Shown: positions 1 through 64,000 of the stretch, piece by piece
Position numbering within the stretch: position 1 is the stretch's first letter
Layout of the letters: every line of letters begins with the position of its first letter
Assembly (NCBI GenBank): GCA_028045305.1
Contig: JAOFTV010000002.1
Location: 1 to 64,000, forward strand
Direction of reading: 5' to 3'
Length of the DNA: 64,000 nucleotides
Source: Opitutales bacterium
GTDB lineage: Bacteria > Verrucomicrobiota > Verrucomicrobiia > Opitutales > Seribacteraceae
Program-made: the position numbers and the translations under genes
The notes under the pieces: model-generated
What the model was told of the DNA's origin: nothing
Seen by the model: the letters and a program-made list of their open reading frames with translations, nothing else
Databases searched by the model: none

Positions 1-855
1 AGAGATACCAACTTCCGTTTACTTTGTGGTGCTGCTGTATCGGTGCCCCGAAATGATGAAGGTTCCATTCTCAATGACTCTTTGGTCGAACATGTAGGAG
101 AAATGGTAGACCAGGGCTTAAATTTGGTCGCGATCTCAACTGCTCATGGACACACCAAAGGAGTAGGCGATGCAATCCGTCTCTTAAGGGATGCATTTCC
201 CGAACTACCGTTAATGGCAGGAAATGTTACAACCGGGGAAGGTGTAGATTTTTTAGGTTCTGCTGGTGCTAATGTTATAAAGATTGGTCAGGGTCCCGGA
301 TCAATTTGTACCACCCGGATTGTGGCAGGTGTAGGAACCCCTCAAATGACTGCCCTTTTTGCTGCATCTAAAGCAAAAAAACAATCTGGAGTAACCTTGC
401 TTGCCGATGGAGGGATCAATAAATCTGGAGATATCGTAAAAGCCCTGACTTTGGCCGATGGGGTAATTTGCGGTGGTTTACTTGCTGGTTGCAAAGAAGC
501 ACCAGGGGGTATCATCGAGATCGAAGGAAAATATTTCAAGCAATACCGAGGAATGGGAAGTTTAGAAGCGATGCGCGAAGGATCTGCTGCACGATACGGT
601 CACAAATCAACGGACCTCAAAGGTAAAAGTACTGCAGAAGGTATCGAAGCTTTAAAGGAAGTTTCCGGTTCACTCCGCGAGGTATTAGAAAACCTAGCAG
701 GTGGAATTCGTGCAGGACTTGGATATTTGGGTGCAGAGGACTTGAGGAAACTCTCCGAAAACGCAAGGTTTGTTCGGGTGACTCCAGCAGGTCAAAGAGA
801 GTCTGCTCCTCATGATGTCGTAGAAATCAAACGTTCCGACCTCAAGCGCTCCTAA
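1..855 (+). CDS. guaB: IMP dehydrogenase, C-terminal part (5' end outside window)
   Basis: Oxidises IMP to XMP, the committed step of GMP synthesis, in the cytosol. The reading frame is open from base 1 ([13 protein letters not shown]), so the gene begins upstream; the GTG at 43 in the ORF track is internal. The visible part is the second half of the TIM barrel: STAHGHTKG, the phosphate-binding and catalytic loop GPGSICTTR with the active-site Cys, [10 protein letters not shown], and the flap [10 protein letters not shown]. The C-terminal [10 protein letters not shown] matches the usual end of bacterial GuaB. CBS domains, if present, lie outside the window. purA follows after 28 bases, so the two AMP/GMP branch enzymes sit together. 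Confidence 0.95.
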
Positions 856-883
856 CTGATTCACTTTATTTATCCTAACTGTC

Positions 884-2452
884 ATGAATCAATCTTTTGA
901 ATCTTCTTTGGTATCGGTGACCGGGATTAGTATGGGGGACGAAGGCAAGGGCCGAGTAGTCCATGAAATTCTCGAGCACGAAAAGAAAAGCCTTGGCAGA
1001 GCAGCCGCCGGAGTGATGAAGGTAAACGGTGGAGCAAATGCAGGGCACACTGCAGCCGGACTTAAACTTAACTTACTTCCCTCCGGCGTCGGAGATCCTG
1101 AGGTAGAAACTTTATTAATTGGATCAGGTGTAGTCGCGGACCCTCGCAAATTTCTCTGGGAAGCAAGGCCATTAGAGGCACGCGGGCTTGAGGTAATCAG
1201 TCGTTTGCTCATTGATCAAAGATGTCAGGTAAGCGACTTAAGCCACCGACTCCTTGACTTGGCCTGGGAAAACTACCGGGTTAATCAGTTAGGTATGGAA
1301 AGTCGAGGGTCTACCGGTCGCGGGATCAGCCCGGCCTACGGAGACGAAACCGGACAATGGCAAATTTTTTATCAAAGCTTTCTGGGAAACAAGGACTCTT
1401 TTGCTCAGACCCTTAGACAACGTTGCCAACGGGCCTTAGATACCATTCGTTGGGTATGCAAAGTTCAGGAAGGAGACTGGCATGGGTTTTTCAAAACACT
1501 TACCAATGCGGAGACTAGAGCGAACCAATCCTCTATTGATGATGAAATTTTTTCCGCTAATGAATTCGACTTTCAACGATTTCAAGGTAACGAACCGTTC
1601 TCGCTCGACCTGGACGAATTGATTGAGGTTTATTGGGAGGCAGGTAATAAAATTAAATCATGTATAGGAGACGGGCGTGACTTTCTTCTTGGTTCTGCAC
1701 AGAAAAAGCGCCTAGTGGTTGCAGAGTTCGGACAGGCTTACTGGCTAGATAAAAGGCATGGATTCACCCCAAATGTAACCGCATCCCATACCACTAGTGC
1801 TGAGCTCTTTCATTCTGGGGGCATCCCGATTCAACCCATTAGCCAGGTTGGTTGCTGTAAGGCGTATGACACCAAGGTCGGAACACACCACTTTCTCACC
1901 CAAATGGATCATCTGTCTGACCCGTGGGGACAGAAACTTGCAAAGTTGGAATTCGGAACCTCTACAGGCAGGCAACGTATGGTCGGTTGGTTTGATGCTG
2001 TCGAAAAAGGAAATGCTTTGAGGTATGGAGGCTTTGATCAAATTGTAATCAATAAACTTGATGCTCTTACCCTTGATAGTTCCGTACCTGATGAACTAAA
2101 AATTTGCACGGCATACCAGCTCGCTGATGGTCAACTCACTCGAGCTGTACCAAGGGATGAAATTTTAAGAAAAAGCCTTAAACCGATCTACAAAACAATG
2201 ACCGGATGGAAAGAAAACCTGACAGGTATGAAGTCTTTCGAACAACTGCCCTCTCAAGCAAAAGAATATATTTCTGAAATGCTTGCCGCTATGATTGAGG
2301 TCGCCTACCCCGATGGCTGGTCTGGCATCGCTCTTCCTAGTATTCGTTTTATTGGCATTGGGCCAGATCCCGGAGAAATCATCTCAGACCTTCCCACCAC
2401 CCGCCAATTATTGGAATCCGTCTCTTCTGAGCCCTTGCCGGTCGTTTCGTGA
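884..2452 (+). CDS. purA: Adenylosuccinate synthetase, divergent long form
   Basis: Joins IMP and aspartate using GTP to give adenylosuccinate on the AMP branch. The N-terminus has the P-loop-like GDEGKGR with the catalytic Asp, then NAGHT with the catalytic His, then LLPSG and GSTGRGISPAY, all family signatures. Later blocks (a GWFD..RYGGFDQIVINKLD region and IGPDPGEII) are recognisable but divergent. At 522 aa it is about 90 residues longer than the usual 430; the excess lies mainly after GRGISPAY, around residues 155-270. The ATG at 884 puts the GDEGKGR motif near residue 18, as in the family. Its stop overlaps the nadC GTG by four bases. Function as PurA is likely; the divergence leaves some doubt about kinetics or regulation. 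Confidence 0.9.
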   Translation: MNQSFESSLVSVTGISMGDEGKGRVVHEILEHEKKSLGRAAAGVMKVNGGANAGHTAAGLKLNLLPSGVGDPEVETLLIGSGVVADPRKFLWEARPLEARGLEVISRLLIDQRCQVSDLSHRLLDLAWENYRVNQLGMESRGSTGRGISPAYGDETGQWQIFYQSFLGNKDSFAQTLRQRCQRALDTIRWVCKVQEGDWHGFFKTLTNAETRANQSSIDDEIFSANEFDFQRFQGNEPFSLDLDELIEVYWEAGNKIKSCIGDGRDFLLGSAQKKRLVVAEFGQAYWLDKRHGFTPNVTASHTTSAELFHSGGIPIQPISQVGCCKAYDTKVGTHHFLTQMDHLSDPWGQKLAKLEFGTSTGRQRMVGWFDAVEKGNALRYGGFDQIVINKLDALTLDSSVPDELKICTAYQLADGQLTRAVPRDEILRKSLKPIYKTMTGWKENLTGMKSFEQLPSQAKEYISEMLAAMIEVAYPDGWSGIALPSIRFIGIGPDPGEIISDLPTTRQLLESVSSEPLPVVS

Positions 2453-3381
2453 CACCTTCCCCTGCCCGATTAAAGGATTTCCGTCAAAGAATATCCTGGC
2501 GTGAGGTCGAACAGGCTGAGAGTTGCTGGGAACGCATACTTTTAGGTTGCGTAGAGGAGGATTTTGGAAAACCGATTCCCTCAAAGCCATGGCAAGAAGA
2601 CCTGACTTCTTCTCTTTGCTCCCTTCAAGGAAACGGAACTGCTCAACTAGTCGCCCGCGAACCTCTTGTTCTTTGCGGAATTCAACTACCGAACCTTCTT
2701 TTAGATAAATTCTCCTGTCACGACCTTAACTTTATCCCCAATGGAAAAGATGGCGAACCCTACCAAGCAGGCAATAATCTTGGCACCCTCAGGGGTTCAA
2801 TTCCTCAACTTTTGGCCGTTGAGAGAACCTTGCTTAATTTCCTGCAACATTTATCCGGAATAGCCACGCATGCGGCAGATTTTGTTAAGGTAACACAGCC
2901 TGAAAATGTTTGCCTGCTTGATACCCGCAAAACAACCCCTGGCCTACGCATTCTGGAAAAATATGCCACCGCCTGTGGAGGTTCATACAACCATCGGATG
3001 GGTCTGTTTGATCGGGCTCTCATTAAGGACAATCACTTAGCTGCTGCCGGCATCGAAGGCTCGAAGGCTCTGGTTAATTTTATCCAAGCAGTCAGGGAAC
3101 GAGCGCAGGAAAAGTTAATTGAACTTGAGATCGATAATTTGGACCAGCTTGAATGTGCGATCTCGGGAGGTGTGGATGCGGTATTACTTGATAATTTTAC
3201 GCCCCAAGAAGTTGCCCAAGCAGTAGAAATCAATCAAAACCGCGTGGTACTCGAAGCAAGTGGGTGTATAAATCGGGGGAATCTCATCGAATATGCCAAG
3301 GCAAAACCTCATTTCATTTCTACAGGCGCACCGGTTCATTCAGCCAAGTGGGTAGACATTGGACTAGACTGGATTAAATAA
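2449..3381 (+). CDS. nadC: Quinolinate phosphoribosyltransferase (nicotinate-nucleotide pyrophosphorylase)
   Basis: Converts quinolinate and PRPP to nicotinate mononucleotide, CO2 and PPi in de novo NAD synthesis. It shows the family core LDTRKTTPGLR, GGSYNHRMGL and LIKDNHL, then LLDNF, and ends with the EASGCI and STGAPVHSA barrel motifs. At 310 aa it is slightly longer than the usual 280-300, the extra being a polar N-terminal stretch. GTG is taken as the start because it overlaps the purA stop as GTGA, a typical coupled junction. birA begins on the base after its stop, so purA-nadC-birA-coaX reads as a translationally coupled purine/cofactor block. Confidence 0.95.
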   Translation: MTPSPARLKDFRQRISWREVEQAESCWERILLGCVEEDFGKPIPSKPWQEDLTSSLCSLQGNGTAQLVAREPLVLCGIQLPNLLLDKFSCHDLNFIPNGKDGEPYQAGNNLGTLRGSIPQLLAVERTLLNFLQHLSGIATHAADFVKVTQPENVCLLDTRKTTPGLRILEKYATACGGSYNHRMGLFDRALIKDNHLAAAGIEGSKALVNFIQAVRERAQEKLIELEIDNLDQLECAISGGVDAVLLDNFTPQEVAQAVEINQNRVVLEASGCINRGNLIEYAKAKPHFISTGAPVHSAKWVDIGLDWIK

Positions 3382-4437
3382 ATGGCCGAGTACCCTAGAG
3401 GAATTAAAAAAAAGTACACTCCCAAAGGCAAACAAGGGCGTGTGCGAAAGCGAGAGAATCCAGATGTTTATGTTTTACGCTGCCTGCTACAAGCTTCCCC
3501 GCATTTTGTCTCTGGCAATCAGCTCGCCGAAAAATTAAAGATGTCTAGGGTGGGAGTTTGGGCACGCGTAGATAAAATGCGCAAAGCTGGTCTATCCATA
3601 GAAGCAAGTCAAAATCGAGGCTACAGGCTTGCAGGGGAACCCAATTTATTGGTCTATCCTTTACTGAAAGCTTGGTTAAAGGAGTGCAAAACAGATTGTC
3701 CATTTTATCTTTTTAAAAAAACGGACAGTACCAACTCGGAAGCGGAAAGATTGTTAGCCGAGGGAGTCGAAACTCCTTTTGCTGTACTCAGCCATCAACA
3801 AGATTCTGGCCGTGGAAGAATGGGTAGGACCTGGCATAGCCCGAAAGGTGGAAACCTTTACCTCAGTATAGCACTCAGACCAAATGTAGAAATTGTAAAA
3901 TTTCGAAACTTTACACTATGGCAGGGAATAGCCATTGGAAAATTTCTTAAAGTTCATACAGGAGTTCAAAACCTGCTCGTTAAATGGCCCAATGATTTGA
4001 TCTGTAACAATAAAAAATTGGGTGGAATGCTTACCGAAGCCTCAATCGATTGTGACCAAGTAAGGTCGATGATTTTTGGCATTGGTTTAAATGTAAACTC
4101 TAATACCGGAGATTTCCCAAAAGATCTTCGTGATTCCTCAGTCTCCTTGCAGGAAGCAAGTGGAATGAGTTGGAGACTTCATGAATTAGCAGCCAGGCTT
4201 ATTAAGACCTGTCTGGAAGCTAGCAAAGAATGTTTAAGCAAAGATTCGGATGCGAAACTTCTAAAGGAGTGGAAGGAAATGGATTTCCTAAAAGGTAAAA
4301 AAATTAAAGTTCAAAGTGGCAAGGAAACCTACACGGGGCGAGCAGATGGAATTGATCATTCAGGAGGACTACGGTTAAAATTGAGAAATGGCAGAGCCCG
4401 AGTTGCTCACGCGGGTAAGGTTTCATTAATTTTATGA
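3382..4437 (+). CDS. birA: Biotin-protein ligase with N-terminal HTH (BirA)
   Basis: Activates biotin with ATP to biotinyl-AMP and transfers it to the acceptor lysine of the biotin carboxyl carrier protein; accB lies 9 kb downstream. A basic 25-residue N-terminal tail is followed by a winged helix (about 28-85: GNQLAEKLKMSRVGVWARVD), then the ligase domain with TDSTNSEA, the biotinyl-AMP loop SGRGRMGRTWHSP, and KWPNDLICNNKKLGG. The C-terminal SH3-like cap is about 300-350. The HTH suggests that it can also repress biotin genes, as in E. coli, although no bio genes are visible here. ATG directly abuts the nadC stop; its TGA overlaps coaX by four bases. Confidence 0.93.
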   Translation: MAEYPRGIKKKYTPKGKQGRVRKRENPDVYVLRCLLQASPHFVSGNQLAEKLKMSRVGVWARVDKMRKAGLSIEASQNRGYRLAGEPNLLVYPLLKAWLKECKTDCPFYLFKKTDSTNSEAERLLAEGVETPFAVLSHQQDSGRGRMGRTWHSPKGGNLYLSIALRPNVEIVKFRNFTLWQGIAIGKFLKVHTGVQNLLVKWPNDLICNNKKLGGMLTEASIDCDQVRSMIFGIGLNVNSNTGDFPKDLRDSSVSLQEASGMSWRLHELAARLIKTCLEASKECLSKDSDAKLLKEWKEMDFLKGKKIKVQSGKETYTGRADGIDHSGGLRLKLRNGRARVAHAGKVSLIL

Positions 4438-5195
4438 GGTATTTCAATGAACCTCTCCTCTGCCTTGATTTGGGGAATACAACTTGCAAAATTGGAACTT
4501 GGAAAAATGGTATAATCAGCAAGGAACGGAGCATTCCCACCCGTACTTTTGTTCATCCCGACCAACCATGGCTACACGAGTGGTCAAAGGTTGAAGGCAT
4601 AGCTTATTGTTCGGTCGTACCGAGTGCAGAATCGTCTCTACTGAAGGCTCTCGAATCTCGAAAGGTTACTCCTTACAGCCTTACTGCTGAAAGCCAATCA
4701 ATTCTCCCCATTCGATATCCTAACCCAAAAGAAATTGGCGCCGACCGAATAGCTAACGCCATCGCGGTCTATCGAAATTTCAAATTACCGGCAGTGGTTA
4801 TCGATTTGGGAACAGCCACAACCTTTGATGTCGTGACCGCAGGAGGATACGAAGGGGGTGTAATCGTACCTGGACCTCAGGGAATGCTCGATTTTTTGGG
4901 GAACAATACCGCATTATTGCCCAACCTTAGGCTTCCCCCTGACGAAACCCTCGTTGACCCAATTGGGAAAAGTACATGTGGGGCAATACAAAGTGGTTTA
5001 CATTTCGGCTATCCAGCTATGCTACAGGGTATCCTCAATGTACTTGAAGAGCAATTGGAAGAGAAACATGGAAAAATTAAATCGTTAATTCAAACAGGTG
5101 GTGAGTCCAATCGCTTTCAAATTAAAGGGAGCTCGATTCGTCCATCTCTAACTTTGGAAGGACTTGGCTTGGCGTTCGCCAACCAACAAGTTTAA
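4434..5195 (+). CDS. coaX: Type III pantothenate kinase
   Basis: Phosphorylates pantothenate in the first step of coenzyme A synthesis. The protein has the ASKHA fold signatures of CoaX: LCLDLGNTTCKIGTW at the N-terminus (phosphate 1 loop), GADRIANAIA, and VIDLGTATTFDVV followed by GGVIVPGPQGM. Its length of 253 aa is normal. Type III kinases need a monovalent cation and are not feedback-inhibited by CoA. The birA-coaX adjacency is common in bacteria, and the ATGA overlap here supports translational coupling. Confidence 0.94.
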   Translation: MRYFNEPLLCLDLGNTTCKIGTWKNGIISKERSIPTRTFVHPDQPWLHEWSKVEGIAYCSVVPSAESSLLKALESRKVTPYSLTAESQSILPIRYPNPKEIGADRIANAIAVYRNFKLPAVVIDLGTATTFDVVTAGGYEGGVIVPGPQGMLDFLGNNTALLPNLRLPPDETLVDPIGKSTCGAIQSGLHFGYPAMLQGILNVLEEQLEEKHGKIKSLIQTGGESNRFQIKGSSIRPSLTLEGLGLAFANQQV

Positions 5196-5212
5196 GGTGT
5201 TACCAACATAAC

Positions 5213-6259
5213 ATGAGTGCCGAATCAAAACCCTTGCCAATAGTAGATGTAATCAATCTGCGCAAACGGTATGGCTTGGTTCAGGCACTTAAAGGGATAA
5301 GTTTTTCCATCGGCAAAGGGGAAATTGTTGGATTCCTTGGTCCTAATGGAGCAGGAAAGAGTACAACCCTTCGTATCCTTTCAGGTCTAATTCCTGCAGA
5401 CTCCGGTGAGGCAAAGGTTTGCGGTGTTGACTTAGCGGAAGAAGAAGGAGAAGTGCGTAAACACATTGGTTTCCTTGCCGAAAACAATCCATTACCAGAA
5501 GAACTGAGGGTGATTGAATACCTTAATTTTCGGGCAAACTTAAAGGGGCTGGAAGGAAGTAGAAAGCGGGAAAGAATTCGCTTATCCCTGGATGCCTGTG
5601 ATTTAGAGAGGCGAATTGCAGAGCGAAAAATTGGCAATCTTTCTAAAGGCTTTCGTCAACGAGTTGGTATTGCTGACTCTCTTTTGGCCGAACCAAGACT
5701 CATAATATTGGATGAGCCCACCATTGGTCTTGACCCAAGGCAATCTGCCATCACCCGAAGAATGATGGAACGCTTGCGGGGGGAAGTATCTTTCTTGCTA
5801 TCAAGCCACATTCTATCTGAAGTAGAAGCTTGTTGTGACCGAATGATCATCTTAAGCCATGGACAAATCGTCGCCGAGGGGTCGATGAATGAGCTCCAAA
5901 AGCGTTATGTTAACAAAACGATCTTCGAAGTAGTTTCTAGTGGAAGAAAGATTGACCTGCAAAGAGCGGTAAGAAAAGTTGAAGAAGATTGCGAATTATT
6001 ACAAGACGACCCAGTTGAGCTTGCGGGAAAAAGGAGATACACATTCTCCACTGATAAAGGAGAGGATGTTGCCGAAGATATCCTTCGATCTTTACTAAGA
6101 CAGGAAAATTTCAGAGTCGCTGAATTTCAAGTTTCAAGACCTGACCTTGAAACTATTTTTTTACGAGCAACCAAAAAAAATTGGCAAGAAAAAGACTATT
6201 TGGGTAGGAAATCCAAAAGCAATATTCAACCCATACATCCAGCTATTGGTAAAGATTGA
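5213..6259 (+). CDS. ABC transporter ATP-binding protein, GldA-type
   Basis: ATPase subunit of an ABC-2 type exporter. Walker A is GPNGAGKST (about residue 44), the signature LSKGFRQRVG is near 145, Walker B LIILDEPTIGLDP follows, and the H-loop is in SSHILSE. A C-terminal extension from about 230 to 348 is of the kind seen in GldA and related copper/antibiotic exporter ATPases. It is followed at one-base overlap by an ABC-2 permease and then by a GldG-like auxiliary protein. This A-F-G order is that of the Bacteroidota gliding-associated exporter, but homologues are widespread in non-gliding bacteria, so gliding should not be inferred. The substrate is unknown. Confidence 0.9.
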   Translation: MSAESKPLPIVDVINLRKRYGLVQALKGISFSIGKGEIVGFLGPNGAGKSTTLRILSGLIPADSGEAKVCGVDLAEEEGEVRKHIGFLAENNPLPEELRVIEYLNFRANLKGLEGSRKRERIRLSLDACDLERRIAERKIGNLSKGFRQRVGIADSLLAEPRLIILDEPTIGLDPRQSAITRRMMERLRGEVSFLLSSHILSEVEACCDRMIILSHGQIVAEGSMNELQKRYVNKTIFEVVSSGRKIDLQRAVRKVEEDCELLQDDPVELAGKRRYTFSTDKGEDVAEDILRSLLRQENFRVAEFQVSRPDLETIFLRATKKNWQEKDYLGRKSKSNIQPIHPAIGKD

Positions 6260-7038
6260 TGAGTGGTTACTGGCACATCGTAAGATACGAACTTTTCGGG
6301 TTGTTTATATCTCCAGCTACTTACATCTCATGCTTTTATTTTTTAGCTCTTCTCGGCGTTGGGTTCCGTTTTTTTATTGAAGGTTTTGCCACGACAGACT
6401 GGATACTTCCTCCACTATCCTCTTTAATAGTAGGTCTTGTCTTTGGTTCACCAGCACTGATTCCCTTTTTAACAATGAGGGCTTTCGCTGAAGAAAGAAG
6501 ATTGGGCACGCTGGAAACCTTAATGTCTGCTCCAGTGGGTTGTTTTGCTTTGGTCTTCGGTAAATGGACAGCTTCACTTGTATTTTTCTGCATCATTGCA
6601 TGCTTGTGCTTATGTTTTCCTCTTCTGCTATGGTTTGGATTTCCCGATCAAGGCCAATCCCTTGGATTTCATATGCCTGAGCAATGGATTGGCGGAGGTA
6701 TTTTTCTTTTTGGGTTTGGTTGCAGTTTTACGGCGGTTGGAATTTTCGCCAGTTCGCTGACAAACAACCAAATGGTTGCGGGGATGCTTACTTTCACTCT
6801 CCTTACCCTTTACCTTTCAACCATGGCTTTTTCATTCGGTGAAAGCGTTGAATACGAACATTTAAATACTCTAGGCGATTTCATTCGCATTTGTCTTGGT
6901 TCTTTGAATCAAGGACTTAATAAAGCACAACATTTTGCGGTAGGCATTCTCGATTTATCCACATTGATCCATCAAGCAATCATTACTTTCTTCTTCCTTT
7001 GGATCACCTCTTTGCAAATTGAAAGGCTTAAGCACTAA
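6259..7038 (+). CDS. ABC-2 type permease, GldF-like
   Basis: Membrane subunit for the preceding ATPase. It is about 259 aa with six hydrophobic segments: near 14-35, 50-75, 100-125, 140-165, 170-190 and 230-250. The TMRAFAEERRLGTLETLMSAP stretch between helices 2 and 3 is the characteristic cytoplasmic coupling region of ABC-2 permeases (EER.GT.E.L...P). The ORF track begins at a TTG at 6256; the ATG at 6259 is preferred because it overlaps the upstream TGA as TGATG. The GldG-like gene begins 2 bases after its stop. Confidence 0.88.
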   Translation: MSGYWHIVRYELFGLFISPATYISCFYFLALLGVGFRFFIEGFATTDWILPPLSSLIVGLVFGSPALIPFLTMRAFAEERRLGTLETLMSAPVGCFALVFGKWTASLVFFCIIACLCLCFPLLLWFGFPDQGQSLGFHMPEQWIGGGIFLFGFGCSFTAVGIFASSLTNNQMVAGMLTFTLLTLYLSTMAFSFGESVEYEHLNTLGDFIRICLGSLNQGLNKAQHFAVGILDLSTLIHQAIITFFFLWITSLQIERLKH

Positions 7039-7040
7039 AT

Positions 7041-8651
7041 ATGGATTTTAGATACGCCAAAAGGAATCGACAAATCGACCATTGGCTTGTCATAGCTCTT
7101 TCTGCCTGCCTATTCCTTGGCTTAAATTTCCTCGCATCCAAGATTGACCTTCAAATCGATTTGACTCCAGACAACCGCTACTCCCTGTCTAAAGAAAGTC
7201 TTCTGTTGTTAGAAAAGGTTGACCAACCAATTGACATCATCATCACCCTTCCGAGCTCGAACAACCTCCCGAAAGTTGTTCAGCGCTTAGTGCATGATAT
7301 TGATTTACTCCTAGACTCCATGGAGAGAGTGGAATCATCTCACCCAATTAGAGTACATCGAGTAGATGTAAACTCGCCCAAACAAACTTCAGAAATCTTA
7401 GACATTTATAAAATTTCTGAACCCAACTTAATTGTTGTTGGCTCTCCCAAAGCAGGAAAGAGGATTATTTACCGTTACAATGAAACAAGCAGTACAAACC
7501 CATATGACACCAGCCAAGTTTTTCGTTCGGCTGAATCCATAGCTCGACAATCTATTTGGGAAGCAGGGTTTTACTCGGAATGGAAGGAACTTGGTAATGG
7601 TAGGCTCGAACCCGGTTCCTTTAGAGGTGAAGAGACGCTTGTTAGAAACATTCTTCAACTAAGTAATACTTATCAAAAAAGAAAGGTTGCATATTTCACA
7701 AGAGGACATGGTGAGTACAGCCCAACCGACACAAGCCCGGACACTGGTTTATCTGATTTCAGAAGCTTGTTAGAAGACAGAAATCTCGATGTTGCATCCA
7801 TTGACCTGAGCACTATTGAACGTATTCCCATGGATGCTAAAATACTTGTTATCGCCGGTCCAAAGGGAATCTTCCAAGAAAAAGAAATTTCCATAATTAG
7901 AAACTTCATGAACCAATCTGGCGGAAGTGTTCTTTTGGCTTTAGATCCAGTTGAAGAGCTAACCTTGACCGATCGACCCGCCCTCGGACTTCGTACCTTG
8001 TTAAAAGAATGGGGAATTCGATGCCATGACATGTTGATTCATGACCCAAATAAAGAGAACTTTGACTTATTCACGGGGGCTTATTTCCTGCGAACTTACC
8101 CTAAAGGTGAGAATCACAGGCTAATATCCAATCTAGCTCAAGAGGGTTTTTCAATCTTGGCAGATCGTTGTCGACCAGTTGAAGTTAATCGACAGGATGG
8201 GCAATCATTTATCACTCGAGAACTTCTTTTCTCCTCGAGGGACTCATGGGCTTTGTCTAGTTGGACGGAGCGGTCTTTCCCTCCAGACAAAAACCCCCTG
8301 CTCGATCTAGCGGGCCCTGTTCCGATTCTTGCAATATCCTCTCCAAATCCGGTTCACCTTGAAGTGTCCAACCTTCATAAAAATGGTAAACTTGCCGTTC
8401 TGGGATGCTCGCGAATTCTATCAAACAAAAAAATGAAGTCCGCGGCAGGAAACCAAACACTATCCAGGAATCTTATATATTGGCTACAAAATGAATCGGA
8501 GATGTTAACAGTTACTCCGAGAAAACTTCATACCTATTTCGTTACCATGAATCATAAGGAATTTGAAACGACACTTTACTATTTTACCATTATACCAGCA
8601 TCAATTTTAATCGTTGGTCTTTTTGTCGGATGGTTACGCAAAGAACTTTAA
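7041..8651 (+). CDS. GldG-like ABC exporter auxiliary protein
   Basis: Membrane-anchored extracytoplasmic protein of the exporter. It has an N-terminal TM (about 15-32) followed by the family block DLTPDNRYSLS, a large periplasmic region with a GGSVLLALDP-type segment (residues ~290-310) reminiscent of class I glutamine-amidotransferase-like folds in GldG, and a C-terminal TM (~510-530) ending in RKEL. Length 536 aa fits the family. In Bacteroidota GldG couples with GldA/GldF; here the neighbours are the same. No catalytic residues are evident. The role in export is inferred from context. Confidence 0.85.
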   Translation: MDFRYAKRNRQIDHWLVIALSACLFLGLNFLASKIDLQIDLTPDNRYSLSKESLLLLEKVDQPIDIIITLPSSNNLPKVVQRLVHDIDLLLDSMERVESSHPIRVHRVDVNSPKQTSEILDIYKISEPNLIVVGSPKAGKRIIYRYNETSSTNPYDTSQVFRSAESIARQSIWEAGFYSEWKELGNGRLEPGSFRGEETLVRNILQLSNTYQKRKVAYFTRGHGEYSPTDTSPDTGLSDFRSLLEDRNLDVASIDLSTIERIPMDAKILVIAGPKGIFQEKEISIIRNFMNQSGGSVLLALDPVEELTLTDRPALGLRTLLKEWGIRCHDMLIHDPNKENFDLFTGAYFLRTYPKGENHRLISNLAQEGFSILADRCRPVEVNRQDGQSFITRELLFSSRDSWALSSWTERSFPPDKNPLLDLAGPVPILAISSPNPVHLEVSNLHKNGKLAVLGCSRILSNKKMKSAAGNQTLSRNLIYWLQNESEMLTVTPRKLHTYFVTMNHKEFETTLYYFTIIPASILIVGLFVGWLRKEL

Positions 8652-8653
8652 CC

Positions 8654-10426
8654 ATGAAAAATCGTACAATCATTCTAATAATCGCGAACCTGATTTTAGT
8701 CGCATACATTTTTTTCAATCTTCAGGAAGAAAAAAAAACGGCACTAAACTTTGAAACTAGTGTTTTTACAACCTTGAGTAATTTAAATGCTTTGGAATTC
8801 ACTTTTCCATCTCAAAACAAATTCCTAGCATTGCAAAAAAACCAAAGCGGAGACTGGCATCTCTCAACTCCTGTTAGTTGGCCTGCTGAACCACTTGGCT
8901 TGTCCAATTTCCTGACAAGTTTATCACATCTTGATGCAAAGTTTTTGGTCTTCACAACCGAACTTGAAAGGAGAGGAGAATTACTGACTGACTACGGCTT
9001 TGACGAAAATTCGTCCTTCTTTGTATTAAAGGGAAAAGAAAATAATCTAAAATTCAAACTTGGTAAAATCACCCGCGATGAAAACTTTGTTTATTTACTT
9101 ACCGGCGATGACAATGAGCACGCAGAAGGCATAATTTGGAAAGCCTCATCCGGGATTATAAAATGGGCGGAAAGAGAACTTGCTGATTGGGCCCTTCCGC
9201 ACTTCATCCATTTTCCTCTATATGCCATGGATGAAATTTCGACCTCCTCATCAGATGAATCTTATAGCAAGCAAACGAAACTGGTAAGAATCAACAACGA
9301 TTGGACCTTCACCCTTCCCTTTTCTGCAAAAGTAAATACGGAGAAAATCAATTTTCTCCTCAATCAATTAATCTCTGAAAAAATATTGGGCTTCTATTCA
9401 GAACCCTTGTCCTCTCCTCTCCCCACTCCGATTATTGAGCTAACCATCCAAGCGTTAGGAAAAGTACAGAAAATTCAATTTTTTGAGCAAAACAGCTCTG
9501 CAACTTCCTTACTTTTAGCTAGGAGCGATAGCCATGAATTAACATTCCTAGTCTCTTCCGATATCATCGATACCCTCAGCGACTGGCCCAAAAAACTACG
9601 AGAGAGAAGATTATTTTCTTTAGAACCCGACAATTTAAGTAGAATCAAGATAACTTCCATAAATTCTTCCTTGTCGTTAAGACAAAATGATTTGAAATCA
9701 TGGATGGGTCTCGAGGATAACGGTACAGATAGTTTAAGCTTTGACGCAGAAAATTCTTCCATTGTCGAACTTTTCAATAAGCTCAACGCACTCGAAGTTA
9801 CCGATTTCATGATATTTAACCCAACCCCTTCGGAATTGACAACAAACGGTTTCAGTAATCCTGACTATCGTCTTGAGATCGATTACAAGGACAGCACTCG
9901 CCAGAATCTTTTGTTCAGTCGGTCAAATGATCAATCTTCATACCTAAAGGCTTTTGTATCGGAACAAGCTCTAATTTGTTTAGTCAACGAGCATTGTGAA
10001 GAATTACTCAACACCAAATCGCTACAATATCGAAAAAAATCTCTCTTCCCCCTTGGGTTTAAGCCTGACCGCATTATTTTCAAATCTTTAAAAAAAGCAG
10101 TTGACCCATCGATTCTCGCAATAAGTTCGGGTGGAGAAAGTTTCGAAAGGCTAATGGATTTCAAAGCTAAAAACTATATCAATTCGCAACCAAATGAAGA
10201 TGGCACATGGGTGGACGGAAATTGGGTACCCTGGTGCTTTTCTCTAAAATTCGAAAAAATGCTTGATGATAGTAAACAATCTATTGAATTTCTGCTCAGC
10301 GACCGAATAGGTGGATCCACTTGGTATGCAGGACTAGTTGATGAGCAAATTGTCTGCACACTACCAATTCACCTTATTGACGAATTGACAACAATTCATC
10401 CTTCTCCTCGCGAGAAAGATCTTTAA
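8654..10426 (+). CDS. DUF4340-type membrane-anchored periplasmic protein
   Basis: About 590 aa, with an N-terminal signal anchor (MKNRTIILIIANLILVAYI) and a long polar periplasmic region. It has repeated beta-rich units of the kind found in DUF4340 proteins: LGKITRDENFVYLLTG, a WALPHF-like segment and RERRLFSLEPDNLSRIKI. Proteins of this family very often follow GldG-like genes, as here, and are presumed to work with the exporter; no activity is established. The ORF track starts at 8630, 22 bases inside gldG; the ATG at 8654, two bases after the gldG stop, is preferred because it puts the hydrophobic anchor at the very N-terminus. An A9 run sits just after the anchor codons. Confidence 0.8.
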   Translation: MKNRTIILIIANLILVAYIFFNLQEEKKTALNFETSVFTTLSNLNALEFTFPSQNKFLALQKNQSGDWHLSTPVSWPAEPLGLSNFLTSLSHLDAKFLVFTTELERRGELLTDYGFDENSSFFVLKGKENNLKFKLGKITRDENFVYLLTGDDNEHAEGIIWKASSGIIKWAERELADWALPHFIHFPLYAMDEISTSSSDESYSKQTKLVRINNDWTFTLPFSAKVNTEKINFLLNQLISEKILGFYSEPLSSPLPTPIIELTIQALGKVQKIQFFEQNSSATSLLLARSDSHELTFLVSSDIIDTLSDWPKKLRERRLFSLEPDNLSRIKITSINSSLSLRQNDLKSWMGLEDNGTDSLSFDAENSSIVELFNKLNALEVTDFMIFNPTPSELTTNGFSNPDYRLEIDYKDSTRQNLLFSRSNDQSSYLKAFVSEQALICLVNEHCEELLNTKSLQYRKKSLFPLGFKPDRIIFKSLKKAVDPSILAISSGGESFERLMDFKAKNYINSQPNEDGTWVDGNWVPWCFSLKFEKMLDDSKQSIEFLLSDRIGGSTWYAGLVDEQIVCTLPIHLIDELTTIHPSPREKDL

Positions 10427-10438
10427 CCATTAACCCTC

Positions 10439-13105
10439 GTGAAGCCCTCCCGTACCTACAAGTCGTTGGCGGCAATTGAAGAAAAAATTAAATTTGCCCT
10501 ACTGCTTTTTCTTATCGGGCAAATTTTTTATTTAAGCTTCAGTAATATGCGGATTCCTCTTCCTCCAGTAATTTTAGATAAAATTATTGAAAACATTGAT
10601 GGAATCCCTCCTGGTTTTTCCATACATTCCAAAGGGTCAAGTTTGCACGGCTTTTCAGAACTTCACTTCAATGAATTGGGAATTTATCGTGACAATGAGA
10701 TTATTGTTAACTTGCATAACCTGGAAATTCATATCAACCCAGAGCTTTTAGCTGGAGACCATTCGCCTCCCTTGCTTTCATTATTTCTGACAAAAGGTTC
10801 AATAATTTTAAAAACAGGAACGAAAGAACTAGCAAATTTCAAAAACATAGCTTTTGAAAAAAACAGAGGCTCCAATTATCAACTCTCCGCAGATGTAGAT
10901 TTCGCAGGACATGAAATAAGATTCCATGGATGTTTTGATCTTTCCCACAATTCAGCACATAGGAAAAATTCAGACGAAAAAATATTGGAGGTTCTTGACC
11001 AAGCCGAGAAATTATTAGTGGAATTAGAGAAACAAAATGAGTTCATCCCTAGAACGAAATTCAATGCATTTGCAAACTGGTCGAACAATTCTCTTTCTCT
11101 TAAATTAAACCAAGTCGATGATACGGATGACCACTTCATTAAAGGATTGTCCCTAACATCCACAATAGAGTTGTGCGATCCGCCAAAGGCACAGGTCGTG
11201 GCCAAAGCAGATTCAATTAAGCTAAGTAATGGCTCAATCGATTCAGAATTCTTACAACCGAGAATTAATTTATTTTGGAAATTTTCACCAAAAAATAACT
11301 CCTCATTACCAAAGCACTGTAGAGCCTCTTTCAAACAGGTTAAACTGAATGGCATAATTGAAGGGACCATGCCCTCGTTTGATATTGAGACCGTTCAAGA
11401 CTCCAACCAAATAAATGTTCAAGTTTTTTCTCACTCAGATGTGGCACAAACCTGCTTACATTCAATTTGGAAGGATCTTAGGTGGAAACACCAAGGATTT
11501 GTCGATATCAGACCCGAGCTTTTTGATTTAAAAGCTAAACTACCTCAGGGAACTTTAAGAATACTAGATGGGAAAAAATTACAAATTCGCATTTCAGAAA
11601 ACCATTCTCCGATGGTCTCCGGTGGTCTTACCCAGTTTAGTGTTCTCGCCCACGATTTTTCATCACTTGAAACCCCCAGGGGACAATTTCGTCTGCTTGG
11701 AGAGTTAAGCAAAGACGGAAGCATTTATGTAAACGATGCTTACGGAAAGTTTGGCCGCTCTGAAGCAAAGGGCTCTTACAAACAAACCTGGAACCCCGCA
11801 GAGTTTCGGTTTTTGGTCAAAGGGACCTGCTTTCCACCTGATATTGCAAATTGGCTTGGTACATGGTGGATGCCCATCTGGAAAGAGTTTTCTTTTAAGG
11901 AAGAAGCCCCGGTTGGAGATTTTTCCATTACAGGAATTTGGGGGGGGGAACCAGGTACTTCTCGCACAGTCGGATCAGTACAGGCGAACAATATAAGCTA
12001 CCAAGATTTCTCAATTACCGAATCGGAAATCGTGGTAATGATAGACGAGAAGTCTACCGATTTGTATGCAGACAAAATATCCCACTCAGCAGGACAGATT
12101 GAAGGATGTTTATTCTTTCCACATAAAAAATTAAACTCTCCCCTAAATTTCAAATTTAGAGTAAGTGGAGACTTCCCCTTTGACGATGCCAAAAGCATAC
12201 TTGGACCTACCGCTGAAAAATCCTTAAATAATTTAAAGGCACCACTTTTAAAATGCGAAGGGAGCGGTGCCGTTTATAAAACCTTGCCTGAACCTCTCTC
12301 AGATGTAAACCTTACCTCTTTTACGCTTGGTATAAATTCAAGCATCCCGACAACTTACAGCGGGATACCAATTCAATCGCTGAGCGGAACTATTGAACGA
12401 CAAAAGGGTATACTTAAAGGCTTCTTCCCCAGGATTGAAATGGCTGAAGGAGAAGGTGCCATTTCTTTCGAGGAGATTTCCAGAGAGTCTGACTTGGTAA
12501 AAATCCATTTAAACATGGATGGAGCGAACCGAGTAAAATTAATCGACGCGATTGAACATGCAAAACTTATGGAGGCTTCAAAGGATGAAAACCCTTCCCT
12601 TGATAAAACTCCTATGGATAGCCGAGAAGAAGAAAATAACCTTGGAGGCAAATTAAATATTTCGTTTACCGCTGAAGGCCCTATTTCTGACCCAATGCAA
12701 TTTGTGGGATCTGGAATATCTGTTTTGACTGATGTGGAAATCGGTAGTATAAATTTCCTTGGTGGTATCCGATCTAAGCTTGGTGCATTCAACCTCCCAT
12801 TGCCTTCGGATGCACTGAGCTTCAATCGTCTTGAAGCACCTTTCTTCATTGACCATCAATTCCTACGTTTTGATGAAATAAATCTTTCCGGACCTTTATC
12901 GCTATTGGTAGCAAATGGGGACATCAATTTGGAAACTAAGGAAGTGAATCTAATTGCCGACCTGAAACTTGCTGGAAATTTAAAAATCCCTCTTGTCAAA
13001 CAACTGATAAACTTGGCCGACCCTCTGCCCAAAATGACTTCAATCAAAATTGCTGGACCATGGGCTAACCCAGCATGGCAAATCCACCTTACTCCAGGAC
13101 CTTAA
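10439..13105 (+). CDS. Large AsmA-like envelope protein
   Basis: 888 aa, GTG start 12 bases after the previous stop. One N-terminal TM (about 21-40) precedes a very long, beta-rich extracytoplasmic region with no cysteine-rich or catalytic motif. The last 120 residues (INFLGGIRSKLGAFNLPLP, then LEAPFFIDHQFLRFDEINLSG and a terminal GPWANPAWQIH) match the AsmA-like C-terminal region found in YhdP/AsmA/TamB-type proteins. Members of this superfamily form hydrophobic grooves spanning the periplasm and are implicated in phospholipid transport to the outer membrane; that role is inferred here. A G9 homopolymer lies in frame near residue 500. Confidence 0.78.
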   Translation: MKPSRTYKSLAAIEEKIKFALLLFLIGQIFYLSFSNMRIPLPPVILDKIIENIDGIPPGFSIHSKGSSLHGFSELHFNELGIYRDNEIIVNLHNLEIHINPELLAGDHSPPLLSLFLTKGSIILKTGTKELANFKNIAFEKNRGSNYQLSADVDFAGHEIRFHGCFDLSHNSAHRKNSDEKILEVLDQAEKLLVELEKQNEFIPRTKFNAFANWSNNSLSLKLNQVDDTDDHFIKGLSLTSTIELCDPPKAQVVAKADSIKLSNGSIDSEFLQPRINLFWKFSPKNNSSLPKHCRASFKQVKLNGIIEGTMPSFDIETVQDSNQINVQVFSHSDVAQTCLHSIWKDLRWKHQGFVDIRPELFDLKAKLPQGTLRILDGKKLQIRISENHSPMVSGGLTQFSVLAHDFSSLETPRGQFRLLGELSKDGSIYVNDAYGKFGRSEAKGSYKQTWNPAEFRFLVKGTCFPPDIANWLGTWWMPIWKEFSFKEEAPVGDFSITGIWGGEPGTSRTVGSVQANNISYQDFSITESEIVVMIDEKSTDLYADKISHSAGQIEGCLFFPHKKLNSPLNFKFRVSGDFPFDDAKSILGPTAEKSLNNLKAPLLKCEGSGAVYKTLPEPLSDVNLTSFTLGINSSIPTTYSGIPIQSLSGTIERQKGILKGFFPRIEMAEGEGAISFEEISRESDLVKIHLNMDGANRVKLIDAIEHAKLMEASKDENPSLDKTPMDSREEENNLGGKLNISFTAEGPISDPMQFVGSGISVLTDVEIGSINFLGGIRSKLGAFNLPLPSDALSFNRLEAPFFIDHQFLRFDEINLSGPLSLLVANGDINLETKEVNLIADLKLAGNLKIPLVKQLINLADPLPKMTSIKIAGPWANPAWQIHLTPGP

Positions 13106-13211
13106 ATTTTAAAATCTCATTAAAACATCCAAGAAAGTAACTATTAAAAAATTCAAACATTGCATGATTTCAGAAATAAGTTTTGATGGACTTATGTTTA
13201 ATCATCAAATT

Positions 13212-13218
13212 GGGAGGA
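13212..13218 (+). promoter_or_regulatory. Strong ribosome binding site deciding the TTG start of accB
   Basis: GGGAGGA lies seven bases upstream of TTG 13226. It is one of few clear Shine-Dalgarno sequences in the window and fixes the non-ATG start of accB, giving the usual MDLSELK N-terminus of the biotin carrier. Confidence 0.75.
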
Positions 13219-13225
13219 ACCTAAG

Positions 13226-13690
13226 TTGGACTTAAGCGAATTAAAAGGAATTATTTCATTAGTTCAGAAATCCGATCTCACCGAGTTGGAAATTGAGTTT
13301 AAAGATATCAAACTTCGAATGACTCGACCCGGAGCAATTACTCCTGGCCATGATAGCGTTCGAGAAATTGTCGTGCAGGCACCTCCTCCGACTCCGTCAG
13401 GAACCACCCCTCCCCCTTCTGTCTCCAAAGGCCTAGACTCCGCAGACGAGGACCTTGCTGTTTTCAACTCGCCCATGGTTGGCACATTTTACCGCAAACC
13501 ATCACCAGATGACCCTTCATTTGTGAAAATTGGTGACTCCGTTAAAAAAGGAGATGTTCTTTGTATTATCGAAGCAATGAAGGTGATGAACGAAATTCAA
13601 TCAGAAATCACCGGAGAGATCGTAGATATTTTAGTGGAGGATGGAAGCAGTGTAGAATTTGGCCAAACCCTCTTCAGAATAAAGCCCTAG
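13226..13690 (+). CDS. accB: Acetyl-CoA carboxylase biotin carboxyl carrier protein
   Basis: Carries biotin between the carboxylase and carboxyltransferase of acetyl-CoA carboxylase, the first step of fatty-acid synthesis. The N-terminal helical segment (MDLSELKGIISLVQKSDLTE) and a Pro-rich linker (about 52-70) lead to the biotinyl domain (about 78-154) with the EAMKVMNE motif; the biotinylated Lys is about residue 119. Length 154 aa is typical. The TTG start is supported by GGGAGGA. accC follows after 12 bases. BirA, encoded upstream, would be the modifying enzyme. Confidence 0.96.
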   Translation: MDLSELKGIISLVQKSDLTELEIEFKDIKLRMTRPGAITPGHDSVREIVVQAPPPTPSGTTPPPSVSKGLDSADEDLAVFNSPMVGTFYRKPSPDDPSFVKIGDSVKKGDVLCIIEAMKVMNEIQSEITGEIVDILVEDGSSVEFGQTLFRIKP

Positions 13691-13702
13691 CCTTTTGCTT
13701 GC

Positions 13703-15076
13703 ATGATTCGAAAGATCCTCATTGCAAATAGGGGCGAAATCGCCTTAAGAATTGTTCGAGCCTGTCGCGAACTTGGTATACAAACACTTGCCGTCTACTC
13801 GGAAGCAGACGAACAATCACTCCATGTTCAATTAGCGGACGAGGCTATTTGCATTGGGCCTGCCCAAAGTGCAGAAAGTTACCTGCGTGCAGATCGAATT
13901 TTAAGTGCTGCTGAAATTGCTGACGTAGACGCTATTCATCCAGGTTATGGCTTTTTGTCCGAAAATGCTGAATTTGCCGAGCAGTGTGCTTCCTGTAACA
14001 TAAATTTCATTGGCCCGAAAGCGGAGACTATTCGCAAAATGGGTGATAAAGCGATGGCCCGGGAAACTGTGGACAAAGCAGGCGTCCCAATTATCCCCGG
14101 TAGTGATGGCCCAATCGAGAATGAGAATGATGCAATTAAAGTTGCCAAAAAGATCGGTTTCCCCGTAATCATCAAAGCAGTAGCTGGAGGTGGTGGCAGA
14201 GGTATGAGAATTGCTCACAATGCGGTTACTTTTGCCCGCGAATTTCAATCTGCCCGTCTAGAAGCAACTAAGGCTTTCGGGAATGGTGCACTCTATGTAG
14301 AGAAGTATTTAGAAAATCCACGCCATATAGAATTCCAAGTTTTAGCTGACAACCACGGAAATGTCATACACTTAGGAGAAAGGGATTGTTCTGTTCAAAG
14401 AAGGCATCAAAAAGTTATCGAAGAGGCACCCTCTCCCTTTCTGGACAAAAACTTAAGAGCTCGAATGGGAAAAGCTGCAGTAAAAGCCACCCTTGCCGCT
14501 GACTATGTTAACGCAGGAACTATTGAATTCCTTGTCGATGAAAAAGGTAATTTTTACTTCATTGAAATGAACACTCGCATACAGGTTGAGCATGCCGTTA
14601 CTGAAGAAGTAACAGGGATTGATCTGATTAAAGAACAAATTCAAATTGCTTCCGGTAATCGTTTATCCATATCCCAAAAAGAAGTCACCTTTGAAAAGCA
14701 CGCTATTGAGTGCAGAATTTGTGCTGAAAATCCAGCTCGTAATTTTTCCCCTTCTCCTGGTTCAATCTCTTTATATTATGCACCAGGTGGTCATGGCGTT
14801 CGTGTCGACTCGCATGCTTATGGAGGTTACACAGTATCTCCTTACTACGATAGTATGATTGCTAAACTAATTACCTATGGAAGCACTCGTAAGATAGCTT
14901 TGGATCGAATGTACCGTGCACTTAGTGAGTACATTATCAGGGGCATAGATACAAATGTAGAATTTCTTAAAGCCGTCATCCTAGATCCGGGATTCCGACA
15001 AGGAGAAGCAACAACCTCTTACATCGAGGAGTTCCTCTCACGAGCCCCTAAAGATGTTTTTCAAAAATCAGAATAG
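13703..15076 (+). CDS. accC: Biotin carboxylase subunit of acetyl-CoA carboxylase
   Basis: Carboxylates the biotin on AccB using ATP and bicarbonate. N-terminal [16 protein letters not shown] and the [11 protein letters not shown] segment are followed by the ATP-grasp domain with [28 protein letters not shown] and the metal/biotin-site segment [14 protein letters not shown]. The 457-aa length is normal for a free-standing AccC. It is translated directly downstream of accB. The carboxyltransferase subunits are not in the window. Confidence 0.97.
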
Positions 15077-15096
15077 TTCGTAACACCATTCGCCCC

Positions 15097-15552
15097 ATGA
15101 CTAAAAAAAAGAACAACCCCGACATCGAAGATTCTGTACCCAGTTTGTCTGACGAATCTGCCGGCCTCGGCACGATACGAATCAACCACAGCGTAATTGC
15201 CGGAATTGTTCGTTTGGCCACTCAATCAGTAACTGGGGTAATCAATGTGGGTGGTGCTGGAGTCGTTGAAGGATTAACCGACTTTTTTTCCAAGAAAGAA
15301 TCGGAACGCGGAGTAAATGTTACCGAATGTGAAGACGGGGGCTATGAGATTGAAGTAAGAGTGGTTTTAAAATTTGGTGTAGACCTTGCTAAAACGGGAA
15401 CTCAAGTTCAAGACGCTATTCGCGAGCAAATTCTTTCCATGACTGGCAACCATGCAAAAATTATCAATGTCGTTATAGACGATATTAAGCAAGAATCATT
15501 GGATCCGGATGAAGATCCTGAGGATTCTTGGACCGGTCCCGCTTCTGACTAA
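15097..15552 (+). CDS. Asp23/Gls24 family protein (YqhY-like)
   Basis: 151 aa, soluble. After a polar N-terminal 25 residues the Asp23 domain runs to about 140: GTIRINHSVIAGIVRLATQSVTGV, then GGYEIEVRVVLKFGVDLAKTG and a VQDAIREQI helix. An Asp23 gene right after accBC is the arrangement of Bacillus yqhY, which restrains acetyl-CoA carboxylase activity; a similar role here is an inference from synteny. The next gene encodes a one-TM protein that would serve as membrane anchor. Confidence 0.87.
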   Translation: MTKKKNNPDIEDSVPSLSDESAGLGTIRINHSVIAGIVRLATQSVTGVINVGGAGVVEGLTDFFSKKESERGVNVTECEDGGYEIEVRVVLKFGVDLAKTGTQVQDAIREQILSMTGNHAKIINVVIDDIKQESLDPDEDPEDSWTGPASD

Positions 15553-15569
15553 TTTTTTTACCAAGTATT

Positions 15570-16022
15570 ATGCTTGGCCCTATCAAAAACTATCCTTCTC
15601 TAGAAATTGGAGATGCAATGGACTCCATGGTTCTTTGGTACGGTATGTGCCTAATTTTTCTTTTGCTTTTAATTTGGGGGTTAATTCGAAAATTTCGATC
15701 GGAGTTAGTCCCTGTTTTTAATGATGACGATGGTACGGTTCAAATAACCCCACAAGCTCTTCGGGAACTGGTCAGAAAATCATGTACTTCCATTGCAGGG
15801 GTTCACTCACCCGCAACCAGTATAAAAAAACAAGGCTCCAAACTTCGATTAAAAGTACAAATTCGTGTAGAACAAAACTCAAAAGTCAAAGATACACGAT
15901 TACTCTTAAAGCAACAACTCGAGTCTGTAATGGTGGATAACTTAAATTTCAGTAATTTTGGAGGAATTGATTTGGTAATTCGGGGATTTCAAGAAGAAAA
16001 AAAAGATAAGCAGTCGGATTGA
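15570..16022 (+). CDS. AmaP-like one-TM membrane anchor for the Asp23 protein
   Basis: 150 aa. One TM helix (about 22-42, MVLWYGMCLIFLLLLIWGLI) is followed by a cytoplasmic domain whose GTVQITPQALRELV start and predicted beta-alpha pattern resemble Asp23/AmaP. In Firmicutes AmaP anchors Asp23 at the membrane; the adjacency of an Asp23 gene 17 bases upstream supports the same pairing. Sequence similarity is weak, so the name is a best guess. It converges on gcvT with only 14 bases between the stops. Confidence 0.65.
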   Translation: MLGPIKNYPSLEIGDAMDSMVLWYGMCLIFLLLLIWGLIRKFRSELVPVFNDDDGTVQITPQALRELVRKSCTSIAGVHSPATSIKKQGSKLRLKVQIRVEQNSKVKDTRLLLKQQLESVMVDNLNFSNFGGIDLVIRGFQEEKKDKQSD

Positions 16023-16036
16023 TACAAAATATGTAA

Positions 16037-17149
16037 TTACAGACCCCTCTGTGTTTTATCCCTTATTTGCTTAAGTACAGGAGGACCAAATTTAATAGAT
16101 ATCTCCTGATCCCTCAACAAGACTTTCCAGCCTTCCGTTAATCGATTAACCCAAGCCTCTTCTCTTATCCAGGCAGTTCCAATTGGTCTCGAACAACTAG
16201 GAGAATATCCTCCCGAAAGCACTCTTCCAGACTCTGTACCCTCTGAATCAAGAATGATAGCGCCTGCACGGGGAATTCTTCTGCCAATCGCTTCGTAATA
16301 TCCAACATATCCCTCGGAACCATGTTCCTTTTCATAGCATAGCATCTTGTCGCCAAGAAAAGATGGTTTATTCCAACCAACTGCCCAGCCAAGTCTGGCT
16401 TGTATGGGAGTGATCTTCTCGCTTATTTCATGACCATGAAGTGGGAATCCTGCTTCTAATCTCAAACTATCTCTTGCCGCCAAACCCGCCCAATTTATTC
16501 CTGATGACTGGAAGGATTCAGCTAATCTTTCGACGATGCTATTTGAACAGTATATCTCAAACCCGTCTTCTCCAGTGTAACCGGTCCGAGCAAGTATGGT
16601 TTTTTCACCAAATAATAGAGGTTGGGAAAATCGCATTTTGGAGATCCCTGTTGTTTCGATCTCCAAAGAATTTGCTAGCAATGTAGCAGAAGCGGGGCCT
16701 TGTATAGCAAGTAAACCAAAAGAATTAGAAAGATCAAGAACCTGACAATTAAGACCCTTTTTTCTTTCCGTTAAGTGATCATAATCCTTTGTTATATTTG
16801 AAGCATTAACACAAAGAAAATAGCCGTCTTCAGCCAATCGATAAACTATCAAATCATCTATCACGCCACCCTGCTCATTACACATAAAGGTATATTGAGC
16901 ACACCCTATCTCACATTTAGATAAATCGTTTGTTAGCAAACCATTGAGAAATTTCAATGCATCTGGTCCGGAGACATCGATTTCCCCCATATGACTTACA
17001 TCAAACGCCCTTGCATGTTGCCTGACTCCCAAGTGTTCCTCCAATGCACTCCCGTATGAAACAGGCATTTCCCAACCTGCAAAAGGAGCAAATTTAGCAT
17101 TATTAGCGGCGTGAAAATTTCGCAAAGGAAGTTTTTTTAGCTCAGTCAT
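16037..17149 (-). CDS. gcvT: Aminomethyltransferase (glycine cleavage T protein)
   Basis: Transfers the methylene group from the aminomethyl-lipoyl H protein to tetrahydrofolate, releasing ammonia, in glycine cleavage. Motifs: FAGWEMPVSY, FDVSHMGEIDVSG, FLNGLLTND, YTGEDGFEIY, and AARDSLRLEAGFPLHGHE, all canonical. The ORF track opens at a TTG (17164); the ATG at 17149 giving MTELKKLPL is preferred because family members begin there. About 370 aa is normal. No gcvH or gcvP is adjacent and no glycine riboswitch is visible upstream in the 89 bases shared with the divergent CNNM gene. Confidence 0.94.
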   Translation of the reverse strand: MTELKKLPLRNFHAANNAKFAPFAGWEMPVSYGSALEEHLGVRQHARAFDVSHMGEIDVSGPDALKFLNGLLTNDLSKCEIGCAQYTFMCNEQGGVIDDLIVYRLAEDGYFLCVNASNITKDYDHLTERKKGLNCQVLDLSNSFGLLAIQGPASATLLANSLEIETTGISKMRFSQPLLFGEKTILARTGYTGEDGFEIYCSNSIVERLAESFQSSGINWAGLAARDSLRLEAGFPLHGHEISEKITPIQARLGWAVGWNKPSFLGDKMLCYEKEHGSEGYVGYYEAIGRRIPRAGAIILDSEGTESGRVLSGGYSPSCSRPIGTAWIREEAWVNRLTEGWKVLLRDQEISIKFGPPVLKQIRDKTQRGL

Positions 17150-17238
17150 GATCAGAGCTTGCAAACATGGCGGGCAAGGTTTTGTTTGTCACTACTAATG
17201 AGCCATTGCTCGGATAAAATACATCAATCTAAACTGGC

Positions 17239-18300
17239 ATGACCTCTGATTTGGTCATTGCCATTGCCCTGACAATCGGAATCTCAGCATTATGCTCGGT
17301 CCTCGAGGCTATGATCCTCAGTATTACAACTGCTGAAATTGAAAACTTTAAAAACCAGGCCCCAAAGCGTGGAACTCTCTTAAAGAAATATCGTTTAGAA
17401 ATAGAAGAGACAAGTTCTGCAATTCTTAGTCTCAATACAATAGCTAATACACTCGGGGCAACTTTGGTTGGAGGTCTAGCAGAAAAATCATTTGGAGGTG
17501 GAGAGAATTCCCTCCTACTTTTTGCTTGTGGCATGACTGCAGGTATCCTTTTTTTTGCAGAAATTCTGCCAAAAAACTTTACGGTATCCCACAGGGCGGA
17601 AATGCTTTTTTTGTTAGTTCCTCCATTAGCTATCGTTAGATGGTCGATGTCTCCCATATCAAAATTTTGCAAAGTAACTATGAACTTAGTAGTTCCTGAA
17701 AAAGAAAAGAAAGCGGAAGAGGATGAAGAAGAAATTATTTTACTCGCACAAAAGGGTGCAAAGGATGGAACACTGACCAACCAAGAAAGCGATTGGGTTA
17801 CTAACGCACTTAAGCTAGACGAGATCAGGGTTTCTAAAATCATGACTCCAAGAACCGTGACCTTTGCGCTGGAAGAATGTACAAGTATCAAAGAAACCTT
17901 TAAAATTCACCCAAATGTGCCCTTTGCCAGGATTCCGGTTTTTGCGGATAATATTGATCAAATAACAGGGATTGTGCGCCGAAGGGACTTGTACAATGCC
18001 ATGATCGAAGAGAATGGAAATCAAACTCTTTCGAAAATATCCAAGGAACCGTTATTCATTCCAGAAAACACCTCTGCAGACAAAGCACTTCGACTTCTTT
18101 TGGCAGAACATTGTCAGTTATCAATTGTAGTTGATGAATTTGGGTCCGTATCTGGAGTGCTAGCTCTTGAGGACATCGTTGAAAGCATCCTTGGTCAGGA
18201 AATTTTTGAACTCGACGATCTTGCGGTAGACATGCGTGAATTGGCCAGACGCAGGCACCTTGCTCAAGCAAAGTCTTCTAATTCCCTAAACACGAAATGA
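17239..18300 (+). CDS. CNNM/CorC-family transporter-like protein with CBS pair
   Basis: 353 aa. Residues 1-145 form a DUF21/CNNM membrane domain with hydrophobic segments near 5-25, 60-80, 90-110 and 120-140, including the LNTIANTLGA and AEILPKNFTV signatures. Residues about 190-320 form a CBS pair (SKIMTPRTVTFALE, VVDEFGSVSGVLALEDIVESI). Homologues (CorB/CorC, YfjD, TlyC) act in Mg2+ or Co2+ efflux and bind ATP at the CBS pair. No CorC_HlyC C-terminal domain is present. Its TGA overlaps lgt as ATGA. Confidence 0.87.
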   Translation: MTSDLVIAIALTIGISALCSVLEAMILSITTAEIENFKNQAPKRGTLLKKYRLEIEETSSAILSLNTIANTLGATLVGGLAEKSFGGGENSLLLFACGMTAGILFFAEILPKNFTVSHRAEMLFLLVPPLAIVRWSMSPISKFCKVTMNLVVPEKEKKAEEDEEEIILLAQKGAKDGTLTNQESDWVTNALKLDEIRVSKIMTPRTVTFALEECTSIKETFKIHPNVPFARIPVFADNIDQITGIVRRRDLYNAMIEENGNQTLSKISKEPLFIPENTSADKALRLLLAEHCQLSIVVDEFGSVSGVLALEDIVESILGQEIFELDDLAVDMRELARRRHLAQAKSSNSLNTK

Positions 18301-19154
18301 TAACATTTCTTAAAAGTACCTATGCCCATTGGGTACATGATCTTAGTCCCTTTCTTTGGGAATTCCCAGGTTCATGGGCGGGATGGGGTCCTGGAGGCAT
18401 AAGATGGTATGGCGTCTCATACTTAGCAGGGTTCCTTGTTGCTTACCTTTTGCTTATTCAGGCAAACAAGTCCGGAAAAAGTCCATACGACAAAGAGCAG
18501 TCCTTAAATCTTATGACTTTTCAGGTGCTTGGAGTTTTATTTGGAGGCAGGATAGGTTATGCTATATTATATCAAACCGAAAGGGTTCTCGAAGATCCAT
18601 TATTTATCCTTCGCGTCTGGGAAGGTGGCATGGCAAGCCATGGGGGTTTCATTGGAGTCATCATCGCCACAATTTGGTATGTGAGGCAATCGAAACAAGG
18701 TTTTTGGCCGGTTGCTGATTTAATCGCTACTATAGTTCCCCCAGGGTTTTTCTTCGGACGAATTGCAAACTTTATTAATGGAGAGCTATGGGGGAAAACA
18801 ACCGAGGTGAGTTGGGGGGTTCTGTTTCCAGGTGCTCCTGGGTTTGCTGAAGGCATAGCTAGGCATCCCTCCCAGCTTTATGCAGCTTGCCTCGAAGGCC
18901 TTGCTGTTTTTGCCTTTGTACAATGGCGATTTTGGAAAACCAATGTTTATGTACGAACGCCCGGTCGACTCGGCGGCGAGTTTCTTGTCGCTTATTCCGT
19001 TGCTCGAATTATTGGAGAGTTCTTTCGGGAACCGGATGCATCCCTAATTTTAGGTATGTCCCGTGGCCAATTTTATTCCATCCTGCTCGCAATCGCGGGC
19101 ATTTTTGTTATTCTACTATCCGAACTTAGACGCTCAAAAAAAGCGACTCTTTGA
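18297..19154 (+). CDS. lgt: Phosphatidylglycerol-prolipoprotein diacylglyceryl transferase
   Basis: First enzyme of lipoprotein maturation: it moves diacylglycerol from phosphatidylglycerol to the lipobox Cys at the inner membrane. Seven hydrophobic segments are visible. Signatures are IRWYGVSYLAGF, GGRIGY, GGMASHGGFIGV (catalytic His region) and FFGRIANFINGELWG (the Lgt signature), plus RHPSQLY near the C-terminus. 285 aa is the normal length. The start overlaps the CNNM stop by four bases. Confidence 0.95.
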   Translation: MITFLKSTYAHWVHDLSPFLWEFPGSWAGWGPGGIRWYGVSYLAGFLVAYLLLIQANKSGKSPYDKEQSLNLMTFQVLGVLFGGRIGYAILYQTERVLEDPLFILRVWEGGMASHGGFIGVIIATIWYVRQSKQGFWPVADLIATIVPPGFFFGRIANFINGELWGKTTEVSWGVLFPGAPGFAEGIARHPSQLYAACLEGLAVFAFVQWRFWKTNVYVRTPGRLGGEFLVAYSVARIIGEFFREPDASLILGMSRGQFYSILLAIAGIFVILLSELRRSKKATL

Positions 19155-19168
19155 TTATGTTCGTTTTA

Positions 19169-19212
19169 AAAATCCATTCATGACAAAAAGAGGATTTTAT
19201 TAATGTGAATGG
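19169..19212 (+). promoter_or_regulatory. Mutually exclusive hairpins upstream of mreB
   Basis: Two perfect 7-bp stems share two bases, so only one can form: AAAATCC (19169-19175) with GGATTTT (19192-19198), or CCATTCA (19174-19180) with TGAATGG (19206-19212). The element lies between lgt and mreB and precedes a consensus TTGACA hexamer at 19220. It could be an lgt 3'-end structure or an mreB leader switch; only the base pairing is seen. Confidence 0.35.
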
Positions 19213-19219
19213 TTTCTCT

Positions 19220-19225
19220 TTGACA
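19220..19225 (+). promoter_or_regulatory. Possible -35 element for mreB
   Basis: A perfect TTGACA lies 48 bases before the mreB ATG. The -10 at the right distance is poor (ACAAAC or GACAAA), so this is a weak promoter call. Confidence 0.3.
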
Positions 19226-19272
19226 GTATTCGAAAAACGCAGACAAACTCTTAGAAGACATTTAGAACATCC

Positions 19273-20313
19273 ATGATAAGTAATTTGTTTGGCTTCCTTT
19301 CCAATGATATCGGTATCGACCTTGGTACCGCAAACACCTTGGTTTTTGTTAAGGACAGGGGAATTGTACTTCGAGAGCCTAGCGTTGTAGCGAGGTACAA
19401 AACAAGCAAGAAGGTATGTGCAGTAGGTTCTGAAGCCAAACGCATGCTCGGCAGAACCCCAGGAACCATTGAAGCTCTGCGACCTATGAAAGATGGAGTG
19501 ATTGCGGATTTTGAAATTTCTGAAGCCATGCTTCGTTACTTCATCGAAAAAGTCGATAAAAGGAAATTAGTTCCTCCTCGTGTAGTTATTGCTGTTCCAT
19601 CTGGCATCACAGCGGTAGAAAAAAGAGCGGTCAAAGATTCGGCCATTCGAGCCGGTGCCAGAGAGGTGCTTTTGCTTGGAGAACCAATGGCAGCATCTAT
19701 TGGAGCCGGCCTTCCCATTCACGATGAATATGCCAACATGATTGTAGACATTGGCGGAGGAACCACTGAAGTTGCCATTATTTCTATCTCTGGAGTATCT
19801 TTTCAAAGAAGTATTCGAGTTGGCGGAGATGAATTGGATGAAGCAATCGTGGCTTACATGAAACGGGCTTACGGCTTACTCATTGGCGAACGAACTGCAG
19901 AGGAAATTAAATTTACCGTCGGCTCAGCAGCACCCTTGGACGCCGGTGAGCTTAGCCTAGATGTTCGTGGGAGAGATTCAACTGCTGGTTTACCCAAGAC
20001 CATTCACATCACTTCTCAAGAGATTCGAGAGGAGGCTCTAAGAGAGGTGGTTCAGCAAATTACCGATCTAGTTAAAAATGCATTGGATCGGTGCCAACCT
20101 GAGCACTCAGCTGATTTAATTGACCGAGGGATCGTACTTGCAGGTGGCGGAGCTTTAATCCGTGGACTTGACCAAGTCATAAGTGATGCCACTGGACTTA
20201 CCGTGATCCAGGCAGAAGACCCACTAAGTTGCGTGGCTAATGGAACCGGGGAGTTCCTTAATCTTCTAGACAGCCTCAGTCGCGAACAAATCGACCGCTT
20301 GGTCACCCAGTAA
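19273..20313 (+). CDS. mreB: Rod shape-determining actin homologue MreB
   Basis: Forms membrane-bound filaments that guide the elongasome. It has the actin-fold nucleotide site: IGIDLGTANTLVF (phosphate 1), VDIGGGTTEVAIIS (phosphate 2) and LAGGGALIRGLD (adenosine). The N-terminal MISNLFGFLSND is the amphipathic membrane-binding segment. At 346 aa it is normal length. It heads an mreB-mreC-mreD-PBP2 cluster, which implies a rod-shaped or at least elongating cell. Confidence 0.97.
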   Translation: MISNLFGFLSNDIGIDLGTANTLVFVKDRGIVLREPSVVARYKTSKKVCAVGSEAKRMLGRTPGTIEALRPMKDGVIADFEISEAMLRYFIEKVDKRKLVPPRVVIAVPSGITAVEKRAVKDSAIRAGAREVLLLGEPMAASIGAGLPIHDEYANMIVDIGGGTTEVAIISISGVSFQRSIRVGGDELDEAIVAYMKRAYGLLIGERTAEEIKFTVGSAAPLDAGELSLDVRGRDSTAGLPKTIHITSQEIREEALREVVQQITDLVKNALDRCQPEHSADLIDRGIVLAGGGALIRGLDQVISDATGLTVIQAEDPLSCVANGTGEFLNLLDSLSREQIDRLVTQ

Positions 20314-20323
20314 TTTTCAACAA

Positions 20324-21181
20324 TTGGCCGCTCCCAAGGACAGGCCCCAAATTGGACCTTTTGCACTGCTCGGTCTGTTCATTTTTGCCTGGACCCTAAT
20401 TCCATCTGCGTGGAAAGCTATCTCAAAAACTGCCTTTGATGAGTTCCAAGCTCCTTTATGGGAAATCTCATCGCGAATTTCTGACCTCTCCAATTATTGG
20501 GGGCATCAAACAGATTCCAAGAAAACCTTAATCGCGAAAAATCGTGACCTTGCCAGGATTCGTGCAGACTGGAACCTGCAAGAATCCAGGAAGAACAATT
20601 GGGAAAATGAGTTGGCCAAAATGAATGGATTAAGGGCCCACCTTCAGGCCCTACAGTCCCAAATTGGTCTTGATGAACCCAAGCCTTTCACTCCAGTTCT
20701 TGCACGAGTTACAAATCGTTCATTATCTGGTTGGTGGCAGTCTATTTCTTTAAGAAAAGGGGCGAGAGATGGATTGCGAGTTAAACAGGGTGCAATTTTT
20801 TACGATGGGATTGCCGGAAGACTATCGACCGTTTATTCGAGTTCTTCTGAGCTTGAACTCGCAAGTAGCCCAAACTTTAGAATTGTGGCATCGTTCAGAG
20901 GTGATGACCGCCCGGTAACATTCCAGGGGGGAGGAATTCTCCCTGGTGGAAGGCCCTGGGGAATGGTCTTTGACATCCCGCATGATTTACAAGCTGATGA
21001 AAAAGCTCCTCTTTTCTTAGTTACATCAGCACTTGGTGGTACCTTTCCCAGTGGATTACCAATTGGACACGTTTTAGAACTCGAAGAAAGTGGAGACGGC
21101 TTATTTAAAACGGGCCGAGTACTCCTTCCTCAGTCACTCGCTAAGATATCTGAAGTAACTCTTCTGCTATCAGATTCATAA
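20324..21181 (+). CDS. mreC: Rod shape-determining protein MreC
   Basis: Bitopic periplasmic scaffold that activates PBP2-RodA. One TM (about 12-30), a coiled-coil region (about 60-115, rich in charged residues) and the MreC beta-barrel pair (about 125-280) with VLARVTNRSLSGWWQSI, a KGARDGLRVKQGAI block, and GLPIGHVLELEES. TTG is the only upstream start in frame that includes the TM; there is no clear Shine-Dalgarno. 285 aa is typical. Confidence 0.87.
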   Translation: MAAPKDRPQIGPFALLGLFIFAWTLIPSAWKAISKTAFDEFQAPLWEISSRISDLSNYWGHQTDSKKTLIAKNRDLARIRADWNLQESRKNNWENELAKMNGLRAHLQALQSQIGLDEPKPFTPVLARVTNRSLSGWWQSISLRKGARDGLRVKQGAIFYDGIAGRLSTVYSSSSELELASSPNFRIVASFRGDDRPVTFQGGGILPGGRPWGMVFDIPHDLQADEKAPLFLVTSALGGTFPSGLPIGHVLELEESGDGLFKTGRVLLPQSLAKISEVTLLLSDS

Positions 21182-21200
21182 ACTGTAAAGATAGAACAGG

Positions 21201-21731
21201 ATGGAAAAGCCAAACCTAATTTTGCTTGTTCTTCTTGTCTCCAATTTAATTCTTTTATTTTGTTTGGACCTGATTAATTCAACGGTTGGTTCTTGGGGCT
21301 TCTTCCTCTACGTGCCCGCACTATTTTTTCTGCCCGCCACCCTATTTCTCGACCGCTTGCGTGCACTAATCCTTCTTTTTTTAACAGGTTTACTTTATGA
21401 TCTCAGCATTCACTCAACCCTCGGATTCCATGGGTTTTGCCTTTGCACTGCTTACTTGATCTGGCAGGAAATCTTCAAACTTGGAAGAAAGGGGTTAGCC
21501 CATCAGCCAGTTAGTCTGCAACTAGGAATAAATTTACTTTTCGGAGTAATGTGGGCAAGCTACGCATACTTCTTTTCTTCCTTTACTGGTGTATGGGAAT
21601 GGAGTCGGATGGCTATGGATTTAATCTTTTCTTCCTTATTGATCATACCAATCGGTATTTGGTTTCCTCGTTTTTGCACATCATTTACAGAACTCTTTCA
21701 AGGAAGCCCATATCCCAAGCATTCAAAATAA
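21201..21731 (+). CDS. mreD: MreD-like membrane protein of the elongasome
   Basis: 176 aa with five to six hydrophobic segments. It has the family's small size and position between mreC and PBP2. LTGLLYDLSIHSTLGFHGFCL matches the G.L.D..........G.....Y motif of MreD. It is polytopic in the inner membrane; its molecular role in the elongasome is not settled. The call rests mainly on position and topology. Confidence 0.78.
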   Translation: MEKPNLILLVLLVSNLILLFCLDLINSTVGSWGFFLYVPALFFLPATLFLDRLRALILLFLTGLLYDLSIHSTLGFHGFCLCTAYLIWQEIFKLGRKGLAHQPVSLQLGINLLFGVMWASYAYFFSSFTGVWEWSRMAMDLIFSSLLIIPIGIWFPRFCTSFTELFQGSPYPKHSK

Positions 21732-21734
21732 GAA

Positions 21735-24314
21735 ATGAAGTTTTTCGAAAAGTATTTTCCGGAAAAGCGTAGGTTACGAATTTTCGCATGGATTTACCTT
21801 TCTTTATTCCTTGTTCTATTTAGTTATTTATTCTTCCGACAAGTTTTAGAAAGAGACGATTACCTCGAGAAAGAAAGACTTCAGGGACAAAGAAGAATCG
21901 TTCGGCCAGGTGCTAGGGGTGATGTATTAGATCGAGAAAACCGATTATTGATTGGCAATAAAGCTCATTACTCAGCAACTGTGCACTTGGAAATGCTAAG
22001 TCGGGAAATTTGGGAAAGAAAAGTAGAACTACGTAGGTTGTCACTCCAAATACGAGAAGATTTATCCCTACATTCGACTCTCAGCTTCAAGGACTTGGTT
22101 GTTTATTCTAGATCTTTTGACCATGTACAGAAAAGGGGCATCAATCTAGAAGGAAAAATAAATAAGGGGCATCCCAAACCCACCATTTGGCTCAACGGTG
22201 AGCGCTTGGGTGTCGAATTAAAAAAAGGTACGGATTGGAAATCTCATCTTGATGAAAATTTGATTAAAAACTTCAAGACTTTAAGCGTTCTTAACGCAGA
22301 CAGGAAAATCGAAGTGTCTGTGGCCGGTCTTTTTTCTTTATCTTTTGATCTTGATGATAAAGGAAAAATTCTAAGCAAAGCCGAACCACTACAAGAGTAT
22401 AATAGTTGGTACGATGCTTGGTTTTCACCAGAGAAAACATCCTTCCTTAACTTTTCCACCCGCGGATTTTCTTACACTTGGGAAGCACGCCATTCCGTAG
22501 TTTCTAGTTACATGGAAAAAATCAATTTATTAACAGGCAGGAATTCTACTTTGACAATGGCTGACCTTAAAAAGCATTGGCAACGTAAATTAGTGCTACC
22601 ACTAGAGCTATGCGGTAATTTAACAAATCAAGAATACGCTCTTCTTATTGAAAGACTTCCGCCAAATTCCCCCATCCAAGTTCAGGCTCAAGCGGTCAGG
22701 CATTATCCTGAACGGTTCCTCGCTTCCCATGTCCTTGGATATGTCGGTAGTGGATACGAATCTAACCCAGACACCTTATCCGGTTCTGATCTTGCTACTT
22801 TTGAACTACAAGGCAGGACAGGTAAAGCTGGTGTTGAGAAAACCTTTGACCCGCATCTTCGGGGAAAGGACGGGGGAGACATTTGGATTGTCAACCCCAT
22901 GGGTTCACGGTTTGAACGCGTGGAGAGACAGCCATCAGAAAAGGGTGAAGCGCTTACACTTTCCCTTGACTTAGATTTGCAAAAGATTGCTGAAAGTTCG
23001 ATTGATCGCATGGTAAAGCAGGTTTCAAGTCAGCGAAGGCTCCCGAATCAAGATTGGGAGCGAACGCTCGAAAGAAGAACGAATCGTGCACTTGCAGGAA
23101 CCAATGAAACAGAAGTTCGTGCGGAATTATTACTCTCGGCTTTTAAAGACGCACCCTTTCCTCTTACGGGCAAACAAGCTTCAACAGTTGCCGGTTTCAA
23201 GGGAACTCATTCTGATGCACAAAGACTTCTCCGTCATTTATATGCTCAGGGTGTTTTAAAAAGGGGAGCGAACAACCCGGATTCTTTTGCACTTTCGCCC
23301 CCTCCCCCACCTCCTGGTGCGGCCGTGCTGCTAGACTTAAAAACTTTTGAGGTACTAGCCTTAGCCAGTAAGCCGAATTACGACCTCAGCAGCTTGACTC
23401 CTTATATTTCGCAAGCTGCGTACAATGAAATACAAAGACGGGAAGCTTGGCTTCCGCGAGCATGGCATCCAGGATATGCTCCTGCATCTCCCTTCAAAAT
23501 TGTCACCGCCCTTGCCGGTCTGCAATCGTCGATAATTCGCCCGAACGAACCCTTGTTGTGTGAAGGAATATATCGTGGCATGAAATGCCATGTTCATCCT
23601 GGACAACATGGAGAAATGGACCTCCAACAGGCCATCTCTCAAAGTTGCAATGTTTATTTCTTCCGATGTGCTGAAAAAATGGGGCACCATGCATTGATCA
23701 ATGAAGCTCGTCGAGTGGGCATGGATCAAAAACCTCCTCTTGACTTACCCTCACTTCGCGATTCTCCTATAGTACCTGACCCAAAGTGGAAAAAAGAAAG
23801 AATTGGAGTTAAATGGACGATGGAAGATACCTTTAACATTTCAATTGGACAGGGCGGATTACGCCAAAGTCCCCTGCAAATGGCTTGCTTCATCGCCAAG
23901 CTCGCGGTGAACAAGCTGGATTTCAACCCTCTTGTCGTGAAAAGCAATGGTACATCAAAATTATCGGGTGAGCCCCTCATTGATTCCCTGAGCCGCCAGG
24001 AAATCATTGAAGGTATGATTCGAGCAACAACTGAAGGTACGGCTCGAAGATGCCGAATTGATGGAATCACGATCGCCGGGAAAACAGGAACTGGCCAATG
24101 GCGCAACCACAACATGAAACTTAATCTCGCATGGTTTCTAGGATTTGCACCCGCAGAAAACCCACTCGTTGCAATATCTGTACTCGTAGAGGGAGTCATT
24201 CCCCAAGATCAAGTTCAAGGAGGCTTAACAGCCGCTCCCATTGCAAGGGATATCTTGGCCGCTTACTTTTCTAAATACCACCAAGGTTTCACTTCCACCA
24301 AGTCACTCCCATAA
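21735..24314 (+). CDS. mrdA: Penicillin-binding protein 2 (elongasome transpeptidase), enlarged
   Basis: Class B PBP that cross-links peptidoglycan during elongation. N-terminal TM (about 14-35), RPGARGDVLDRENRLL dimerisation block, and a pedestal with HYPERFLASHVLGYVG and GVEKTFDPHLRG. The transpeptidase domain has SxxK in PASPFK (about 583), SCN (about 637) and KTG in AGKTGTGQ (about 782). At 859 aa it is about 200 residues longer than typical PBP2. The excess is in two insertions: about 95-290 in the pedestal and about 430-525 just before the transpeptidase core; the second contains a winged-helix-like stretch and a Pro-rich linker. No rodA gene follows; a thioredoxin-fold gene does. Confidence 0.92.
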   Translation: MKFFEKYFPEKRRLRIFAWIYLSLFLVLFSYLFFRQVLERDDYLEKERLQGQRRIVRPGARGDVLDRENRLLIGNKAHYSATVHLEMLSREIWERKVELRRLSLQIREDLSLHSTLSFKDLVVYSRSFDHVQKRGINLEGKINKGHPKPTIWLNGERLGVELKKGTDWKSHLDENLIKNFKTLSVLNADRKIEVSVAGLFSLSFDLDDKGKILSKAEPLQEYNSWYDAWFSPEKTSFLNFSTRGFSYTWEARHSVVSSYMEKINLLTGRNSTLTMADLKKHWQRKLVLPLELCGNLTNQEYALLIERLPPNSPIQVQAQAVRHYPERFLASHVLGYVGSGYESNPDTLSGSDLATFELQGRTGKAGVEKTFDPHLRGKDGGDIWIVNPMGSRFERVERQPSEKGEALTLSLDLDLQKIAESSIDRMVKQVSSQRRLPNQDWERTLERRTNRALAGTNETEVRAELLLSAFKDAPFPLTGKQASTVAGFKGTHSDAQRLLRHLYAQGVLKRGANNPDSFALSPPPPPPGAAVLLDLKTFEVLALASKPNYDLSSLTPYISQAAYNEIQRREAWLPRAWHPGYAPASPFKIVTALAGLQSSIIRPNEPLLCEGIYRGMKCHVHPGQHGEMDLQQAISQSCNVYFFRCAEKMGHHALINEARRVGMDQKPPLDLPSLRDSPIVPDPKWKKERIGVKWTMEDTFNISIGQGGLRQSPLQMACFIAKLAVNKLDFNPLVVKSNGTSKLSGEPLIDSLSRQEIIEGMIRATTEGTARRCRIDGITIAGKTGTGQWRNHNMKLNLAWFLGFAPAENPLVAISVLVEGVIPQDQVQGGLTAAPIARDILAAYFSKYHQGFTSTKSLP

Positions 24315-24329
24315 ACTCTCCAAATTCTA

Positions 24330-24920
24330 ATGGTAGCCACATCATCCACCATGTTGCCAATTGGCACTACTGCTCCAAACTTCCACCTGCCGGATGTAAG
24401 GAATAATCAAATAACCTCCATTGCCGAATCTACCGGGGAGGAGGCACTTTTGATCGCTTTCGTTTGCAACCACTGCCCTTATGTTCTTCTTCTCCTTGAA
24501 TCTCTTACAGCCAACTGTCACAGATGGATAAAGTGCGGGGTAAAAGTTCTTTTCATTTCATCAAATGATTCAGTCGAATATCCTGCTGACTCACCTCAAA
24601 AGATGAGGGAGTTGGCTGTAAAGCATAGGTTGCAATTTCCTTATCTTTTTGACGATGATCAATCCGTTGCCAAATCCTATCGGGCTGCATGCACTCCGGA
24701 TTTCTTCCTTTTCGACAAGCAGTACAGACTTTTCTACCGAGGACAATATGACGAAGCCAGACCAGGTAACGAAGTTTCTCCAAACGGTCGTGATCTCACA
24801 CTAGCAGTTGAATTGCTCCTTGCAGGCAAACCGTCTCCTAAAGAACAAAAACCTAGTATTGGGTGTAACGTAAAGTGGAAAAGGGGCAACGAGCCTGAAT
24901 ACTTCCAATCTCCTGGATAA
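24330..24920 (+). CDS. Thioredoxin-fold (AhpC/TSA-like) protein with CxxC
   Basis: 196 aa, no signal peptide visible. APNFHLPDV begins a peroxiredoxin/thioredoxin-like fold; the active-site block is FVCNHCPYV, with a CxxC in the position used by the redoxin family known as thioredoxin family protein with CNHCPYV. ADSPQKMRELAVKH and ACTPDFFLFD are further family landmarks. Probably a cytosolic thiol oxidoreductase; the substrate is unknown. It sits 15 bases after PBP2 and may be co-transcribed. It converges on the cyclase gene. Confidence 0.85.
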   Translation: MVATSSTMLPIGTTAPNFHLPDVRNNQITSIAESTGEEALLIAFVCNHCPYVLLLLESLTANCHRWIKCGVKVLFISSNDSVEYPADSPQKMRELAVKHRLQFPYLFDDDQSVAKSYRAACTPDFFLFDKQYRLFYRGQYDEARPGNEVSPNGRDLTLAVELLLAGKPSPKEQKPSIGCNVKWKRGNEPEYFQSPG

Positions 24921-24956
24921 GCAAATTACTCACTAAGAAACAGTCAGTGCATTGCA

Positions 24957-27900
24957 TTACTTTGTGGTCATCACATAAACACCATCCCAGTCATCCCCCG
25001 GTGGGTTTTCTTTCATTATTTTACAGCGATCAATCAAGATCATGGACGGATTGTCCTTAACTCCAGGCGTAACACCGGGCTTATTCGGTTCCATTTCTTT
25101 CGCTTTCTCAAATAGGTTAAGGGCACCATCCCAATCCTGTAATAAATACTTATCAATTCCCTGCTTAAAGCAATCCAAGCAGTCTTGTGTTTCTTGAGTT
25201 AATTCGGACATAAAACCAGTTGGTTCATACATCGCGACTGGCTGGGATCTTCCCTTCACTACAATTTTGTCCAAATAGCGGAAGGCAATGTCATCCTTAG
25301 TGGTTTCAGAGGCAAGCATGGTTTCTTCAGTAACCATAATATATGCGCCATATGCTTTCGCACCACTTTCGCAACGGGCGGCTAAATTCACCATGTCTCC
25401 CATCATGGTATAGTTGAACCGATCCAATGCCCCCATGTTACCTACGGTGGCGGTTCCAGTGTTACATCCAATACGGGTTTGCATTTGAGTGACAAGTCCA
25501 TGACACTTTCCCCACTTTTCAACCTCGGGCACCCACTTTTCTCGAAGTGAAATTTGTCTTTGCTGCATAAGTATGGAAGTTTTTACTGCTTGATAAGCAT
25601 GATCTTCCATAGGGATAGGTGCACCATACATGGCCACAATTGCATCTCCTATGTATTTGTCTAGAGTACCTCTTTCCTCCTGCAAAATATTGGTCATCTC
25701 GGTCAAATATTCGTTCATTAAATCAACCAGACCCGTAGGAGTGAGAAGTTCCGAAAAACTAGAAAACGCCTGAACATCACTAAAAAAAGCAGTAATTTTC
25801 GTCTCTTCACCTCCAAGCGATGGCTCTTTTCCCGAAGCAACCATCTCTTCAACCAAATCGGAAGAAACATAACTCCCGAACATTCCCTTCAATCGACCCT
25901 TGGCTTTTTGCTCGATTACCACCATTGCAGCTAGTCCAATAAATGAAGTACTTAGCCCCGCACAGGCTGGTGCGGTGATAGGCCAAATTACATGAGATTG
26001 AGAAAAGGTTTCGAACCCCAATAACACATATGCAACCAATAGGATAATTCCAGCTGCCTGTACGATACTTGCACGCTTACCCTGATAAACCGCGAGGAAT
26101 GCCATGAGCAGGCATACGGCTAGAGTAGCAAAGTGATCAACCTTAACAGGTAAGCGATGTATGAATTCTCCGTTTGTCAAAGTTTTGATCAAATTTCCAT
26201 GAACACTCACCTTGGGGACAACCGAACTATCAAAAGGGGTAGGCGCCAAGTCCTGAAAAGTTTTTTCCTCAGGACCCACCAAAACAATGGCATCTTTGAA
26301 GCATTCAAAAAACTTGTTAATTCTCGCCATTTCCTCCTGTTGTAGAACAAGGTTGGCTTTATTTTCAATAATCGCAGTTTCAATTTTACTTTTTTGTGCC
26401 AGAAGTTTTTCGTTTTTTGGATCTGCTTCTAGTGCGGTTTCTATTTTCTCTAGGTACTCTGGGCCGTTCAAGCGTTTAATAAATTCGGTCAGAGAATTTA
26501 AATTTTCCGATACTTGCTCATGAAATCTACCGTAGTCCAAAATGTCCTTCATCCCACACATCGGGTTGTAGGGGGATAGGACGCTAGGAGGAATAAAGTA
26601 GTAAGCAATTCCGTTAACAATAGCTCTTAACTCCTCAAAGTTCGGAATATCAAGATCACTTGGCTTTCCATTGATTAATCTGGTCGCAAAATCCACTAAT
26701 TCCGGATCGACTCCAAGCACCGTCATAGTGCTAGGCATTTCGGAATCAGCTTTGGGAAGTTCAAGATCCTCTACTCGATGTAGGAATAGCCTGATAATTT
26801 GCGGAGCAAGGCCTAGATACTCGACCATATTCTGATCTCCGTAAGCTCGTTTTGCTTCACGAATCAATTTTTTTTCAAGCAATTTGTTCGTCCAAGAAGA
26901 AAACCAGTTTACCTCCAACCACTGATCTTCCTCCAGTGGGGCTTCCACTAGAACAGTTCCATCCTTAGCAATCACAGATAAAAGTGTTTGCTCCTTCGAT
27001 ATACGAACATCCTCGTGAGACAAATTGTAATAAGCAAGGAGGGACTCCAAACCCAGCGTATATATATTCGCCTCCTTTATCAAAGGCATCACATTGGGTA
27101 AACTATTTACAAGTTCCCCAGGTCCATCTTCTCCACCCTCTATCCGGTAGACCAAGCGCAGAGTGTCCTCATGTTCGACTAACTCCGTATCAGCCTTTCC
27201 CTCTAAGCGTTCAAGCCTTGTTTTCTTTTCATTGTAAGTGTTTTCAATTTCGGCACGAGCTTCTTGTAATTCAGAGAGTTCAAGAGCTGCAAGACCAGTT
27301 GCTGGAACTAATTGTTCAAGTTCTGCCTTCTTGTCTGTCAGAAGATTAGTCAAATCATTAAACAATGCGGTTTTTTGTTCATTGCTGAAAAGATTTCCTT
27401 CGGTGGAAGAGGATGATTGAACAATCAATTCCTTAAGTTCGTCCCGTCGTTTTTTGCGCAAATCCAGTTGTGGACTGATTACTGCAGAAAGCCCTGGATT
27501 AGCCTTTAAAGTATTGGAGAAATTTTCTATTTGTTGAGAGATTCCAGCAAGTTCCTTGGCCCATTCAGCCGCATCATTTCCACTATCCATGCCAGGAGAA
27601 AGAAGCGACTTTACCTTACGATAAAGTTCATTTTCTCTAACCTTTCTCGTTTGAATTTGGGCATCAAGAAGAGATGCCAGGGAAGGATTAGCCTTAAGCG
27701 TACCACCAAGAGTATCGATTTCCTCGTTTAAAATATCCAATGATTTAAACAGCTCATTGATCGTTGAAATGCTATCTTCTGTAAGGTTTTTTTGCTCACT
27801 CTTACTCGCGAGCCCGAATGTTGCTTTGTCTAATTTATCCTCCAAAGATTGAGCCATTGTCTGCACTTCAGTAAGTTCAATCTTCAATTGTTCTATTTGG

Positions 27901-28691
27901 GATGCATTATCTCGTGGAAGCTCAAAACCTAATACACTTCGCTTCCCGCCAAGTACATTGTACGCATGAGCTTTGCCCCCCGCAGGAAACCACAATGGAA
28001 CCCATCTTGGTATTTCATCAACAGCCCGAAAAGGTGGAACGGTAAAAGAACCCATCCTTCCAATATAGACACCGTCGCTAAAACTTTGCAAAGGATAGGT
28101 AGGGGCTTCTGGATAACTAAACTTTCCCGATGCTTGCGAGTATCCATCCACAAACATGGGGGGAAATGCACTCGCTTCAATTGACTTAACAAAAGGAGTC
28201 GGAACTCCAGAATATAAACAACCAAGAACAACTTTGTCAGGAAAACTTGCAACCAGATCTCCCATGGCCAGATCACTTCGATAGGAGTTTTCTTTGGGTA
28301 CCATACTCGACATACTTTTGGGGGTAAAACCAAAATCAAAGCCGATGGATCTTGCTTTCCCTTTTTCCAGCAAAGTCATTGCTGTGTCACGGAAAAACGC
28401 ACGATCCCAAGGTCTTTCCCCTACTCCATCCATCGACAAGGTTTCGGCATCAAAATTCACATAAGTAACTTTGGGAATTCTTGGAACCGAATAATTTCCT
28501 TCTACCTTAACCATGTCTGCAGCATCGATTGTAGAATTCTGAGGAATCTCTCCACGGTAGACCATACGCCAATCCACGGTCTTAGTCTTCAGATAATCCA
28601 AGTATCCAAAGTGATTAATTGCCATCCAGATTACAGGAATGGGCAAAAGGGCGAAAAAGGTATTTCTGGATTCTTTACTTAGCTTAAACAT
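24957..28691 (-). CDS. CHASE2-sensor class III adenylate/guanylate cyclase with coiled-coil insertions
   Basis: 1244 aa. N-terminal TM (about 11-28), first half of a CHASE2 sensor (about 70-250, VNFDAETL, RPWDRAFF, IGFDFGF), then a predicted coiled-coil insertion (about 262-505). The closing CHASE2 block (FKDAIVLVGPEE, then TPFDSSVVPKVSVHGN) lies near 800-845. Three TM helices (about 855-930) lead to a class III cyclase domain (about 955-1150) with the two metal Asp motifs FFSDVQAFS and DKYIGDAIVAMYG and the NYTMMGDMVNLAAR block. A TPR-like C-terminus follows (WDGALNLFEKAKEMEPN). It should make cAMP or cGMP in response to a periplasmic signal. The insertion carries internal repeats (TLKANP). 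It stands alone, with a divergent promoter region shared with moxR. Confidence 0.9.
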   Translation of the reverse strand: MFKLSKESRNTFFALLPIPVIWMAINHFGYLDYLKTKTVDWRMVYRGEIPQNSTIDAADMVKVEGNYSVPRIPKVTYVNFDAETLSMDGVGERPWDRAFFRDTAMTLLEKGKARSIGFDFGFTPKSMSSMVPKENSYRSDLAMGDLVASFPDKVVLGCLYSGVPTPFVKSIEASAFPPMFVDGYSQASGKFSYPEAPTYPLQSFSDGVYIGRMGSFTVPPFRAVDEIPRWVPLWFPAGGKAHAYNVLGGKRSVLGFELPRDNASQIEQLKIELTEVQTMAQSLEDKLDKATFGLASKSEQKNLTEDSISTINELFKSLDILNEEIDTLGGTLKANPSLASLLDAQIQTRKVRENELYRKVKSLLSPGMDSGNDAAEWAKELAGISQQIENFSNTLKANPGLSAVISPQLDLRKKRRDELKELIVQSSSSTEGNLFSNEQKTALFNDLTNLLTDKKAELEQLVPATGLAALELSELQEARAEIENTYNEKKTRLERLEGKADTELVEHEDTLRLVYRIEGGEDGPGELVNSLPNVMPLIKEANIYTLGLESLLAYYNLSHEDVRISKEQTLLSVIAKDGTVLVEAPLEEDQWLEVNWFSSWTNKLLEKKLIREAKRAYGDQNMVEYLGLAPQIIRLFLHRVEDLELPKADSEMPSTMTVLGVDPELVDFATRLINGKPSDLDIPNFEELRAIVNGIAYYFIPPSVLSPYNPMCGMKDILDYGRFHEQVSENLNSLTEFIKRLNGPEYLEKIETALEADPKNEKLLAQKSKIETAIIENKANLVLQQEEMARINKFFECFKDAIVLVGPEEKTFQDLAPTPFDSSVVPKVSVHGNLIKTLTNGEFIHRLPVKVDHFATLAVCLLMAFLAVYQGKRASIVQAAGIILLVAYVLLGFETFSQSHVIWPITAPACAGLSTSFIGLAAMVVIEQKAKGRLKGMFGSYVSSDLVEEMVASGKEPSLGGEETKITAFFSDVQAFSSFSELLTPTGLVDLMNEYLTEMTNILQEERGTLDKYIGDAIVAMYGAPIPMEDHAYQAVKTSILMQQRQISLREKWVPEVEKWGKCHGLVTQMQTRIGCNTGTATVGNMGALDRFNYTMMGDMVNLAARCESGAKAYGAYIMVTEETMLASETTKDDIAFRYLDKIVVKGRSQPVAMYEPTGFMSELTQETQDCLDCFKQGIDKYLLQDWDGALNLFEKAKEMEPNKPGVTPGVKDNPSMILIDRCKIMKENPPGDDWDGVYVMTTK

Positions 28692-28745
28692 CTAGATCGA
28701 ATTTGGGGAACTACAAGATTTATAACCTTGAGCATTTCGAGCACC

Positions 28746-28756
28746 GCCGAGTCGGC
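28746..28756. promoter_or_regulatory. GCCGA-G-TCGGC palindrome in the cyclase/moxR divergent region
   Basis: An 11-base dyad sits in the 157-base region between the divergent cyclase and moxR genes, 55 bases from the cyclase start. It is GC-rich against an AT-rich background. It may be an operator or simply a small hairpin. No second copy was noticed in the window. Confidence 0.25.
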
Positions 28757-28848
28757 AAGCTGAAAAATTCCTAATTGATTTATCTATGACTCTTTTCCCT
28801 TGGACAAATGTCTCCTTTGGTTACGCTTAAATCTTTGTATATCTTTTC

Positions 28849-29862
28849 ATGAACACATCTGAATCTACATCCAAACCTCCTGCTCCCGAAGAGCAGGAAA
28901 TTATAAAAAGCGAGTCAGCTTGGGTCAGTTTGCTCAAGCAAGAAATAGGTCGAGTCATCGTTGGGCAGAAATATTTGGTCGACCGCCTGATCATGGGCTT
29001 ACTTGCCAACGGCCATGTCCTCCTAGAAGGAGTTCCCGGACTCGCAAAGACACTGGCAGTTAAAACGCTTGCCGACTGTATAAAGGGAGAATTCAAGAGA
29101 ATTCAATTTACGCCCGACCTTCTACCCGCAGATGTCATTGGCACCTTAATTTACAGCCCTAACCAAGGGGAATTCACCACCAAAAAAGGCCCGATCTTCA
29201 CCAATCTTTTGTTGGCCGATGAAATAAACCGTGCTCCGGCAAAAGTGCAAAGTGCTTTGTTAGAAGGAATGCAAGAAAGACAGGTGACAATAGGAGACCA
29301 CACTTATTCTCTACCCCAACCTTTCCTCGTACTCGCCACTGAGAACCCGATTGACCAGGAGGGCACCTATCCATTGCCAGAGGCTCAGATGGACAGATTT
29401 ATGCTAAAACTCCTGGTAGACTATCCTGATCGCGATGATGAACTCAAAATCCTCAATGCCAATGCGACCTCAGCTGTACCTGAACAAGTCAACGCAGTTG
29501 TGGATGCAGAAACTATCTTTCACTCACGCAAATTAATTGATCAAATTTACCTGGATGAAAAGCTCAAAGGTTATTTGGTGGACTTAGTTCTGGCTACCCG
29601 CAAACCAAATGAGCATGGCGCATCCGAACTCGAGTCATTTATACGCTTTGGGGCATCACCACGTGCAACCATTAGTTTAGCAATGGCTAGCAAAGCGATG
29701 GCCTTTATGCAGGGGCGAAGTTTTGTTACTCCCCAAGATATTAAAGATATCGCCCCCGATGTTCTAAGGCATCGGGTTATTGTTACCTACGAAGCAGAAG
29801 CGGAAAATGTGGATAGCGATCAAGTTATCCAGAAAATTTTAGAAACCATTCCCGTTCCTTAA
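28849..29862 (+). CDS. MoxR-family AAA+ ATPase
   Basis: 337 aa. Walker A is in LEGVPGLAKT, Walker B in LLLADEINRAPAKVQSALLEGMQE, with sensor 1 ATENPIDQEGTYPLPEAQMDRF, all hallmark MoxR sequences. MoxR ATPases act as chaperones with von Willebrand A (VWA) domain partners. Here it heads an operon with DUF58, BatA, a BatB-BatC fusion, BatD and BatE homologues. ATG 28849 has no clear Shine-Dalgarno. Confidence 0.94.
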   Translation: MNTSESTSKPPAPEEQEIIKSESAWVSLLKQEIGRVIVGQKYLVDRLIMGLLANGHVLLEGVPGLAKTLAVKTLADCIKGEFKRIQFTPDLLPADVIGTLIYSPNQGEFTTKKGPIFTNLLLADEINRAPAKVQSALLEGMQERQVTIGDHTYSLPQPFLVLATENPIDQEGTYPLPEAQMDRFMLKLLVDYPDRDDELKILNANATSAVPEQVNAVVDAETIFHSRKLIDQIYLDEKLKGYLVDLVLATRKPNEHGASELESFIRFGASPRATISLAMASKAMAFMQGRSFVTPQDIKDIAPDVLRHRVIVTYEAEAENVDSDQVIQKILETIPVP

Positions 29863-29912
29863 TCGTATCCGCTAAACAAGCCTGTCGATTGGCCAAGGAT
29901 AAGTTAGTACCA

Positions 29913-30842
29913 ATGAATGAACCTGAACCCGAGTTCACACGGGAAATTCTGCGTAAAGTAAGGCAGATCGAGATTCGCTCGAATCGCTTAGTTTCGGAAG
30001 TTCTTGCAGGATCCTATCATAGTGCGTTCAAAGGCCAAGGAATTGATTTTGAAGAGGTTCGAGAGTATCAATCGGGAGACGAAGTTCGTACAATTGATTG
30101 GAATGTTACGGCCAAAATGAACGCCCCATTTGTTAAACAATACCGAGAAGAACGAGAATTAACCATCATACTCGCAGTGGATGTCTCTGCAAGCTCGTCT
30201 TATGGATCCAACCGGCAAAGCAAAAGAGAAAAACTTGCCGAGCTTGCAGCACTCCTTGCCTTTTCTGCAAACCGGAATGGGGACAAAGTCGGAATGGTGC
30301 TATTCACCGACGAAGTAGAGATATACCTTCCTCCGGCCAAGGGGCAACAGCATGTCCTTCGAATTCTCCGGGAAATCCTTTTTCATCCTTGCCATTCAAA
30401 AAGAACTGAACTGAGTTCCGGTGTTCGGTTCATCAATCAAGTCATACGTCGAAGAGCCGTGGTCTTTCTTTTGTCAGATTTTATTCTTGTTGAAAATTCT
30501 GGTGAGGAAGAATCAAGAATGGAAGTTTTTCTTCAACAAATTTCTGCAACACGCAGAAAGCATGACCTTGTATGTGCCCACATCCACGACCCGGCAGAAA
30601 AAATTATTCCTAATGTTGGATTGGTTGAATTGGAAGACTGTGAAAGTGGAGAGACATTTACCGTGGATACTTCCAATGCGAGCTTTCGTAACGAGTACAT
30701 AAGTAATTACGCCAAGGAAGAGGAAATGCTTCATGCCAATTTACGAAAGCGCGGCATTGATGCTTTCAATTTCTCAACCTCAGATGATTACGCACTTGCA
30801 CTCCAGGACTTTTTTCGAATGAGAGAAAAACGCCGCCACTAA
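29913..30842 (+). CDS. DUF58 (VWA-related) protein of the MoxR/Bat operon
   Basis: About 309 aa, soluble. Hallmarks: EIRSNRLVSEVLAGSYHSAFKGQGIDFEEVREY and GDEVRTIDWNVTAKM (the DUF58 motif), then ILAVDVSASSSYG, a VWA-like metal site with DxSxS. The ORF track begins at TTG 29889; ATG 29913 (MNEPEPEF) is chosen because ATG is preferred and either choice keeps the conserved domain. It probably works with MoxR as an adaptor. The next gene overlaps by one base (TAATG). Confidence 0.9.
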   Translation: MNEPEPEFTREILRKVRQIEIRSNRLVSEVLAGSYHSAFKGQGIDFEEVREYQSGDEVRTIDWNVTAKMNAPFVKQYREERELTIILAVDVSASSSYGSNRQSKREKLAELAALLAFSANRNGDKVGMVLFTDEVEIYLPPAKGQQHVLRILREILFHPCHSKRTELSSGVRFINQVIRRRAVVFLLSDFILVENSGEEESRMEVFLQQISATRRKHDLVCAHIHDPAEKIIPNVGLVELEDCESGETFTVDTSNASFRNEYISNYAKEEEMLHANLRKRGIDAFNFSTSDDYALALQDFFRMREKRRH

Positions 30843-31459
30843 TGACCTTATTCATCTCGTCTAAAAAACCATACCTTCTCGACCCCAAAATAGAGACGGA
30901 TACACCCTTGCCTGTTTTCAAATCAGTTTCTGAAATTTTAGGCGAACATATTTGGTGGATTACATTCCTTGCTCTTTTACTTATAGGACTTTCGGTGATA
31001 TGGATTTGGAAAAAAAGACTGAGCGACCGCCCCACTGAGAAAGTAGAGGCTCCGAGAATAGACCCATATGAAGAGGCAATGAGAGAGCTCGATGCCTTGC
31101 AATCTCTTAATCCTCAGCCTTTAGCGAAGCCTTATGTTTTTAAGCTGTCAAAAATCCTCCGGCTTTATGTGGAGAGAAAATTCAGTCTACCCGCTCTTGA
31201 ACAAACTGGAGAGGAATTTATCCGGGAGGTCTTGGTGCATCCTTTTCTTCAAAAAAATTTTGAACAACCCCTACGGGCATTTGTAGATAAAGGAGATCGT
31301 ATCAAATATTCCCCAGTATCCTGTGATGGTCATGAGCTAAAAGAATTACTGGAATCAGCCAAGTCCTTCATTCACAGTGCTCAGTCAAAATGGGAAAAGG
31401 AACAAAGCCCCGAAGAAGTTAAGGAAACTCTTTCAGAAAAGACTTACAAAATTAGATGA
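30842..31459 (+). CDS. One-TM DUF4381-like protein of the Bat operon
   Basis: 205 aa with one TM helix (about 37-58, WWITFLALLLIGLSVIWIW) and a cytoplasmic or periplasmic helical tail. The tail has an LSKILRLYVERKFSLPALEQTGEEF block like the DUF4381 proteins that sit between DUF58 and VWA genes in many Bat operons. The start overlaps the DUF58 stop; its TGA overlaps batA. Function unknown; membership is inferred from position and pattern. Confidence 0.72.
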   Translation: MTLFISSKKPYLLDPKIETDTPLPVFKSVSEILGEHIWWITFLALLLIGLSVIWIWKKRLSDRPTEKVEAPRIDPYEEAMRELDALQSLNPQPLAKPYVFKLSKILRLYVERKFSLPALEQTGEEFIREVLVHPFLQKNFEQPLRAFVDKGDRIKYSPVSCDGHELKELLESAKSFIHSAQSKWEKEQSPEEVKETLSEKTYKIR

Positions 31460-32514
31460 ACAATTGGTTCGAAAACTTTCTTTTTGGGGAACCTGCTTGG
31501 GCTGTACTTCTCATTTTACTTCCCTTGCTAGCTTTGGTTCGAAAAAAAAGGGGTAATGGCATTAGGCCAGCAATTAGATTCGCTACCATTTCTCAGTTGC
31601 CCAATACTTTTTCCCAAAAAACAAAAAAGTGGATTTGGCTGCCCTCCCTTTTACGAACCTTGGCATTAATCTGCATGATTGCAGCACTTTGTCGCCCACA
31701 ATTAGACAAAAGTACACGCACTGTTTTTTCCAGTGGTGTAGATGTTGTACTTGCGGTCGACCTCTCTGCCTCGATGCTCGCTTTAGATATGAGCGAAACT
31801 AGAAGCCAGGAAGTTACCCGCCTGGATGTAGTTAAAGAAGTACTCAAGGATTTCATCGACAAAAGAAAACATGATCGCATTGGATTGGTCGCATTTTCAG
31901 TCGCACCCTACCTAGTTAGTGCTCTTACTTTGGACAAAGAACATCTCCATAAAAACTTAGAACGGTTACGAGTAGGCCTTACCCATGAAACAGGAACCAA
32001 TCTTGGGTCTGCATTGGCTGAAGGAATCAACCGTCTGCGACCGCTTCAGTCCAAGTCAAAAATCCTTATTCTACTAACAGATGGCAAAGATGAGCCCACA
32101 CCTCCACATAGTCCATTAATTTTTGCACACGGAGCCAAAGAAGATGGAATTAAAATTTACACCATTGCCATTGGTACCAACACACAAACAAGAACCTACC
32201 TGTTCGACCCATCCACTCGAGATTTACTGCGGGCTCAAAATGGTCTTCCCATTGTTCGTATGGCTCAGTACCCAGTGGATGAGGATATATTAAGCAACAT
32301 TGCCAAGACAACTGGAGGGGCATTTTTTCAGGCGAGGGACGAATCTTCCCTAAGATTGATCTACGAAGAAATCGATCGCTTGGAAAAAACAGATGTCGAA
32401 ATGCAAGTAAACGCACTCTTCGATGATCTTTATCTTTGGCCACTTGGAGCCGCTATCCTTTTACTTATTCTTGAATTTATTCTTTCCCGCACAATTTATC
32501 TTAGAATTCCATGA
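31456..32514 (+). CDS. batA: BatA-like VWA protein
   Basis: 352 aa. TM segments near 12-27 and 55-75 and a C-terminal one (about 315-335) flank a VWA domain. The MIDAS metal site is VDLSASML (DxSxS), with ETGTNLGSALAEG and LLTDGKDE completing it. This is the usual topology of aerotolerance protein BatA: two N-terminal helices, periplasmic VWA, one C-terminal helix. Four-base overlaps on both sides show tight coupling. The name rests on synteny; the cellular role outside Bacteroides and Leptospira is not well defined. Confidence 0.85.
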   Translation: MNNWFENFLFGEPAWAVLLILLPLLALVRKKRGNGIRPAIRFATISQLPNTFSQKTKKWIWLPSLLRTLALICMIAALCRPQLDKSTRTVFSSGVDVVLAVDLSASMLALDMSETRSQEVTRLDVVKEVLKDFIDKRKHDRIGLVAFSVAPYLVSALTLDKEHLHKNLERLRVGLTHETGTNLGSALAEGINRLRPLQSKSKILILLTDGKDEPTPPHSPLIFAHGAKEDGIKIYTIAIGTNTQTRTYLFDPSTRDLLRAQNGLPIVRMAQYPVDEDILSNIAKTTGGAFFQARDESSLRLIYEEIDRLEKTDVEMQVNALFDDLYLWPLGAAILLLILEFILSRTIYLRIP

Positions 32515-34931
32515 GTTATTTCGTTCGGCCAGAAATTCTTTTTTTGATTCCCTTGGTAGTAGGAATTTTACTCTTCCTCCATTTTCGAAGTCGCAAATCT
32601 GCAAAGAAAAGGATTCGTCTTCTTGTTGCCGAGAAGTTTCAAGAAAAGTTGATCCCTCTTCTTTCTGGCAAGCGAACCTCGGTCAAAACCGGTCTTATCC
32701 TTACATCAACTACATTTGCCATCCTTGCATCCTCCGGTCCCCAATGGGGTTCATCGAAAAGATCCTTATCACCCAAAGGCATTGATTTGTTGATCGCTGT
32801 AGATGTGTCAAAAAGTATGCTTGCCCAGGATGTTCCACCTAATCGCCTGGAAAGAGTTAAACACATTTTATCCAATCTACTCGAGCATGTTACAGGGGAT
32901 CGACTTGGACTAATCGTTTTCTCGGGCACTTCATTTCTGCATTGTCCTCTTACCTTGGATCATCAGGCATTTTCAAAAACGCTCAACGAAGTAAAAGTTG
33001 GCCTGATTCCTAAACTTGGTACAGACTTGGCACAGCCCATAGATGAAGCAAGAAGATCATTCTCAAAGGATGACCAAGACAAATTTTTGGTTTTAATATC
33101 TGACGGCGAAGATCTCGAAGGGCGTGGACTTATGCAGGCCAAGGAAGCGGCAAAAGAGGGTATTCGTATCTTCACAGTCGGTATCGGTTCAGCAGAAGGT
33201 GCCCGGATTCCCGAAAAAATAAATACGAATGATTTTCTAAAAGACAGAAAAGGGAATGAAATCCTCACTAAGCTCGACGAATTGTCACTGAAGAAGATAG
33301 CTCAAGCCACTGGTGGACGCTATGTTGCCCTCGGGTCAACGGGGGAAGGTTTGTCCCATATCTTTTCCGAACTTCAATCCATTGGCCAAAAAAAACGCAG
33401 AGAACAATTATCTACTGAATTGCCAATCGATCGTTTCCAATCTTTCATTCTTGTCGCATTTCTCTTCCTTATTTTTGAATCATTAACGACTTCAGCAAAG
33501 ATTAAAATAGCCCGCGGAACTCTTCATAGTTTACTCATATGCATAACCTTGTTCGGGGGGTGCCTTTTGCCAGACAATGTACAAAAAGCAGAAAAAGCCC
33601 TTGCTCAAGGACTGCCCCTTGAAGCAGCCAATCATTACCTTGCTGAAATCGATGCAATTAAAAGGAAAAAAGGGCGGCCCGAATCCAGCCTATTACTCAA
33701 CATAGGACTGGCGTATTCCCGTGGTGGTGCTTACCAAAAAGCTGAAGAATTTTTAAACTCTGCCCTTGATCAATCCGACAGCCCGGGTTTGCACTCGAAA
33801 GCCCTTAACGCACTTGGAAACTTACATTACCGCATGGCCAACAACTACCTTGATCAGCAAAATGTCAACTCAGCTAGAAAGACTTGGGAACAGGCATTAA
33901 ATCATTATCGAGAGGCTTTATCTTTGGACGGCAATAAAAAGGCTCAAACAAACCTCGAATCTTTAAACCGCCAAATTCAAGGGCGCATAGAGTCAATGGT
34001 TTGCAAAATGATGGGACTTGTATGGAGAGATATTGACGGAAATGGAAAAAAAGATTCAAACGAACCTTTTCTCAAGGCTCATATATTTTGGGACAAGGAC
34101 GGGAATGGAGAGATGAACGCCACCCTCGAACCCTCAATTCCAACTAACGAAGAAGGCCAATTTGCCTTCGAATGGATATCAGCTGAATATCCTGCAAGCC
34201 TCCATCTTGGTTCGGTTCTAATCGATAATAACCAAAGCAAGGAATTAAATGTCTTACTTCCCCTATATCCACCGCCTCCACCACCTTTTGATTCCACACA
34301 AGCTCGAAATTACTATGTGGATATTCCCTCATCCGGGTCTCAATTCCTTCCTATGCCTTGGCGTGCAGCTCCAATTATTAGAGGAAAAGTATGGAATGAC
34401 ACCAACCAAGACGGAAAGTTTGATGCGAACGAAAGCGGTCTAGCAACTGCCAGCTTATTTTTGGATGAAAATGGAAACTTGCAACCAGATGAAAATGAAA
34501 CATCTTTTAAGCCGTCTCCAGAGGGTGATTTTGCACAAGTCGTTCCGCCAGGGCAATATTCATTGTGTATAAAACCAGACTCCCCAAATGGCAGGGTCAC
34601 TTGGCCTGTTGAAAATAATAACGCCTACCTGACTTGGGTAAATTTTGAAAACTCACCGGATCCATTACTTTTTGGAATTTTCGATCAACAAGCAGGTAAT
34701 AATTCATCTCAATCTGAACAATCCGAAAACAAAGATCAGGATGATGGTCAATCAGGTGAGAATAAACAATCGAACTCGGGCGATGAGAATGTAAAAGAAT
34801 TGGCGGAACCCACACCCGATGAAGTCAGCGGTCTATACGAACGACTACTCCAAGAAATGGAATCTAAAAGTGAGCCTTTGCCACAAGAAATCCAATCAAT
34901 AAAGGCGGTGGGAACCGGTCGAGATTACTAA
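32511..34931 (+). CDS. BatB-BatC fusion: VWA + TPR + SdrD-like repeats
   Basis: 806 aa. Residues 1-330 are a BatB: TM near 8-25 and 55-75, MIDAS AVDVSKSMLAQDVPPNRLERVK, GTDLAQPIDEA, SDGEDLEG, then a TM (about 305-325). A second hydrophobic stretch (about 340-352) after KIKIARG ends in TLFGGC, which resembles a lipobox. Then TPR-like helices (about 355-500, LLLNIGLAYSRGGAYQKAEEFL) as in BatC. Two Ca-binding-like repeats follow, GLVWRDIDGNGKKDSNEPFL (about 502) and GKVWNDTNQDGKFDANESGL (about 624), resembling SdrD B domains. The C-terminus is acidic and Gln/Ser-rich. The fusion and the repeats are unusual for Bat proteins. Confidence 0.85.
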   Translation: MSYFVRPEILFLIPLVVGILLFLHFRSRKSAKKRIRLLVAEKFQEKLIPLLSGKRTSVKTGLILTSTTFAILASSGPQWGSSKRSLSPKGIDLLIAVDVSKSMLAQDVPPNRLERVKHILSNLLEHVTGDRLGLIVFSGTSFLHCPLTLDHQAFSKTLNEVKVGLIPKLGTDLAQPIDEARRSFSKDDQDKFLVLISDGEDLEGRGLMQAKEAAKEGIRIFTVGIGSAEGARIPEKINTNDFLKDRKGNEILTKLDELSLKKIAQATGGRYVALGSTGEGLSHIFSELQSIGQKKRREQLSTELPIDRFQSFILVAFLFLIFESLTTSAKIKIARGTLHSLLICITLFGGCLLPDNVQKAEKALAQGLPLEAANHYLAEIDAIKRKKGRPESSLLLNIGLAYSRGGAYQKAEEFLNSALDQSDSPGLHSKALNALGNLHYRMANNYLDQQNVNSARKTWEQALNHYREALSLDGNKKAQTNLESLNRQIQGRIESMVCKMMGLVWRDIDGNGKKDSNEPFLKAHIFWDKDGNGEMNATLEPSIPTNEEGQFAFEWISAEYPASLHLGSVLIDNNQSKELNVLLPLYPPPPPPFDSTQARNYYVDIPSSGSQFLPMPWRAAPIIRGKVWNDTNQDGKFDANESGLATASLFLDENGNLQPDENETSFKPSPEGDFAQVVPPGQYSLCIKPDSPNGRVTWPVENNNAYLTWVNFENSPDPLLFGIFDQQAGNNSSQSEQSENKDQDDGQSGENKQSNSGDENVKELAEPTPDEVSGLYERLLQEMESKSEPLPQEIQSIKAVGTGRDY

Positions 34932-34935
34932 GATT

Positions 34936-36726
34936 TTGAAATACTCATTCCATTTTTTCATCATCCTTTTTGGAACTTCTATCTGTATCTGGGGGCAAAA
35001 CAATAATCTTAGGGTGGAAACTCTTTTTGAACCGGCCACCATTACCCTGTCTAATTCGAGTATTTACAAAATTATTATTCATGGAAGTCAGGAAAGTCCG
35101 GTTGGGTCGGTACCCTCTGTCTCCGGGTTGCAATTTTCCAAGACTCCCCGAACATTTCGTTCCGCATCTTTTATCAATGGCATACCCGCAGTACGATTCG
35201 AACTTTCATTCGAAGTCAAACCTCAACGAGAAGGCACTTTTAAACTTCCAGCATGGAACCTCAGGGTGGGCAAGCAAACCTGCCAGGCACCCTCGACTAC
35301 CCTTCGGGTTCTACCTCCCAGTCAAAGAGACAAAGTTCGACAGGCAGAGCAAAAAAAACGCAACCAAGACCTAAGTGAAGCTGCATATTTAGATTTTTCA
35401 ATCACTCGGCCTTATATGTTTGAAGGAGAGACCATGGAGGGCCAAGTAAGCCTGAATATTTGGAATAGGTTGCCGGTTACGAGAATAGATAGAATACCGA
35501 CCAAAACTGGCGATGGCTTTTCCATTACTGAACTCGGGCAACCAGTTGAAAAAAGAAATGTTCCTAAGAATGGAAAAAACTATAATTCATACAATTGGAA
35601 ATTTGGCATAACCGCCGCCCTACCTGGCATACAATCGATCTCCTTTTCATCCGTTCTCAGAGTGCGGGTGAAGCAAAACCGGAACTCTCCTTTGGGCAAT
35701 CCGTTTTTCAGTGATCCATTCTTCGGCTTTGGAAGCGAGGAAGGCTTAGAAGTTGGCTCAGACCCATTGACGGTTGAAGTTCGATCCCTACCCACCGATT
35801 CGCGCCCCAAGGGATTTGCTGGTGCCATTGGAATCTTCACCCTCGCTTCCGCAATCGACAAAGACCGCGTGTCCCTTGGTGACCCTGTTCGCCTTACCTG
35901 TAAAATAAAGGGTAAAGGAAATTTCTCAGCTATGCCCGCCCCTACTGTATCCCTCGGAGAAGATTTTAAAGTTGGTCCACCCGCATTTAGTTTTGATGGT
36001 TCTACATCCACCCTCCATCAAGGCGTACAAAGTTTTGAGTATGTCATCACGCCGTTGCGACCTGGATTGCTGGAAATTCCACCCATCCCAGTTTCATTTT
36101 TTAATCCAGATAACGAAGTTTATACCAGCCTAACCTCCTCGCCACATCCTTTGCGCGTTGATCCAGGCGAAAAGTGGATGGAACCATCTTCAGTAGAAGT
36201 CAGCCAATCGGATGAGAAATCCACAAGCTCGGCAAATAATATGTTTCAAACGGAATCGGAACCTGGAGAATGGGTATCGTCCATCTCAATAGAGGACCCC
36301 CTTTCATCGAAGATGTTTTGGGGTGCACAGGCAGTTGGACTTCTACTCTTTTTGTCCGTTCTCTTTTTTAGGCTTAAAAACCGGAACCCCTTAATGGAAG
36401 AGCTAAAACTTAAGGACAGAGTACTCAGTAACAAATTGCGGGAAACGGTTAAGCACAAGGACCGTGCTGGCTTTTATAAATCACTGCGACGAAGGATTCG
36501 CCTACGAGCAAGCATGGTATGCCCGGGTGCCAATCCTTCTGCCCTTTCCAACAAGGAATTGTTGGCCCTATTAAAAGCTCGCGGATACTCTCAAAATCTA
36601 CTTGATGAGATTTCTAAACTCCTGCAAATCTGCGAGGATCATGAATATGCTGGGGGTGTCAAAAATACAGATTCTCTCGAAAGCGAATTATCCCGGTCAC
36701 AATCCATCATTCGCAAACTCAAATGA
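34936..36726 (+). CDS. batD: BatD-like periplasmic protein
   Basis: 596 aa, TTG start four bases after the preceding stop; the N-terminal KYSFHFFIILFGTSICIWGQ is a Sec signal peptide. The body is beta-sandwich-like with the BatD block FEGETMEGQVSLNIWNRLP-type and a GDPVRLTCKIKGKGN segment. A TM near 462-480 (AVGLLLFLSVLFF) precedes a helical cytoplasmic tail. BatD (oxygen tolerance) proteins have this topology. Function inferred from family and operon. Confidence 0.82.
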   Translation: MKYSFHFFIILFGTSICIWGQNNNLRVETLFEPATITLSNSSIYKIIIHGSQESPVGSVPSVSGLQFSKTPRTFRSASFINGIPAVRFELSFEVKPQREGTFKLPAWNLRVGKQTCQAPSTTLRVLPPSQRDKVRQAEQKKRNQDLSEAAYLDFSITRPYMFEGETMEGQVSLNIWNRLPVTRIDRIPTKTGDGFSITELGQPVEKRNVPKNGKNYNSYNWKFGITAALPGIQSISFSSVLRVRVKQNRNSPLGNPFFSDPFFGFGSEEGLEVGSDPLTVEVRSLPTDSRPKGFAGAIGIFTLASAIDKDRVSLGDPVRLTCKIKGKGNFSAMPAPTVSLGEDFKVGPPAFSFDGSTSTLHQGVQSFEYVITPLRPGLLEIPPIPVSFFNPDNEVYTSLTSSPHPLRVDPGEKWMEPSSVEVSQSDEKSTSSANNMFQTESEPGEWVSSISIEDPLSSKMFWGAQAVGLLLFLSVLFFRLKNRNPLMEELKLKDRVLSNKLRETVKHKDRAGFYKSLRRRIRLRASMVCPGANPSALSNKELLALLKARGYSQNLLDEISKLLQICEDHEYAGGVKNTDSLESELSRSQSIIRKLK

Positions 36727-37535
36727 ACCACCGTTCAACCGCACTCTGGCTACTTCTTACTTTTGTACTGCTGTACTCAAAAATATTTGGGGAATCTGGT
36801 GACCGGGCTTTTTACGATGCCGTGCGTGCGGAAGCCTCCGGAGATTTGCAACTAGCCAGATCAATCTATGAAGAATTGGCTAAAAATCAGCACTCGGCAA
36901 ATCTGCACGCAAACTTGGCAAATTTATATTTCAAGCTGGAAGACTATGGAAGGTCCATTCTCCACTTTCGAAAGTCCTTACTCCTTAATCCTGAAAATCG
37001 GGAATCTATTTCCAATTTGTCTTTTGCCATGGAAATGAGTGGCGTTAAAAAAGCTGAATCCCTAAAGACTAACCCCGCCTTTTCAGCTACTGCTCAGTTC
37101 ATTTGGGCCAGTTGCTTCACCATCTTGTTATGGGGAGGTTTTTTACTAATCGCCTTGCTTGTTCCAAGACGCTTAAACTCGACTACTCTGACAGGCTATA
37201 CACTTCTTTGGGCAGGCACATTAAGCTTTTTAGCATGGGGGTGGCAGGAATCGAGAGAACAGTTTAATTTTCTGCGAAGGGAGGTCATCAGTGTAGCAAT
37301 TAAATCTGATGGTAAAAACGCACCAGTTCCCCTGCGCCGTTTTGCCGGTAAAGGAAGTAATTACAATACCATGGTCAACCCAGGAACTAGTCTATTTTTG
37401 GATCTTGATCGCTCGGGTAACCCCCGAATGCACCAAGGACCAGATGGGGAAAAATGGTTTCTTGCTCGAAGTAAAGATGGAGCAAACAAAGGTTGGATTA
37501 CTGAGCTTGAATTTGGAAAGATTATAGAACTTTGA
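36723..37535 (+). CDS. BatE-like protein: TPR, two TM helices, SH3-like end
   Basis: 270 aa. Signal sequence (about 5-22), TPR pair (about 25-100, LARSIYEELAKNQ, LHANLANLYFKLEDYGRSILHFRKSLLLNP), TM near 118-142 and 150-165, and a C-terminal SH3b-like region (about 195-265) ending in KGWITELEFG. This matches BatE proteins, which combine TPR and SH3 domains. It overlaps batD by four bases and ends the operon, converging on dnaX. Confidence 0.8.
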   Translation: MNHRSTALWLLLTFVLLYSKIFGESGDRAFYDAVRAEASGDLQLARSIYEELAKNQHSANLHANLANLYFKLEDYGRSILHFRKSLLLNPENRESISNLSFAMEMSGVKKAESLKTNPAFSATAQFIWASCFTILLWGGFLLIALLVPRRLNSTTLTGYTLLWAGTLSFLAWGWQESREQFNFLRREVISVAIKSDGKNAPVPLRRFAGKGSNYNTMVNPGTSLFLDLDRSGNPRMHQGPDGEKWFLARSKDGANKGWITELEFGKIIEL

Positions 37536-37573
37536 CCATCATAGATGTACTAATATTTCGGAACCCCTTAGAA

Positions 37574-39061
37574 TCAGATTAAAATTTCAGGATCTATCTT
37601 TTCAAGGGCAACATATTGAGCTTTAAATTTTCCCTCCACTACTTCTCGAATTACTGGTGGTAATTGATCTACACGTTCTTGAACTTTTTCTGGGTCCACC
37701 GTTCGCAATTCCTCGAGAGACGTTAAAAGCTTTTTACTTTCAGAAACATCAGGAAGGTTACCTGCTTTTTCCTCTTGCTTAGAGTTTATCGGACTAACAA
37801 TCTCAGCACTCGTAGGAGTTGTAGGGTTTTCATCGGCAACTATGACTTCCTCGGATCCTGCTTCCTTACAGGGCACTAAATCCTCAAGGGCATTTGAAAT
37901 AGGATCTGCCTTCTGCCTGGGTAAAGAATTTCCCTCAGACGGAATTATACTTTTTTTTTTAGCTCCCTCAGGAATTACCTGAGAAATTTTCCTTATCACC
38001 TGATCAATCGAACGAGTTCTTCCAGCTTCCACTGCCCGAAACAAGGTAACTTCAAAGTTTGCTTTTTCAGAAAGTCCTAAACGAACAAGAGATTCTCCCT
38101 CACGCAAAGCGTCAAGCATTCGGGTAAGTTGCTCAGCAGAAACTTCCGGACTGGACCCACGAAGAGATTCAATCAATGCCTCCCGGTGGCGTTCTGACAA
38201 ATCAAGCAACGCCCGATAAAAGTCTATGCCCTCTTCAGCAAATGCATCCGTTACCTGTAGAATCGTATCATAATCCGCAGCAATCATGGACTTGAACAGT
38301 TTATTAATTCGGTCTGGTGCAGCCAAGCCATAGACCTCCAAAACATCCTGTTGCACAATTTTCCTACCACAAAAAGAAATCATCTGGTCAAGTATGCTTT
38401 GAGCATCCCGCATCCCACCCATAGCCATGCGGGCAATTGCTTCCACGGCTTGTTCATCGGCATCAATTTCCTCCGCTTTGCAAATCTCTAAAAGTTTATG
38501 GATGATTAAATCTGCAGGAATGGATCGGAATTCAAACCGTTGACAACGAGATACAATTGTGGGCAATACCTTTTGCGATTCAGTAGTTGCAAATACAAAT
38601 TTCACATGTGGGGGTGGTTCTTCCAATGTTTTTAACAATGCGTTAAAAGCCTGCTGACTAAGCATATGTACCTCATCGATCACATAAATCTTAAAACGGC
38701 ATTGGGAGGGTGCATATTGACACTCGTCCCTAAGATCACGAACCTGCTCGACGGAATTGTTGGATGCCCCGTCAATTTCAATTACATCCAAGCATCTACC
38801 CTCCATAATTGCCTGTCCGATTTCGGAACTCTCTGGAACTTCTAAAGTTGGACCATCTTCCCAGTTCAAGGATTTTGCAAATAAACGAGCAGATGTCGTT
38901 TTTCCTGTGCCCCGTGGACCTACAAATAGATAGGCATGAGCAATTCTGCCCAGTTCAATAGCATTTCCCAGCGTGCGCACCACATGATCTTGCCCCACTA
39001 GTTCAGAAAACTGCTTGGGTCGCCAGCGACGGGCAATTACTTGGTATGCTGCTTCAGCCAT
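37574..39061 (-). CDS. dnaX: DNA polymerase III tau/gamma subunit
   Basis: Clamp-loader ATPase. [24 protein letters not shown], Walker [14 protein letters not shown], Walker [13 protein letters not shown] motif [11 protein letters not shown]. The ORF track runs to 39106; ATG 39061 matches the family N-terminus. The zinc module normally with four Cys between Walker A and VIEIDGAS is reduced to one Cys ([11 protein letters not shown]). The C-terminal tau part is only about 125 residues. An A10 run at codons 368-371 offers a site for frameshifting (see regulatory entry). Length 495 aa. SRP RNA lies just upstream on the same strand, as in several bacteria. Confidence 0.95.
37951..37968 (-). promoter_or_regulatory. 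A10 slippery run in dnaX with SD-like AGGGAG upstream
   Basis: On the coding strand the sequence is AGGGAG-CT-A10-GT. Ten A's cover the codons for K368-K370. A -1 shift continues for a few codons (KYNSV) and stops at TGA; a +1 shift stops at TAA after one codon. Both give a gamma-like product of about 371-375 aa. dnaX A-rich slippage is known in E. coli (ribosomal) and Thermus (transcriptional). The SD-like element is only 2 bases from the run, shorter than in E. coli. Confidence 0.6.
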
Positions 39062-39155
39062 TAGAAAATGTATTTTGTGTTCGGTTATTGGAAAGCAGGC
39101 AAGCAAACTCCTTCAAAATCTCATCTTTTCGGAAAGAACACATGCGTCTAGGCAC

Positions 39156-39162
39156 AAAAAAA
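39156..39162 (-). terminator. T7 tract ending the SRP RNA
   Basis: Seven T's on the minus strand immediately follow the closing stem of the SRP RNA hairpin, so the RNA's own terminal helix plus U7 forms a rho-independent terminator. dnaX would then need its own promoter in the 95 bases that follow. Confidence 0.65.
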
Positions 39163-39258
39163 GGCCAGGCACCCCACAGCACACAACTATTGCGATTACC
39201 GCTGCTTCCTTCCGGACCTCACGGAGTTCATCCAATCGCCGTAGCATGGGACCCGACC
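39163..39258 (-). ncRNA. ffs: Signal recognition particle RNA (4.5S, small bacterial type)
   Basis: The minus strand contains GGTCCGGAAGGAAGCAGC, the conserved apical loop and SRP-binding motif of bacterial 4.5S RNA. The flanks pair as a long hairpin: 5' GGTCGGGTCCC with 3' GGGGTGCCTGGCC. About 96 nt, the small Alu-less form of Gram-negative bacteria. It ends directly in a T7 run (A7 at 39156-39162). It lies 100 bases upstream of dnaX on the same strand and overlaps no ORF. The ORF-track entries here are shadows. Confidence 0.95.
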
Positions 39259-39378
39259 TTAATCTTCCATTTTGCATAGCTGATCTGCCCGGGCAATCTC
39301 AATTTATAAGAATTTGTATCCAAGATATACATGTACTTTTATCTTTGCCTTTTGTGCTTCAATCTTTTGTAAGAATTC

Positions 39379-40470
39379 ATGGGAAATTCGTTTGGCAAAC
39401 TTTTTAATATTAGCTCTTGGGGAGAGAGTCACGGTGGCGGAATTGGCGTTACGATTGATGGTTGCCCTCCTCGCCTCCCACTCTGCGAGAGCGACATTCA
39501 AAAAGAACTCGATCGCAGGCGCCCCGGTCAAAGCAAAATTACAACCCCTAGAGATGAGTCTGACAAGGTAGAGATTCTTTCTGGCATCTTTGACGGCCTT
39601 ACTTTGGGTACACCCATCGCCATGCTCGTTCGCAACAAGGATGCCCGTCCTCAGGCATATGATGAGATGAAAGAAAAATTTCGCCCATCTCATGCAGACT
39701 TTACTTACCAGTCGAAATATGGCCATAGAAACCACGAGGGTGGAGGACGCTCCTCTGCAAGAGAGACCATTGCCCGCGTTGCCGCAGGTGCGGTTGCCAA
39801 GAAGATCCTATCTTTTAAAAAGGTGGAAGTTCGGGCTTATGTAGAACGTATTCACGACTTGTTAGTGCCTAATGGCCTCGATTTCCCATGTCTTGATGCT
39901 GTAGAGGCTTCTCCAACCCGTTGCCCTCACCCGAAAACAGCATCCGAAATGGAGGCTCGTATTTTAGAAGCAAAAAAAGCGGGAGACTCAGTTGGAGGAT
40001 CCATTCTTTGCCGGGTTCGTGGATTACCAGTCGGCTGGGGGGCTCCGGTATTTGACCGCTTAGAAGCAGACCTGGCTAAGTCCATGCTCGGATTACCCGC
40101 AACGAAAGGCTTTGAAGTGGGTAGCGGATTCGAGGGTACCTTTTTAAAAGGGTCGGAGCACAATGATCTTTTCGAATCTCGCGAAGGCAAGGTTCGAACA
40201 TCCAGCAACCGATCGGGAGGAGTACAGGGAGGTATAAGCAATGGGGAAGAATTGTATTTCCGCACTGCATTTAAACCAACCGCTACGGTATTACAAAAGC
40301 AACAAACCGTGAACCAGGAAGGACAAGAAACTGAACTTATGGGACGTGGTCGACATGATCCCTGCGTGCTTCCACGGGCAGTTCCTATTGTTGAAGCGAT
40401 GACTGCATTGGTTCTGCTTGATCATGCAATGCGTCACTATGCCCAGTGTGAAAGCTTCGATTTTTCTTAA
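39379..40470 (+). CDS. aroC: Chorismate synthase
   Basis: Makes chorismate from EPSP, the last shikimate step; needs reduced flavin. [20 protein letters not shown] is the first AroC signature, [23 protein letters not shown] the second, and [10 protein letters not shown] and the [15 protein letters not shown] block complete it. 363 aa is typical. The chorismate user encoded at the window's right end (probable isochorismate synthase) is one consumer. The gene has no close neighbour upstream on the same strand. Confidence 0.97.
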
Positions 40471-40478
40471 CCTAGTTT

Positions 40479-41165
40479 ATGACCTGTTCTCTATATCTGG
40501 TGATTGAAACACCCCGGGCAGGTGCATTCGATCTCTTACAATCAGCAACTTCAGACGACGATGCTCCTCCAGCGTTTTATTTTCATGCCTCTAAACTTAA
40601 TAATCCTGAAAAAAGTGGCACGTGGAAGTTTGATTCGGAAATTGTCCGAATGCATTTTGAAGATGCAAAGCATCAAGAAACTCATGAAAAAATCATTTTT
40701 TTATCAAACAATCTAGGGATAGCAGATCAAATTGAAGGATGTTTAGAAACAATCCGCCAGAATGATTCACTTGTAATGGCTAGAGTCCTTACCTTTATAG
40801 ATTCCGAAATTCTTCATCATACGCCTCCAGATTTCCAAGATTGGATAGACGCAGTTGCACACTTTACAGATTCTATGCTTTTTGTTCATCGATCTAACAA
40901 TAATGCATCCGCAATTCAGCAACTTATCGACCGGTATACCAATATGCGCTACCCAATGGAAACATTCATTCTCGGAAAAAAGAATAATCCATGGACTCGC
41001 ATACTTGATCCTACTCCGCGTCGATTATCCCATGTATTTGACCCCGTTGAACTTTTAGAGGATGAAGACCTCCCTGAACATGACCGCTACCTTTCACGCT
41101 TAGCTTCGGGGGAATATAAACAAAAAGTTCCCCTTCCCTTTCTTAATGATCATATTTCCTTTTAA
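40479..41165 (+). CDS. Conserved-looking hypothetical protein, possible degenerate CobW/G3E relative
   Basis: 228 aa, cytosolic, no signal or TM. I do not recognise it firmly. The stretch ARVLTFIDSEILHH, then DAVAHFTDSMLFVHRSNN is reminiscent of the middle of G3E GTPases (CobW/UreG), where a VVD segment precedes ADVVLLNK. The P-loop, NKxD and metal CxCC motifs are absent, so it would lack GTPase function. A late acidic DPVELLEDEDLPEHDRYL region is striking. It lies eight bases after aroC and is probably co-transcribed. The CobW link is a guess; otherwise function unknown. Confidence 0.6.
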   Translation: MTCSLYLVIETPRAGAFDLLQSATSDDDAPPAFYFHASKLNNPEKSGTWKFDSEIVRMHFEDAKHQETHEKIIFLSNNLGIADQIEGCLETIRQNDSLVMARVLTFIDSEILHHTPPDFQDWIDAVAHFTDSMLFVHRSNNNASAIQQLIDRYTNMRYPMETFILGKKNNPWTRILDPTPRRLSHVFDPVELLEDEDLPEHDRYLSRLASGEYKQKVPLPFLNDHISF

Positions 41166-41179
41166 ATTTGTGAAATTGA

Positions 41180-41209
41180 TTGTCCTCAACCGTTCACTTC
41201 AGTTATAAT
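41180..41209 (+). promoter_or_regulatory. Promoter of tRNA-Leu
   Basis: TTGTCC (41180) and a perfect TATAAT (41204) are separated by 18 bases and lie 22 bases before the mature tRNA 5' end. Spacing and -10 match a sigma70-type promoter. Confidence 0.65.
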
Positions 41210-41231
41210 CAATCTTCCTTTTTAATTAATT

Positions 41232-41318
41232 GCCGGGGTGGCGGAATTGGTAGACGCGCTAGATTCAGGTTCTAGTGTCTGAAAAGACGTGCGAGTTCAA
41301 ATCTCGCCCTCGGCACCA
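41232..41318 (+). tRNA. tRNA-Leu (CAG anticodon)
   Basis: 87 nt including encoded CCA. Acceptor GCCGGGG pairs with CCTCGGC. The D-arm is GCGGAATTGGTAGACGCG. The anticodon stem CTAGA/TCTAG encloses loop TTCAGGT, giving CAG. A class II variable arm (about 15 nt, GTGTCTGAAAAGACGT) and a T-arm with GTTCAAATC follow. The long variable arm and CAG identify Leu. Confidence 0.96.
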
Positions 41319-41423
41319 ATTCTTCACTAATCAAATAATTTCCAACACAAAAGGCTTGATTCACAAGATTTGTTCAGTTTTATTATTTTTATTTTTTAAC
41401 CCGAACCACCCTCCACCTCTAAA

Positions 41424-44400
41424 ATGAAAAATCTTCATTTACTACTAGCACTTATTTGTGCGAGCATTATTATTATACCAATCAATTCTTCATTCGCACA
41501 GGATGGAGATAAAGAAGGCGACGCCACAGATGGTGGTGCTTCCGGCACTTCTACAGGTGGTGAAGGTGGAGGTGACGCCGCACCAGCGGCTGCGGCTCCC
41601 GCCGCTGGTGGTGAAGGTGGTGGTGATTCCGCTCCTGCAGCATCAGCTCCTGCACCAGCTGCTGCTGCTCCCGCCGCTGGAGGCGACACAGCACCCGCTC
41701 CTGCAGCTCCGGCACCGGCCGCTGCGGCTCCAGCTCCCGCCCCTCAAATTGCCGCCCCGGCTCCAGCACCCGCTGCCGCCCCATCTTTTGATATGGGTGC
41801 CGCAATGACCTCGACTGCTGCGGCTCCCCCACCTGCTGCTGTTGCCACTGAAAGTAATTCCGTAGCAAACGCAGTAAAGGTATCCGCGGCAAGTGGAGGG
41901 TCACTCAGCCTCTCAGATGCTGTCAAGATCGGTGCATCTGCCATTAAAAAAATAGCCAATGATAAAACTGGTGGTGCAGCTTCTTTTGCCAACCTTGCAC
42001 GAAACATTGATGCCAAAACCAAGGTAATCAAGGCATTTGGTGGTATTGATGATCTCAGTAAAATTGATGACATCATTCAGCAAACTGAGTCTTTTGATGC
42101 AGACCAACTTGAATCTTTTCAGACTTTATCCCTTGACGAAGCAATATCCCTCAAATCCAAGTCTTCCTCAGATGGAGGCGGATCTTTTGATATTGCTGAC
42201 ATTGGCAAAATTGCAACCAAAGCCAAAGAAGCTAAAGTTCTCAAAGATAATGGCGTCACTCTTTCCACTGAGAATCTTAGTGATCTAAATAATAAGTACG
42301 ATGCTACCTTCATCGAAACTGCCAAAGACTTCACACTTGATAATTTGGGGTTAGTTTTTGATACCCAAGGAGCCGATGCTTTTAGCTTGGCTAATAAGGA
42401 AACCTTCAAGGAGCAGGCAGAAAGTATCAAAACCATCCTTGACGCCGGAGGTTCTGCGGCAGAGATTAAGAGTGAATTAAGCAATGTAATTCTTAAAGAT
42501 GCCAAGGGTTTACCACTGGTTATTCAAAGTGGCGATAGATATGTTTGGTCCTCCGATGTGACCAAGGGTCGAATATTTCATGGAGTATTCAGTGACTTCG
42601 AAGATGGTGAGGGAGAACTTGGAATCTTCAAGATTGCGTTAGACACAACAGGAAAAGCCAAAGGACTTGATATCATGGGTGGTGATTATGGCGATAATTG
42701 GGAGGAAACCTTTGTCCTCCAATCCGATCAATCCATTTTGAAGGGAACTGAATACGATGAGAACGGAAATCCCGAGGAAGTATTCTTCATAAGGGTGCTT
42801 AAAGGTACAGATGGCAAGCTAGTGCTTGGAACAGTAAGTTTCGAAGCAGATGAAGACTTGGACGATTATGAAATTGCTAGAGGTGAGTTACCATTTTCAA
42901 AATTAGATACAGCCGAAGGAAAAGCCAGGATTGCATTACTTGGTGCGGCTACAACTGAAGCTGATTTGATTAAAAGCAACATGAACGATTCCGTCGTTTT
43001 GTTTGGGACTGAAGCAGACGCCTTGAAAAGATATAACACTCTTTTCGATGCGAACGCCAAGGTAGAGCTTAAAGATGAAAATGGTAAAGCAATCATTGTT
43101 AGCATGGGAACTGAAAATGATACTGAGTATTATTGGGCTCGTGAGCTCGACGGTGTAAAAATGCGTACTGCAGTTGGTTCTAAAAATGATTCACCTGATC
43201 AAGAAGTTATTAATGCAACCGCAACTGGATGGACAAGTGGTTCTGATTCTGGCACCTACTCCAACAAAGGGAAAGTTATCGTCACAACTGAAGTTATTGG
43301 AGGGGTTACAGAAACTTCTTACCACCGTATCATTAAGGATTCAAACGGTTTTAGAATGATCAATATAACAAGGACCGACGGTAAAAACCCTTGGGATGCG
43401 GATGAAGCACTTTGGGATAAATTCCTTTGGTGGGATGATTCCTACTGGGCAAATACAGTTGTTCCTGGGGTTGATGGATCAGGTAATTGGCAAAACGGGG
43501 GTGAAATTGAATACATTGCCGGTACCGCATCCGAAGCCACTGCCCTCTTCAACATTCTAGTTGGACTTTGGCACAACGACGATCCAAACCGCAAGGACAC
43601 TGACGGTGACGGAATCCCTGACTACAAGGACATTGACCAAAACGCTGGTGCTAAAGACTCGGATGGGGATGGTATCATTGATCAATACGATAATGACAAG
43701 GCACACAAAGTGACCTTAGACCAAGTCCTGAAGGATTTGTTCCCTGCTGATGATGGTGCCGCATTCCTAGCGAAAATTGAAGGAATGAATAAGGGAACCG
43801 AGGCAAGTCATAATGCAGTTGCTGCCACCGTGGAACTCATTGTTAAGATTCTCAAAAACAGAAACCTTAACGGCACAATCGATGTCGGGAATTCTGACTG
43901 GGTAAGCATGGCAGATTTGGATAACTTAGTTGTTCCTGATCAATTTAAAAACTTAATATCCCAAGCTAATCTGATTGGTACGAGTTCAAACAAGGAGGCT
44001 ATTACAAACTTCCTGAATCAATTCACGGATAATAGTGATTTTAATTTTAAACAAGATAAGACTCTTCAAAACTGGGCACCCCTGCTGGAAGACTTGCTTA
44101 CCTCAAACGATGAAACTGGTGAGGACAGTTCCAACCGGGCCCGACTGAGCAACAACTTTATTTCGCGCTCTGATGACCTCTCCAAGCACAAACCAGGAAA
44201 TGCGGACAATTCTCGTGGCCTTACTTGGAACCTTGACGAACCCGACCAAGGCAAAAAGATCGATCTTAAAGTACTCTCAGGCAGCGAGGTAACCATCGCA
44301 ACAGGTGTTAAATTTAATGCTCAAGCTACCGACCGTACAGATGTAACCATCATTGCTGCCGCAAAAGATGTAACGATTGGGTCTTCTAACTCTGCATCGG

Positions 44401-45071
44401 ATCAAGTAGTGACAATTGACACTCCGGATTGGGAACCTGGCAGACCCCAAGGCGATGAAGATGTCTATGTGATTGCTGCTGCAGATGATTTGCAGTTCCG
44501 CTCGAAAGCAAGTGGGTCTTCTGCCGATTACAATAATCCCCAAAGGTTAGAATTAGAAATTGACCACTCCTCCCTCGCTCTTGCATCCACCGACACCATG
44601 TACATGGTAAATGTGGATGTTAGCACTGGTGGTGGATTGGCAATCTCCACCTTGGACGATCTCAATATCTACAGCCAAGATGGTACAGACAGCGAATTTG
44701 ACATCGGAACCAATGGAAATGATTTCGAAAGCTTGTACTTATACGCTCAGAACGAGATTAATATCCGTAATCTTTTGGTTAAAGGACATGTTGACGATGT
44801 CTACATGGAAGCTAAAACCATAAATCTTTATGATGTTACCTTCCCTAAATCTGCTGCTGTTCTTTTACGCTCCGAACTCGGAAAAATGACTTTTGAATCA
44901 ACTCCATTACCTGGATATGTGAATTTTAATAATGTAGTTCACAAGGGTATTCGTGGTTCTAAAATCCTCTCAACTGATTTCAGTTCAAATGCGTCCGGTA
45001 CAAACCATAAAACCGGCAATGGTGGTTCTGGTCGTCCTCACATAGAGGTACAAAACTTCCGCAGTAATTAA
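41424..45071 (+). CDS. Large exported protein: Ala/Pro-rich, thrombospondin-type Ca repeats, beta-rich C-terminus
   Basis: 1215 aa. Sec signal peptide (cleavage likely after SSFA), then a low-complexity Ala/Pro/Gly region (about 30-145) of AAPA and GGEGGGD units. A helical region follows (about 150-365), then a repeated WSSD / YYWARE-like region (about 380-690). DTDGDGIPDYKDIDQN and DSDGDGIIDQYDND (about 730-760) are thrombospondin type 3-like Ca-binding repeats. The last 300 residues have regular VTIIAAAKDVTIGSS, VYVIAAADDLQF and LYLYAQNEINIRN strands typical of a beta-helix. I recognise no named family for the whole. It leads a block with an outer-membrane barrel, a FecR-like and a Sel1/MORN protein, so a surface or secreted structural role is likely. 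Confidence 0.8.
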   Translation: MKNLHLLLALICASIIIIPINSSFAQDGDKEGDATDGGASGTSTGGEGGGDAAPAAAAPAAGGEGGGDSAPAASAPAPAAAAPAAGGDTAPAPAAPAPAAAAPAPAPQIAAPAPAPAAAPSFDMGAAMTSTAAAPPPAAVATESNSVANAVKVSAASGGSLSLSDAVKIGASAIKKIANDKTGGAASFANLARNIDAKTKVIKAFGGIDDLSKIDDIIQQTESFDADQLESFQTLSLDEAISLKSKSSSDGGGSFDIADIGKIATKAKEAKVLKDNGVTLSTENLSDLNNKYDATFIETAKDFTLDNLGLVFDTQGADAFSLANKETFKEQAESIKTILDAGGSAAEIKSELSNVILKDAKGLPLVIQSGDRYVWSSDVTKGRIFHGVFSDFEDGEGELGIFKIALDTTGKAKGLDIMGGDYGDNWEETFVLQSDQSILKGTEYDENGNPEEVFFIRVLKGTDGKLVLGTVSFEADEDLDDYEIARGELPFSKLDTAEGKARIALLGAATTEADLIKSNMNDSVVLFGTEADALKRYNTLFDANAKVELKDENGKAIIVSMGTENDTEYYWARELDGVKMRTAVGSKNDSPDQEVINATATGWTSGSDSGTYSNKGKVIVTTEVIGGVTETSYHRIIKDSNGFRMINITRTDGKNPWDADEALWDKFLWWDDSYWANTVVPGVDGSGNWQNGGEIEYIAGTASEATALFNILVGLWHNDDPNRKDTDGDGIPDYKDIDQNAGAKDSDGDGIIDQYDNDKAHKVTLDQVLKDLFPADDGAAFLAKIEGMNKGTEASHNAVAATVELIVKILKNRNLNGTIDVGNSDWVSMADLDNLVVPDQFKNLISQANLIGTSSNKEAITNFLNQFTDNSDFNFKQDKTLQNWAPLLEDLLTSNDETGEDSSNRARLSNNFISRSDDLSKHKPGNADNSRGLTWNLDEPDQGKKIDLKVLSGSEVTIATGVKFNAQATDRTDVTIIAAAKDVTIGSSNSASDQVVTIDTPDWEPGRPQGDEDVYVIAAADDLQFRSKASGSSADYNNPQRLELEIDHSSLALASTDTMYMVNVDVSTGGGLAISTLDDLNIYSQDGTDSEFDIGTNGNDFESLYLYAQNEINIRNLLVKGHVDDVYMEAKTINLYDVTFPKSAAVLLRSELGKMTFESTPLPGYVNFNNVVHKGIRGSKILSTDFSSNASGTNHKTGNGGSGRPHIEVQNFRSN

Positions 45072-45102
45072 TCATAATTTTAAAGTCTAGAAACTATTTA
45101 AA

Positions 45103-46065
45103 ATGAAGAAGATCCTAACCTTCACAAGTTTGCTCGCTTCTGCAGCACTCTTATCCGCACAAAACAAGATCGATCAAACCACGATTGATCGTACCACTAC
45201 TACTCCACCACAAAGCCTTAGCAGTGGTACTGGACCTAATGCAGGAGTGTCTGCAAGTGATTCGGGGGCTCAGCGCCCTGTATTCCTGAATACTAATTTG
45301 CTCACCGCCTTTGCTGGATTTGACGGTACCATAACCTACCGTTCTAACCCTCTCACCCTTCCTGGAGACATGAAACAGGCGAAAACCGGGATTTGGCAAA
45401 ATAGTTTTTCTGGCGGGGCCAGTTTATCCCCTATCGATACTGATGTTGCTGTGGTTACTCCCTTCCTTGGTGGAGGCTGGACAATGTCCGATTATTTAAA
45501 TGATAATCTTTCCACACTCAATGACTATGCTTCCAGTGCCTATGCCTTGCTCATGATTCAACATGAATCGGGTTGGGGCTTTCGTGGTGGAGTAAGTTAT
45601 GCCAATGTTCGTAATAATGATACCGATAGTGAGGACTATTCTGAATTCTATCCAAACATTGGTGCAATGACTACCTACTCGCTCAATGCTGACACCCTCT
45701 CCATCATTGACTTCTCTTGGGGCTATCACTTATCTAAGTCAGATTCCCTGCTCGGTGGAAACACTCAGTCTCTCAACAACTGGGATGCTGCATTCTCCTA
45801 CAGTTTAAGACACACCTATGGCGATTTTGTCATTACACCTAACTACCGCTTAGGCTACAAAAGATTCACCGAAGCAGGGACCATCAATGATGGTAGAAAA
45901 GATGTAATGCACACCCTGTCTATTCGTGCAGACTATCCAATTGCTGATAACCTTAAACTCTCAGCAAACACTTCCTACAGCCGCCGGAATTCAAGCGGTG
46001 GAGCAGGTACTGATTATAAGAACTTTGATGCTGGGGCAACAATTAGCCTCAATGTCAATTTCTAG
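45103..46065 (+). CDS. Outer-membrane beta-barrel protein
   Basis: 320 aa. Sec signal peptide (cleavage after LLSAQ or LLSA), a short Thr/Pro-rich spacer (about 20-60), then amphipathic strands such as SGGASLSPIDTDVAVVTPFLGGGW and FSWGYHLSKSDSLL. The chain ends in ISLNVNF; a C-terminal aromatic Phe preceded by alternating hydrophobics is the BAM recognition signature. It is of the size of 10-14-strand barrels. It sits 31 bases after the 1215-aa gene and could anchor or export its product. A strong hairpin follows. Family not identified. Confidence 0.78.
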   Translation: MKKILTFTSLLASAALLSAQNKIDQTTIDRTTTTPPQSLSSGTGPNAGVSASDSGAQRPVFLNTNLLTAFAGFDGTITYRSNPLTLPGDMKQAKTGIWQNSFSGGASLSPIDTDVAVVTPFLGGGWTMSDYLNDNLSTLNDYASSAYALLMIQHESGWGFRGGVSYANVRNNDTDSEDYSEFYPNIGAMTTYSLNADTLSIIDFSWGYHLSKSDSLLGGNTQSLNNWDAAFSYSLRHTYGDFVITPNYRLGYKRFTEAGTINDGRKDVMHTLSIRADYPIADNLKLSANTSYSRRNSSGGAGTDYKNFDAGATISLNVNF

Positions 46066-46085
46066 GCTTTTCCTGTCTTCAAATC

Positions 46086-46112
46086 GCCCTTGTATTCTAC
46101 AAGGGCAACTAA
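46086..46112 (+). terminator. Perfect 9-bp hairpin after the beta-barrel gene
   Basis: GCCCTTGTA (46086) pairs perfectly with TACAAGGGC (46098-46106) around a TTC loop, 20 bases after the barrel stop. The following AACTAAGGATTTTC has only a weak T tract, so this may terminate inefficiently or protect the 3' end of the mRNA, leaving some read-through to the FecR-like gene. Confidence 0.6.
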
Positions 46113-46124
46113 GGATTTTCTAGC

Positions 46125-46862
46125 ATGCACGGATGTTCCCCGTTTCCACTGCTTTTGTTTGGTTGTATCATCTCCAAATTATGGAGTTATGAAGTAAAAT
46201 ATGCCACCAAAGGGGTGGATCACTTATTCGAACTCAACGGCATCCCAAACGCCTTACCTATTAAAAAAGGGGAGAAGTTAAACCCGAAAGAATATATCAC
46301 CACCGGTCCATCTGCGTTTGTTGAAATTTATCATCATGATATAACGATTAGACTTGGAAAAAATGCGATTGCTGAGTGGGTAGACGCCCGTCACTGGAAA
46401 ATTCATGAAGGATCGAGTCTCTTCTGTTTAGAAGAAAAAGATTCCATAAAGGTTTCCTCTTCCAAAGGAAGTTCAGTTATTACTGGACCTTGTACTTTCA
46501 TTGCAGAAGCCACCAGCAACGGTGGATATAAAATGATTTGTCTGTCTGGACGACCTTATGTTCAATCAGGCCAAAAGAAGTCAAAGATACCCGCAGGTAG
46601 GCTCGTTTTGGTATTAGGAGAAACAAATGCATTGGGAAATGCATACGATATTGACCTTATGCTCCTTCTTAAGTCGAGTCTTCTGATTAATGCTTTTGAA
46701 ACCCCCCCTCCGACTATGAAAAAAATCGGGTTGGCTGTATATTCCCAACAAATGCGCATGGGTGGAAAATACGATGCTCTTATTGGAGATGCCACGACAG
46801 ATAAAAATTTACAAATGTGGGTACTAGGTAAAAAGGGCAAAGATAAGCAGTCAGATAAATGA
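46125..46862 (+). CDS. FecR-domain-like exported protein
   Basis: 245 aa. A short hydrophobic N-terminus (about 5-22, PFPLLLFGCIISKLW) acts as signal; the LFGC within it could be a lipobox but Phe at -2 is atypical. Residues about 30-170 read as a FecR-like beta fold: PIKKGEKLNPKEYITTGPSAFVEIYHHDITIRLGKNAIAEW, then WKIHEGSSLFCL and VSSSKGSSVITGPCTF, matching the FecR pattern (L..G......T...A.V.......RL...S). No anti-sigma N-terminal domain or sigma factor gene is adjacent, so it is not a classic FecR regulator. It overlaps the next gene as ATGA. Confidence 0.72.
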   Translation: MHGCSPFPLLLFGCIISKLWSYEVKYATKGVDHLFELNGIPNALPIKKGEKLNPKEYITTGPSAFVEIYHHDITIRLGKNAIAEWVDARHWKIHEGSSLFCLEEKDSIKVSSSKGSSVITGPCTFIAEATSNGGYKMICLSGRPYVQSGQKKSKIPAGRLVLVLGETNALGNAYDIDLMLLLKSSLLINAFETPPPTMKKIGLAVYSQQMRMGGKYDALIGDATTDKNLQMWVLGKKGKDKQSDK

Positions 46863-47653
46863 TACATCCCCTTTATTCCCTGTTCTACACCATCATATTT
46901 TCATTTCTTCTGTACTTATTACCTAACACTCTTACCGCACAGAAGGCTGACTCTATAGAATTACTCCGAAGGGCAGAAGCAAACCATTTGGAGTCACAGG
47001 TCAATCTTGCCATCATTAGGTCCATTAACGGGAGGCTAAAAGATGCACATTACTGGTACAAAAGAGCAGCAAAGCAAAACCATCCACTAGCTTGCCGAAT
47101 GGTTGGATTGAATCATTTACATGGCAAGGGAGCTAGTAAAAACCCAAACATTGGAGAACGCTGGTTACAAAGATCAGCAAAGTTAGGAGACAAAGAAGCC
47201 ATTCAGGCGCTTTCCAAACATTGCAAAAATCAAAACCGTACCTTGGAAGCAATCGCTTGGCAGTTTTTCATAAAATTTGAAGAATTTGAATATTCCCTGC
47301 CAAGTTGGATAAAACAATCTTCAAACGATGTGATAGAGGATGCAAAAGTACTAGCACAAAAATGGAAGACTCATGGCAAACCCCCACCTTACCCTACAAA
47401 ATCCTATCTTAACAGTACTCCGAAATATCTCGAATTGTACTTACCAAATGGGGATAAATTCGAAGGTATGACCACACAGGGTATTCCTAATGGACCAGGA
47501 AAAAGGTTGGTCAAAGATGGATCATCCTATCTTGGAGAGTTCAGCGAGGGAAAAGAAAACGGATACGGTACTTGGTTTAACCCAAAAGGCCTAATTATGC
47601 GACAAGGCTTATGGAAGGACGGCAGCCCAGTGTTCTCTAACCAATCACAATAA
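46859..47653 (+). CDS. Exported Sel1-repeat and MORN-repeat protein
   Basis: 264 aa. Signal peptide (about 1-27, cleavage after LTA). Sel1-like repeats run from about 30 to 130: AHYWYKRAAKQNHPLACRMVG, then ERWLQRSAKLGDKEAIQAL. Two MORN-type repeats occupy about 195-260: LPNGDKFEGMTTQGIPNGPG and GEFSEGKENGYGTWFNPKG. Both repeat types mediate protein or membrane contact. It is coupled to the FecR-like gene and ends the exported block. Function unknown. Confidence 0.8.
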   Translation: MIHPLYSLFYTIIFSFLLYLLPNTLTAQKADSIELLRRAEANHLESQVNLAIIRSINGRLKDAHYWYKRAAKQNHPLACRMVGLNHLHGKGASKNPNIGERWLQRSAKLGDKEAIQALSKHCKNQNRTLEAIAWQFFIKFEEFEYSLPSWIKQSSNDVIEDAKVLAQKWKTHGKPPPYPTKSYLNSTPKYLELYLPNGDKFEGMTTQGIPNGPGKRLVKDGSSYLGEFSEGKENGYGTWFNPKGLIMRQGLWKDGSPVFSNQSQ

Positions 47654-47709
47654 CTTTATATCGAAGGACCTAAGAGTATAAAAATCGGTGAAACCAACCA
47701 CCTAGTAAA

Positions 47710-47964
47710 CTAACTCGCCGTAGGGAGTGAAGAATGTGCACCGTCACAAAATGGACCATTCTTGGAATGCTTACAGTTGCAAAGGGCCACACTTTGAAAC
47801 TCAGAAATCTCAACTTCTTGAGGAGTAAAATCAGATCCCTTGTGAGAACCATCACAAAAGGGCTGAGTGGCCGATTTGCCACATGAACACCACCAATATT
47901 TACCTGGTTCTAATTTTATAACTGCTGGCATACGAGATGCCACAACAGGTTTTTCGTTGTCCAT
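47710..47964 (-). CDS. Two-motif CDGSH iron-sulfur protein
   Basis: 84 aa, no signal peptide. Two CDGSH motifs are present: WCSCGKSATQPFCDGSHKG and CNCKHSKNGPFCDGAHS, each with the three Cys and one His that bind a [2Fe-2S] cluster. This is the tandem type found in bacteria and mitochondria-associated relatives. It lies four bases after a small membrane protein and near the 2-oxoacid:ferredoxin oxidoreductase genes, so an electron-transfer or redox sensing role beside ferredoxin is possible. The substrate is unknown. Confidence 0.92.
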   Translation of the reverse strand: MDNEKPVVASRMPAVIKLEPGKYWWCSCGKSATQPFCDGSHKGSDFTPQEVEISEFQSVALCNCKHSKNGPFCDGAHSSLPTAS

Positions 47965-47968
47965 TTTT

Positions 47969-48142
47969 CTATTCTACCCCTTCCTCTCCTTGATCGGAGT
48001 AAAGAACGGCATCTACATACACTTTGGATGCAATGATCCCTAAAAGCAGAACGGCAAACATGACTACAGGAACAAAGATTACAGGTAGACATAACTTAGA
48101 ATGCCCAATTTTCGGATTATCAATAAAATCGTGTGAACTCAT
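47969..48142 (-). CDS. Small one-TM protein (57 aa) upstream of the CDGSH gene
   Basis: Too short for the ORF track. It starts ATG at 48142 (MSSHDFIDNPKIGHSK), has one TM of about 22 residues (CLPVIFVPVVMFAVLLLGIIAS), and ends in VDAVLYSDQGEEGVE. The stop TAG is four bases before the CDGSH ATG. A TTGACC-17-TATTCA promoter ends about ten bases upstream of the ATG, leaving almost no leader. N-in/C-out or the reverse cannot be decided. Family unknown; coding status supported by promoter, spacing and hydrophobic profile. Confidence 0.65.
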   Translation of the reverse strand: MSSHDFIDNPKIGHSKLCLPVIFVPVVMFAVLLLGIIASKVYVDAVLYSDQGEEGVE

Positions 48143-48151
48143 AATAGTATT

Positions 48152-48180
48152 TGAATATGACAGGGTATAAATTTGGTCAA
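48152..48180 (-). promoter_or_regulatory. Promoter of the 57-aa protein / CDGSH pair, near-leaderless
   Basis: On the minus strand TTGACC (48175-48180) and TATTCA (48152-48157) are separated by exactly 17 bases. The expected transcription start is about 48145, two to four bases before the ATG at 48142, which predicts a leaderless or near-leaderless mRNA. Confidence 0.55.
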
Positions 48181-48208
48181 ACTTGATTCCTTCAAATGTA
48201 GAAGTCCT

Positions 48209-49228
48209 TTACTCTACAACCCAGGAATTTTGACCAGTTAATAATTCTTGAAGGTTGCCCTCCCCTTTTGATTGAGATGCTTTAATCTGGGAGTGCAGAG
48301 CATCTTCATAGGTTTCTCTGCCTTCTATTTGACGAAGAATACCAAAGGGGGTGGGAAAGGCAGGATAAGCCATTTGAGCAAGAATAGAGGCATAAGCCGG
48401 ATTGTTGGTCTTGGAATGATGAACTAAAAGATCGGACTCATCATCTCCATCTTGTAATTCAACGATTTCAGGATCAAATCCATTGAGTCGAATGCCTTTA
48501 TTCTCTCCAAAGCGTAATGGTTTTCCTTCCTCAAGCATTAATGCCTGTTCACTGCGTACTTCTCTTCCGGTTACAGTATCAAAAGCATTATTGTTGAAAA
48601 TTACACAATTTTGAAAAATTTCAATGAAGGATGTACCTTTGTGAGCCTGGGCAGCTTTGAAAGTTTCTACCATGTGTTTTTGGTCGGTGTCGGAGGTGCG
48701 GGCTATAAAAGTAGCCTCGCTGCCCAAAGCAAATAATAAAGGATTGATTGGATAATCCAAGGACCCGACTGGTGTACTCTTCGTCTTTTTTCCAACTTCT
48801 GAAGTTGGGCTGTACTGCCCTTTTGTCAGTCCATAAATTCGATTATTGAATAACAAAACATTAATATCAAGGTTCCGGCGGAGTAAATGCATTAAATGAT
48901 TTCCTCCGATCGAAAGTCCATCTCCATCTCCAGTAACCATCCATACGGAAAGGTCAGGATTTGCAGATTTCACACCGGTTGCCACGGTTGGTGCACGACC
49001 ATGAATGGTATGAAAACCGTAGGTATTCATGTAATAAGGAAAGCGACTGGAACATCCAATTCCACTGACCACAACAAATTTTTCCTTGGGCACACCAAGT
49101 TCGGGCAAGGTTCTTTGAACCGCGTTAAGGATAGCATAGTCTCCGCATCCCGGACACCAGCGGACATCGTTTTCAGTAACAAAATCCTTCTTAGTAAGGC
49201 TGCCTTCTTCCGTATTCGTTGTGCTCAT
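48209..49228 (-). CDS. korB: 2-oxoacid:ferredoxin oxidoreductase, beta subunit (KorB-like)
   Basis: 339 aa. TPP-binding subunit: RWCPGCGDYAILNAVQ holds the Cys pair and TPP contact, with GIGCSSRFPYYMNTYGFHTIHGRAP, and GDGDGLSIGGNHLMHLLRRN is the Mg/TPP motif. YGLTKGQYSPTSEVG completes it. The size and the HTIHGRAPTVATGVK pattern fit 2-oxoglutarate ferredoxin oxidoreductase, which interconverts 2-oxoglutarate and succinyl-CoA with ferredoxin; pyruvate cannot be excluded from sequence alone. Follows korA by 15 bases. Confidence 0.9.
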   Translation of the reverse strand: MSTTNTEEGSLTKKDFVTENDVRWCPGCGDYAILNAVQRTLPELGVPKEKFVVVSGIGCSSRFPYYMNTYGFHTIHGRAPTVATGVKSANPDLSVWMVTGDGDGLSIGGNHLMHLLRRNLDINVLLFNNRIYGLTKGQYSPTSEVGKKTKSTPVGSLDYPINPLLFALGSEATFIARTSDTDQKHMVETFKAAQAHKGTSFIEIFQNCVIFNNNAFDTVTGREVRSEQALMLEEGKPLRFGENKGIRLNGFDPEIVELQDGDDESDLLVHHSKTNNPAYASILAQMAYPAFPTPFGILRQIEGRETYEDALHSQIKASQSKGEGNLQELLTGQNSWVVE

Positions 49229-49243
49229 TTAAATATTTGCTGG

Positions 49244-51085
49244 TTAGGACAATTCCTTGTGGAAAGAATCACGAAGCTCAGAAACCTTAAAGGGTTTTCC
49301 CTGAACTTTAGTCAAAGGGATGGCATCGACCAAATATTTAGCTCTCAGAATCAAACTGAGTTGACCAAGGTTTAATTCGGGAACGATTACTTTCTTAAAT
49401 CTCTTGATAATATCTCCCAAATCCTTGGGTAATGGATTGAGATGGCGCAAATGCAAACTTGAAATGGAGAAACCTTCGGCCTGCATCGCTTGGGTAGCAG
49501 AAGTAATTGCGCCATAAGTCCCTCCCCATCCAATGACCAATAAATCCCCTTGCTGTTCTCCATGAAGTTGGGTGGGGGGTAAAGAGTCTGCAATGCGTTC
49601 AACTTTGTCCGCACGCAGATGGGTCATCTGTTCATGGTTTTCGGGGTCATAATTAACTCCTCCATCTTCAGACTTCTCAAGTCCACCGATTCGATGTTCC
49701 AAGCCGGGCTGTCCAGGAATGGCCTGCGTACGTGCAAGGGTATTGGGATTTCTTTTGTAAGAAATATATTCTTCGCTTGGGTCAGCAAACTTTGCATCTA
49801 TGCTAGGAATATCAGCGGCATTGGGAACAAGCCAAGGCTCAGCTCCATTTGCCACATATAAATCGCTAAGGTAAATAACAGGAGTGCAGTAGGTAAGTGC
49901 AATTCGACAAGCCTCGATCGAACATTCAAAACAATCAGATGGGGAATGAGCCGCAATCACGGGTAATGGACAATCTCCATGGCGAGAAAACAGGCTTTGC
50001 AAAAGATCGCTTTGTTCAGTCTTAGTAGGCAAACCTGTACTTGGGCCACCCCGTTGAACATTACAGATAATTACCGGCAATTCAGTAATGCTAGCGAGGC
50101 CAATAAATTCACTCTTTAAACACATCCCTGGGCCACTAGTTGCCACAACGGACAAATCTCCAGCAAAACTTGCTCCAATGGCCACACCCATAGCAGCAAT
50201 CTCATCCTCCGCCTGTACAGTCTTGATGCCGAATTTTTTCAGGGCTGACAGGCCTTCCAAAACAGGGGATGCGGGGGTGATGGGATACCCAGAGTAGAGA
50301 AGTTCACGATTGGCACTCTGGGCACCTGCAACCAGACCGTAGACTAAAGCTTCATTTCCAGAAATCTTACGGTAAACACCGGGCTGTACAACTGCCTTCG
50401 CCAACTGGTAGCGATTCCGGGCAGTTTCCATGGTATCACCCAAGTTGTGTCCAGCTTTTAGGGCTGTTGAATTAGCTTCGGCAACTTCGGGTAGTCGTTT
50501 GCCCCACTTTTGATCAAAAAACTTCAATGTTGGATCAAGTGGGCGTCCGTAAACATAGCACATAAAACCAAGGGCAAAGAAATTTTTACAGCGGGCCTTG
50601 TCAGAAGGTTTTAAGGGACTTTCGGAAAGGGCCTCCTTGGTCAAGGTGGTCAAGTCCAATTCAATCAACTGATACTTCTTGCGAAACTCTTCATCCTCTA
50701 AGGGATTGGACTCATAACCTGCTTTTTTGAGGTTCATTTTTTTGAATGAGTCCACATTTACCACTAACATTCCTCCTTCGGGCAAATCACTTATGTTTGA
50801 CTTTAGAGCAGCTGGGTTCATGGCCACCAATGCATCAGGCTCATCACCGGGGGTAAGGATAGAACGGCTGCCAAATTGTAACTGGTAGCCAGATACACCA
50901 GCTAAAGTGCCTGCAGGAGCACGTATTTCCGCGGGGAAGTCAGGAAGTGTGGCAATGTCATTGCCAGCAAAGGCGCTCGAGTCAGTAAAGCGTTCCCCGA
51001 TAGTCTGCATACCATCACCAGAATCTCCGGCGAAGCGCACGACTGCGGATTCGATTTCTTCAAAAGAATCGGTTGCTTGTGTCAT
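49244..51085 (-). CDS. korA: 2-oxoacid:ferredoxin oxidoreductase, fused gamma-alpha subunit (KorA-like)
   Basis: 613 aa. Residues about 12-190 are the gamma domain (VRFAGDSGDGMQTIGERF, FPAEIRAPAGTLAGVSGYQLQFGS). Residues about 220-600 are the alpha domain (YSGYPITPASPVLEGL, VQAEDEIAAMGVAIGASFAG, TSGPGMCLKSEFIGLA, VQRGGPSTGLPTKTEQSDL). Fusion of gamma and alpha with a separate small beta is the two-subunit Kor type. No delta ferredoxin subunit is present. The pair would link ferredoxin to the TCA cycle. It has a candidate promoter and lies after a terminator of the spermidine operon. Confidence 0.92.
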   Translation of the reverse strand: MTQATDSFEEIESAVVRFAGDSGDGMQTIGERFTDSSAFAGNDIATLPDFPAEIRAPAGTLAGVSGYQLQFGSRSILTPGDEPDALVAMNPAALKSNISDLPEGGMLVVNVDSFKKMNLKKAGYESNPLEDEEFRKKYQLIELDLTTLTKEALSESPLKPSDKARCKNFFALGFMCYVYGRPLDPTLKFFDQKWGKRLPEVAEANSTALKAGHNLGDTMETARNRYQLAKAVVQPGVYRKISGNEALVYGLVAGAQSANRELLYSGYPITPASPVLEGLSALKKFGIKTVQAEDEIAAMGVAIGASFAGDLSVVATSGPGMCLKSEFIGLASITELPVIICNVQRGGPSTGLPTKTEQSDLLQSLFSRHGDCPLPVIAAHSPSDCFECSIEACRIALTYCTPVIYLSDLYVANGAEPWLVPNAADIPSIDAKFADPSEEYISYKRNPNTLARTQAIPGQPGLEHRIGGLEKSEDGGVNYDPENHEQMTHLRADKVERIADSLPPTQLHGEQQGDLLVIGWGGTYGAITSATQAMQAEGFSISSLHLRHLNPLPKDLGDIIKRFKKVIVPELNLGQLSLILRAKYLVDAIPLTKVQGKPFKVSELRDSFHKELS

Positions 51086-51127
51086 TTATTGCTGTAGGTG
51101 GGGTGAAACTTGAGTAAAAAACGATTT

Positions 51128-51157
51128 ATTCTATGAAGTTGTAAAGTAATGTGTACA
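51128..51157 (-). promoter_or_regulatory. Candidate korA promoter
   Basis: On the minus strand TGTACA (51152-51157) and TAGAAT (51128-51133) are separated by 18 bases, 40-odd bases upstream of the korA ATG. The -35 is weak; the -10 is one base off consensus. Confidence 0.35.
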
Positions 51158-51169
51158 ACGAAATTCGAG

Positions 51170-51193
51170 AAAAAAAAACTTGCTAATGGCAAC
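51170..51193 (-). terminator. Terminator of the spermidine operon
   Basis: On the minus strand TTGC-CATTA-GCAA forms a short stem, followed within one base by nine T's. It lies about 25 bases after the stop of the oxygenase-like gene and before the korA promoter. The stem is weak (4 bp), so the call rests mainly on the T9 run and position. Confidence 0.5.
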
Positions 51194-51216
51194 TTTCATA
51201 TAAATTAGCGTAAAAA

Positions 51217-51789
51217 TCACAAATTCTTCATAGGTAATGGGAAGGGAAATAAATTGAAGGCCATCGAAAGGCGAGTATTATTCGAACGATTTTCGCGGAC
51301 TCCATGTCGCATCCAAGGTTCGAAAAGAACAAGTTTGCCAACCTTTGGCATAATTTCCAAATCAACTTCTCCCTCTTTATGAAAATATAAATTTCCTGAT
51401 TCATTTTCAGTGGCGAGATAAACTACTCCACACAGCTGAGAAAGAAGGGCATGGTCATGCAGACCTGTGGATTCTCCAGGTTCTGCCAAGTTAAACCAAA
51501 ACGGAGGATAAGGATTATCACTGCCTGGTAAGGGTTCGAAAAGAATCACGCTTGAAACCTCTAATATTTCCTGTCCGAAATCTCTGCCCATACGAATGGG
51601 GTTTCGGGCAGCGGGGACTTCATCGATATCGATGTATAAATTTTCCCATCTTCCACCAATCTTGTGGGATTTTTTTGCGGTAGAACGAGTTTTTTCGAAC
51701 TGTTCGATCAATTCTGGCAGCCAATCCTCAAACCCAGGAAGCTGGATCTCGATTATTAATCCACCGCCCCAAGAAAATATTTTTTGCAT
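51217..51789 (-). CDS. 2OG-Fe(II) oxygenase-like protein
   Basis: 190 aa. The C-terminal half matches the prolyl-hydroxylase-like 2OG-Fe(II) family (2OG-FeII_Oxy_5 type). The metal site is the HDH of STGLHDHALLS; a CGVVYLATENESGNLYFH core, then KLVLFEPWMRHGVRE with the distal His, and NNTRLSMAFNLFPF with the 2OG-binding Arg follow. Iron is expected from HxH/D...H, Arg for 2OG. The N-terminal half is variable. It is the last gene of the speA operon, eight bases after the cupin. Substrate unknown; a polyamine-related or protein hydroxylation is conceivable but not shown. Confidence 0.75.
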   Translation of the reverse strand: MQKIFSWGGGLIIEIQLPGFEDWLPELIEQFEKTRSTAKKSHKIGGRWENLYIDIDEVPAARNPIRMGRDFGQEILEVSSVILFEPLPGSDNPYPPFWFNLAEPGESTGLHDHALLSQLCGVVYLATENESGNLYFHKEGEVDLEIMPKVGKLVLFEPWMRHGVRENRSNNTRLSMAFNLFPFPLPMKNL

Positions 51790-51797
51790 ACTCCCAA

Positions 51798-52298
51798 CTA
51801 ATATTCCACAGGTTTAGACAATTTTCCAAGCAACTCGTGATGAGCTTTAAATTTCCTTCGAAGTTCAGCTATGTCCGGCCAAAAAAAACCTTCCTCTTGA
51901 AAACCCGGACAGACCGAACAACTAACGAGGGAATAGGTTTCTTTGGAGTGCTCATTGGGAATTGCCCCAAAAGTGCTTCCTGCAGGTATGGTAAACTGGG
52001 GCAAGCAATCTGCTCTCGGGGTAAACCTGCCTAGTTTAATATTTTGGTATTGGTCTTGTTCAAATAGATGCAAATCGAGTGTTGCACCTTGATGAAAGTA
52101 CCAAGTTTCATCGGCATCGAGCGAGTGTAAGCAAGAAACTTCTCCCTTTTTTAACAGGTAATGAATAGATGTACCCTCGGGCCTGGAAGCATCAGAGAAA
52201 TGGGTAGCATGATTCGATTCAAATGTTCTGCGAAAATATCCACCCTCCGGGTGTGGAGAAAGGGACAAACCTTTGATCACATAATCTGCCGAATGCAT
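51798..52298 (-). CDS. Cupin_5 (DUF985) family protein
   Basis: 166 aa. LSLSPHPEGGYFRRTFES, SIHYLLKKGEVSCLHSLDADETWYFHQGATLDLHLF, and ETYSLVSCSVCPGFQEEGFFWPD match the Cupin_5 family, a one-domain beta-barrel. Metal ligands could be the two His of SCLHSL...WYFH and the Glu of DETW. These proteins are structurally like sugar-binding cupins; activity is uncharacterised for most. It is eight bases after speB and eight before the oxygenase gene, so it is in the spermidine operon. Confidence 0.85.
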   Translation of the reverse strand: MHSADYVIKGLSLSPHPEGGYFRRTFESNHATHFSDASRPEGTSIHYLLKKGEVSCLHSLDADETWYFHQGATLDLHLFEQDQYQNIKLGRFTPRADCLPQFTIPAGSTFGAIPNEHSKETYSLVSCSVCPGFQEEGFFWPDIAELRRKFKAHHELLGKLSKPVEY

Positions 52299-52306
52299 GA
52301 CGAAAA

Positions 52307-53158
52307 CTAAACAAATGCCAATAATTCTTGCAGCAGGGATGCAGCCGTAAAAGGAGATACTATATCTGCCTGACTTGGAGAAAGTTCAACCAAGTCCATC
52401 CCCACACAGGTTCTGCCCTTTAGAGTAGACTTTACCAAGTCGATCGATTGGTAGTAGCTTAGTCCACCTGGCACGGGAGTACCCACCGCCGGCATAACTG
52501 AAGGGTCTAATCCGTCTAAATCAAAACTTAGGTAAACAAATTCAGGAAAATCAGAGGGCAAATCAATGGAAGATACATTGGCACGAACCAATTCCCCTGC
52601 GTCTTGAAAAAATACAGAATATTTTTCACGAGTCTTTTTTTCCTCCTCGCAAATTGCCCGAACTCCAATTGAGGCAAGACGATGTCCATCTTGAACAAGG
52701 ATGTTCATGACACTGGCGTGTGAATGCACCCTGCCTTGGTAACTGTCCCGAAGGTCGGCATGTGCATCAACTTGAACGATACCAATTTTTTGCCCAATTG
52801 CTTCAGAAACTCCTTTAACTGCAGCCCATGTAAGAGAGTGCTCCCCTCCTAAGATAACCGGGAAATGACCTTCAGTAACAATCCGTTCATTTCGCTTCTT
52901 AAGTTCAAGCAAGCAAGTTTTATGATCCACTGAACAATCAATCGGGTCTTGGGTAAAAACCCCAGATTCGCAAATAGGAGATCTTTCTAGTTCCTGGCTG
53001 GCCTGAAGAATTGCATTAGGACCAAGGCAAGTTCCGGACCCATAAGAAACGGTTTTTTCCATTGGACAGGGAACGATTTGAAACTTTGCAGAAGCCCGCA
53101 AGCTTTCATGTTCCTGCAATTCTGAACCTAAAAACTGCAAACTTTTTAATTCTTTCAT
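52307..53158 (-). CDS. speB: Agmatinase-family ureohydrolase (SpeB-like)
   Basis: 283 aa. The arginase-fold binuclear Mn site is complete: GGEHSLTW (His), VDAHADLRDSYQG (D, H, D) and SFDLDGLDPS (D, D). HSHASVM and the TPVPGGLSYY block are agmatinase hallmarks. It removes urea from agmatine to give putrescine, or from aminopropylagmatine to give spermidine; which depends on the operon's enzymes. Start overlaps the decarboxylase stop as ATGA. Confidence 0.92.
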   Translation of the reverse strand: MKELKSLQFLGSELQEHESLRASAKFQIVPCPMEKTVSYGSGTCLGPNAILQASQELERSPICESGVFTQDPIDCSVDHKTCLLELKKRNERIVTEGHFPVILGGEHSLTWAAVKGVSEAIGQKIGIVQVDAHADLRDSYQGRVHSHASVMNILVQDGHRLASIGVRAICEEEKKTREKYSVFFQDAGELVRANVSSIDLPSDFPEFVYLSFDLDGLDPSVMPAVGTPVPGGLSYYQSIDLVKSTLKGRTCVGMDLVELSPSQADIVSPFTAASLLQELLAFV

Positions 53159-54330
53159 GATAGACGATTCACAAATTCATCATATCCAAACTCTCGAACC
53201 ATCGATAGTTTATCAGTTTGGGAATTCCAAATTGCAATGGCAGGTAGTTTTACTCCGTTAAATGTGTTGGTTTTTACCATGGTATAATGAGCTTGATCCA
53301 AAAAAGCCACGCGATCCCCAATCTGTATTGGATCATTCATCCTGTATTCCCCAAAACTATCGGCAGTCAAACAACTCGAGCCACCTAATAAGTATGAATA
53401 TTGTCCATCCTGAGTGTCCCCCAATAAGGCAGGACGATATGGGGCCTCAATTACATCGGGTGCATGACAGGTGGCACTAAGATCAAGCAAAGCATGCATG
53501 GGAATGGAATTCATCAAGTCAACAACCTCACCAACAAGAATGCCCGCATCAAAAGAAACGGCTTCTCCCGGTTCTAGGTAGACCTGACAACCATATTTAT
53601 TAGAAATTTCGTCGATCAATCTGATCAATCCATCCTGGTCATAATCCGAACGAGTGCAATGATGACCACCCCCAAGATTGATCCATGAGAATTTTTTTAA
53701 AGTACTGCCAAGCGTATTCTCAATTTTTTTCCAAGTTTGAAATAGAGGTGCAAAATTCTGCTCGCAAAGGGTATGAAAATGCAAGCCTTCAAAGGGGACA
53801 AGATCTGAATCGCTAAGTTTGCTAATGGGCCAACCAAGCCTTGATTGCTTGGCACAAGGATCATATTTGGGATCAAGCCCAAGGGAGAGTTCAGGATTAA
53901 TCCGTAAGCCCAAAGACACTTTCTGAGCGGCAGCATACTCAACTCCCGTAGCCAGGGGATGATTAAAAACTAGGTGGTCGGAAAGCTCGCAAATTTCCTC
54001 CAATTCAGTTGATCGAAAGGCTGGGGAAAAGGTAGATAAAATTTTCTCTTTTTTAATACCTGTAAATCCTTTTTCCCTGGCTAGCTTCGCTTCCCACAAA
54101 CCGGAAGCACAACATCCGTCCAAGTATTCTTCAATTAGGCTGGCAAGCGACCACATCGAAAAGGACTTAAGGGCAAGAAGAACTTTTGCCCCCGAAAGCT
54201 TTCCAATATCAGCCAGTATTTTAAGGTTTGAACGAATCTTTTCTTCATCTAACACAAAACAGGGCGAAGGCACCCGGGATAGATCAAAACGAGCGAATGC
54301 TCCCGGACCCGAGCTTTGGGTGGGCAACAT
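53155..54330 (-). CDS. nspC: Carboxynorspermidine/carboxyspermidine-type decarboxylase
   Basis: 391 aa with the ATG at 54330 (MLPTQSSG). The ORF track extends it 40 codons upstream, but ATG 54330 overlaps the dehydrogenase stop as TAATG and gives the normal length. This is an alanine-racemase-fold PLP enzyme: VLLALKSFS (PLP Lys), GLHFHTLCEQ, WINLGGGHHCTRSDYD, VYLEPGEAV, and LDLSATCHAPDVIEAPYRP. It decarboxylates carboxynorspermidine, carboxyspermidine or carboxyaminopropylagmatine. The operon supports one of the last two. Confidence 0.92.
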   Translation of the reverse strand: MLPTQSSGPGAFARFDLSRVPSPCFVLDEEKIRSNLKILADIGKLSGAKVLLALKSFSMWSLASLIEEYLDGCCASGLWEAKLAREKGFTGIKKEKILSTFSPAFRSTELEEICELSDHLVFNHPLATGVEYAAAQKVSLGLRINPELSLGLDPKYDPCAKQSRLGWPISKLSDSDLVPFEGLHFHTLCEQNFAPLFQTWKKIENTLGSTLKKFSWINLGGGHHCTRSDYDQDGLIRLIDEISNKYGCQVYLEPGEAVSFDAGILVGEVVDLMNSIPMHALLDLSATCHAPDVIEAPYRPALLGDTQDGQYSYLLGGSSCLTADSFGEYRMNDPIQIGDRVAFLDQAHYTMVKTNTFNGVKLPAIAIWNSQTDKLSMVREFGYDEFVNRLS

Positions 54331-55535
54331 TAGAAAGCAAGTGGAGCGTCTAGGTTGCGAAGCTTCCAGGGCAACCCGTGGGTGTTTAACATGTCCATAA
54401 ATGGATCGGGGTCGAGTTGTTCCATATTGAAAACTCCCCTTCCCTTCCAAATGCCCTGGAGCATAAGAGCCGCTCCAATCATTGCGGGTACACCGGTTGT
54501 GTAACTCACAGCCTGACTACCCACTTCTTTGTAGCACTCTTCATGATCGCAAACATTGAATAAATACTTGGTTGAAGAAACTCCATTTTTTTCTCCCGTC
54601 ACGATATTACCAATGCATGTCTTGCCCTTTGTGCGCTTGCCCAAACCGCCAGGATCAGGAAGCACGGCCTTGAGAAATTGAAGGGGAATAATTTCCTTCC
54701 CCTCATAATAAATCGGCTCAATTGAGGTAAGCCCGACATTCTGCAAAACTTCAAGGTGCTGCAAATAAGCATCCCCAAAGGTCATCCAAAACCTTGCTCT
54801 TTTAATTTCTGGGAAATGTTTAACCAAAGACTCGAGTTCTTCGTGATACATCAAATACATGTTTCGATCACCTACTTCTGGAAAAGAAAAAGATTGCTTC
54901 TGAAAAAGGGCAGGTGTTTCGGACCAGTCTCCGTGCTCCCAATGACGGGCTGGAGCAGTCACTTCACGGATATTAATTTCAGGATTAAAATTGGTCGCAA
55001 ATGGATGACCATGATCTCCACCGTTGCAGTCTAGAATATCAAGTGTATCCACCCGGTCAAAGTGATGCTTGCGCAACCAAGCCGTAAACACATTGGTTAC
55101 TCCAGGGTCAAAACCGGACCCAAGCAATGCCATTAATCCAGCCTCTTCAAAACGGCTTTGGTATTCCCATTGCCAACGGTATTCAAATTTTGCTTCATCC
55201 CGTGGTTCATAATTTGCCGTATCCAGGTAAGGAACACCTGACTTCAAGCAAGCGTCCATTAGTGCAAGGTCCTGGTAAGGCAGAGCGAGGTTAACCAAAA
55301 GATCGGGTTTCACCTGCTCTAAAAGCCTAACTGTTTGATCGACTTCATCGGCATCTACCTCGGCGGTATTAATCTCTACCCCCAATCTTTCCTTAACAGA
55401 TTTGGCGATTTCCAGGCATGAAGATTCCCGCCGACTTGCCAAGGTAATCGAAGAAAAAACCTCAGGCAATTGAGCCATCTTATGAACGGCTACCGAACCA
55501 ACTCCTCCCGCTCCTATAACTAATACTTTTGACAT
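54330..55535 (-). CDS. Saccharopine-dehydrogenase-like carboxyspermidine/carboxyaminopropylagmatine dehydrogenase
   Basis: 401 aa from ATG 55535 (MSKVLVIGAGGVGSVAVHKMA); the ORF track starts upstream at 55589 in a region that is not conserved. The Rossmann fold binds NADPH. GSGFDPGVTNVFTAWLRK, LDCNGGDHGHPFATNFNPEINIRE and TPALFQK are family hallmarks of the LYS1-type carboxynorspermidine dehydrogenases. The enzyme condenses aspartate semialdehyde with a diamine (or agmatine) and reduces the Schiff base. It follows speA after 13 bases. Confidence 0.92.
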   Translation of the reverse strand: MSKVLVIGAGGVGSVAVHKMAQLPEVFSSITLASRRESSCLEIAKSVKERLGVEINTAEVDADEVDQTVRLLEQVKPDLLVNLALPYQDLALMDACLKSGVPYLDTANYEPRDEAKFEYRWQWEYQSRFEEAGLMALLGSGFDPGVTNVFTAWLRKHHFDRVDTLDILDCNGGDHGHPFATNFNPEINIREVTAPARHWEHGDWSETPALFQKQSFSFPEVGDRNMYLMYHEELESLVKHFPEIKRARFWMTFGDAYLQHLEVLQNVGLTSIEPIYYEGKEIIPLQFLKAVLPDPGGLGKRTKGKTCIGNIVTGEKNGVSSTKYLFNVCDHEECYKEVGSQAVSYTTGVPAMIGAALMLQGIWKGRGVFNMEQLDPDPFMDMLNTHGLPWKLRNLDAPLAF

Positions 55536-55548
55536 TATTTTTTCTTTC

Positions 55549-57435
55549 TCAGTCTGATTCGTAATATGTATAACCTTGTAAACTTTCACGATAGGTGGAT
55601 ACCAACTCCTTCAATTCGTCCAAAGTTGCACCGTGTTCTTTTACCGCATCCTCTGCTCTAGCCTTAAACCGTTCAAGCAATCGCTTGGGCTCATACTCGA
55701 CATAGCTTAGCACTTGGGAAACCGTATCGCCCTCAACTTCGTCTAAAATTTCAAAATCCCCGGAATCTTTAAGTCGAATCGTGACAACATTGGTATCACC
55801 AAAAAGATTATGTAAGTCCCCCAGAGTCTCCTGATAGGCACCGACAAAAAATGCACCCAGGTAATACTCTTCATCCTCTTTCAGGGTGTGAAGCGGAAGG
55901 CAGTCCGCCACTCCGTCTGCCACCACAAAACGATCTATCCGACCATCGCTATCACAAGTAACATCGCAAAGAACAGCATTGCGGTCGGGTTTTTCATGCA
56001 ATCGAGTGATAGGTATAATTGGATGCAACTGATCAATTGCCCAGACATCTGGTAAACTTTGAAAAAGGGAAAAGTTACAATGATAAATGTCTGCCATTCC
56101 TTGGACCCGTAGATTTAGTTCATCACTCCACTCCATTTCATCCAGACTATCCATCATCTTACGAATTTGACCGAGGGTTTTTTGGTGAGCTCTTTCTGCT
56201 CGTGCCAATACGGGCAGGGACAAACGTCCCCTGCGAAACAAGGCACGCAATTCATCTCGGTAATAAGTCGCTTCGTTTAATGATTCCAAGAGGCTTTCAC
56301 GGTCTAATGCATCAGAGATTTCGATTAATGATCGCAGAAGAGGATGATCATCTTTTTCCGCTAAAACAATTTCGTCTCTTTCATAACTGGTGCTCTCCAG
56401 TACGCTAAAAATTAGCATGGAGGATTGGGCAACACATGCGCGACCGCTTTCAGTCACAATACAAGGATGGGAAACTCCCGCATCATTCATTTCAAAGCCA
56501 ACGGTCTCCACTAAACTATAACAGTATTCTTCCAAGGAATAATTTATGGAGTTGGCACTGGATGAATTCTCCCCTGTATAATCAACGCCCAAACCACCTC
56601 CCAAATCTAGGAACTTAAGATTTGCTCCGAGCTTGGCTATCTCGATGAATAAACGGCTGGCTTCCTGTGCGAACTTGCGGATCTCAACCATGTTAGGAAC
56701 CTGGCTCCCCAGGTGAGAATGTTGCAAAACCAAACAATCAAGAAGATCTTCGTTTCGCAAAGTCTCTACAACTTCCATAACCTGGGCAATGGAAAGTCCG
56801 AACGACGAACGGTCTCCACTTGTTGCTGCCCAATTGCCACTAACGACATTGGCCAGTTTAACCCGGACACCGAGGGTTGGTGGAATACCTAGCTTTTTGG
56901 AGACTTCAATGATCAGCCGCAATTCACGCACACTTTCCATTACAATCACGGTATGCATTCCCAGTTTGGTGGATAGAAGAGCCAGGCGGATAAATTCGGA
57001 GTCCTTATATCCGTTACAAATAATCAAGCCTTGAGGGTGAATATTTTGGGATAATGCAATGAGCAATTCTGCCTTTGATCCTACTTCCAAGCCAAAATAA
57101 AACTCTTCTCCATATTCTGAGACTCTTTCCACAACATGTGCCTGCTGATTAACCTTGATAGGAAACACCCCACGGTAATCACCTTGGTAGCCCACCTGAT
57201 CGATTGCTTTTCTAAACCCCTCATTGATTGCCCGAATTCGATGTTCCAAAAAATTGGAGACCCGAAGAAGGACCGGAGTTTGAATGCCCCTCCGTTCAAG
57301 TTTTTGGATCACTTCTGCCAAGTCAACTGGGCTTGCATCTGTATTTAAAGGATCGTGCAAGCAAACATTCCCGTTTGCTAGTACACCAATTAATCCGTCC
57401 CCCCATCGGGAAATTCCATATGCATCGTTTTCCAT
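55549..57435 (-). CDS. speA: Biosynthetic arginine decarboxylase
   Basis: 628 aa PLP enzyme that makes agmatine. Its landmarks are RVSNFLEHRI, the PLP Lys in VFPIKVNQQ, LQHSHLGSQVPN, FLDLGGGLGVDYTG, and the catalytic Cys in CDVTCDSDGRIDRFV near residue 490. Length is normal for the ODC/AR-fold SpeA. It is the first gene of the spermidine operon and begins 45 bases after the tRNA-Pro. No Shine-Dalgarno is visible. Confidence 0.96.
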   Translation of the reverse strand: MENDAYGISRWGDGLIGVLANGNVCLHDPLNTDASPVDLAEVIQKLERRGIQTPVLLRVSNFLEHRIRAINEGFRKAIDQVGYQGDYRGVFPIKVNQQAHVVERVSEYGEEFYFGLEVGSKAELLIALSQNIHPQGLIICNGYKDSEFIRLALLSTKLGMHTVIVMESVRELRLIIEVSKKLGIPPTLGVRVKLANVVSGNWAATSGDRSSFGLSIAQVMEVVETLRNEDLLDCLVLQHSHLGSQVPNMVEIRKFAQEASRLFIEIAKLGANLKFLDLGGGLGVDYTGENSSSANSINYSLEEYCYSLVETVGFEMNDAGVSHPCIVTESGRACVAQSSMLIFSVLESTSYERDEIVLAEKDDHPLLRSLIEISDALDRESLLESLNEATYYRDELRALFRRGRLSLPVLARAERAHQKTLGQIRKMMDSLDEMEWSDELNLRVQGMADIYHCNFSLFQSLPDVWAIDQLHPIIPITRLHEKPDRNAVLCDVTCDSDGRIDRFVVADGVADCLPLHTLKEDEEYYLGAFFVGAYQETLGDLHNLFGDTNVVTIRLKDSGDFEILDEVEGDTVSQVLSYVEYEPKRLLERFKARAEDAVKEHGATLDELKELVSTYRESLQGYTYYESD

Positions 57436-57479
57436 TAAAAAAGTGCCAAAAGCTAGGTTGGTTTAGAAAAAAGGAAAAA

Positions 57480-57557
57480 TGGTCGGGACGGAGAGATTCG
57501 AACTCTCGGCCTCCTGCTCCCAAAGCAGGCGCGCTAACCAGACTACGCTACGTCCCG
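57480..57557 (-). tRNA. tRNA-Pro (TGG anticodon)
   Basis: 78 nt with encoded CCA. Acceptor CGGGACG pairs with CGTCCCG, then A and CCA. D-arm GTAGCGTAGTCTGGTTAGCGC; anticodon stem CCTGC/GCAGG with loop TTTGGGA gives TGG; T-arm GAGAGTTCGAATCTC. It is followed by T5 and T7 runs before speA. Confidence 0.96.
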
Positions 57558-57651
57558 GATCAAAAAATTACCATGAACTATTTTTTCCCACTTGGCAAAA
57601 CCAATCCTACTAATCATTCAAATTGTTAGAAGAAGAAATAATGTTGGCAAA

Positions 57652-57677
57652 ACGCATCAACGCATCATGATATGATG
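57652..57677 (+). promoter_or_regulatory. Direct repeat plus palindrome at the metH start, candidate operator
   Basis: ACGCATCA is repeated in tandem (57652-57659 and 57660-57667), and the second copy merges into CATCAT-GAT-ATGATG, a perfect 6-bp dyad (57663-57677). It ends nine bases before the metH ATG, where a ribosome binding site would be. TTGGCA lies 18 bases upstream of a TGATAT that falls inside the dyad. A regulator of methionine or S-adenosylhomocysteine genes could bind here; the factor is not identified. Confidence 0.45.
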
Positions 57678-57685
57678 ATACGTTT

Positions 57686-60600
57686 ATGAAAGATTTCTCC
57701 AGCACCCGTCCCCAAGAGCAAGACCTCAGAGATTTGCTCAACAAACGCATTCTTATTCTCGATGGAGCAATGGGTACAATGATTCAGCAGGAGAAATTGG
57801 AGGAAGTCGATTTCCGGGGAGAATTATTTAAGAAGCACGACAGTGAATTAAAGGGTAATAACGATTTACTCAGCCTGACCCGCCCCGATGTCATTCGAAA
57901 TATCCATCAGTCTTATTTCGCGGCGGGGAGCGACCTTGTGGAGACCAATACATTTAGTGCCACGAGCATAGCGATGGCAGACTACCACTTAGAAGATGTG
58001 GTGCATGACTTAAATGTAGCATCTGCTCGCCTTGCCCGAGAGGCTGCAGATGAGGCGATGAAATTAGATCCGACCCGTCCACGCTTTGTTGCCGGTGCCA
58101 TTGGACCAACCAATCGCACAGGTTCTCTGTCACCAGACGTAAATGATCCAGCTCTGCGCAATGTGACTTTTGATCAACTTGTGGATGCATATCACGCTCA
58201 GATCGTTGCCCTAGTTGAAGGCGGGGTGGATATATTGATGCCGGAAACAACCTTTGACACACTCAACCTAAAAGCAGCCATTTTCGCTTTGGAAAAATTC
58301 TTTGATTCAAGCGGGAAACGGCTACCCGTCATTCTTTCCATAACTATAACCGATGCATCAGGGCGTACTCTATCCGGTCAAACGACCGAAGCATGCTGGA
58401 ATTCCATTGCTCATGCAAAGCCCTTGGGGGTGGGACTTAATTGTGCCTTAGGAGCCGATGCCATGCGCCCCTACCTCCAAGCACTTTCTCAAAACGCAGA
58501 TTGTTTTGTACATTGTTACCCCAATGCAGGACTGCCCAATCCGTTGGCCCCTACTGGCTATGATGAAAAACCGGCCGACACTGCTGGTTCCCTCTTTACC
58601 TTTGCAGACGAAGGCCTCTTAAACATGGCGGGTGGATGCTGCGGAACCACTCCAGATCACATTCATGCAATAGCCGAAAAAATGGCTGAAGCCGGACCTC
58701 GGAACCTTGCCAAAATTGAACCAGCAATGCGGCTTAGTGGCCTCGAACCTTTTGAAATTCGGGGACAATCCAAATCTTTGATCATGGTGGGCGAACGGAC
58801 CAATGTTACCGGTTCACCAAAGTTTCGTAAATTAATCGAATCTGGGGATTATGATTCCGCCCTCAAAGTGGCCAAGCAACAGGTAGAGAATGGAGCAAAT
58901 ATTATAGATGTAAATTTTGACGCTGCCTTGCTTGACGGGGAGGAATGCATGACAAGGTTTTTGAACCTCGTTGTTTCTGAGCCAGATATTTCCCGGGTCC
59001 CCATCATGATTGACAGTTCGAAATGGTCGGTAATTGAGGCTGGCCTAAAAGTCATTCAGGGGAAGTGTATCATCAACTCAATCAGCCTCAAAGAGGGTGA
59101 AGACACCTTTAAAAAACACGCCCGTTTGGCCATGCGTTATGGTGCTGCGGTCGTGGTAATGGCCTTCGATGAAAAAGGACAGGCTGCAACCCTTGATGAA
59201 AAGGTGCGCATTTGCGAAAGGGCTTACAAAATTCTAGTCAATGAAGTTGGGTTCCCCGCATGGGATATTATCTTTGATCCAAATGTTCTCACGCTGGCTA
59301 CAGGAATGGATGAACACAATGCGTATGGGATCGATTTCATTGAAGCATTGCGCGAAATTAAAAAACGTTGTCCACATGCCCGCACCAGTGGGGGAATCAG
59401 TAATGTTTCTTTTTCTTTTCGTGGAAACAATCATGTTCGCGAAGCCATGCATGCATGCTTTCTCTACCACAGTTGCCAAGCTGGATTGGATATGGGGATC
59501 GTCAATGCAGGCATGCTTGCAGTTTATGACGAAATTGAACCGGAATTACGTGCCCGTGTGGAAGCGGTGGTATTAAACCAATCAGCCGGTGCAGGAGAGG
59601 AATTATTGGAACATGCCGAGCGTATTAAGGATTTAAATGAAAACCGAAAATCCGAAGGTCCCGACCTATCCTGGCGGGAAAAACCAGTTTCAGAACGATT
59701 AACTTATTCTTTGGTCAAAGGGATTGGCGATTATGCAGAAGTAGATGCCGAAGAAGCCCGTCAAGAATTGGGGCGCCCTTTGGAAGTGATCGAAGGACCT
59801 TTAATGGATGGGATGAAAGTAGTGGGTGACCTCTTTGGAGATGGAAAGATGTTCCTTCCCCAAGTGGTTAAAAGCGCGAGGGTCATGAAAAAAGCGGTAG
59901 CTTACCTCGAGCCCTTCATGGAAGATGAAAAGGATGGTTCCGAATCCAAAAAGCGTGGAACTATGGTTATTGCGACGGTTAAAGGAGATGTTCACGACAT
60001 TGGGAAAAATATCGTCGGAGTGGTTCTCGCCTGTAACAATTGGGATGTTATTGATTTAGGGGTGATGGTTTCCTGCGACAAGATACTCGATTCAGTTGCT
60101 GAGCATGGTGCTGATGTTCTCGGGTTGAGTGGTCTCATTACTCCATCCCTCGATGAAATGATCCACAATGCAAAGGAAATGGAAAGGCTAGGATTAAAAA
60201 TCCCCTTGCTCATTGGAGGTGCCACAACCAGTCGGGCACACACTGCGATCAAAATTACTCAGCATTATTCTGCACCTGTTATACAAGTTCCCGACGCATC
60301 CCTGGTCGTGAATGTATGCAATGATGTTTTACACCCTAAAAAGTCAAAGGCTTATATCGAAGCATTAGAGACTGAACAGACCCGAATTCGGGAACAGCAT
60401 GAAGCCCAGGGCGAACGTCCGCTTCTTAAACTGGATGAAGCTCGTGCCAAAGGATTGTCTTTTGACTGGGAAAAACAGGAAATCTCCGAACCCTTGGCAG
60501 ATAATCTAGGCACTCACCACCTGACCCCGAGTTTGGAAGAGGTTTTAGAGTTTTTTGACTGGTCTCCCTTTTTCTGGGCTTGGGAATTGAAAGGTACTTA

Positions 60601-61399
60601 TCCTCAAATCTTCGACAAAAAAAATACCGGTGAAGAAGCACGGAAATTATATGACCATGCCCAGGAATTACTGGAAGATATCATCGGGAATAAAAGATTT
60701 ATCTGCCAGGCAATGGTGGGAATATGGCCTGCTCATTCATTGAGAGATGATGTGGAATTGTTCACGGATTTGTCCAAGAAAAAATCCTTGGGTGCATTCA
60801 GGTTTGTTCGTCGACAACAAGTCTTGCCCAATCAATCACAATTCTGCCTTTCAGACTTTGTAGCCCCCAAGGATTCGAAGCGCATGGATTACCTCGGAGC
60901 TTTTGCAGTTAGTGCTGGAGACGAGGTAGATCAAATGGCCGAAAAATACAAAGTGGATAATGACGATTACACATCTATTCTCATTAAATCTCTGGGGGAT
61001 CGTTTTGCTGAGGCCACCGCTGAATATGCCCATAAAATAGTCCGGGACCTTTGGGGTTTTGGTAAAACCGAAGGCCTTACAAATGAGGAATTAATTGCGG
61101 AAAAGTATCGGGGAATCCGGCCGGCCGCTGGTTATCCCTGCCAACCTGATCACACTGAAAAGGATTTAATTTGGAATCTTCTAGATGTAGAGAAGCACAT
61201 CGGCCTGGAACTTACCGAATCTCGGGCTATGAATCCCGGATGCTCTGTATCTGGTCTCTATTTTTCCCACCCCGAGGCTAAATATTTTAATGTTGGAAGC
61301 TTAGGAAGAGACCAAGTGGAGGACTATGCGACACGCAAAGGATGGACCTTTGAAAAAGCGGTAAAATGGTTACGCCCCAATCTCGGATTTGACGCTTAA
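57686..61399 (+). CDS. metH: Cobalamin-dependent methionine synthase
   Basis: 1237 aa, close to the E. coli 1227. It transfers the methyl group of methyl-tetrahydrofolate to homocysteine through methylcobalamin. Homocysteine domain (about 15-335): [11 protein letters not shown], Zn Cys in VGLNCALG and [10 protein letters not shown]. Pterin domain (about 360-620): [14 protein letters not shown]12 cap and Rossmann domains (about 650-880): [12 protein letters not shown] (DxHxxG) and [14 protein letters not shown]-terminal AdoMet reactivation domain (about 900-1237): [12 protein letters not shown] and [13 protein letters not shown]. It implies a cobalamin supply. Not in an obvious operon; possible operator at its start. 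Confidence 0.97.
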
Positions 61400-61480
61400 A
61401 GTATAAACTCTTAAGTGATCCATACGAGTTAGCCCTTTGGCATTGCAGGGCAGCCTAGGAAAAAGTATAAATTTTCGGCT

Positions 61481-63325
61481 ATGAAGGAAATGTCTCCCGT
61501 CGAGGAAATCCGCCATTCCGCCGCTCACGTACTTGCCACTGCGGTACTTCGGTTGTACCCCGATACCCAGTTGGATATCGGACCGCCCACTGACTCCGGC
61601 TTTTATTACGACTTTGACTCTGAGGTCCCGTTTACTCCCGAAATCCTTCTGGAGATCGAGGATGAGATGAAAAAGGTAATCAAGGAAAACCAACGCTTTG
61701 AACGGTTAGAAGTAAGCCGCGAGGAAGCGGTTTCCATGATTAAAGAAAGGGGCCAGTCCACCTACAAGTTAGGGCGACTGGATGACATACCCGCCGGCGA
61801 AACCATTTCATTTTACCGCAATGGTGAATTCCTTGATCTTTGTGCGGGCAGCCATGTTTCTTACACCAAAAAAATCAAGGCTTTCAAATTGCTAAATATT
61901 GCCGGTTCTTACCACCGGGGGGACTCTTCTCAAAAACAACTTCAAAGAATTTACGGTACTGCCTTTGCCAGCAAAGATGAACTTTCCCAGTACCTTCAAC
62001 GCCTCGAAGAAGCCAAACTCCGGGATCACCGAGTGGTGGGCAAAGACCTTGGCCTTTTTCATATCGACGAACAAGTCGGGCAAGGCCTGGTTCTATGGAA
62101 ACCAAACGGTGCGATTATCCGTCAGGAATTAGAGGGTTTTATAACCGAGCAACTCAACCAGCAAGGATACTCCCAAGTCTACACTCCACATATTGGCAAA
62201 CTCGACCTCTACCGAACATCCGGTCACTTTCCCTACTACCAGGATTCTCAATACCCTCCAATTATACATCGTGAATGCCTCGAAGAATTAGCCGAGGAGG
62301 GATGTACCTGTTCAGAGCTCTCCAATAAGTTGGAAAAAGGAGAAATTGACGGGTACCTGCTCAAGCCGATGAATTGTCCGATGCACATTCGTATCTTCAA
62401 ATCGGAACAGCATTCATATCGCGATTTGCCCGTACGTCTGGCAGAATTTGGCACAGTATACCGGTGGGAACAATCTGGAGAATTAAATGGAATGACTCGT
62501 GTGCGTGGATTCACTCAGGATGACGCTCATTTATTTATTCGAGAGGATCAATTACAGGATGAAGTCCAAGGCTGTTTAAGCCTGGTAAAACTGGTATTTT
62601 CCACCCTCGGAATGAATGACTACCGGGTGCGGGTAAGCCTGAGGGATCCCGAATCAGACAAGTATGTCGGTGCCCCCGAAGCATGGGACAAGGCGGAAAC
62701 CGCGCTTCGACAAGCAGTCAAGACTTTGGGTGTGGATTATGAAGAAGAGCTTGGAGAGGCAGCTTTTTACGGACCTAAGATCGATTTCGTGGTCAAAGAT
62801 GTCATTGGGCGGGAATGGCAACTTGGCACCGTTCAGGTGGACTACAATTTGCCCGAGCGATTCGATCTTTCCTATGTGGGCAAAGACAATCAAAATCATC
62901 GCCCTGTTATGATCCATCGAGCTCCATTTGGATCAATGGAACGATTTTGCGGTGTATTAATCGAACATTTTGGTGGGAATTTCCCAACTTGGCTCGCACC
63001 GGAACAGGTTCGTCTTCTTCCAATGAATGACGATCTCATCCCTTACGCCGAATCCTGTCTCGAAAAACTTAAACTCAAGGGAGTCAGAGCAAGTATAGAT
63101 GGCCAATCCGCAAAATTGGGTGCAAAAATCCGCAAGGCGGAAACAGACAAGATTCCCCATATGTTAATATTGGGCAAAAGAGAGGCTGAAGAAGGCAAGG
63201 TATCGTTGCGCTCACGAAGCAATCCTGATCTTGATGGCCCTCTGATAATGGATGAAGTCGTAAGATTGATCACCTCAGAGATTAGCTCTAAATCTCTTCC
63301 GAAATCGCGCCCAGCCACCCATTAA
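61481..63325 (+). CDS. thrS: Threonyl-tRNA synthetase lacking the TGS domain
   Basis: 614 aa. It starts directly at the second additional domain: EEIRHSAAHVLA (HxxxH), then DLCAGSHV, the editing-site ligands. The class II core follows: GQGLVLWKPNGAIIRQELE, YRTSGHFPYY, KPMNCPMH (Zn Cys), FGTVYRWEQSGELNGMTRVRGFTQDDAHLF (motif 2), and GSMERFCGVLIEHFGG (motif 3). The anticodon domain begins at PTWLAPEQVRLLP. A 35-residue insertion with CTCSEL lies just before KPMNCPMH. In-frame stop TAG upstream excludes an N-terminal TGS domain. 81 bases after metH. Confidence 0.96.
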   Translation: MKEMSPVEEIRHSAAHVLATAVLRLYPDTQLDIGPPTDSGFYYDFDSEVPFTPEILLEIEDEMKKVIKENQRFERLEVSREEAVSMIKERGQSTYKLGRLDDIPAGETISFYRNGEFLDLCAGSHVSYTKKIKAFKLLNIAGSYHRGDSSQKQLQRIYGTAFASKDELSQYLQRLEEAKLRDHRVVGKDLGLFHIDEQVGQGLVLWKPNGAIIRQELEGFITEQLNQQGYSQVYTPHIGKLDLYRTSGHFPYYQDSQYPPIIHRECLEELAEEGCTCSELSNKLEKGEIDGYLLKPMNCPMHIRIFKSEQHSYRDLPVRLAEFGTVYRWEQSGELNGMTRVRGFTQDDAHLFIREDQLQDEVQGCLSLVKLVFSTLGMNDYRVRVSLRDPESDKYVGAPEAWDKAETALRQAVKTLGVDYEEELGEAAFYGPKIDFVVKDVIGREWQLGTVQVDYNLPERFDLSYVGKDNQNHRPVMIHRAPFGSMERFCGVLIEHFGGNFPTWLAPEQVRLLPMNDDLIPYAESCLEKLKLKGVRASIDGQSAKLGAKIRKAETDKIPHMLILGKREAEEGKVSLRSRSNPDLDGPLIMDEVVRLITSEISSKSLPKSRPATH

Positions 63326-63337
63326 CCACTGTTTATC

Positions 63338-63685
63338 ATGGGCATGAGAAATTTGTCCGACCGGCAATTAATCGATAGAAAATGTTCAATGGACAACTCG
63401 TTCCAATCATCAATCATTAAGCGATGTATCACCCTGCCCTTTTTGATGGTCATACACATTTATCGATTCTTTTCTCCTGTAAAACAGCTACTATTAGGTC
63501 CCTACGCACGCTGCCGTTTTCATCCCACTTGTTCTGAATATGCACTCGAGTGCTTTCGTTCCCTCCCCTTGCATCTGGCAGTTTTTCGTTCTCTTACTAG
63601 AATTTTTCGGTGTAACCCTTCGCATCCTGGCGGGTACGATCCTGTGTTTCCAGAATCTACGGAGGAAAGCCTACCGCGTTCATGA
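63338..63685 (+). CDS. yidD: Membrane protein insertion efficiency factor YidD
   Basis: 115 aa. The YidD core is clear: RFFSPVKQ, GPYARCRFHPTCSEYALECF, then RIFRCNPSHPGGYDPV, with three conserved Cys. The protein is a small membrane-associated factor linked to YidC-dependent insertion. ATG 63338 gives about 25 extra N-terminal residues against the family; ATG 63389 (MDNSFQ) is also possible. It is not next to rpmH/rnpA/yidC here but follows thrS by 12 bases, and its TGA overlaps the next gene as ATGA. Confidence 0.88.
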   Translation: MGMRNLSDRQLIDRKCSMDNSFQSSIIKRCITLPFLMVIHIYRFFSPVKQLLLGPYARCRFHPTCSEYALECFRSLPLHLAVFRSLTRIFRCNPSHPGGYDPVFPESTEESLPRS

Positions 63686-64000
63686 TCGCACTCTCACAGG
63701 AGGGACCATCACATTGTACTCAGACAGATGATCTAAGTCCTTATTTAAATAGCTTGGTTCTTAAAGCGCGCAGCATCAATCGGTCTATATTTTCATCAAT
63801 TTCATACAAAACTTCGTTTTCCGACCCCTTAGCCCTGCTCGAATCTCTCAACCAACCAAACTCTCCCCACGCTTATTTTGAGAAATCAACAGATGAATTT
63901 TCCATTGCCTGTGGAGATTATATCGCTCGTGAGGAGTTTCATGGGAATGACCGTTTTCAACATGCCAAAAAGTGGGCGGATTCTCTTTTATCGACTGTGG
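63682..64000 (+). CDS. Probable isochorismate synthase, N-terminal part (runs off window)
   Basis: Partial, first 106 codons. ATG 63682 overlaps the yidD stop as ATGA. The translation (starting MIALSQEGPSH) has a DPLALLESLNQP...AYFEKSTDE...IACGDY pattern that matches the N-terminus of menaquinone/enterobactin-type isochorismate synthases, where a D-P-L-A-L/W block precedes FYWE-like and A.G residues. The catalytic chorismate-binding domain is outside the window. It would use chorismate, the aroC product, in menaquinone synthesis. Not in the ORF track because it is unfinished. Confidence 0.6.
   Translation, partial: MIALSQEGPSHCTQTDDLSPYLNSLVLKARSINRSIFSSISYKTSFSDPLALLESLNQPNSPHAYFEKSTDEFSIACGDYIAREEFHGNDRFQHAKKWADSLLSTV

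Follow-up and report, generated by a model that had tools for sequence, protein, structure and literature searches.

A three-gene outer-membrane cassette exchanged as a block beside a tRNA-Leu gene in Opitutales, with a candidate link to CHASE2 adenylate cyclases

Three consecutive genes of an Opitutales bacterium, here called BIG, BAR and FEC, form a real and widely conserved outer-membrane cassette, and whole cassettes have been exchanged at a fixed chromosomal address next to tRNA-Leu(CAG). This exchange is the most surprising and best supported new result of our analysis. The genes lie in a 64,000-nucleotide stretch of contig JAOFTV010000002.1 (the window), which is part of a fragmented 2.3-Mb genome. 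We give about even chances to the view that the three products make up one outer-membrane sensor complex, a three-polypeptide Opitutales version of the FecR/barrel receptors that act on CHASE2-domain adenylate cyclases. The cassettes bring a family of exported solenoid-like proteins and barrels, spread across the order and so far without annotation, into a probable connection with CHASE2-cAMP signalling, the ligands and mechanism of which are, to our knowledge, poorly characterised.

Gene layout and predicted proteins

Four ORFs on the forward strand were confirmed, namely BIG (41424..45071, 1215 aa), BAR (45103..46065, 320 aa), FEC (46125..46862, 245 aa) and SEL (46859..47653, 264 aa). BIG and BAR are separated by 31 bases and BAR and FEC by 59 bases, while FEC and SEL overlap by 4 bases, as noted in the first-pass annotation. 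Its proposal that all four products are exported agreed with the signal-peptide-like N-termini found on each of them, the weakest being that of FEC, and its assignment of the fourth gene to Sel1/MORN was supported by a Sel1 Pfam match and by MORN-type repeats visible in the sequence. The same annotation had treated the four genes as one block, and this did not hold, as SEL is separable from the other three in both directions. Protein searches covered 42 genomes of the window's family and found all four proteins. Gene maps of the family, built with a simple longest-ORF caller, gave the site order aroC, a 228-aa gene, tRNA-Leu(CAG), BIG-BAR-FEC(-SEL) and two oxoacid oxidoreductase (OFOR) genes, with the aroC and OFOR genes being what we take them to be from their sequences, read without a search. 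In four genomes (G017, G024, G028, G041) the trio is absent and SEL directly follows tRNA-Leu; the gap is about 20-50 bases in G017, G024 and G028. The sole trace of the trio is a 60-residue FecR remnant in G029 and a 34-residue FecR remnant at a contig end in G039, and three genomes (G001, G002, G005) have the trio and lack SEL. Since SEL occurs without the trio and the trio without SEL, BIG, BAR and FEC make up the natural unit, with SEL as a neighbouring bystander outside the exchanged unit. Synteny in relatives, set beforehand as a test of the block, was conserved for BIG-BAR(-FEC).

The tRNA-Leu(CAG) gene (41232..41318 in the window, forward strand) marks the constant left edge of the site in every relative examined. 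It was considered as an integrase site and rejected; no integrase was noticed, and the tRNA is a constant neighbour that also stands at empty sites. Scans for tandem repeats and promoters were uninformative. Elsewhere in the window, a run of MoxR/BatA/BatB-type genes with VWA proteins, whose families were judged by sight, occupies positions 28849-37535 between dnaX and the CHASE2 cyclase gene described below.

BIG consists of a low-complexity N-terminal region, a lineage-specific middle and a conserved C-terminal domain. No match of BIG, BAR or FEC to a Pfam or NCBIfam model passes the cut-off of that model. The Ala/Pro/Gly/Asp-rich stretch seen in the sequence at 41502..41873 (approximate limits) corresponds to the stalk described earlier. 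The middle region had no relatives in the family search beyond a near-identical sister genome and none in the PDB. Two DxDxDGxxDxxD calcium-type (TSP3-like) repeats are visible on inspection at 43578..43706, as expected from the thrombospondin-type repeats of the first reading, but the Pfam TSP3 models do not match them. The C-terminal domain (residues 767-1213, 43722..45062) is matched by its profile at 3e-93, is order-specific, and begins with a helical part that is followed by a solenoid-like part (about 44262-44930). An AlphaFold2 model of residues 771-1215 (mean pLDDT 69, pTM 0.72) has many short strands, with a pLDDT of about 85-97 across most of residues 1041-1170. The beta-helix-like end proposed earlier is therefore retained as a probable beta-solenoid, which we infer from this strand pattern and from weak matches, although no significant structural match was found in the PDB or among viral models. 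Among the cassettes, BIG ranges from 376 aa (165 aa in a cut contig) to 1784 aa, and only the C-terminal part is common to all. One BIG (L215, 1569 aa) carries three copies of the C-terminal domain, at residues of about 466-579, 756-880 and 1405-1548. An STT3/PglB-type oligosaccharyltransferase gene (1036 aa, L143:747-3857) lies directly before a paralogous BIG-BAR-FEC cassette of the same genome, and given this gene, BIG proteins may be glycosylated.

BAR was modelled with AlphaFold2 on 25 sequences as a 12-stranded outer-membrane beta-barrel (mean pLDDT 77.7 with the disordered N-terminus included, pTM 0.74), and it ends in Phe, in line with the barrel and terminal Phe read from the sequence earlier. 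In the model, the outer loops (5-14 residues) carry the length variation, and the inner turns (2-8 residues) are nearly constant. Directly before strand 1 there is a [DN]xGxQ box (SDSGAQRP, 45256..45279, forward strand) that is conserved in barrels across several families of the phylum. The box SDSGAQRP is 85% conserved, versus 52% for the BAR strands. Boxes of this kind, including looser forms such as SNLGIQ that were read by eye, occur in most barrels found, also in other families of the class. A candidate fused BIG-BAR gene (605/596-aa ORFs, L254/L255) proved to be an overlapping reading frame. In G187, BAR is adjoined by the gene of a 643-aa exported protein (L215:5481-7409) with a VWA-like start, a barrel-like end and a C-terminal Phe, which, judged from the two ends of its sequence, is possibly an adhesin-barrel fusion.

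FEC is a small exported protein for which the earlier label of FecR-like can be kept in part. Pfam FecR matches none of its 26 aligned homologues (0/26), but a chain of profiles links it to relatives that do match Pfam FecR and suggests a FecR identity. The FEC profile extends over the Pfam-FecR domain of L216, a 404-aa protein encoded by a separate gene, as well as the N-terminal part of the FecR-BIG proteins L217-219 and L253, and it also matches the FecR region of L257 and the FecR proteins L270-272. L217-219, L253 and L257 carry FecR and the BIG C-terminal domain in one protein, a fusion that is frequent in other families, and several paralogous BIGs of the window's family start with Pfam FecR (L143, L144, L148, L154). 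In the window's BIG, the FecR region is not recognisable and the Ala/Pro/Gly/Asp stretch stands in its place. A literature search for FecR with Verrucomicrobiota surface proteins returned nothing relevant.

Further genes were observed beside FEC paralogues or cassettes. A 308-aa FEC paralogue at L145 (G000:C16:6000-18000) adjoins the gene of a 1067-aa Na+/H+ exchanger with a cyclic-nucleotide-binding domain, and a gene of the same size lies beside a FEC paralogue in L152, L170, L171 and L173. A TIR-TPR protein (770 aa, L153:3635-5944) is encoded directly after a type B BIG-BAR-FEC cassette, and genes of similar size follow at L146, L155 and L162; these neighbours are possibly defence related.

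Co-inheritance and exchange at the tRNA-Leu site

Profiles of the BIG C-terminus, BAR and FEC yielded 53 BIG-BAR pairs, spread over 35 genomes of the order, and FEC comes next in 40 of the pairs. Four pairs are found in the window's genome (contigs C12, C17, C71 and C72). BIG precedes BAR, and the gaps between them are mostly a few tens of bases. The trees of the three proteins are correlated across cassettes (BIG/BAR 0.84, BAR/FEC 0.93, BIG/FEC 0.87), and when partners were shuffled within genomes, 0 of 2000 permutations reached the observed correlations, which indicates that cognate BIG, BAR and FEC sets stayed together. The 53 cassettes are a compact, naturally varied set for the study of barrel-FecR communication, in which the [DN]xGxQ box is a candidate contact open to testing.

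At the fixed site, the two flanks agree with each other (OFOR/aroC rho 0.89) and flank and cassette do not (OFOR/BAR rho 0.03), while BAR, FEC and BIG agree among themselves (rho 0.48-0.67). Median identity is about 80% for the flanking proteins, compared to 42% for BAR, 46% for FEC, 54% for the BIG C-terminus and 34% for the rest of BIG. For example, G009 and G011 share 88% identity as far as the tRNA and 89-91% from inside SEL onward, with only fragments of 65-73% identity in between. Similarly, the right flank of the window matches that of G001 over 16.3 kb at 90.4%, the left of the site at 71%, and almost nothing matches within the site. Monophyly of the window's genus was rejected in the BAR+FEC tree (AU p=0.0001), whereas the flank tree fully supports the genus. 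These results, read with the caveats of long branches and of MAG assembly, show that alleles have been exchanged as a block, since the cassette tree is uncorrelated with the flanks and rejects the genus.

The same incongruence could in principle come from old paralogues that were differentially kept, or from chimaeras of MAG binning, with no allele exchange at all. Genomes do carry several paralogous cassettes, and their assemblies are of the metagenome type, fragmented, unevenly complete and contaminated by up to 7%. However, most type A cassettes occupy the same address and are joined to both of their flanks within a single contig, FEC and BAR of G001 share a contig with a right flank 90% identical to that of the window, and in G009 and G011 flanks of 88-91% identity abut the dissimilar block at tRNA-Leu and inside SEL. 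Together with the AU result, this makes an origin by paralogy or binning improbable. In a near-identical locus of a relative, identity was 97.8% over 18.5 kb. The sister genome L002 (G007) has 17 small indels relative to window positions 41424-47653 (12 in BIG, 1 in FEC and 4 in SEL) and none in about 11 kb of flanking genes; because its indels are confined to the cassette and SEL, the cassette looks decayed there or reflects a mixture of strains.

A fixed chromosomal address at which whole receptor cassettes are exchanged is the pattern expected of surface recognition loci, and we know of no description of such exchange in Verrucomicrobiota. We tentatively suggest, as a possibility that falls short of even chances, that a hypervariable recognition locus occupies the tRNA-Leu site. 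The solenoid protein, its cognate barrel and its cognate FecR-like relay would be swapped there between species as a block, with phages, predators or kin discrimination as the selective force, and the downstream CHASE2-cAMP relay would remain constant.

CHASE2 cyclases and the weighing of functions

Outside families f1 (the window's family) and f16, a CHASE2 gene was located within about 4 kb of BIG or BIG-BAR in 11 of 11 checked genomes (G042, G086, G092, G106, G153, G171, G187, G345, G355, G463 and G499). As BIG or BAR served as the query that led to these genomes, the CHASE2 neighbour is an independent observation. The genomes contain only 1-4 CHASE2 genes each, and the cassette-linked ones are mostly adenylate cyclases, with that of G499 having no match to the cyclase profile and perhaps another output domain. 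FecR, BAR and a cyclase occur together in three genomes from other families of the class (L270-272). In the window, a homologue of these cyclases, a 1244-aa CHASE2-adenylate/guanylate cyclase (24957..28691, reverse strand), is the proposed effector and lies about 13 kb from the cassette. The f1 cyclase has a long insert in CHASE2, is about 13-15 kb from the cassette site and is present also in genomes without the cassette, so that linkage in this family is weak evidence. No phosphodiesterase was identified in the BIG-BAR loci.

In the sensor reading, BAR would span the outer membrane, its loops facing outward and its N-terminal [DN]xGxQ box facing the periplasm, and the box would most likely dock there on BIG or FEC. 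The C-terminal solenoid would hold BIG to BAR, leaving the variable part of BIG to meet the ligand, and FEC, like the BIG-fused FecR domain elsewhere, would carry the signal through the periplasm to the CHASE2 sensor, upon which the inner-membrane cyclase would respond by changing cAMP. Surface exposure of such a receptor would let alleles diverge fast and be exchanged between lineages as a block, within the interval bounded by tRNA-Leu and SEL. Several observations weigh against this reading. The cyclase of the window's family is neither adjacent to the cassette nor restricted to genomes that have it, and a single cyclase would serve up to four cassettes. The window's BIG has lost a recognisable FecR domain, FEC has no direct Pfam FecR match, and BIG could be located either outside the cell or in the periplasm. 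In addition, NsrA of Sinorhizobium meliloti, the periplasmic part of which is presumably a FecR region, carries that part and its barrel in one chain.

The main rival is a split autotransporter-like surface adhesin, in which BAR would be a dedicated translocator that exports or anchors BIG and FEC a periplasmic accessory, so that no signalling role is needed. The gene order with its short gaps, the 12 strands, the solenoid-like C-terminus of BIG and the great variability of this protein are all consistent with it, and the best solved matches of BAR in Foldseek are autotransporter beta-domains (EspP, BrkA, EstA, NalP). TM-scores of these matches are only 0.40-0.56, however, and as 12-stranded barrels generally resemble one another, the resemblance mostly reflects strand number. 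In addition, BAR has no Pfam autotransporter match, the loci show neither a covalent passenger nor a BIG-BAR fusion, and the association with FecR and CHASE2 is left unexplained; we consider an adhesin of this kind rather unlikely. A porin or polysaccharide-export channel (EpsL, BBP2_2 or KdgM type), with BIG and FEC as periplasmic scaffolds, appears more doubtful still and is improbable in our judgement. It could account for the weak matches of BAR to EpsL (5e-6, in 8 of 27 homologues) and to OMP_b-brl/BBP2_2, but all of these are far below the curated cut-offs and the EpsL match is confined to the C-terminus of the barrel. No polysaccharide genes were seen in the loci, and the tight co-inheritance of BAR with BIG and FEC also argues against a channel. 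With NsrA and the systems of Campylobacterota and Burkholderia described below as published precedents, the sensor complex is the best reading, its mechanism being assigned to the trio by analogy.

Comparison with known systems

The first-pass annotation had suggested that the genes encode a surface structure, its partner in the outer membrane and periplasmic helpers, which fits the trio but not SEL, and had regarded the genes as a candidate for an undescribed system. The latter has to be withdrawn, because the components belong to the described arrangement of a FecR protein, an outer-membrane barrel and a CHASE2 adenylate cyclase, and the trio is thus not an undescribed system from scratch. 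For a secretion system, no evidence was found at the trio. Type Va autotransporters (EspP, NalP, BrkA) share a 12-stranded barrel and a solenoid-like partner encoded just before it; they differ in that the trio has two separate proteins, no autotransporter family match and low structural similarity. Two-partner secretion (type Vb) uses a 16-stranded TpsB barrel with POTRA, whereas BAR has 320 aa, 12 strands and no POTRA/TpsB match. Type IX secretion relies on a C-terminal sorting domain, and no Pfam model matched the C-terminus of BIG or its homologues. FecI/FecR/FecA involves an ECF sigma factor, a cytoplasmic FecR end and a TonB-dependent receptor, whereas FEC is exported and neither a sigma factor nor a TonB receptor was matched among the trio, SEL and the preceding gene.

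Closer likenesses are found among CHASE2 systems. In Burkholderia, the BiofilmReg operon pairs a LysM-FecR protein with a CHASE2 histidine kinase (PMC5192318). The pairing of an exported FecR protein with a CHASE2 sensor is what we propose for FEC, but BiofilmReg has a kinase instead of a cyclase, and neither a barrel nor a solenoid protein is reported for it. In S. meliloti, the rise in cAMP that a protein signal causes through the CHASE2 adenylate cyclases CyaK, CyaD1 and CyaD2 depends on the outer-membrane barrel NsrA (PMC7529298, PMC13001267), and the cAMP/Clr-regulated genes include that of the FecR protein SMc02177 (PMC5498481). NsrA is a single polypeptide of about 1200 aa whose barrel occupies residues 600-1200 (PMC7529298), whereas the barrel, the solenoid protein and the FecR-like protein are separate genes in all of our loci; the likeness is one of components, an outer-membrane beta-barrel and, for the trio as proposed effector, a CHASE2 cyclase. 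In Campylobacterota, a CHASE2 cyclase clusters with a FecR-domain outer-membrane protein, a TPR protein and a phosphodiesterase, and the cluster is horizontally exchanged (PMC9239204). The counterpart in our set is a FecR-like protein and an outer-membrane component, with a CHASE2 gene close to the cassette in families other than f1 and f16; horizontal exchange is common to both. There, however, the cyclase cluster itself moves, whereas here the receptor genes move, in the window's family without the cyclase.
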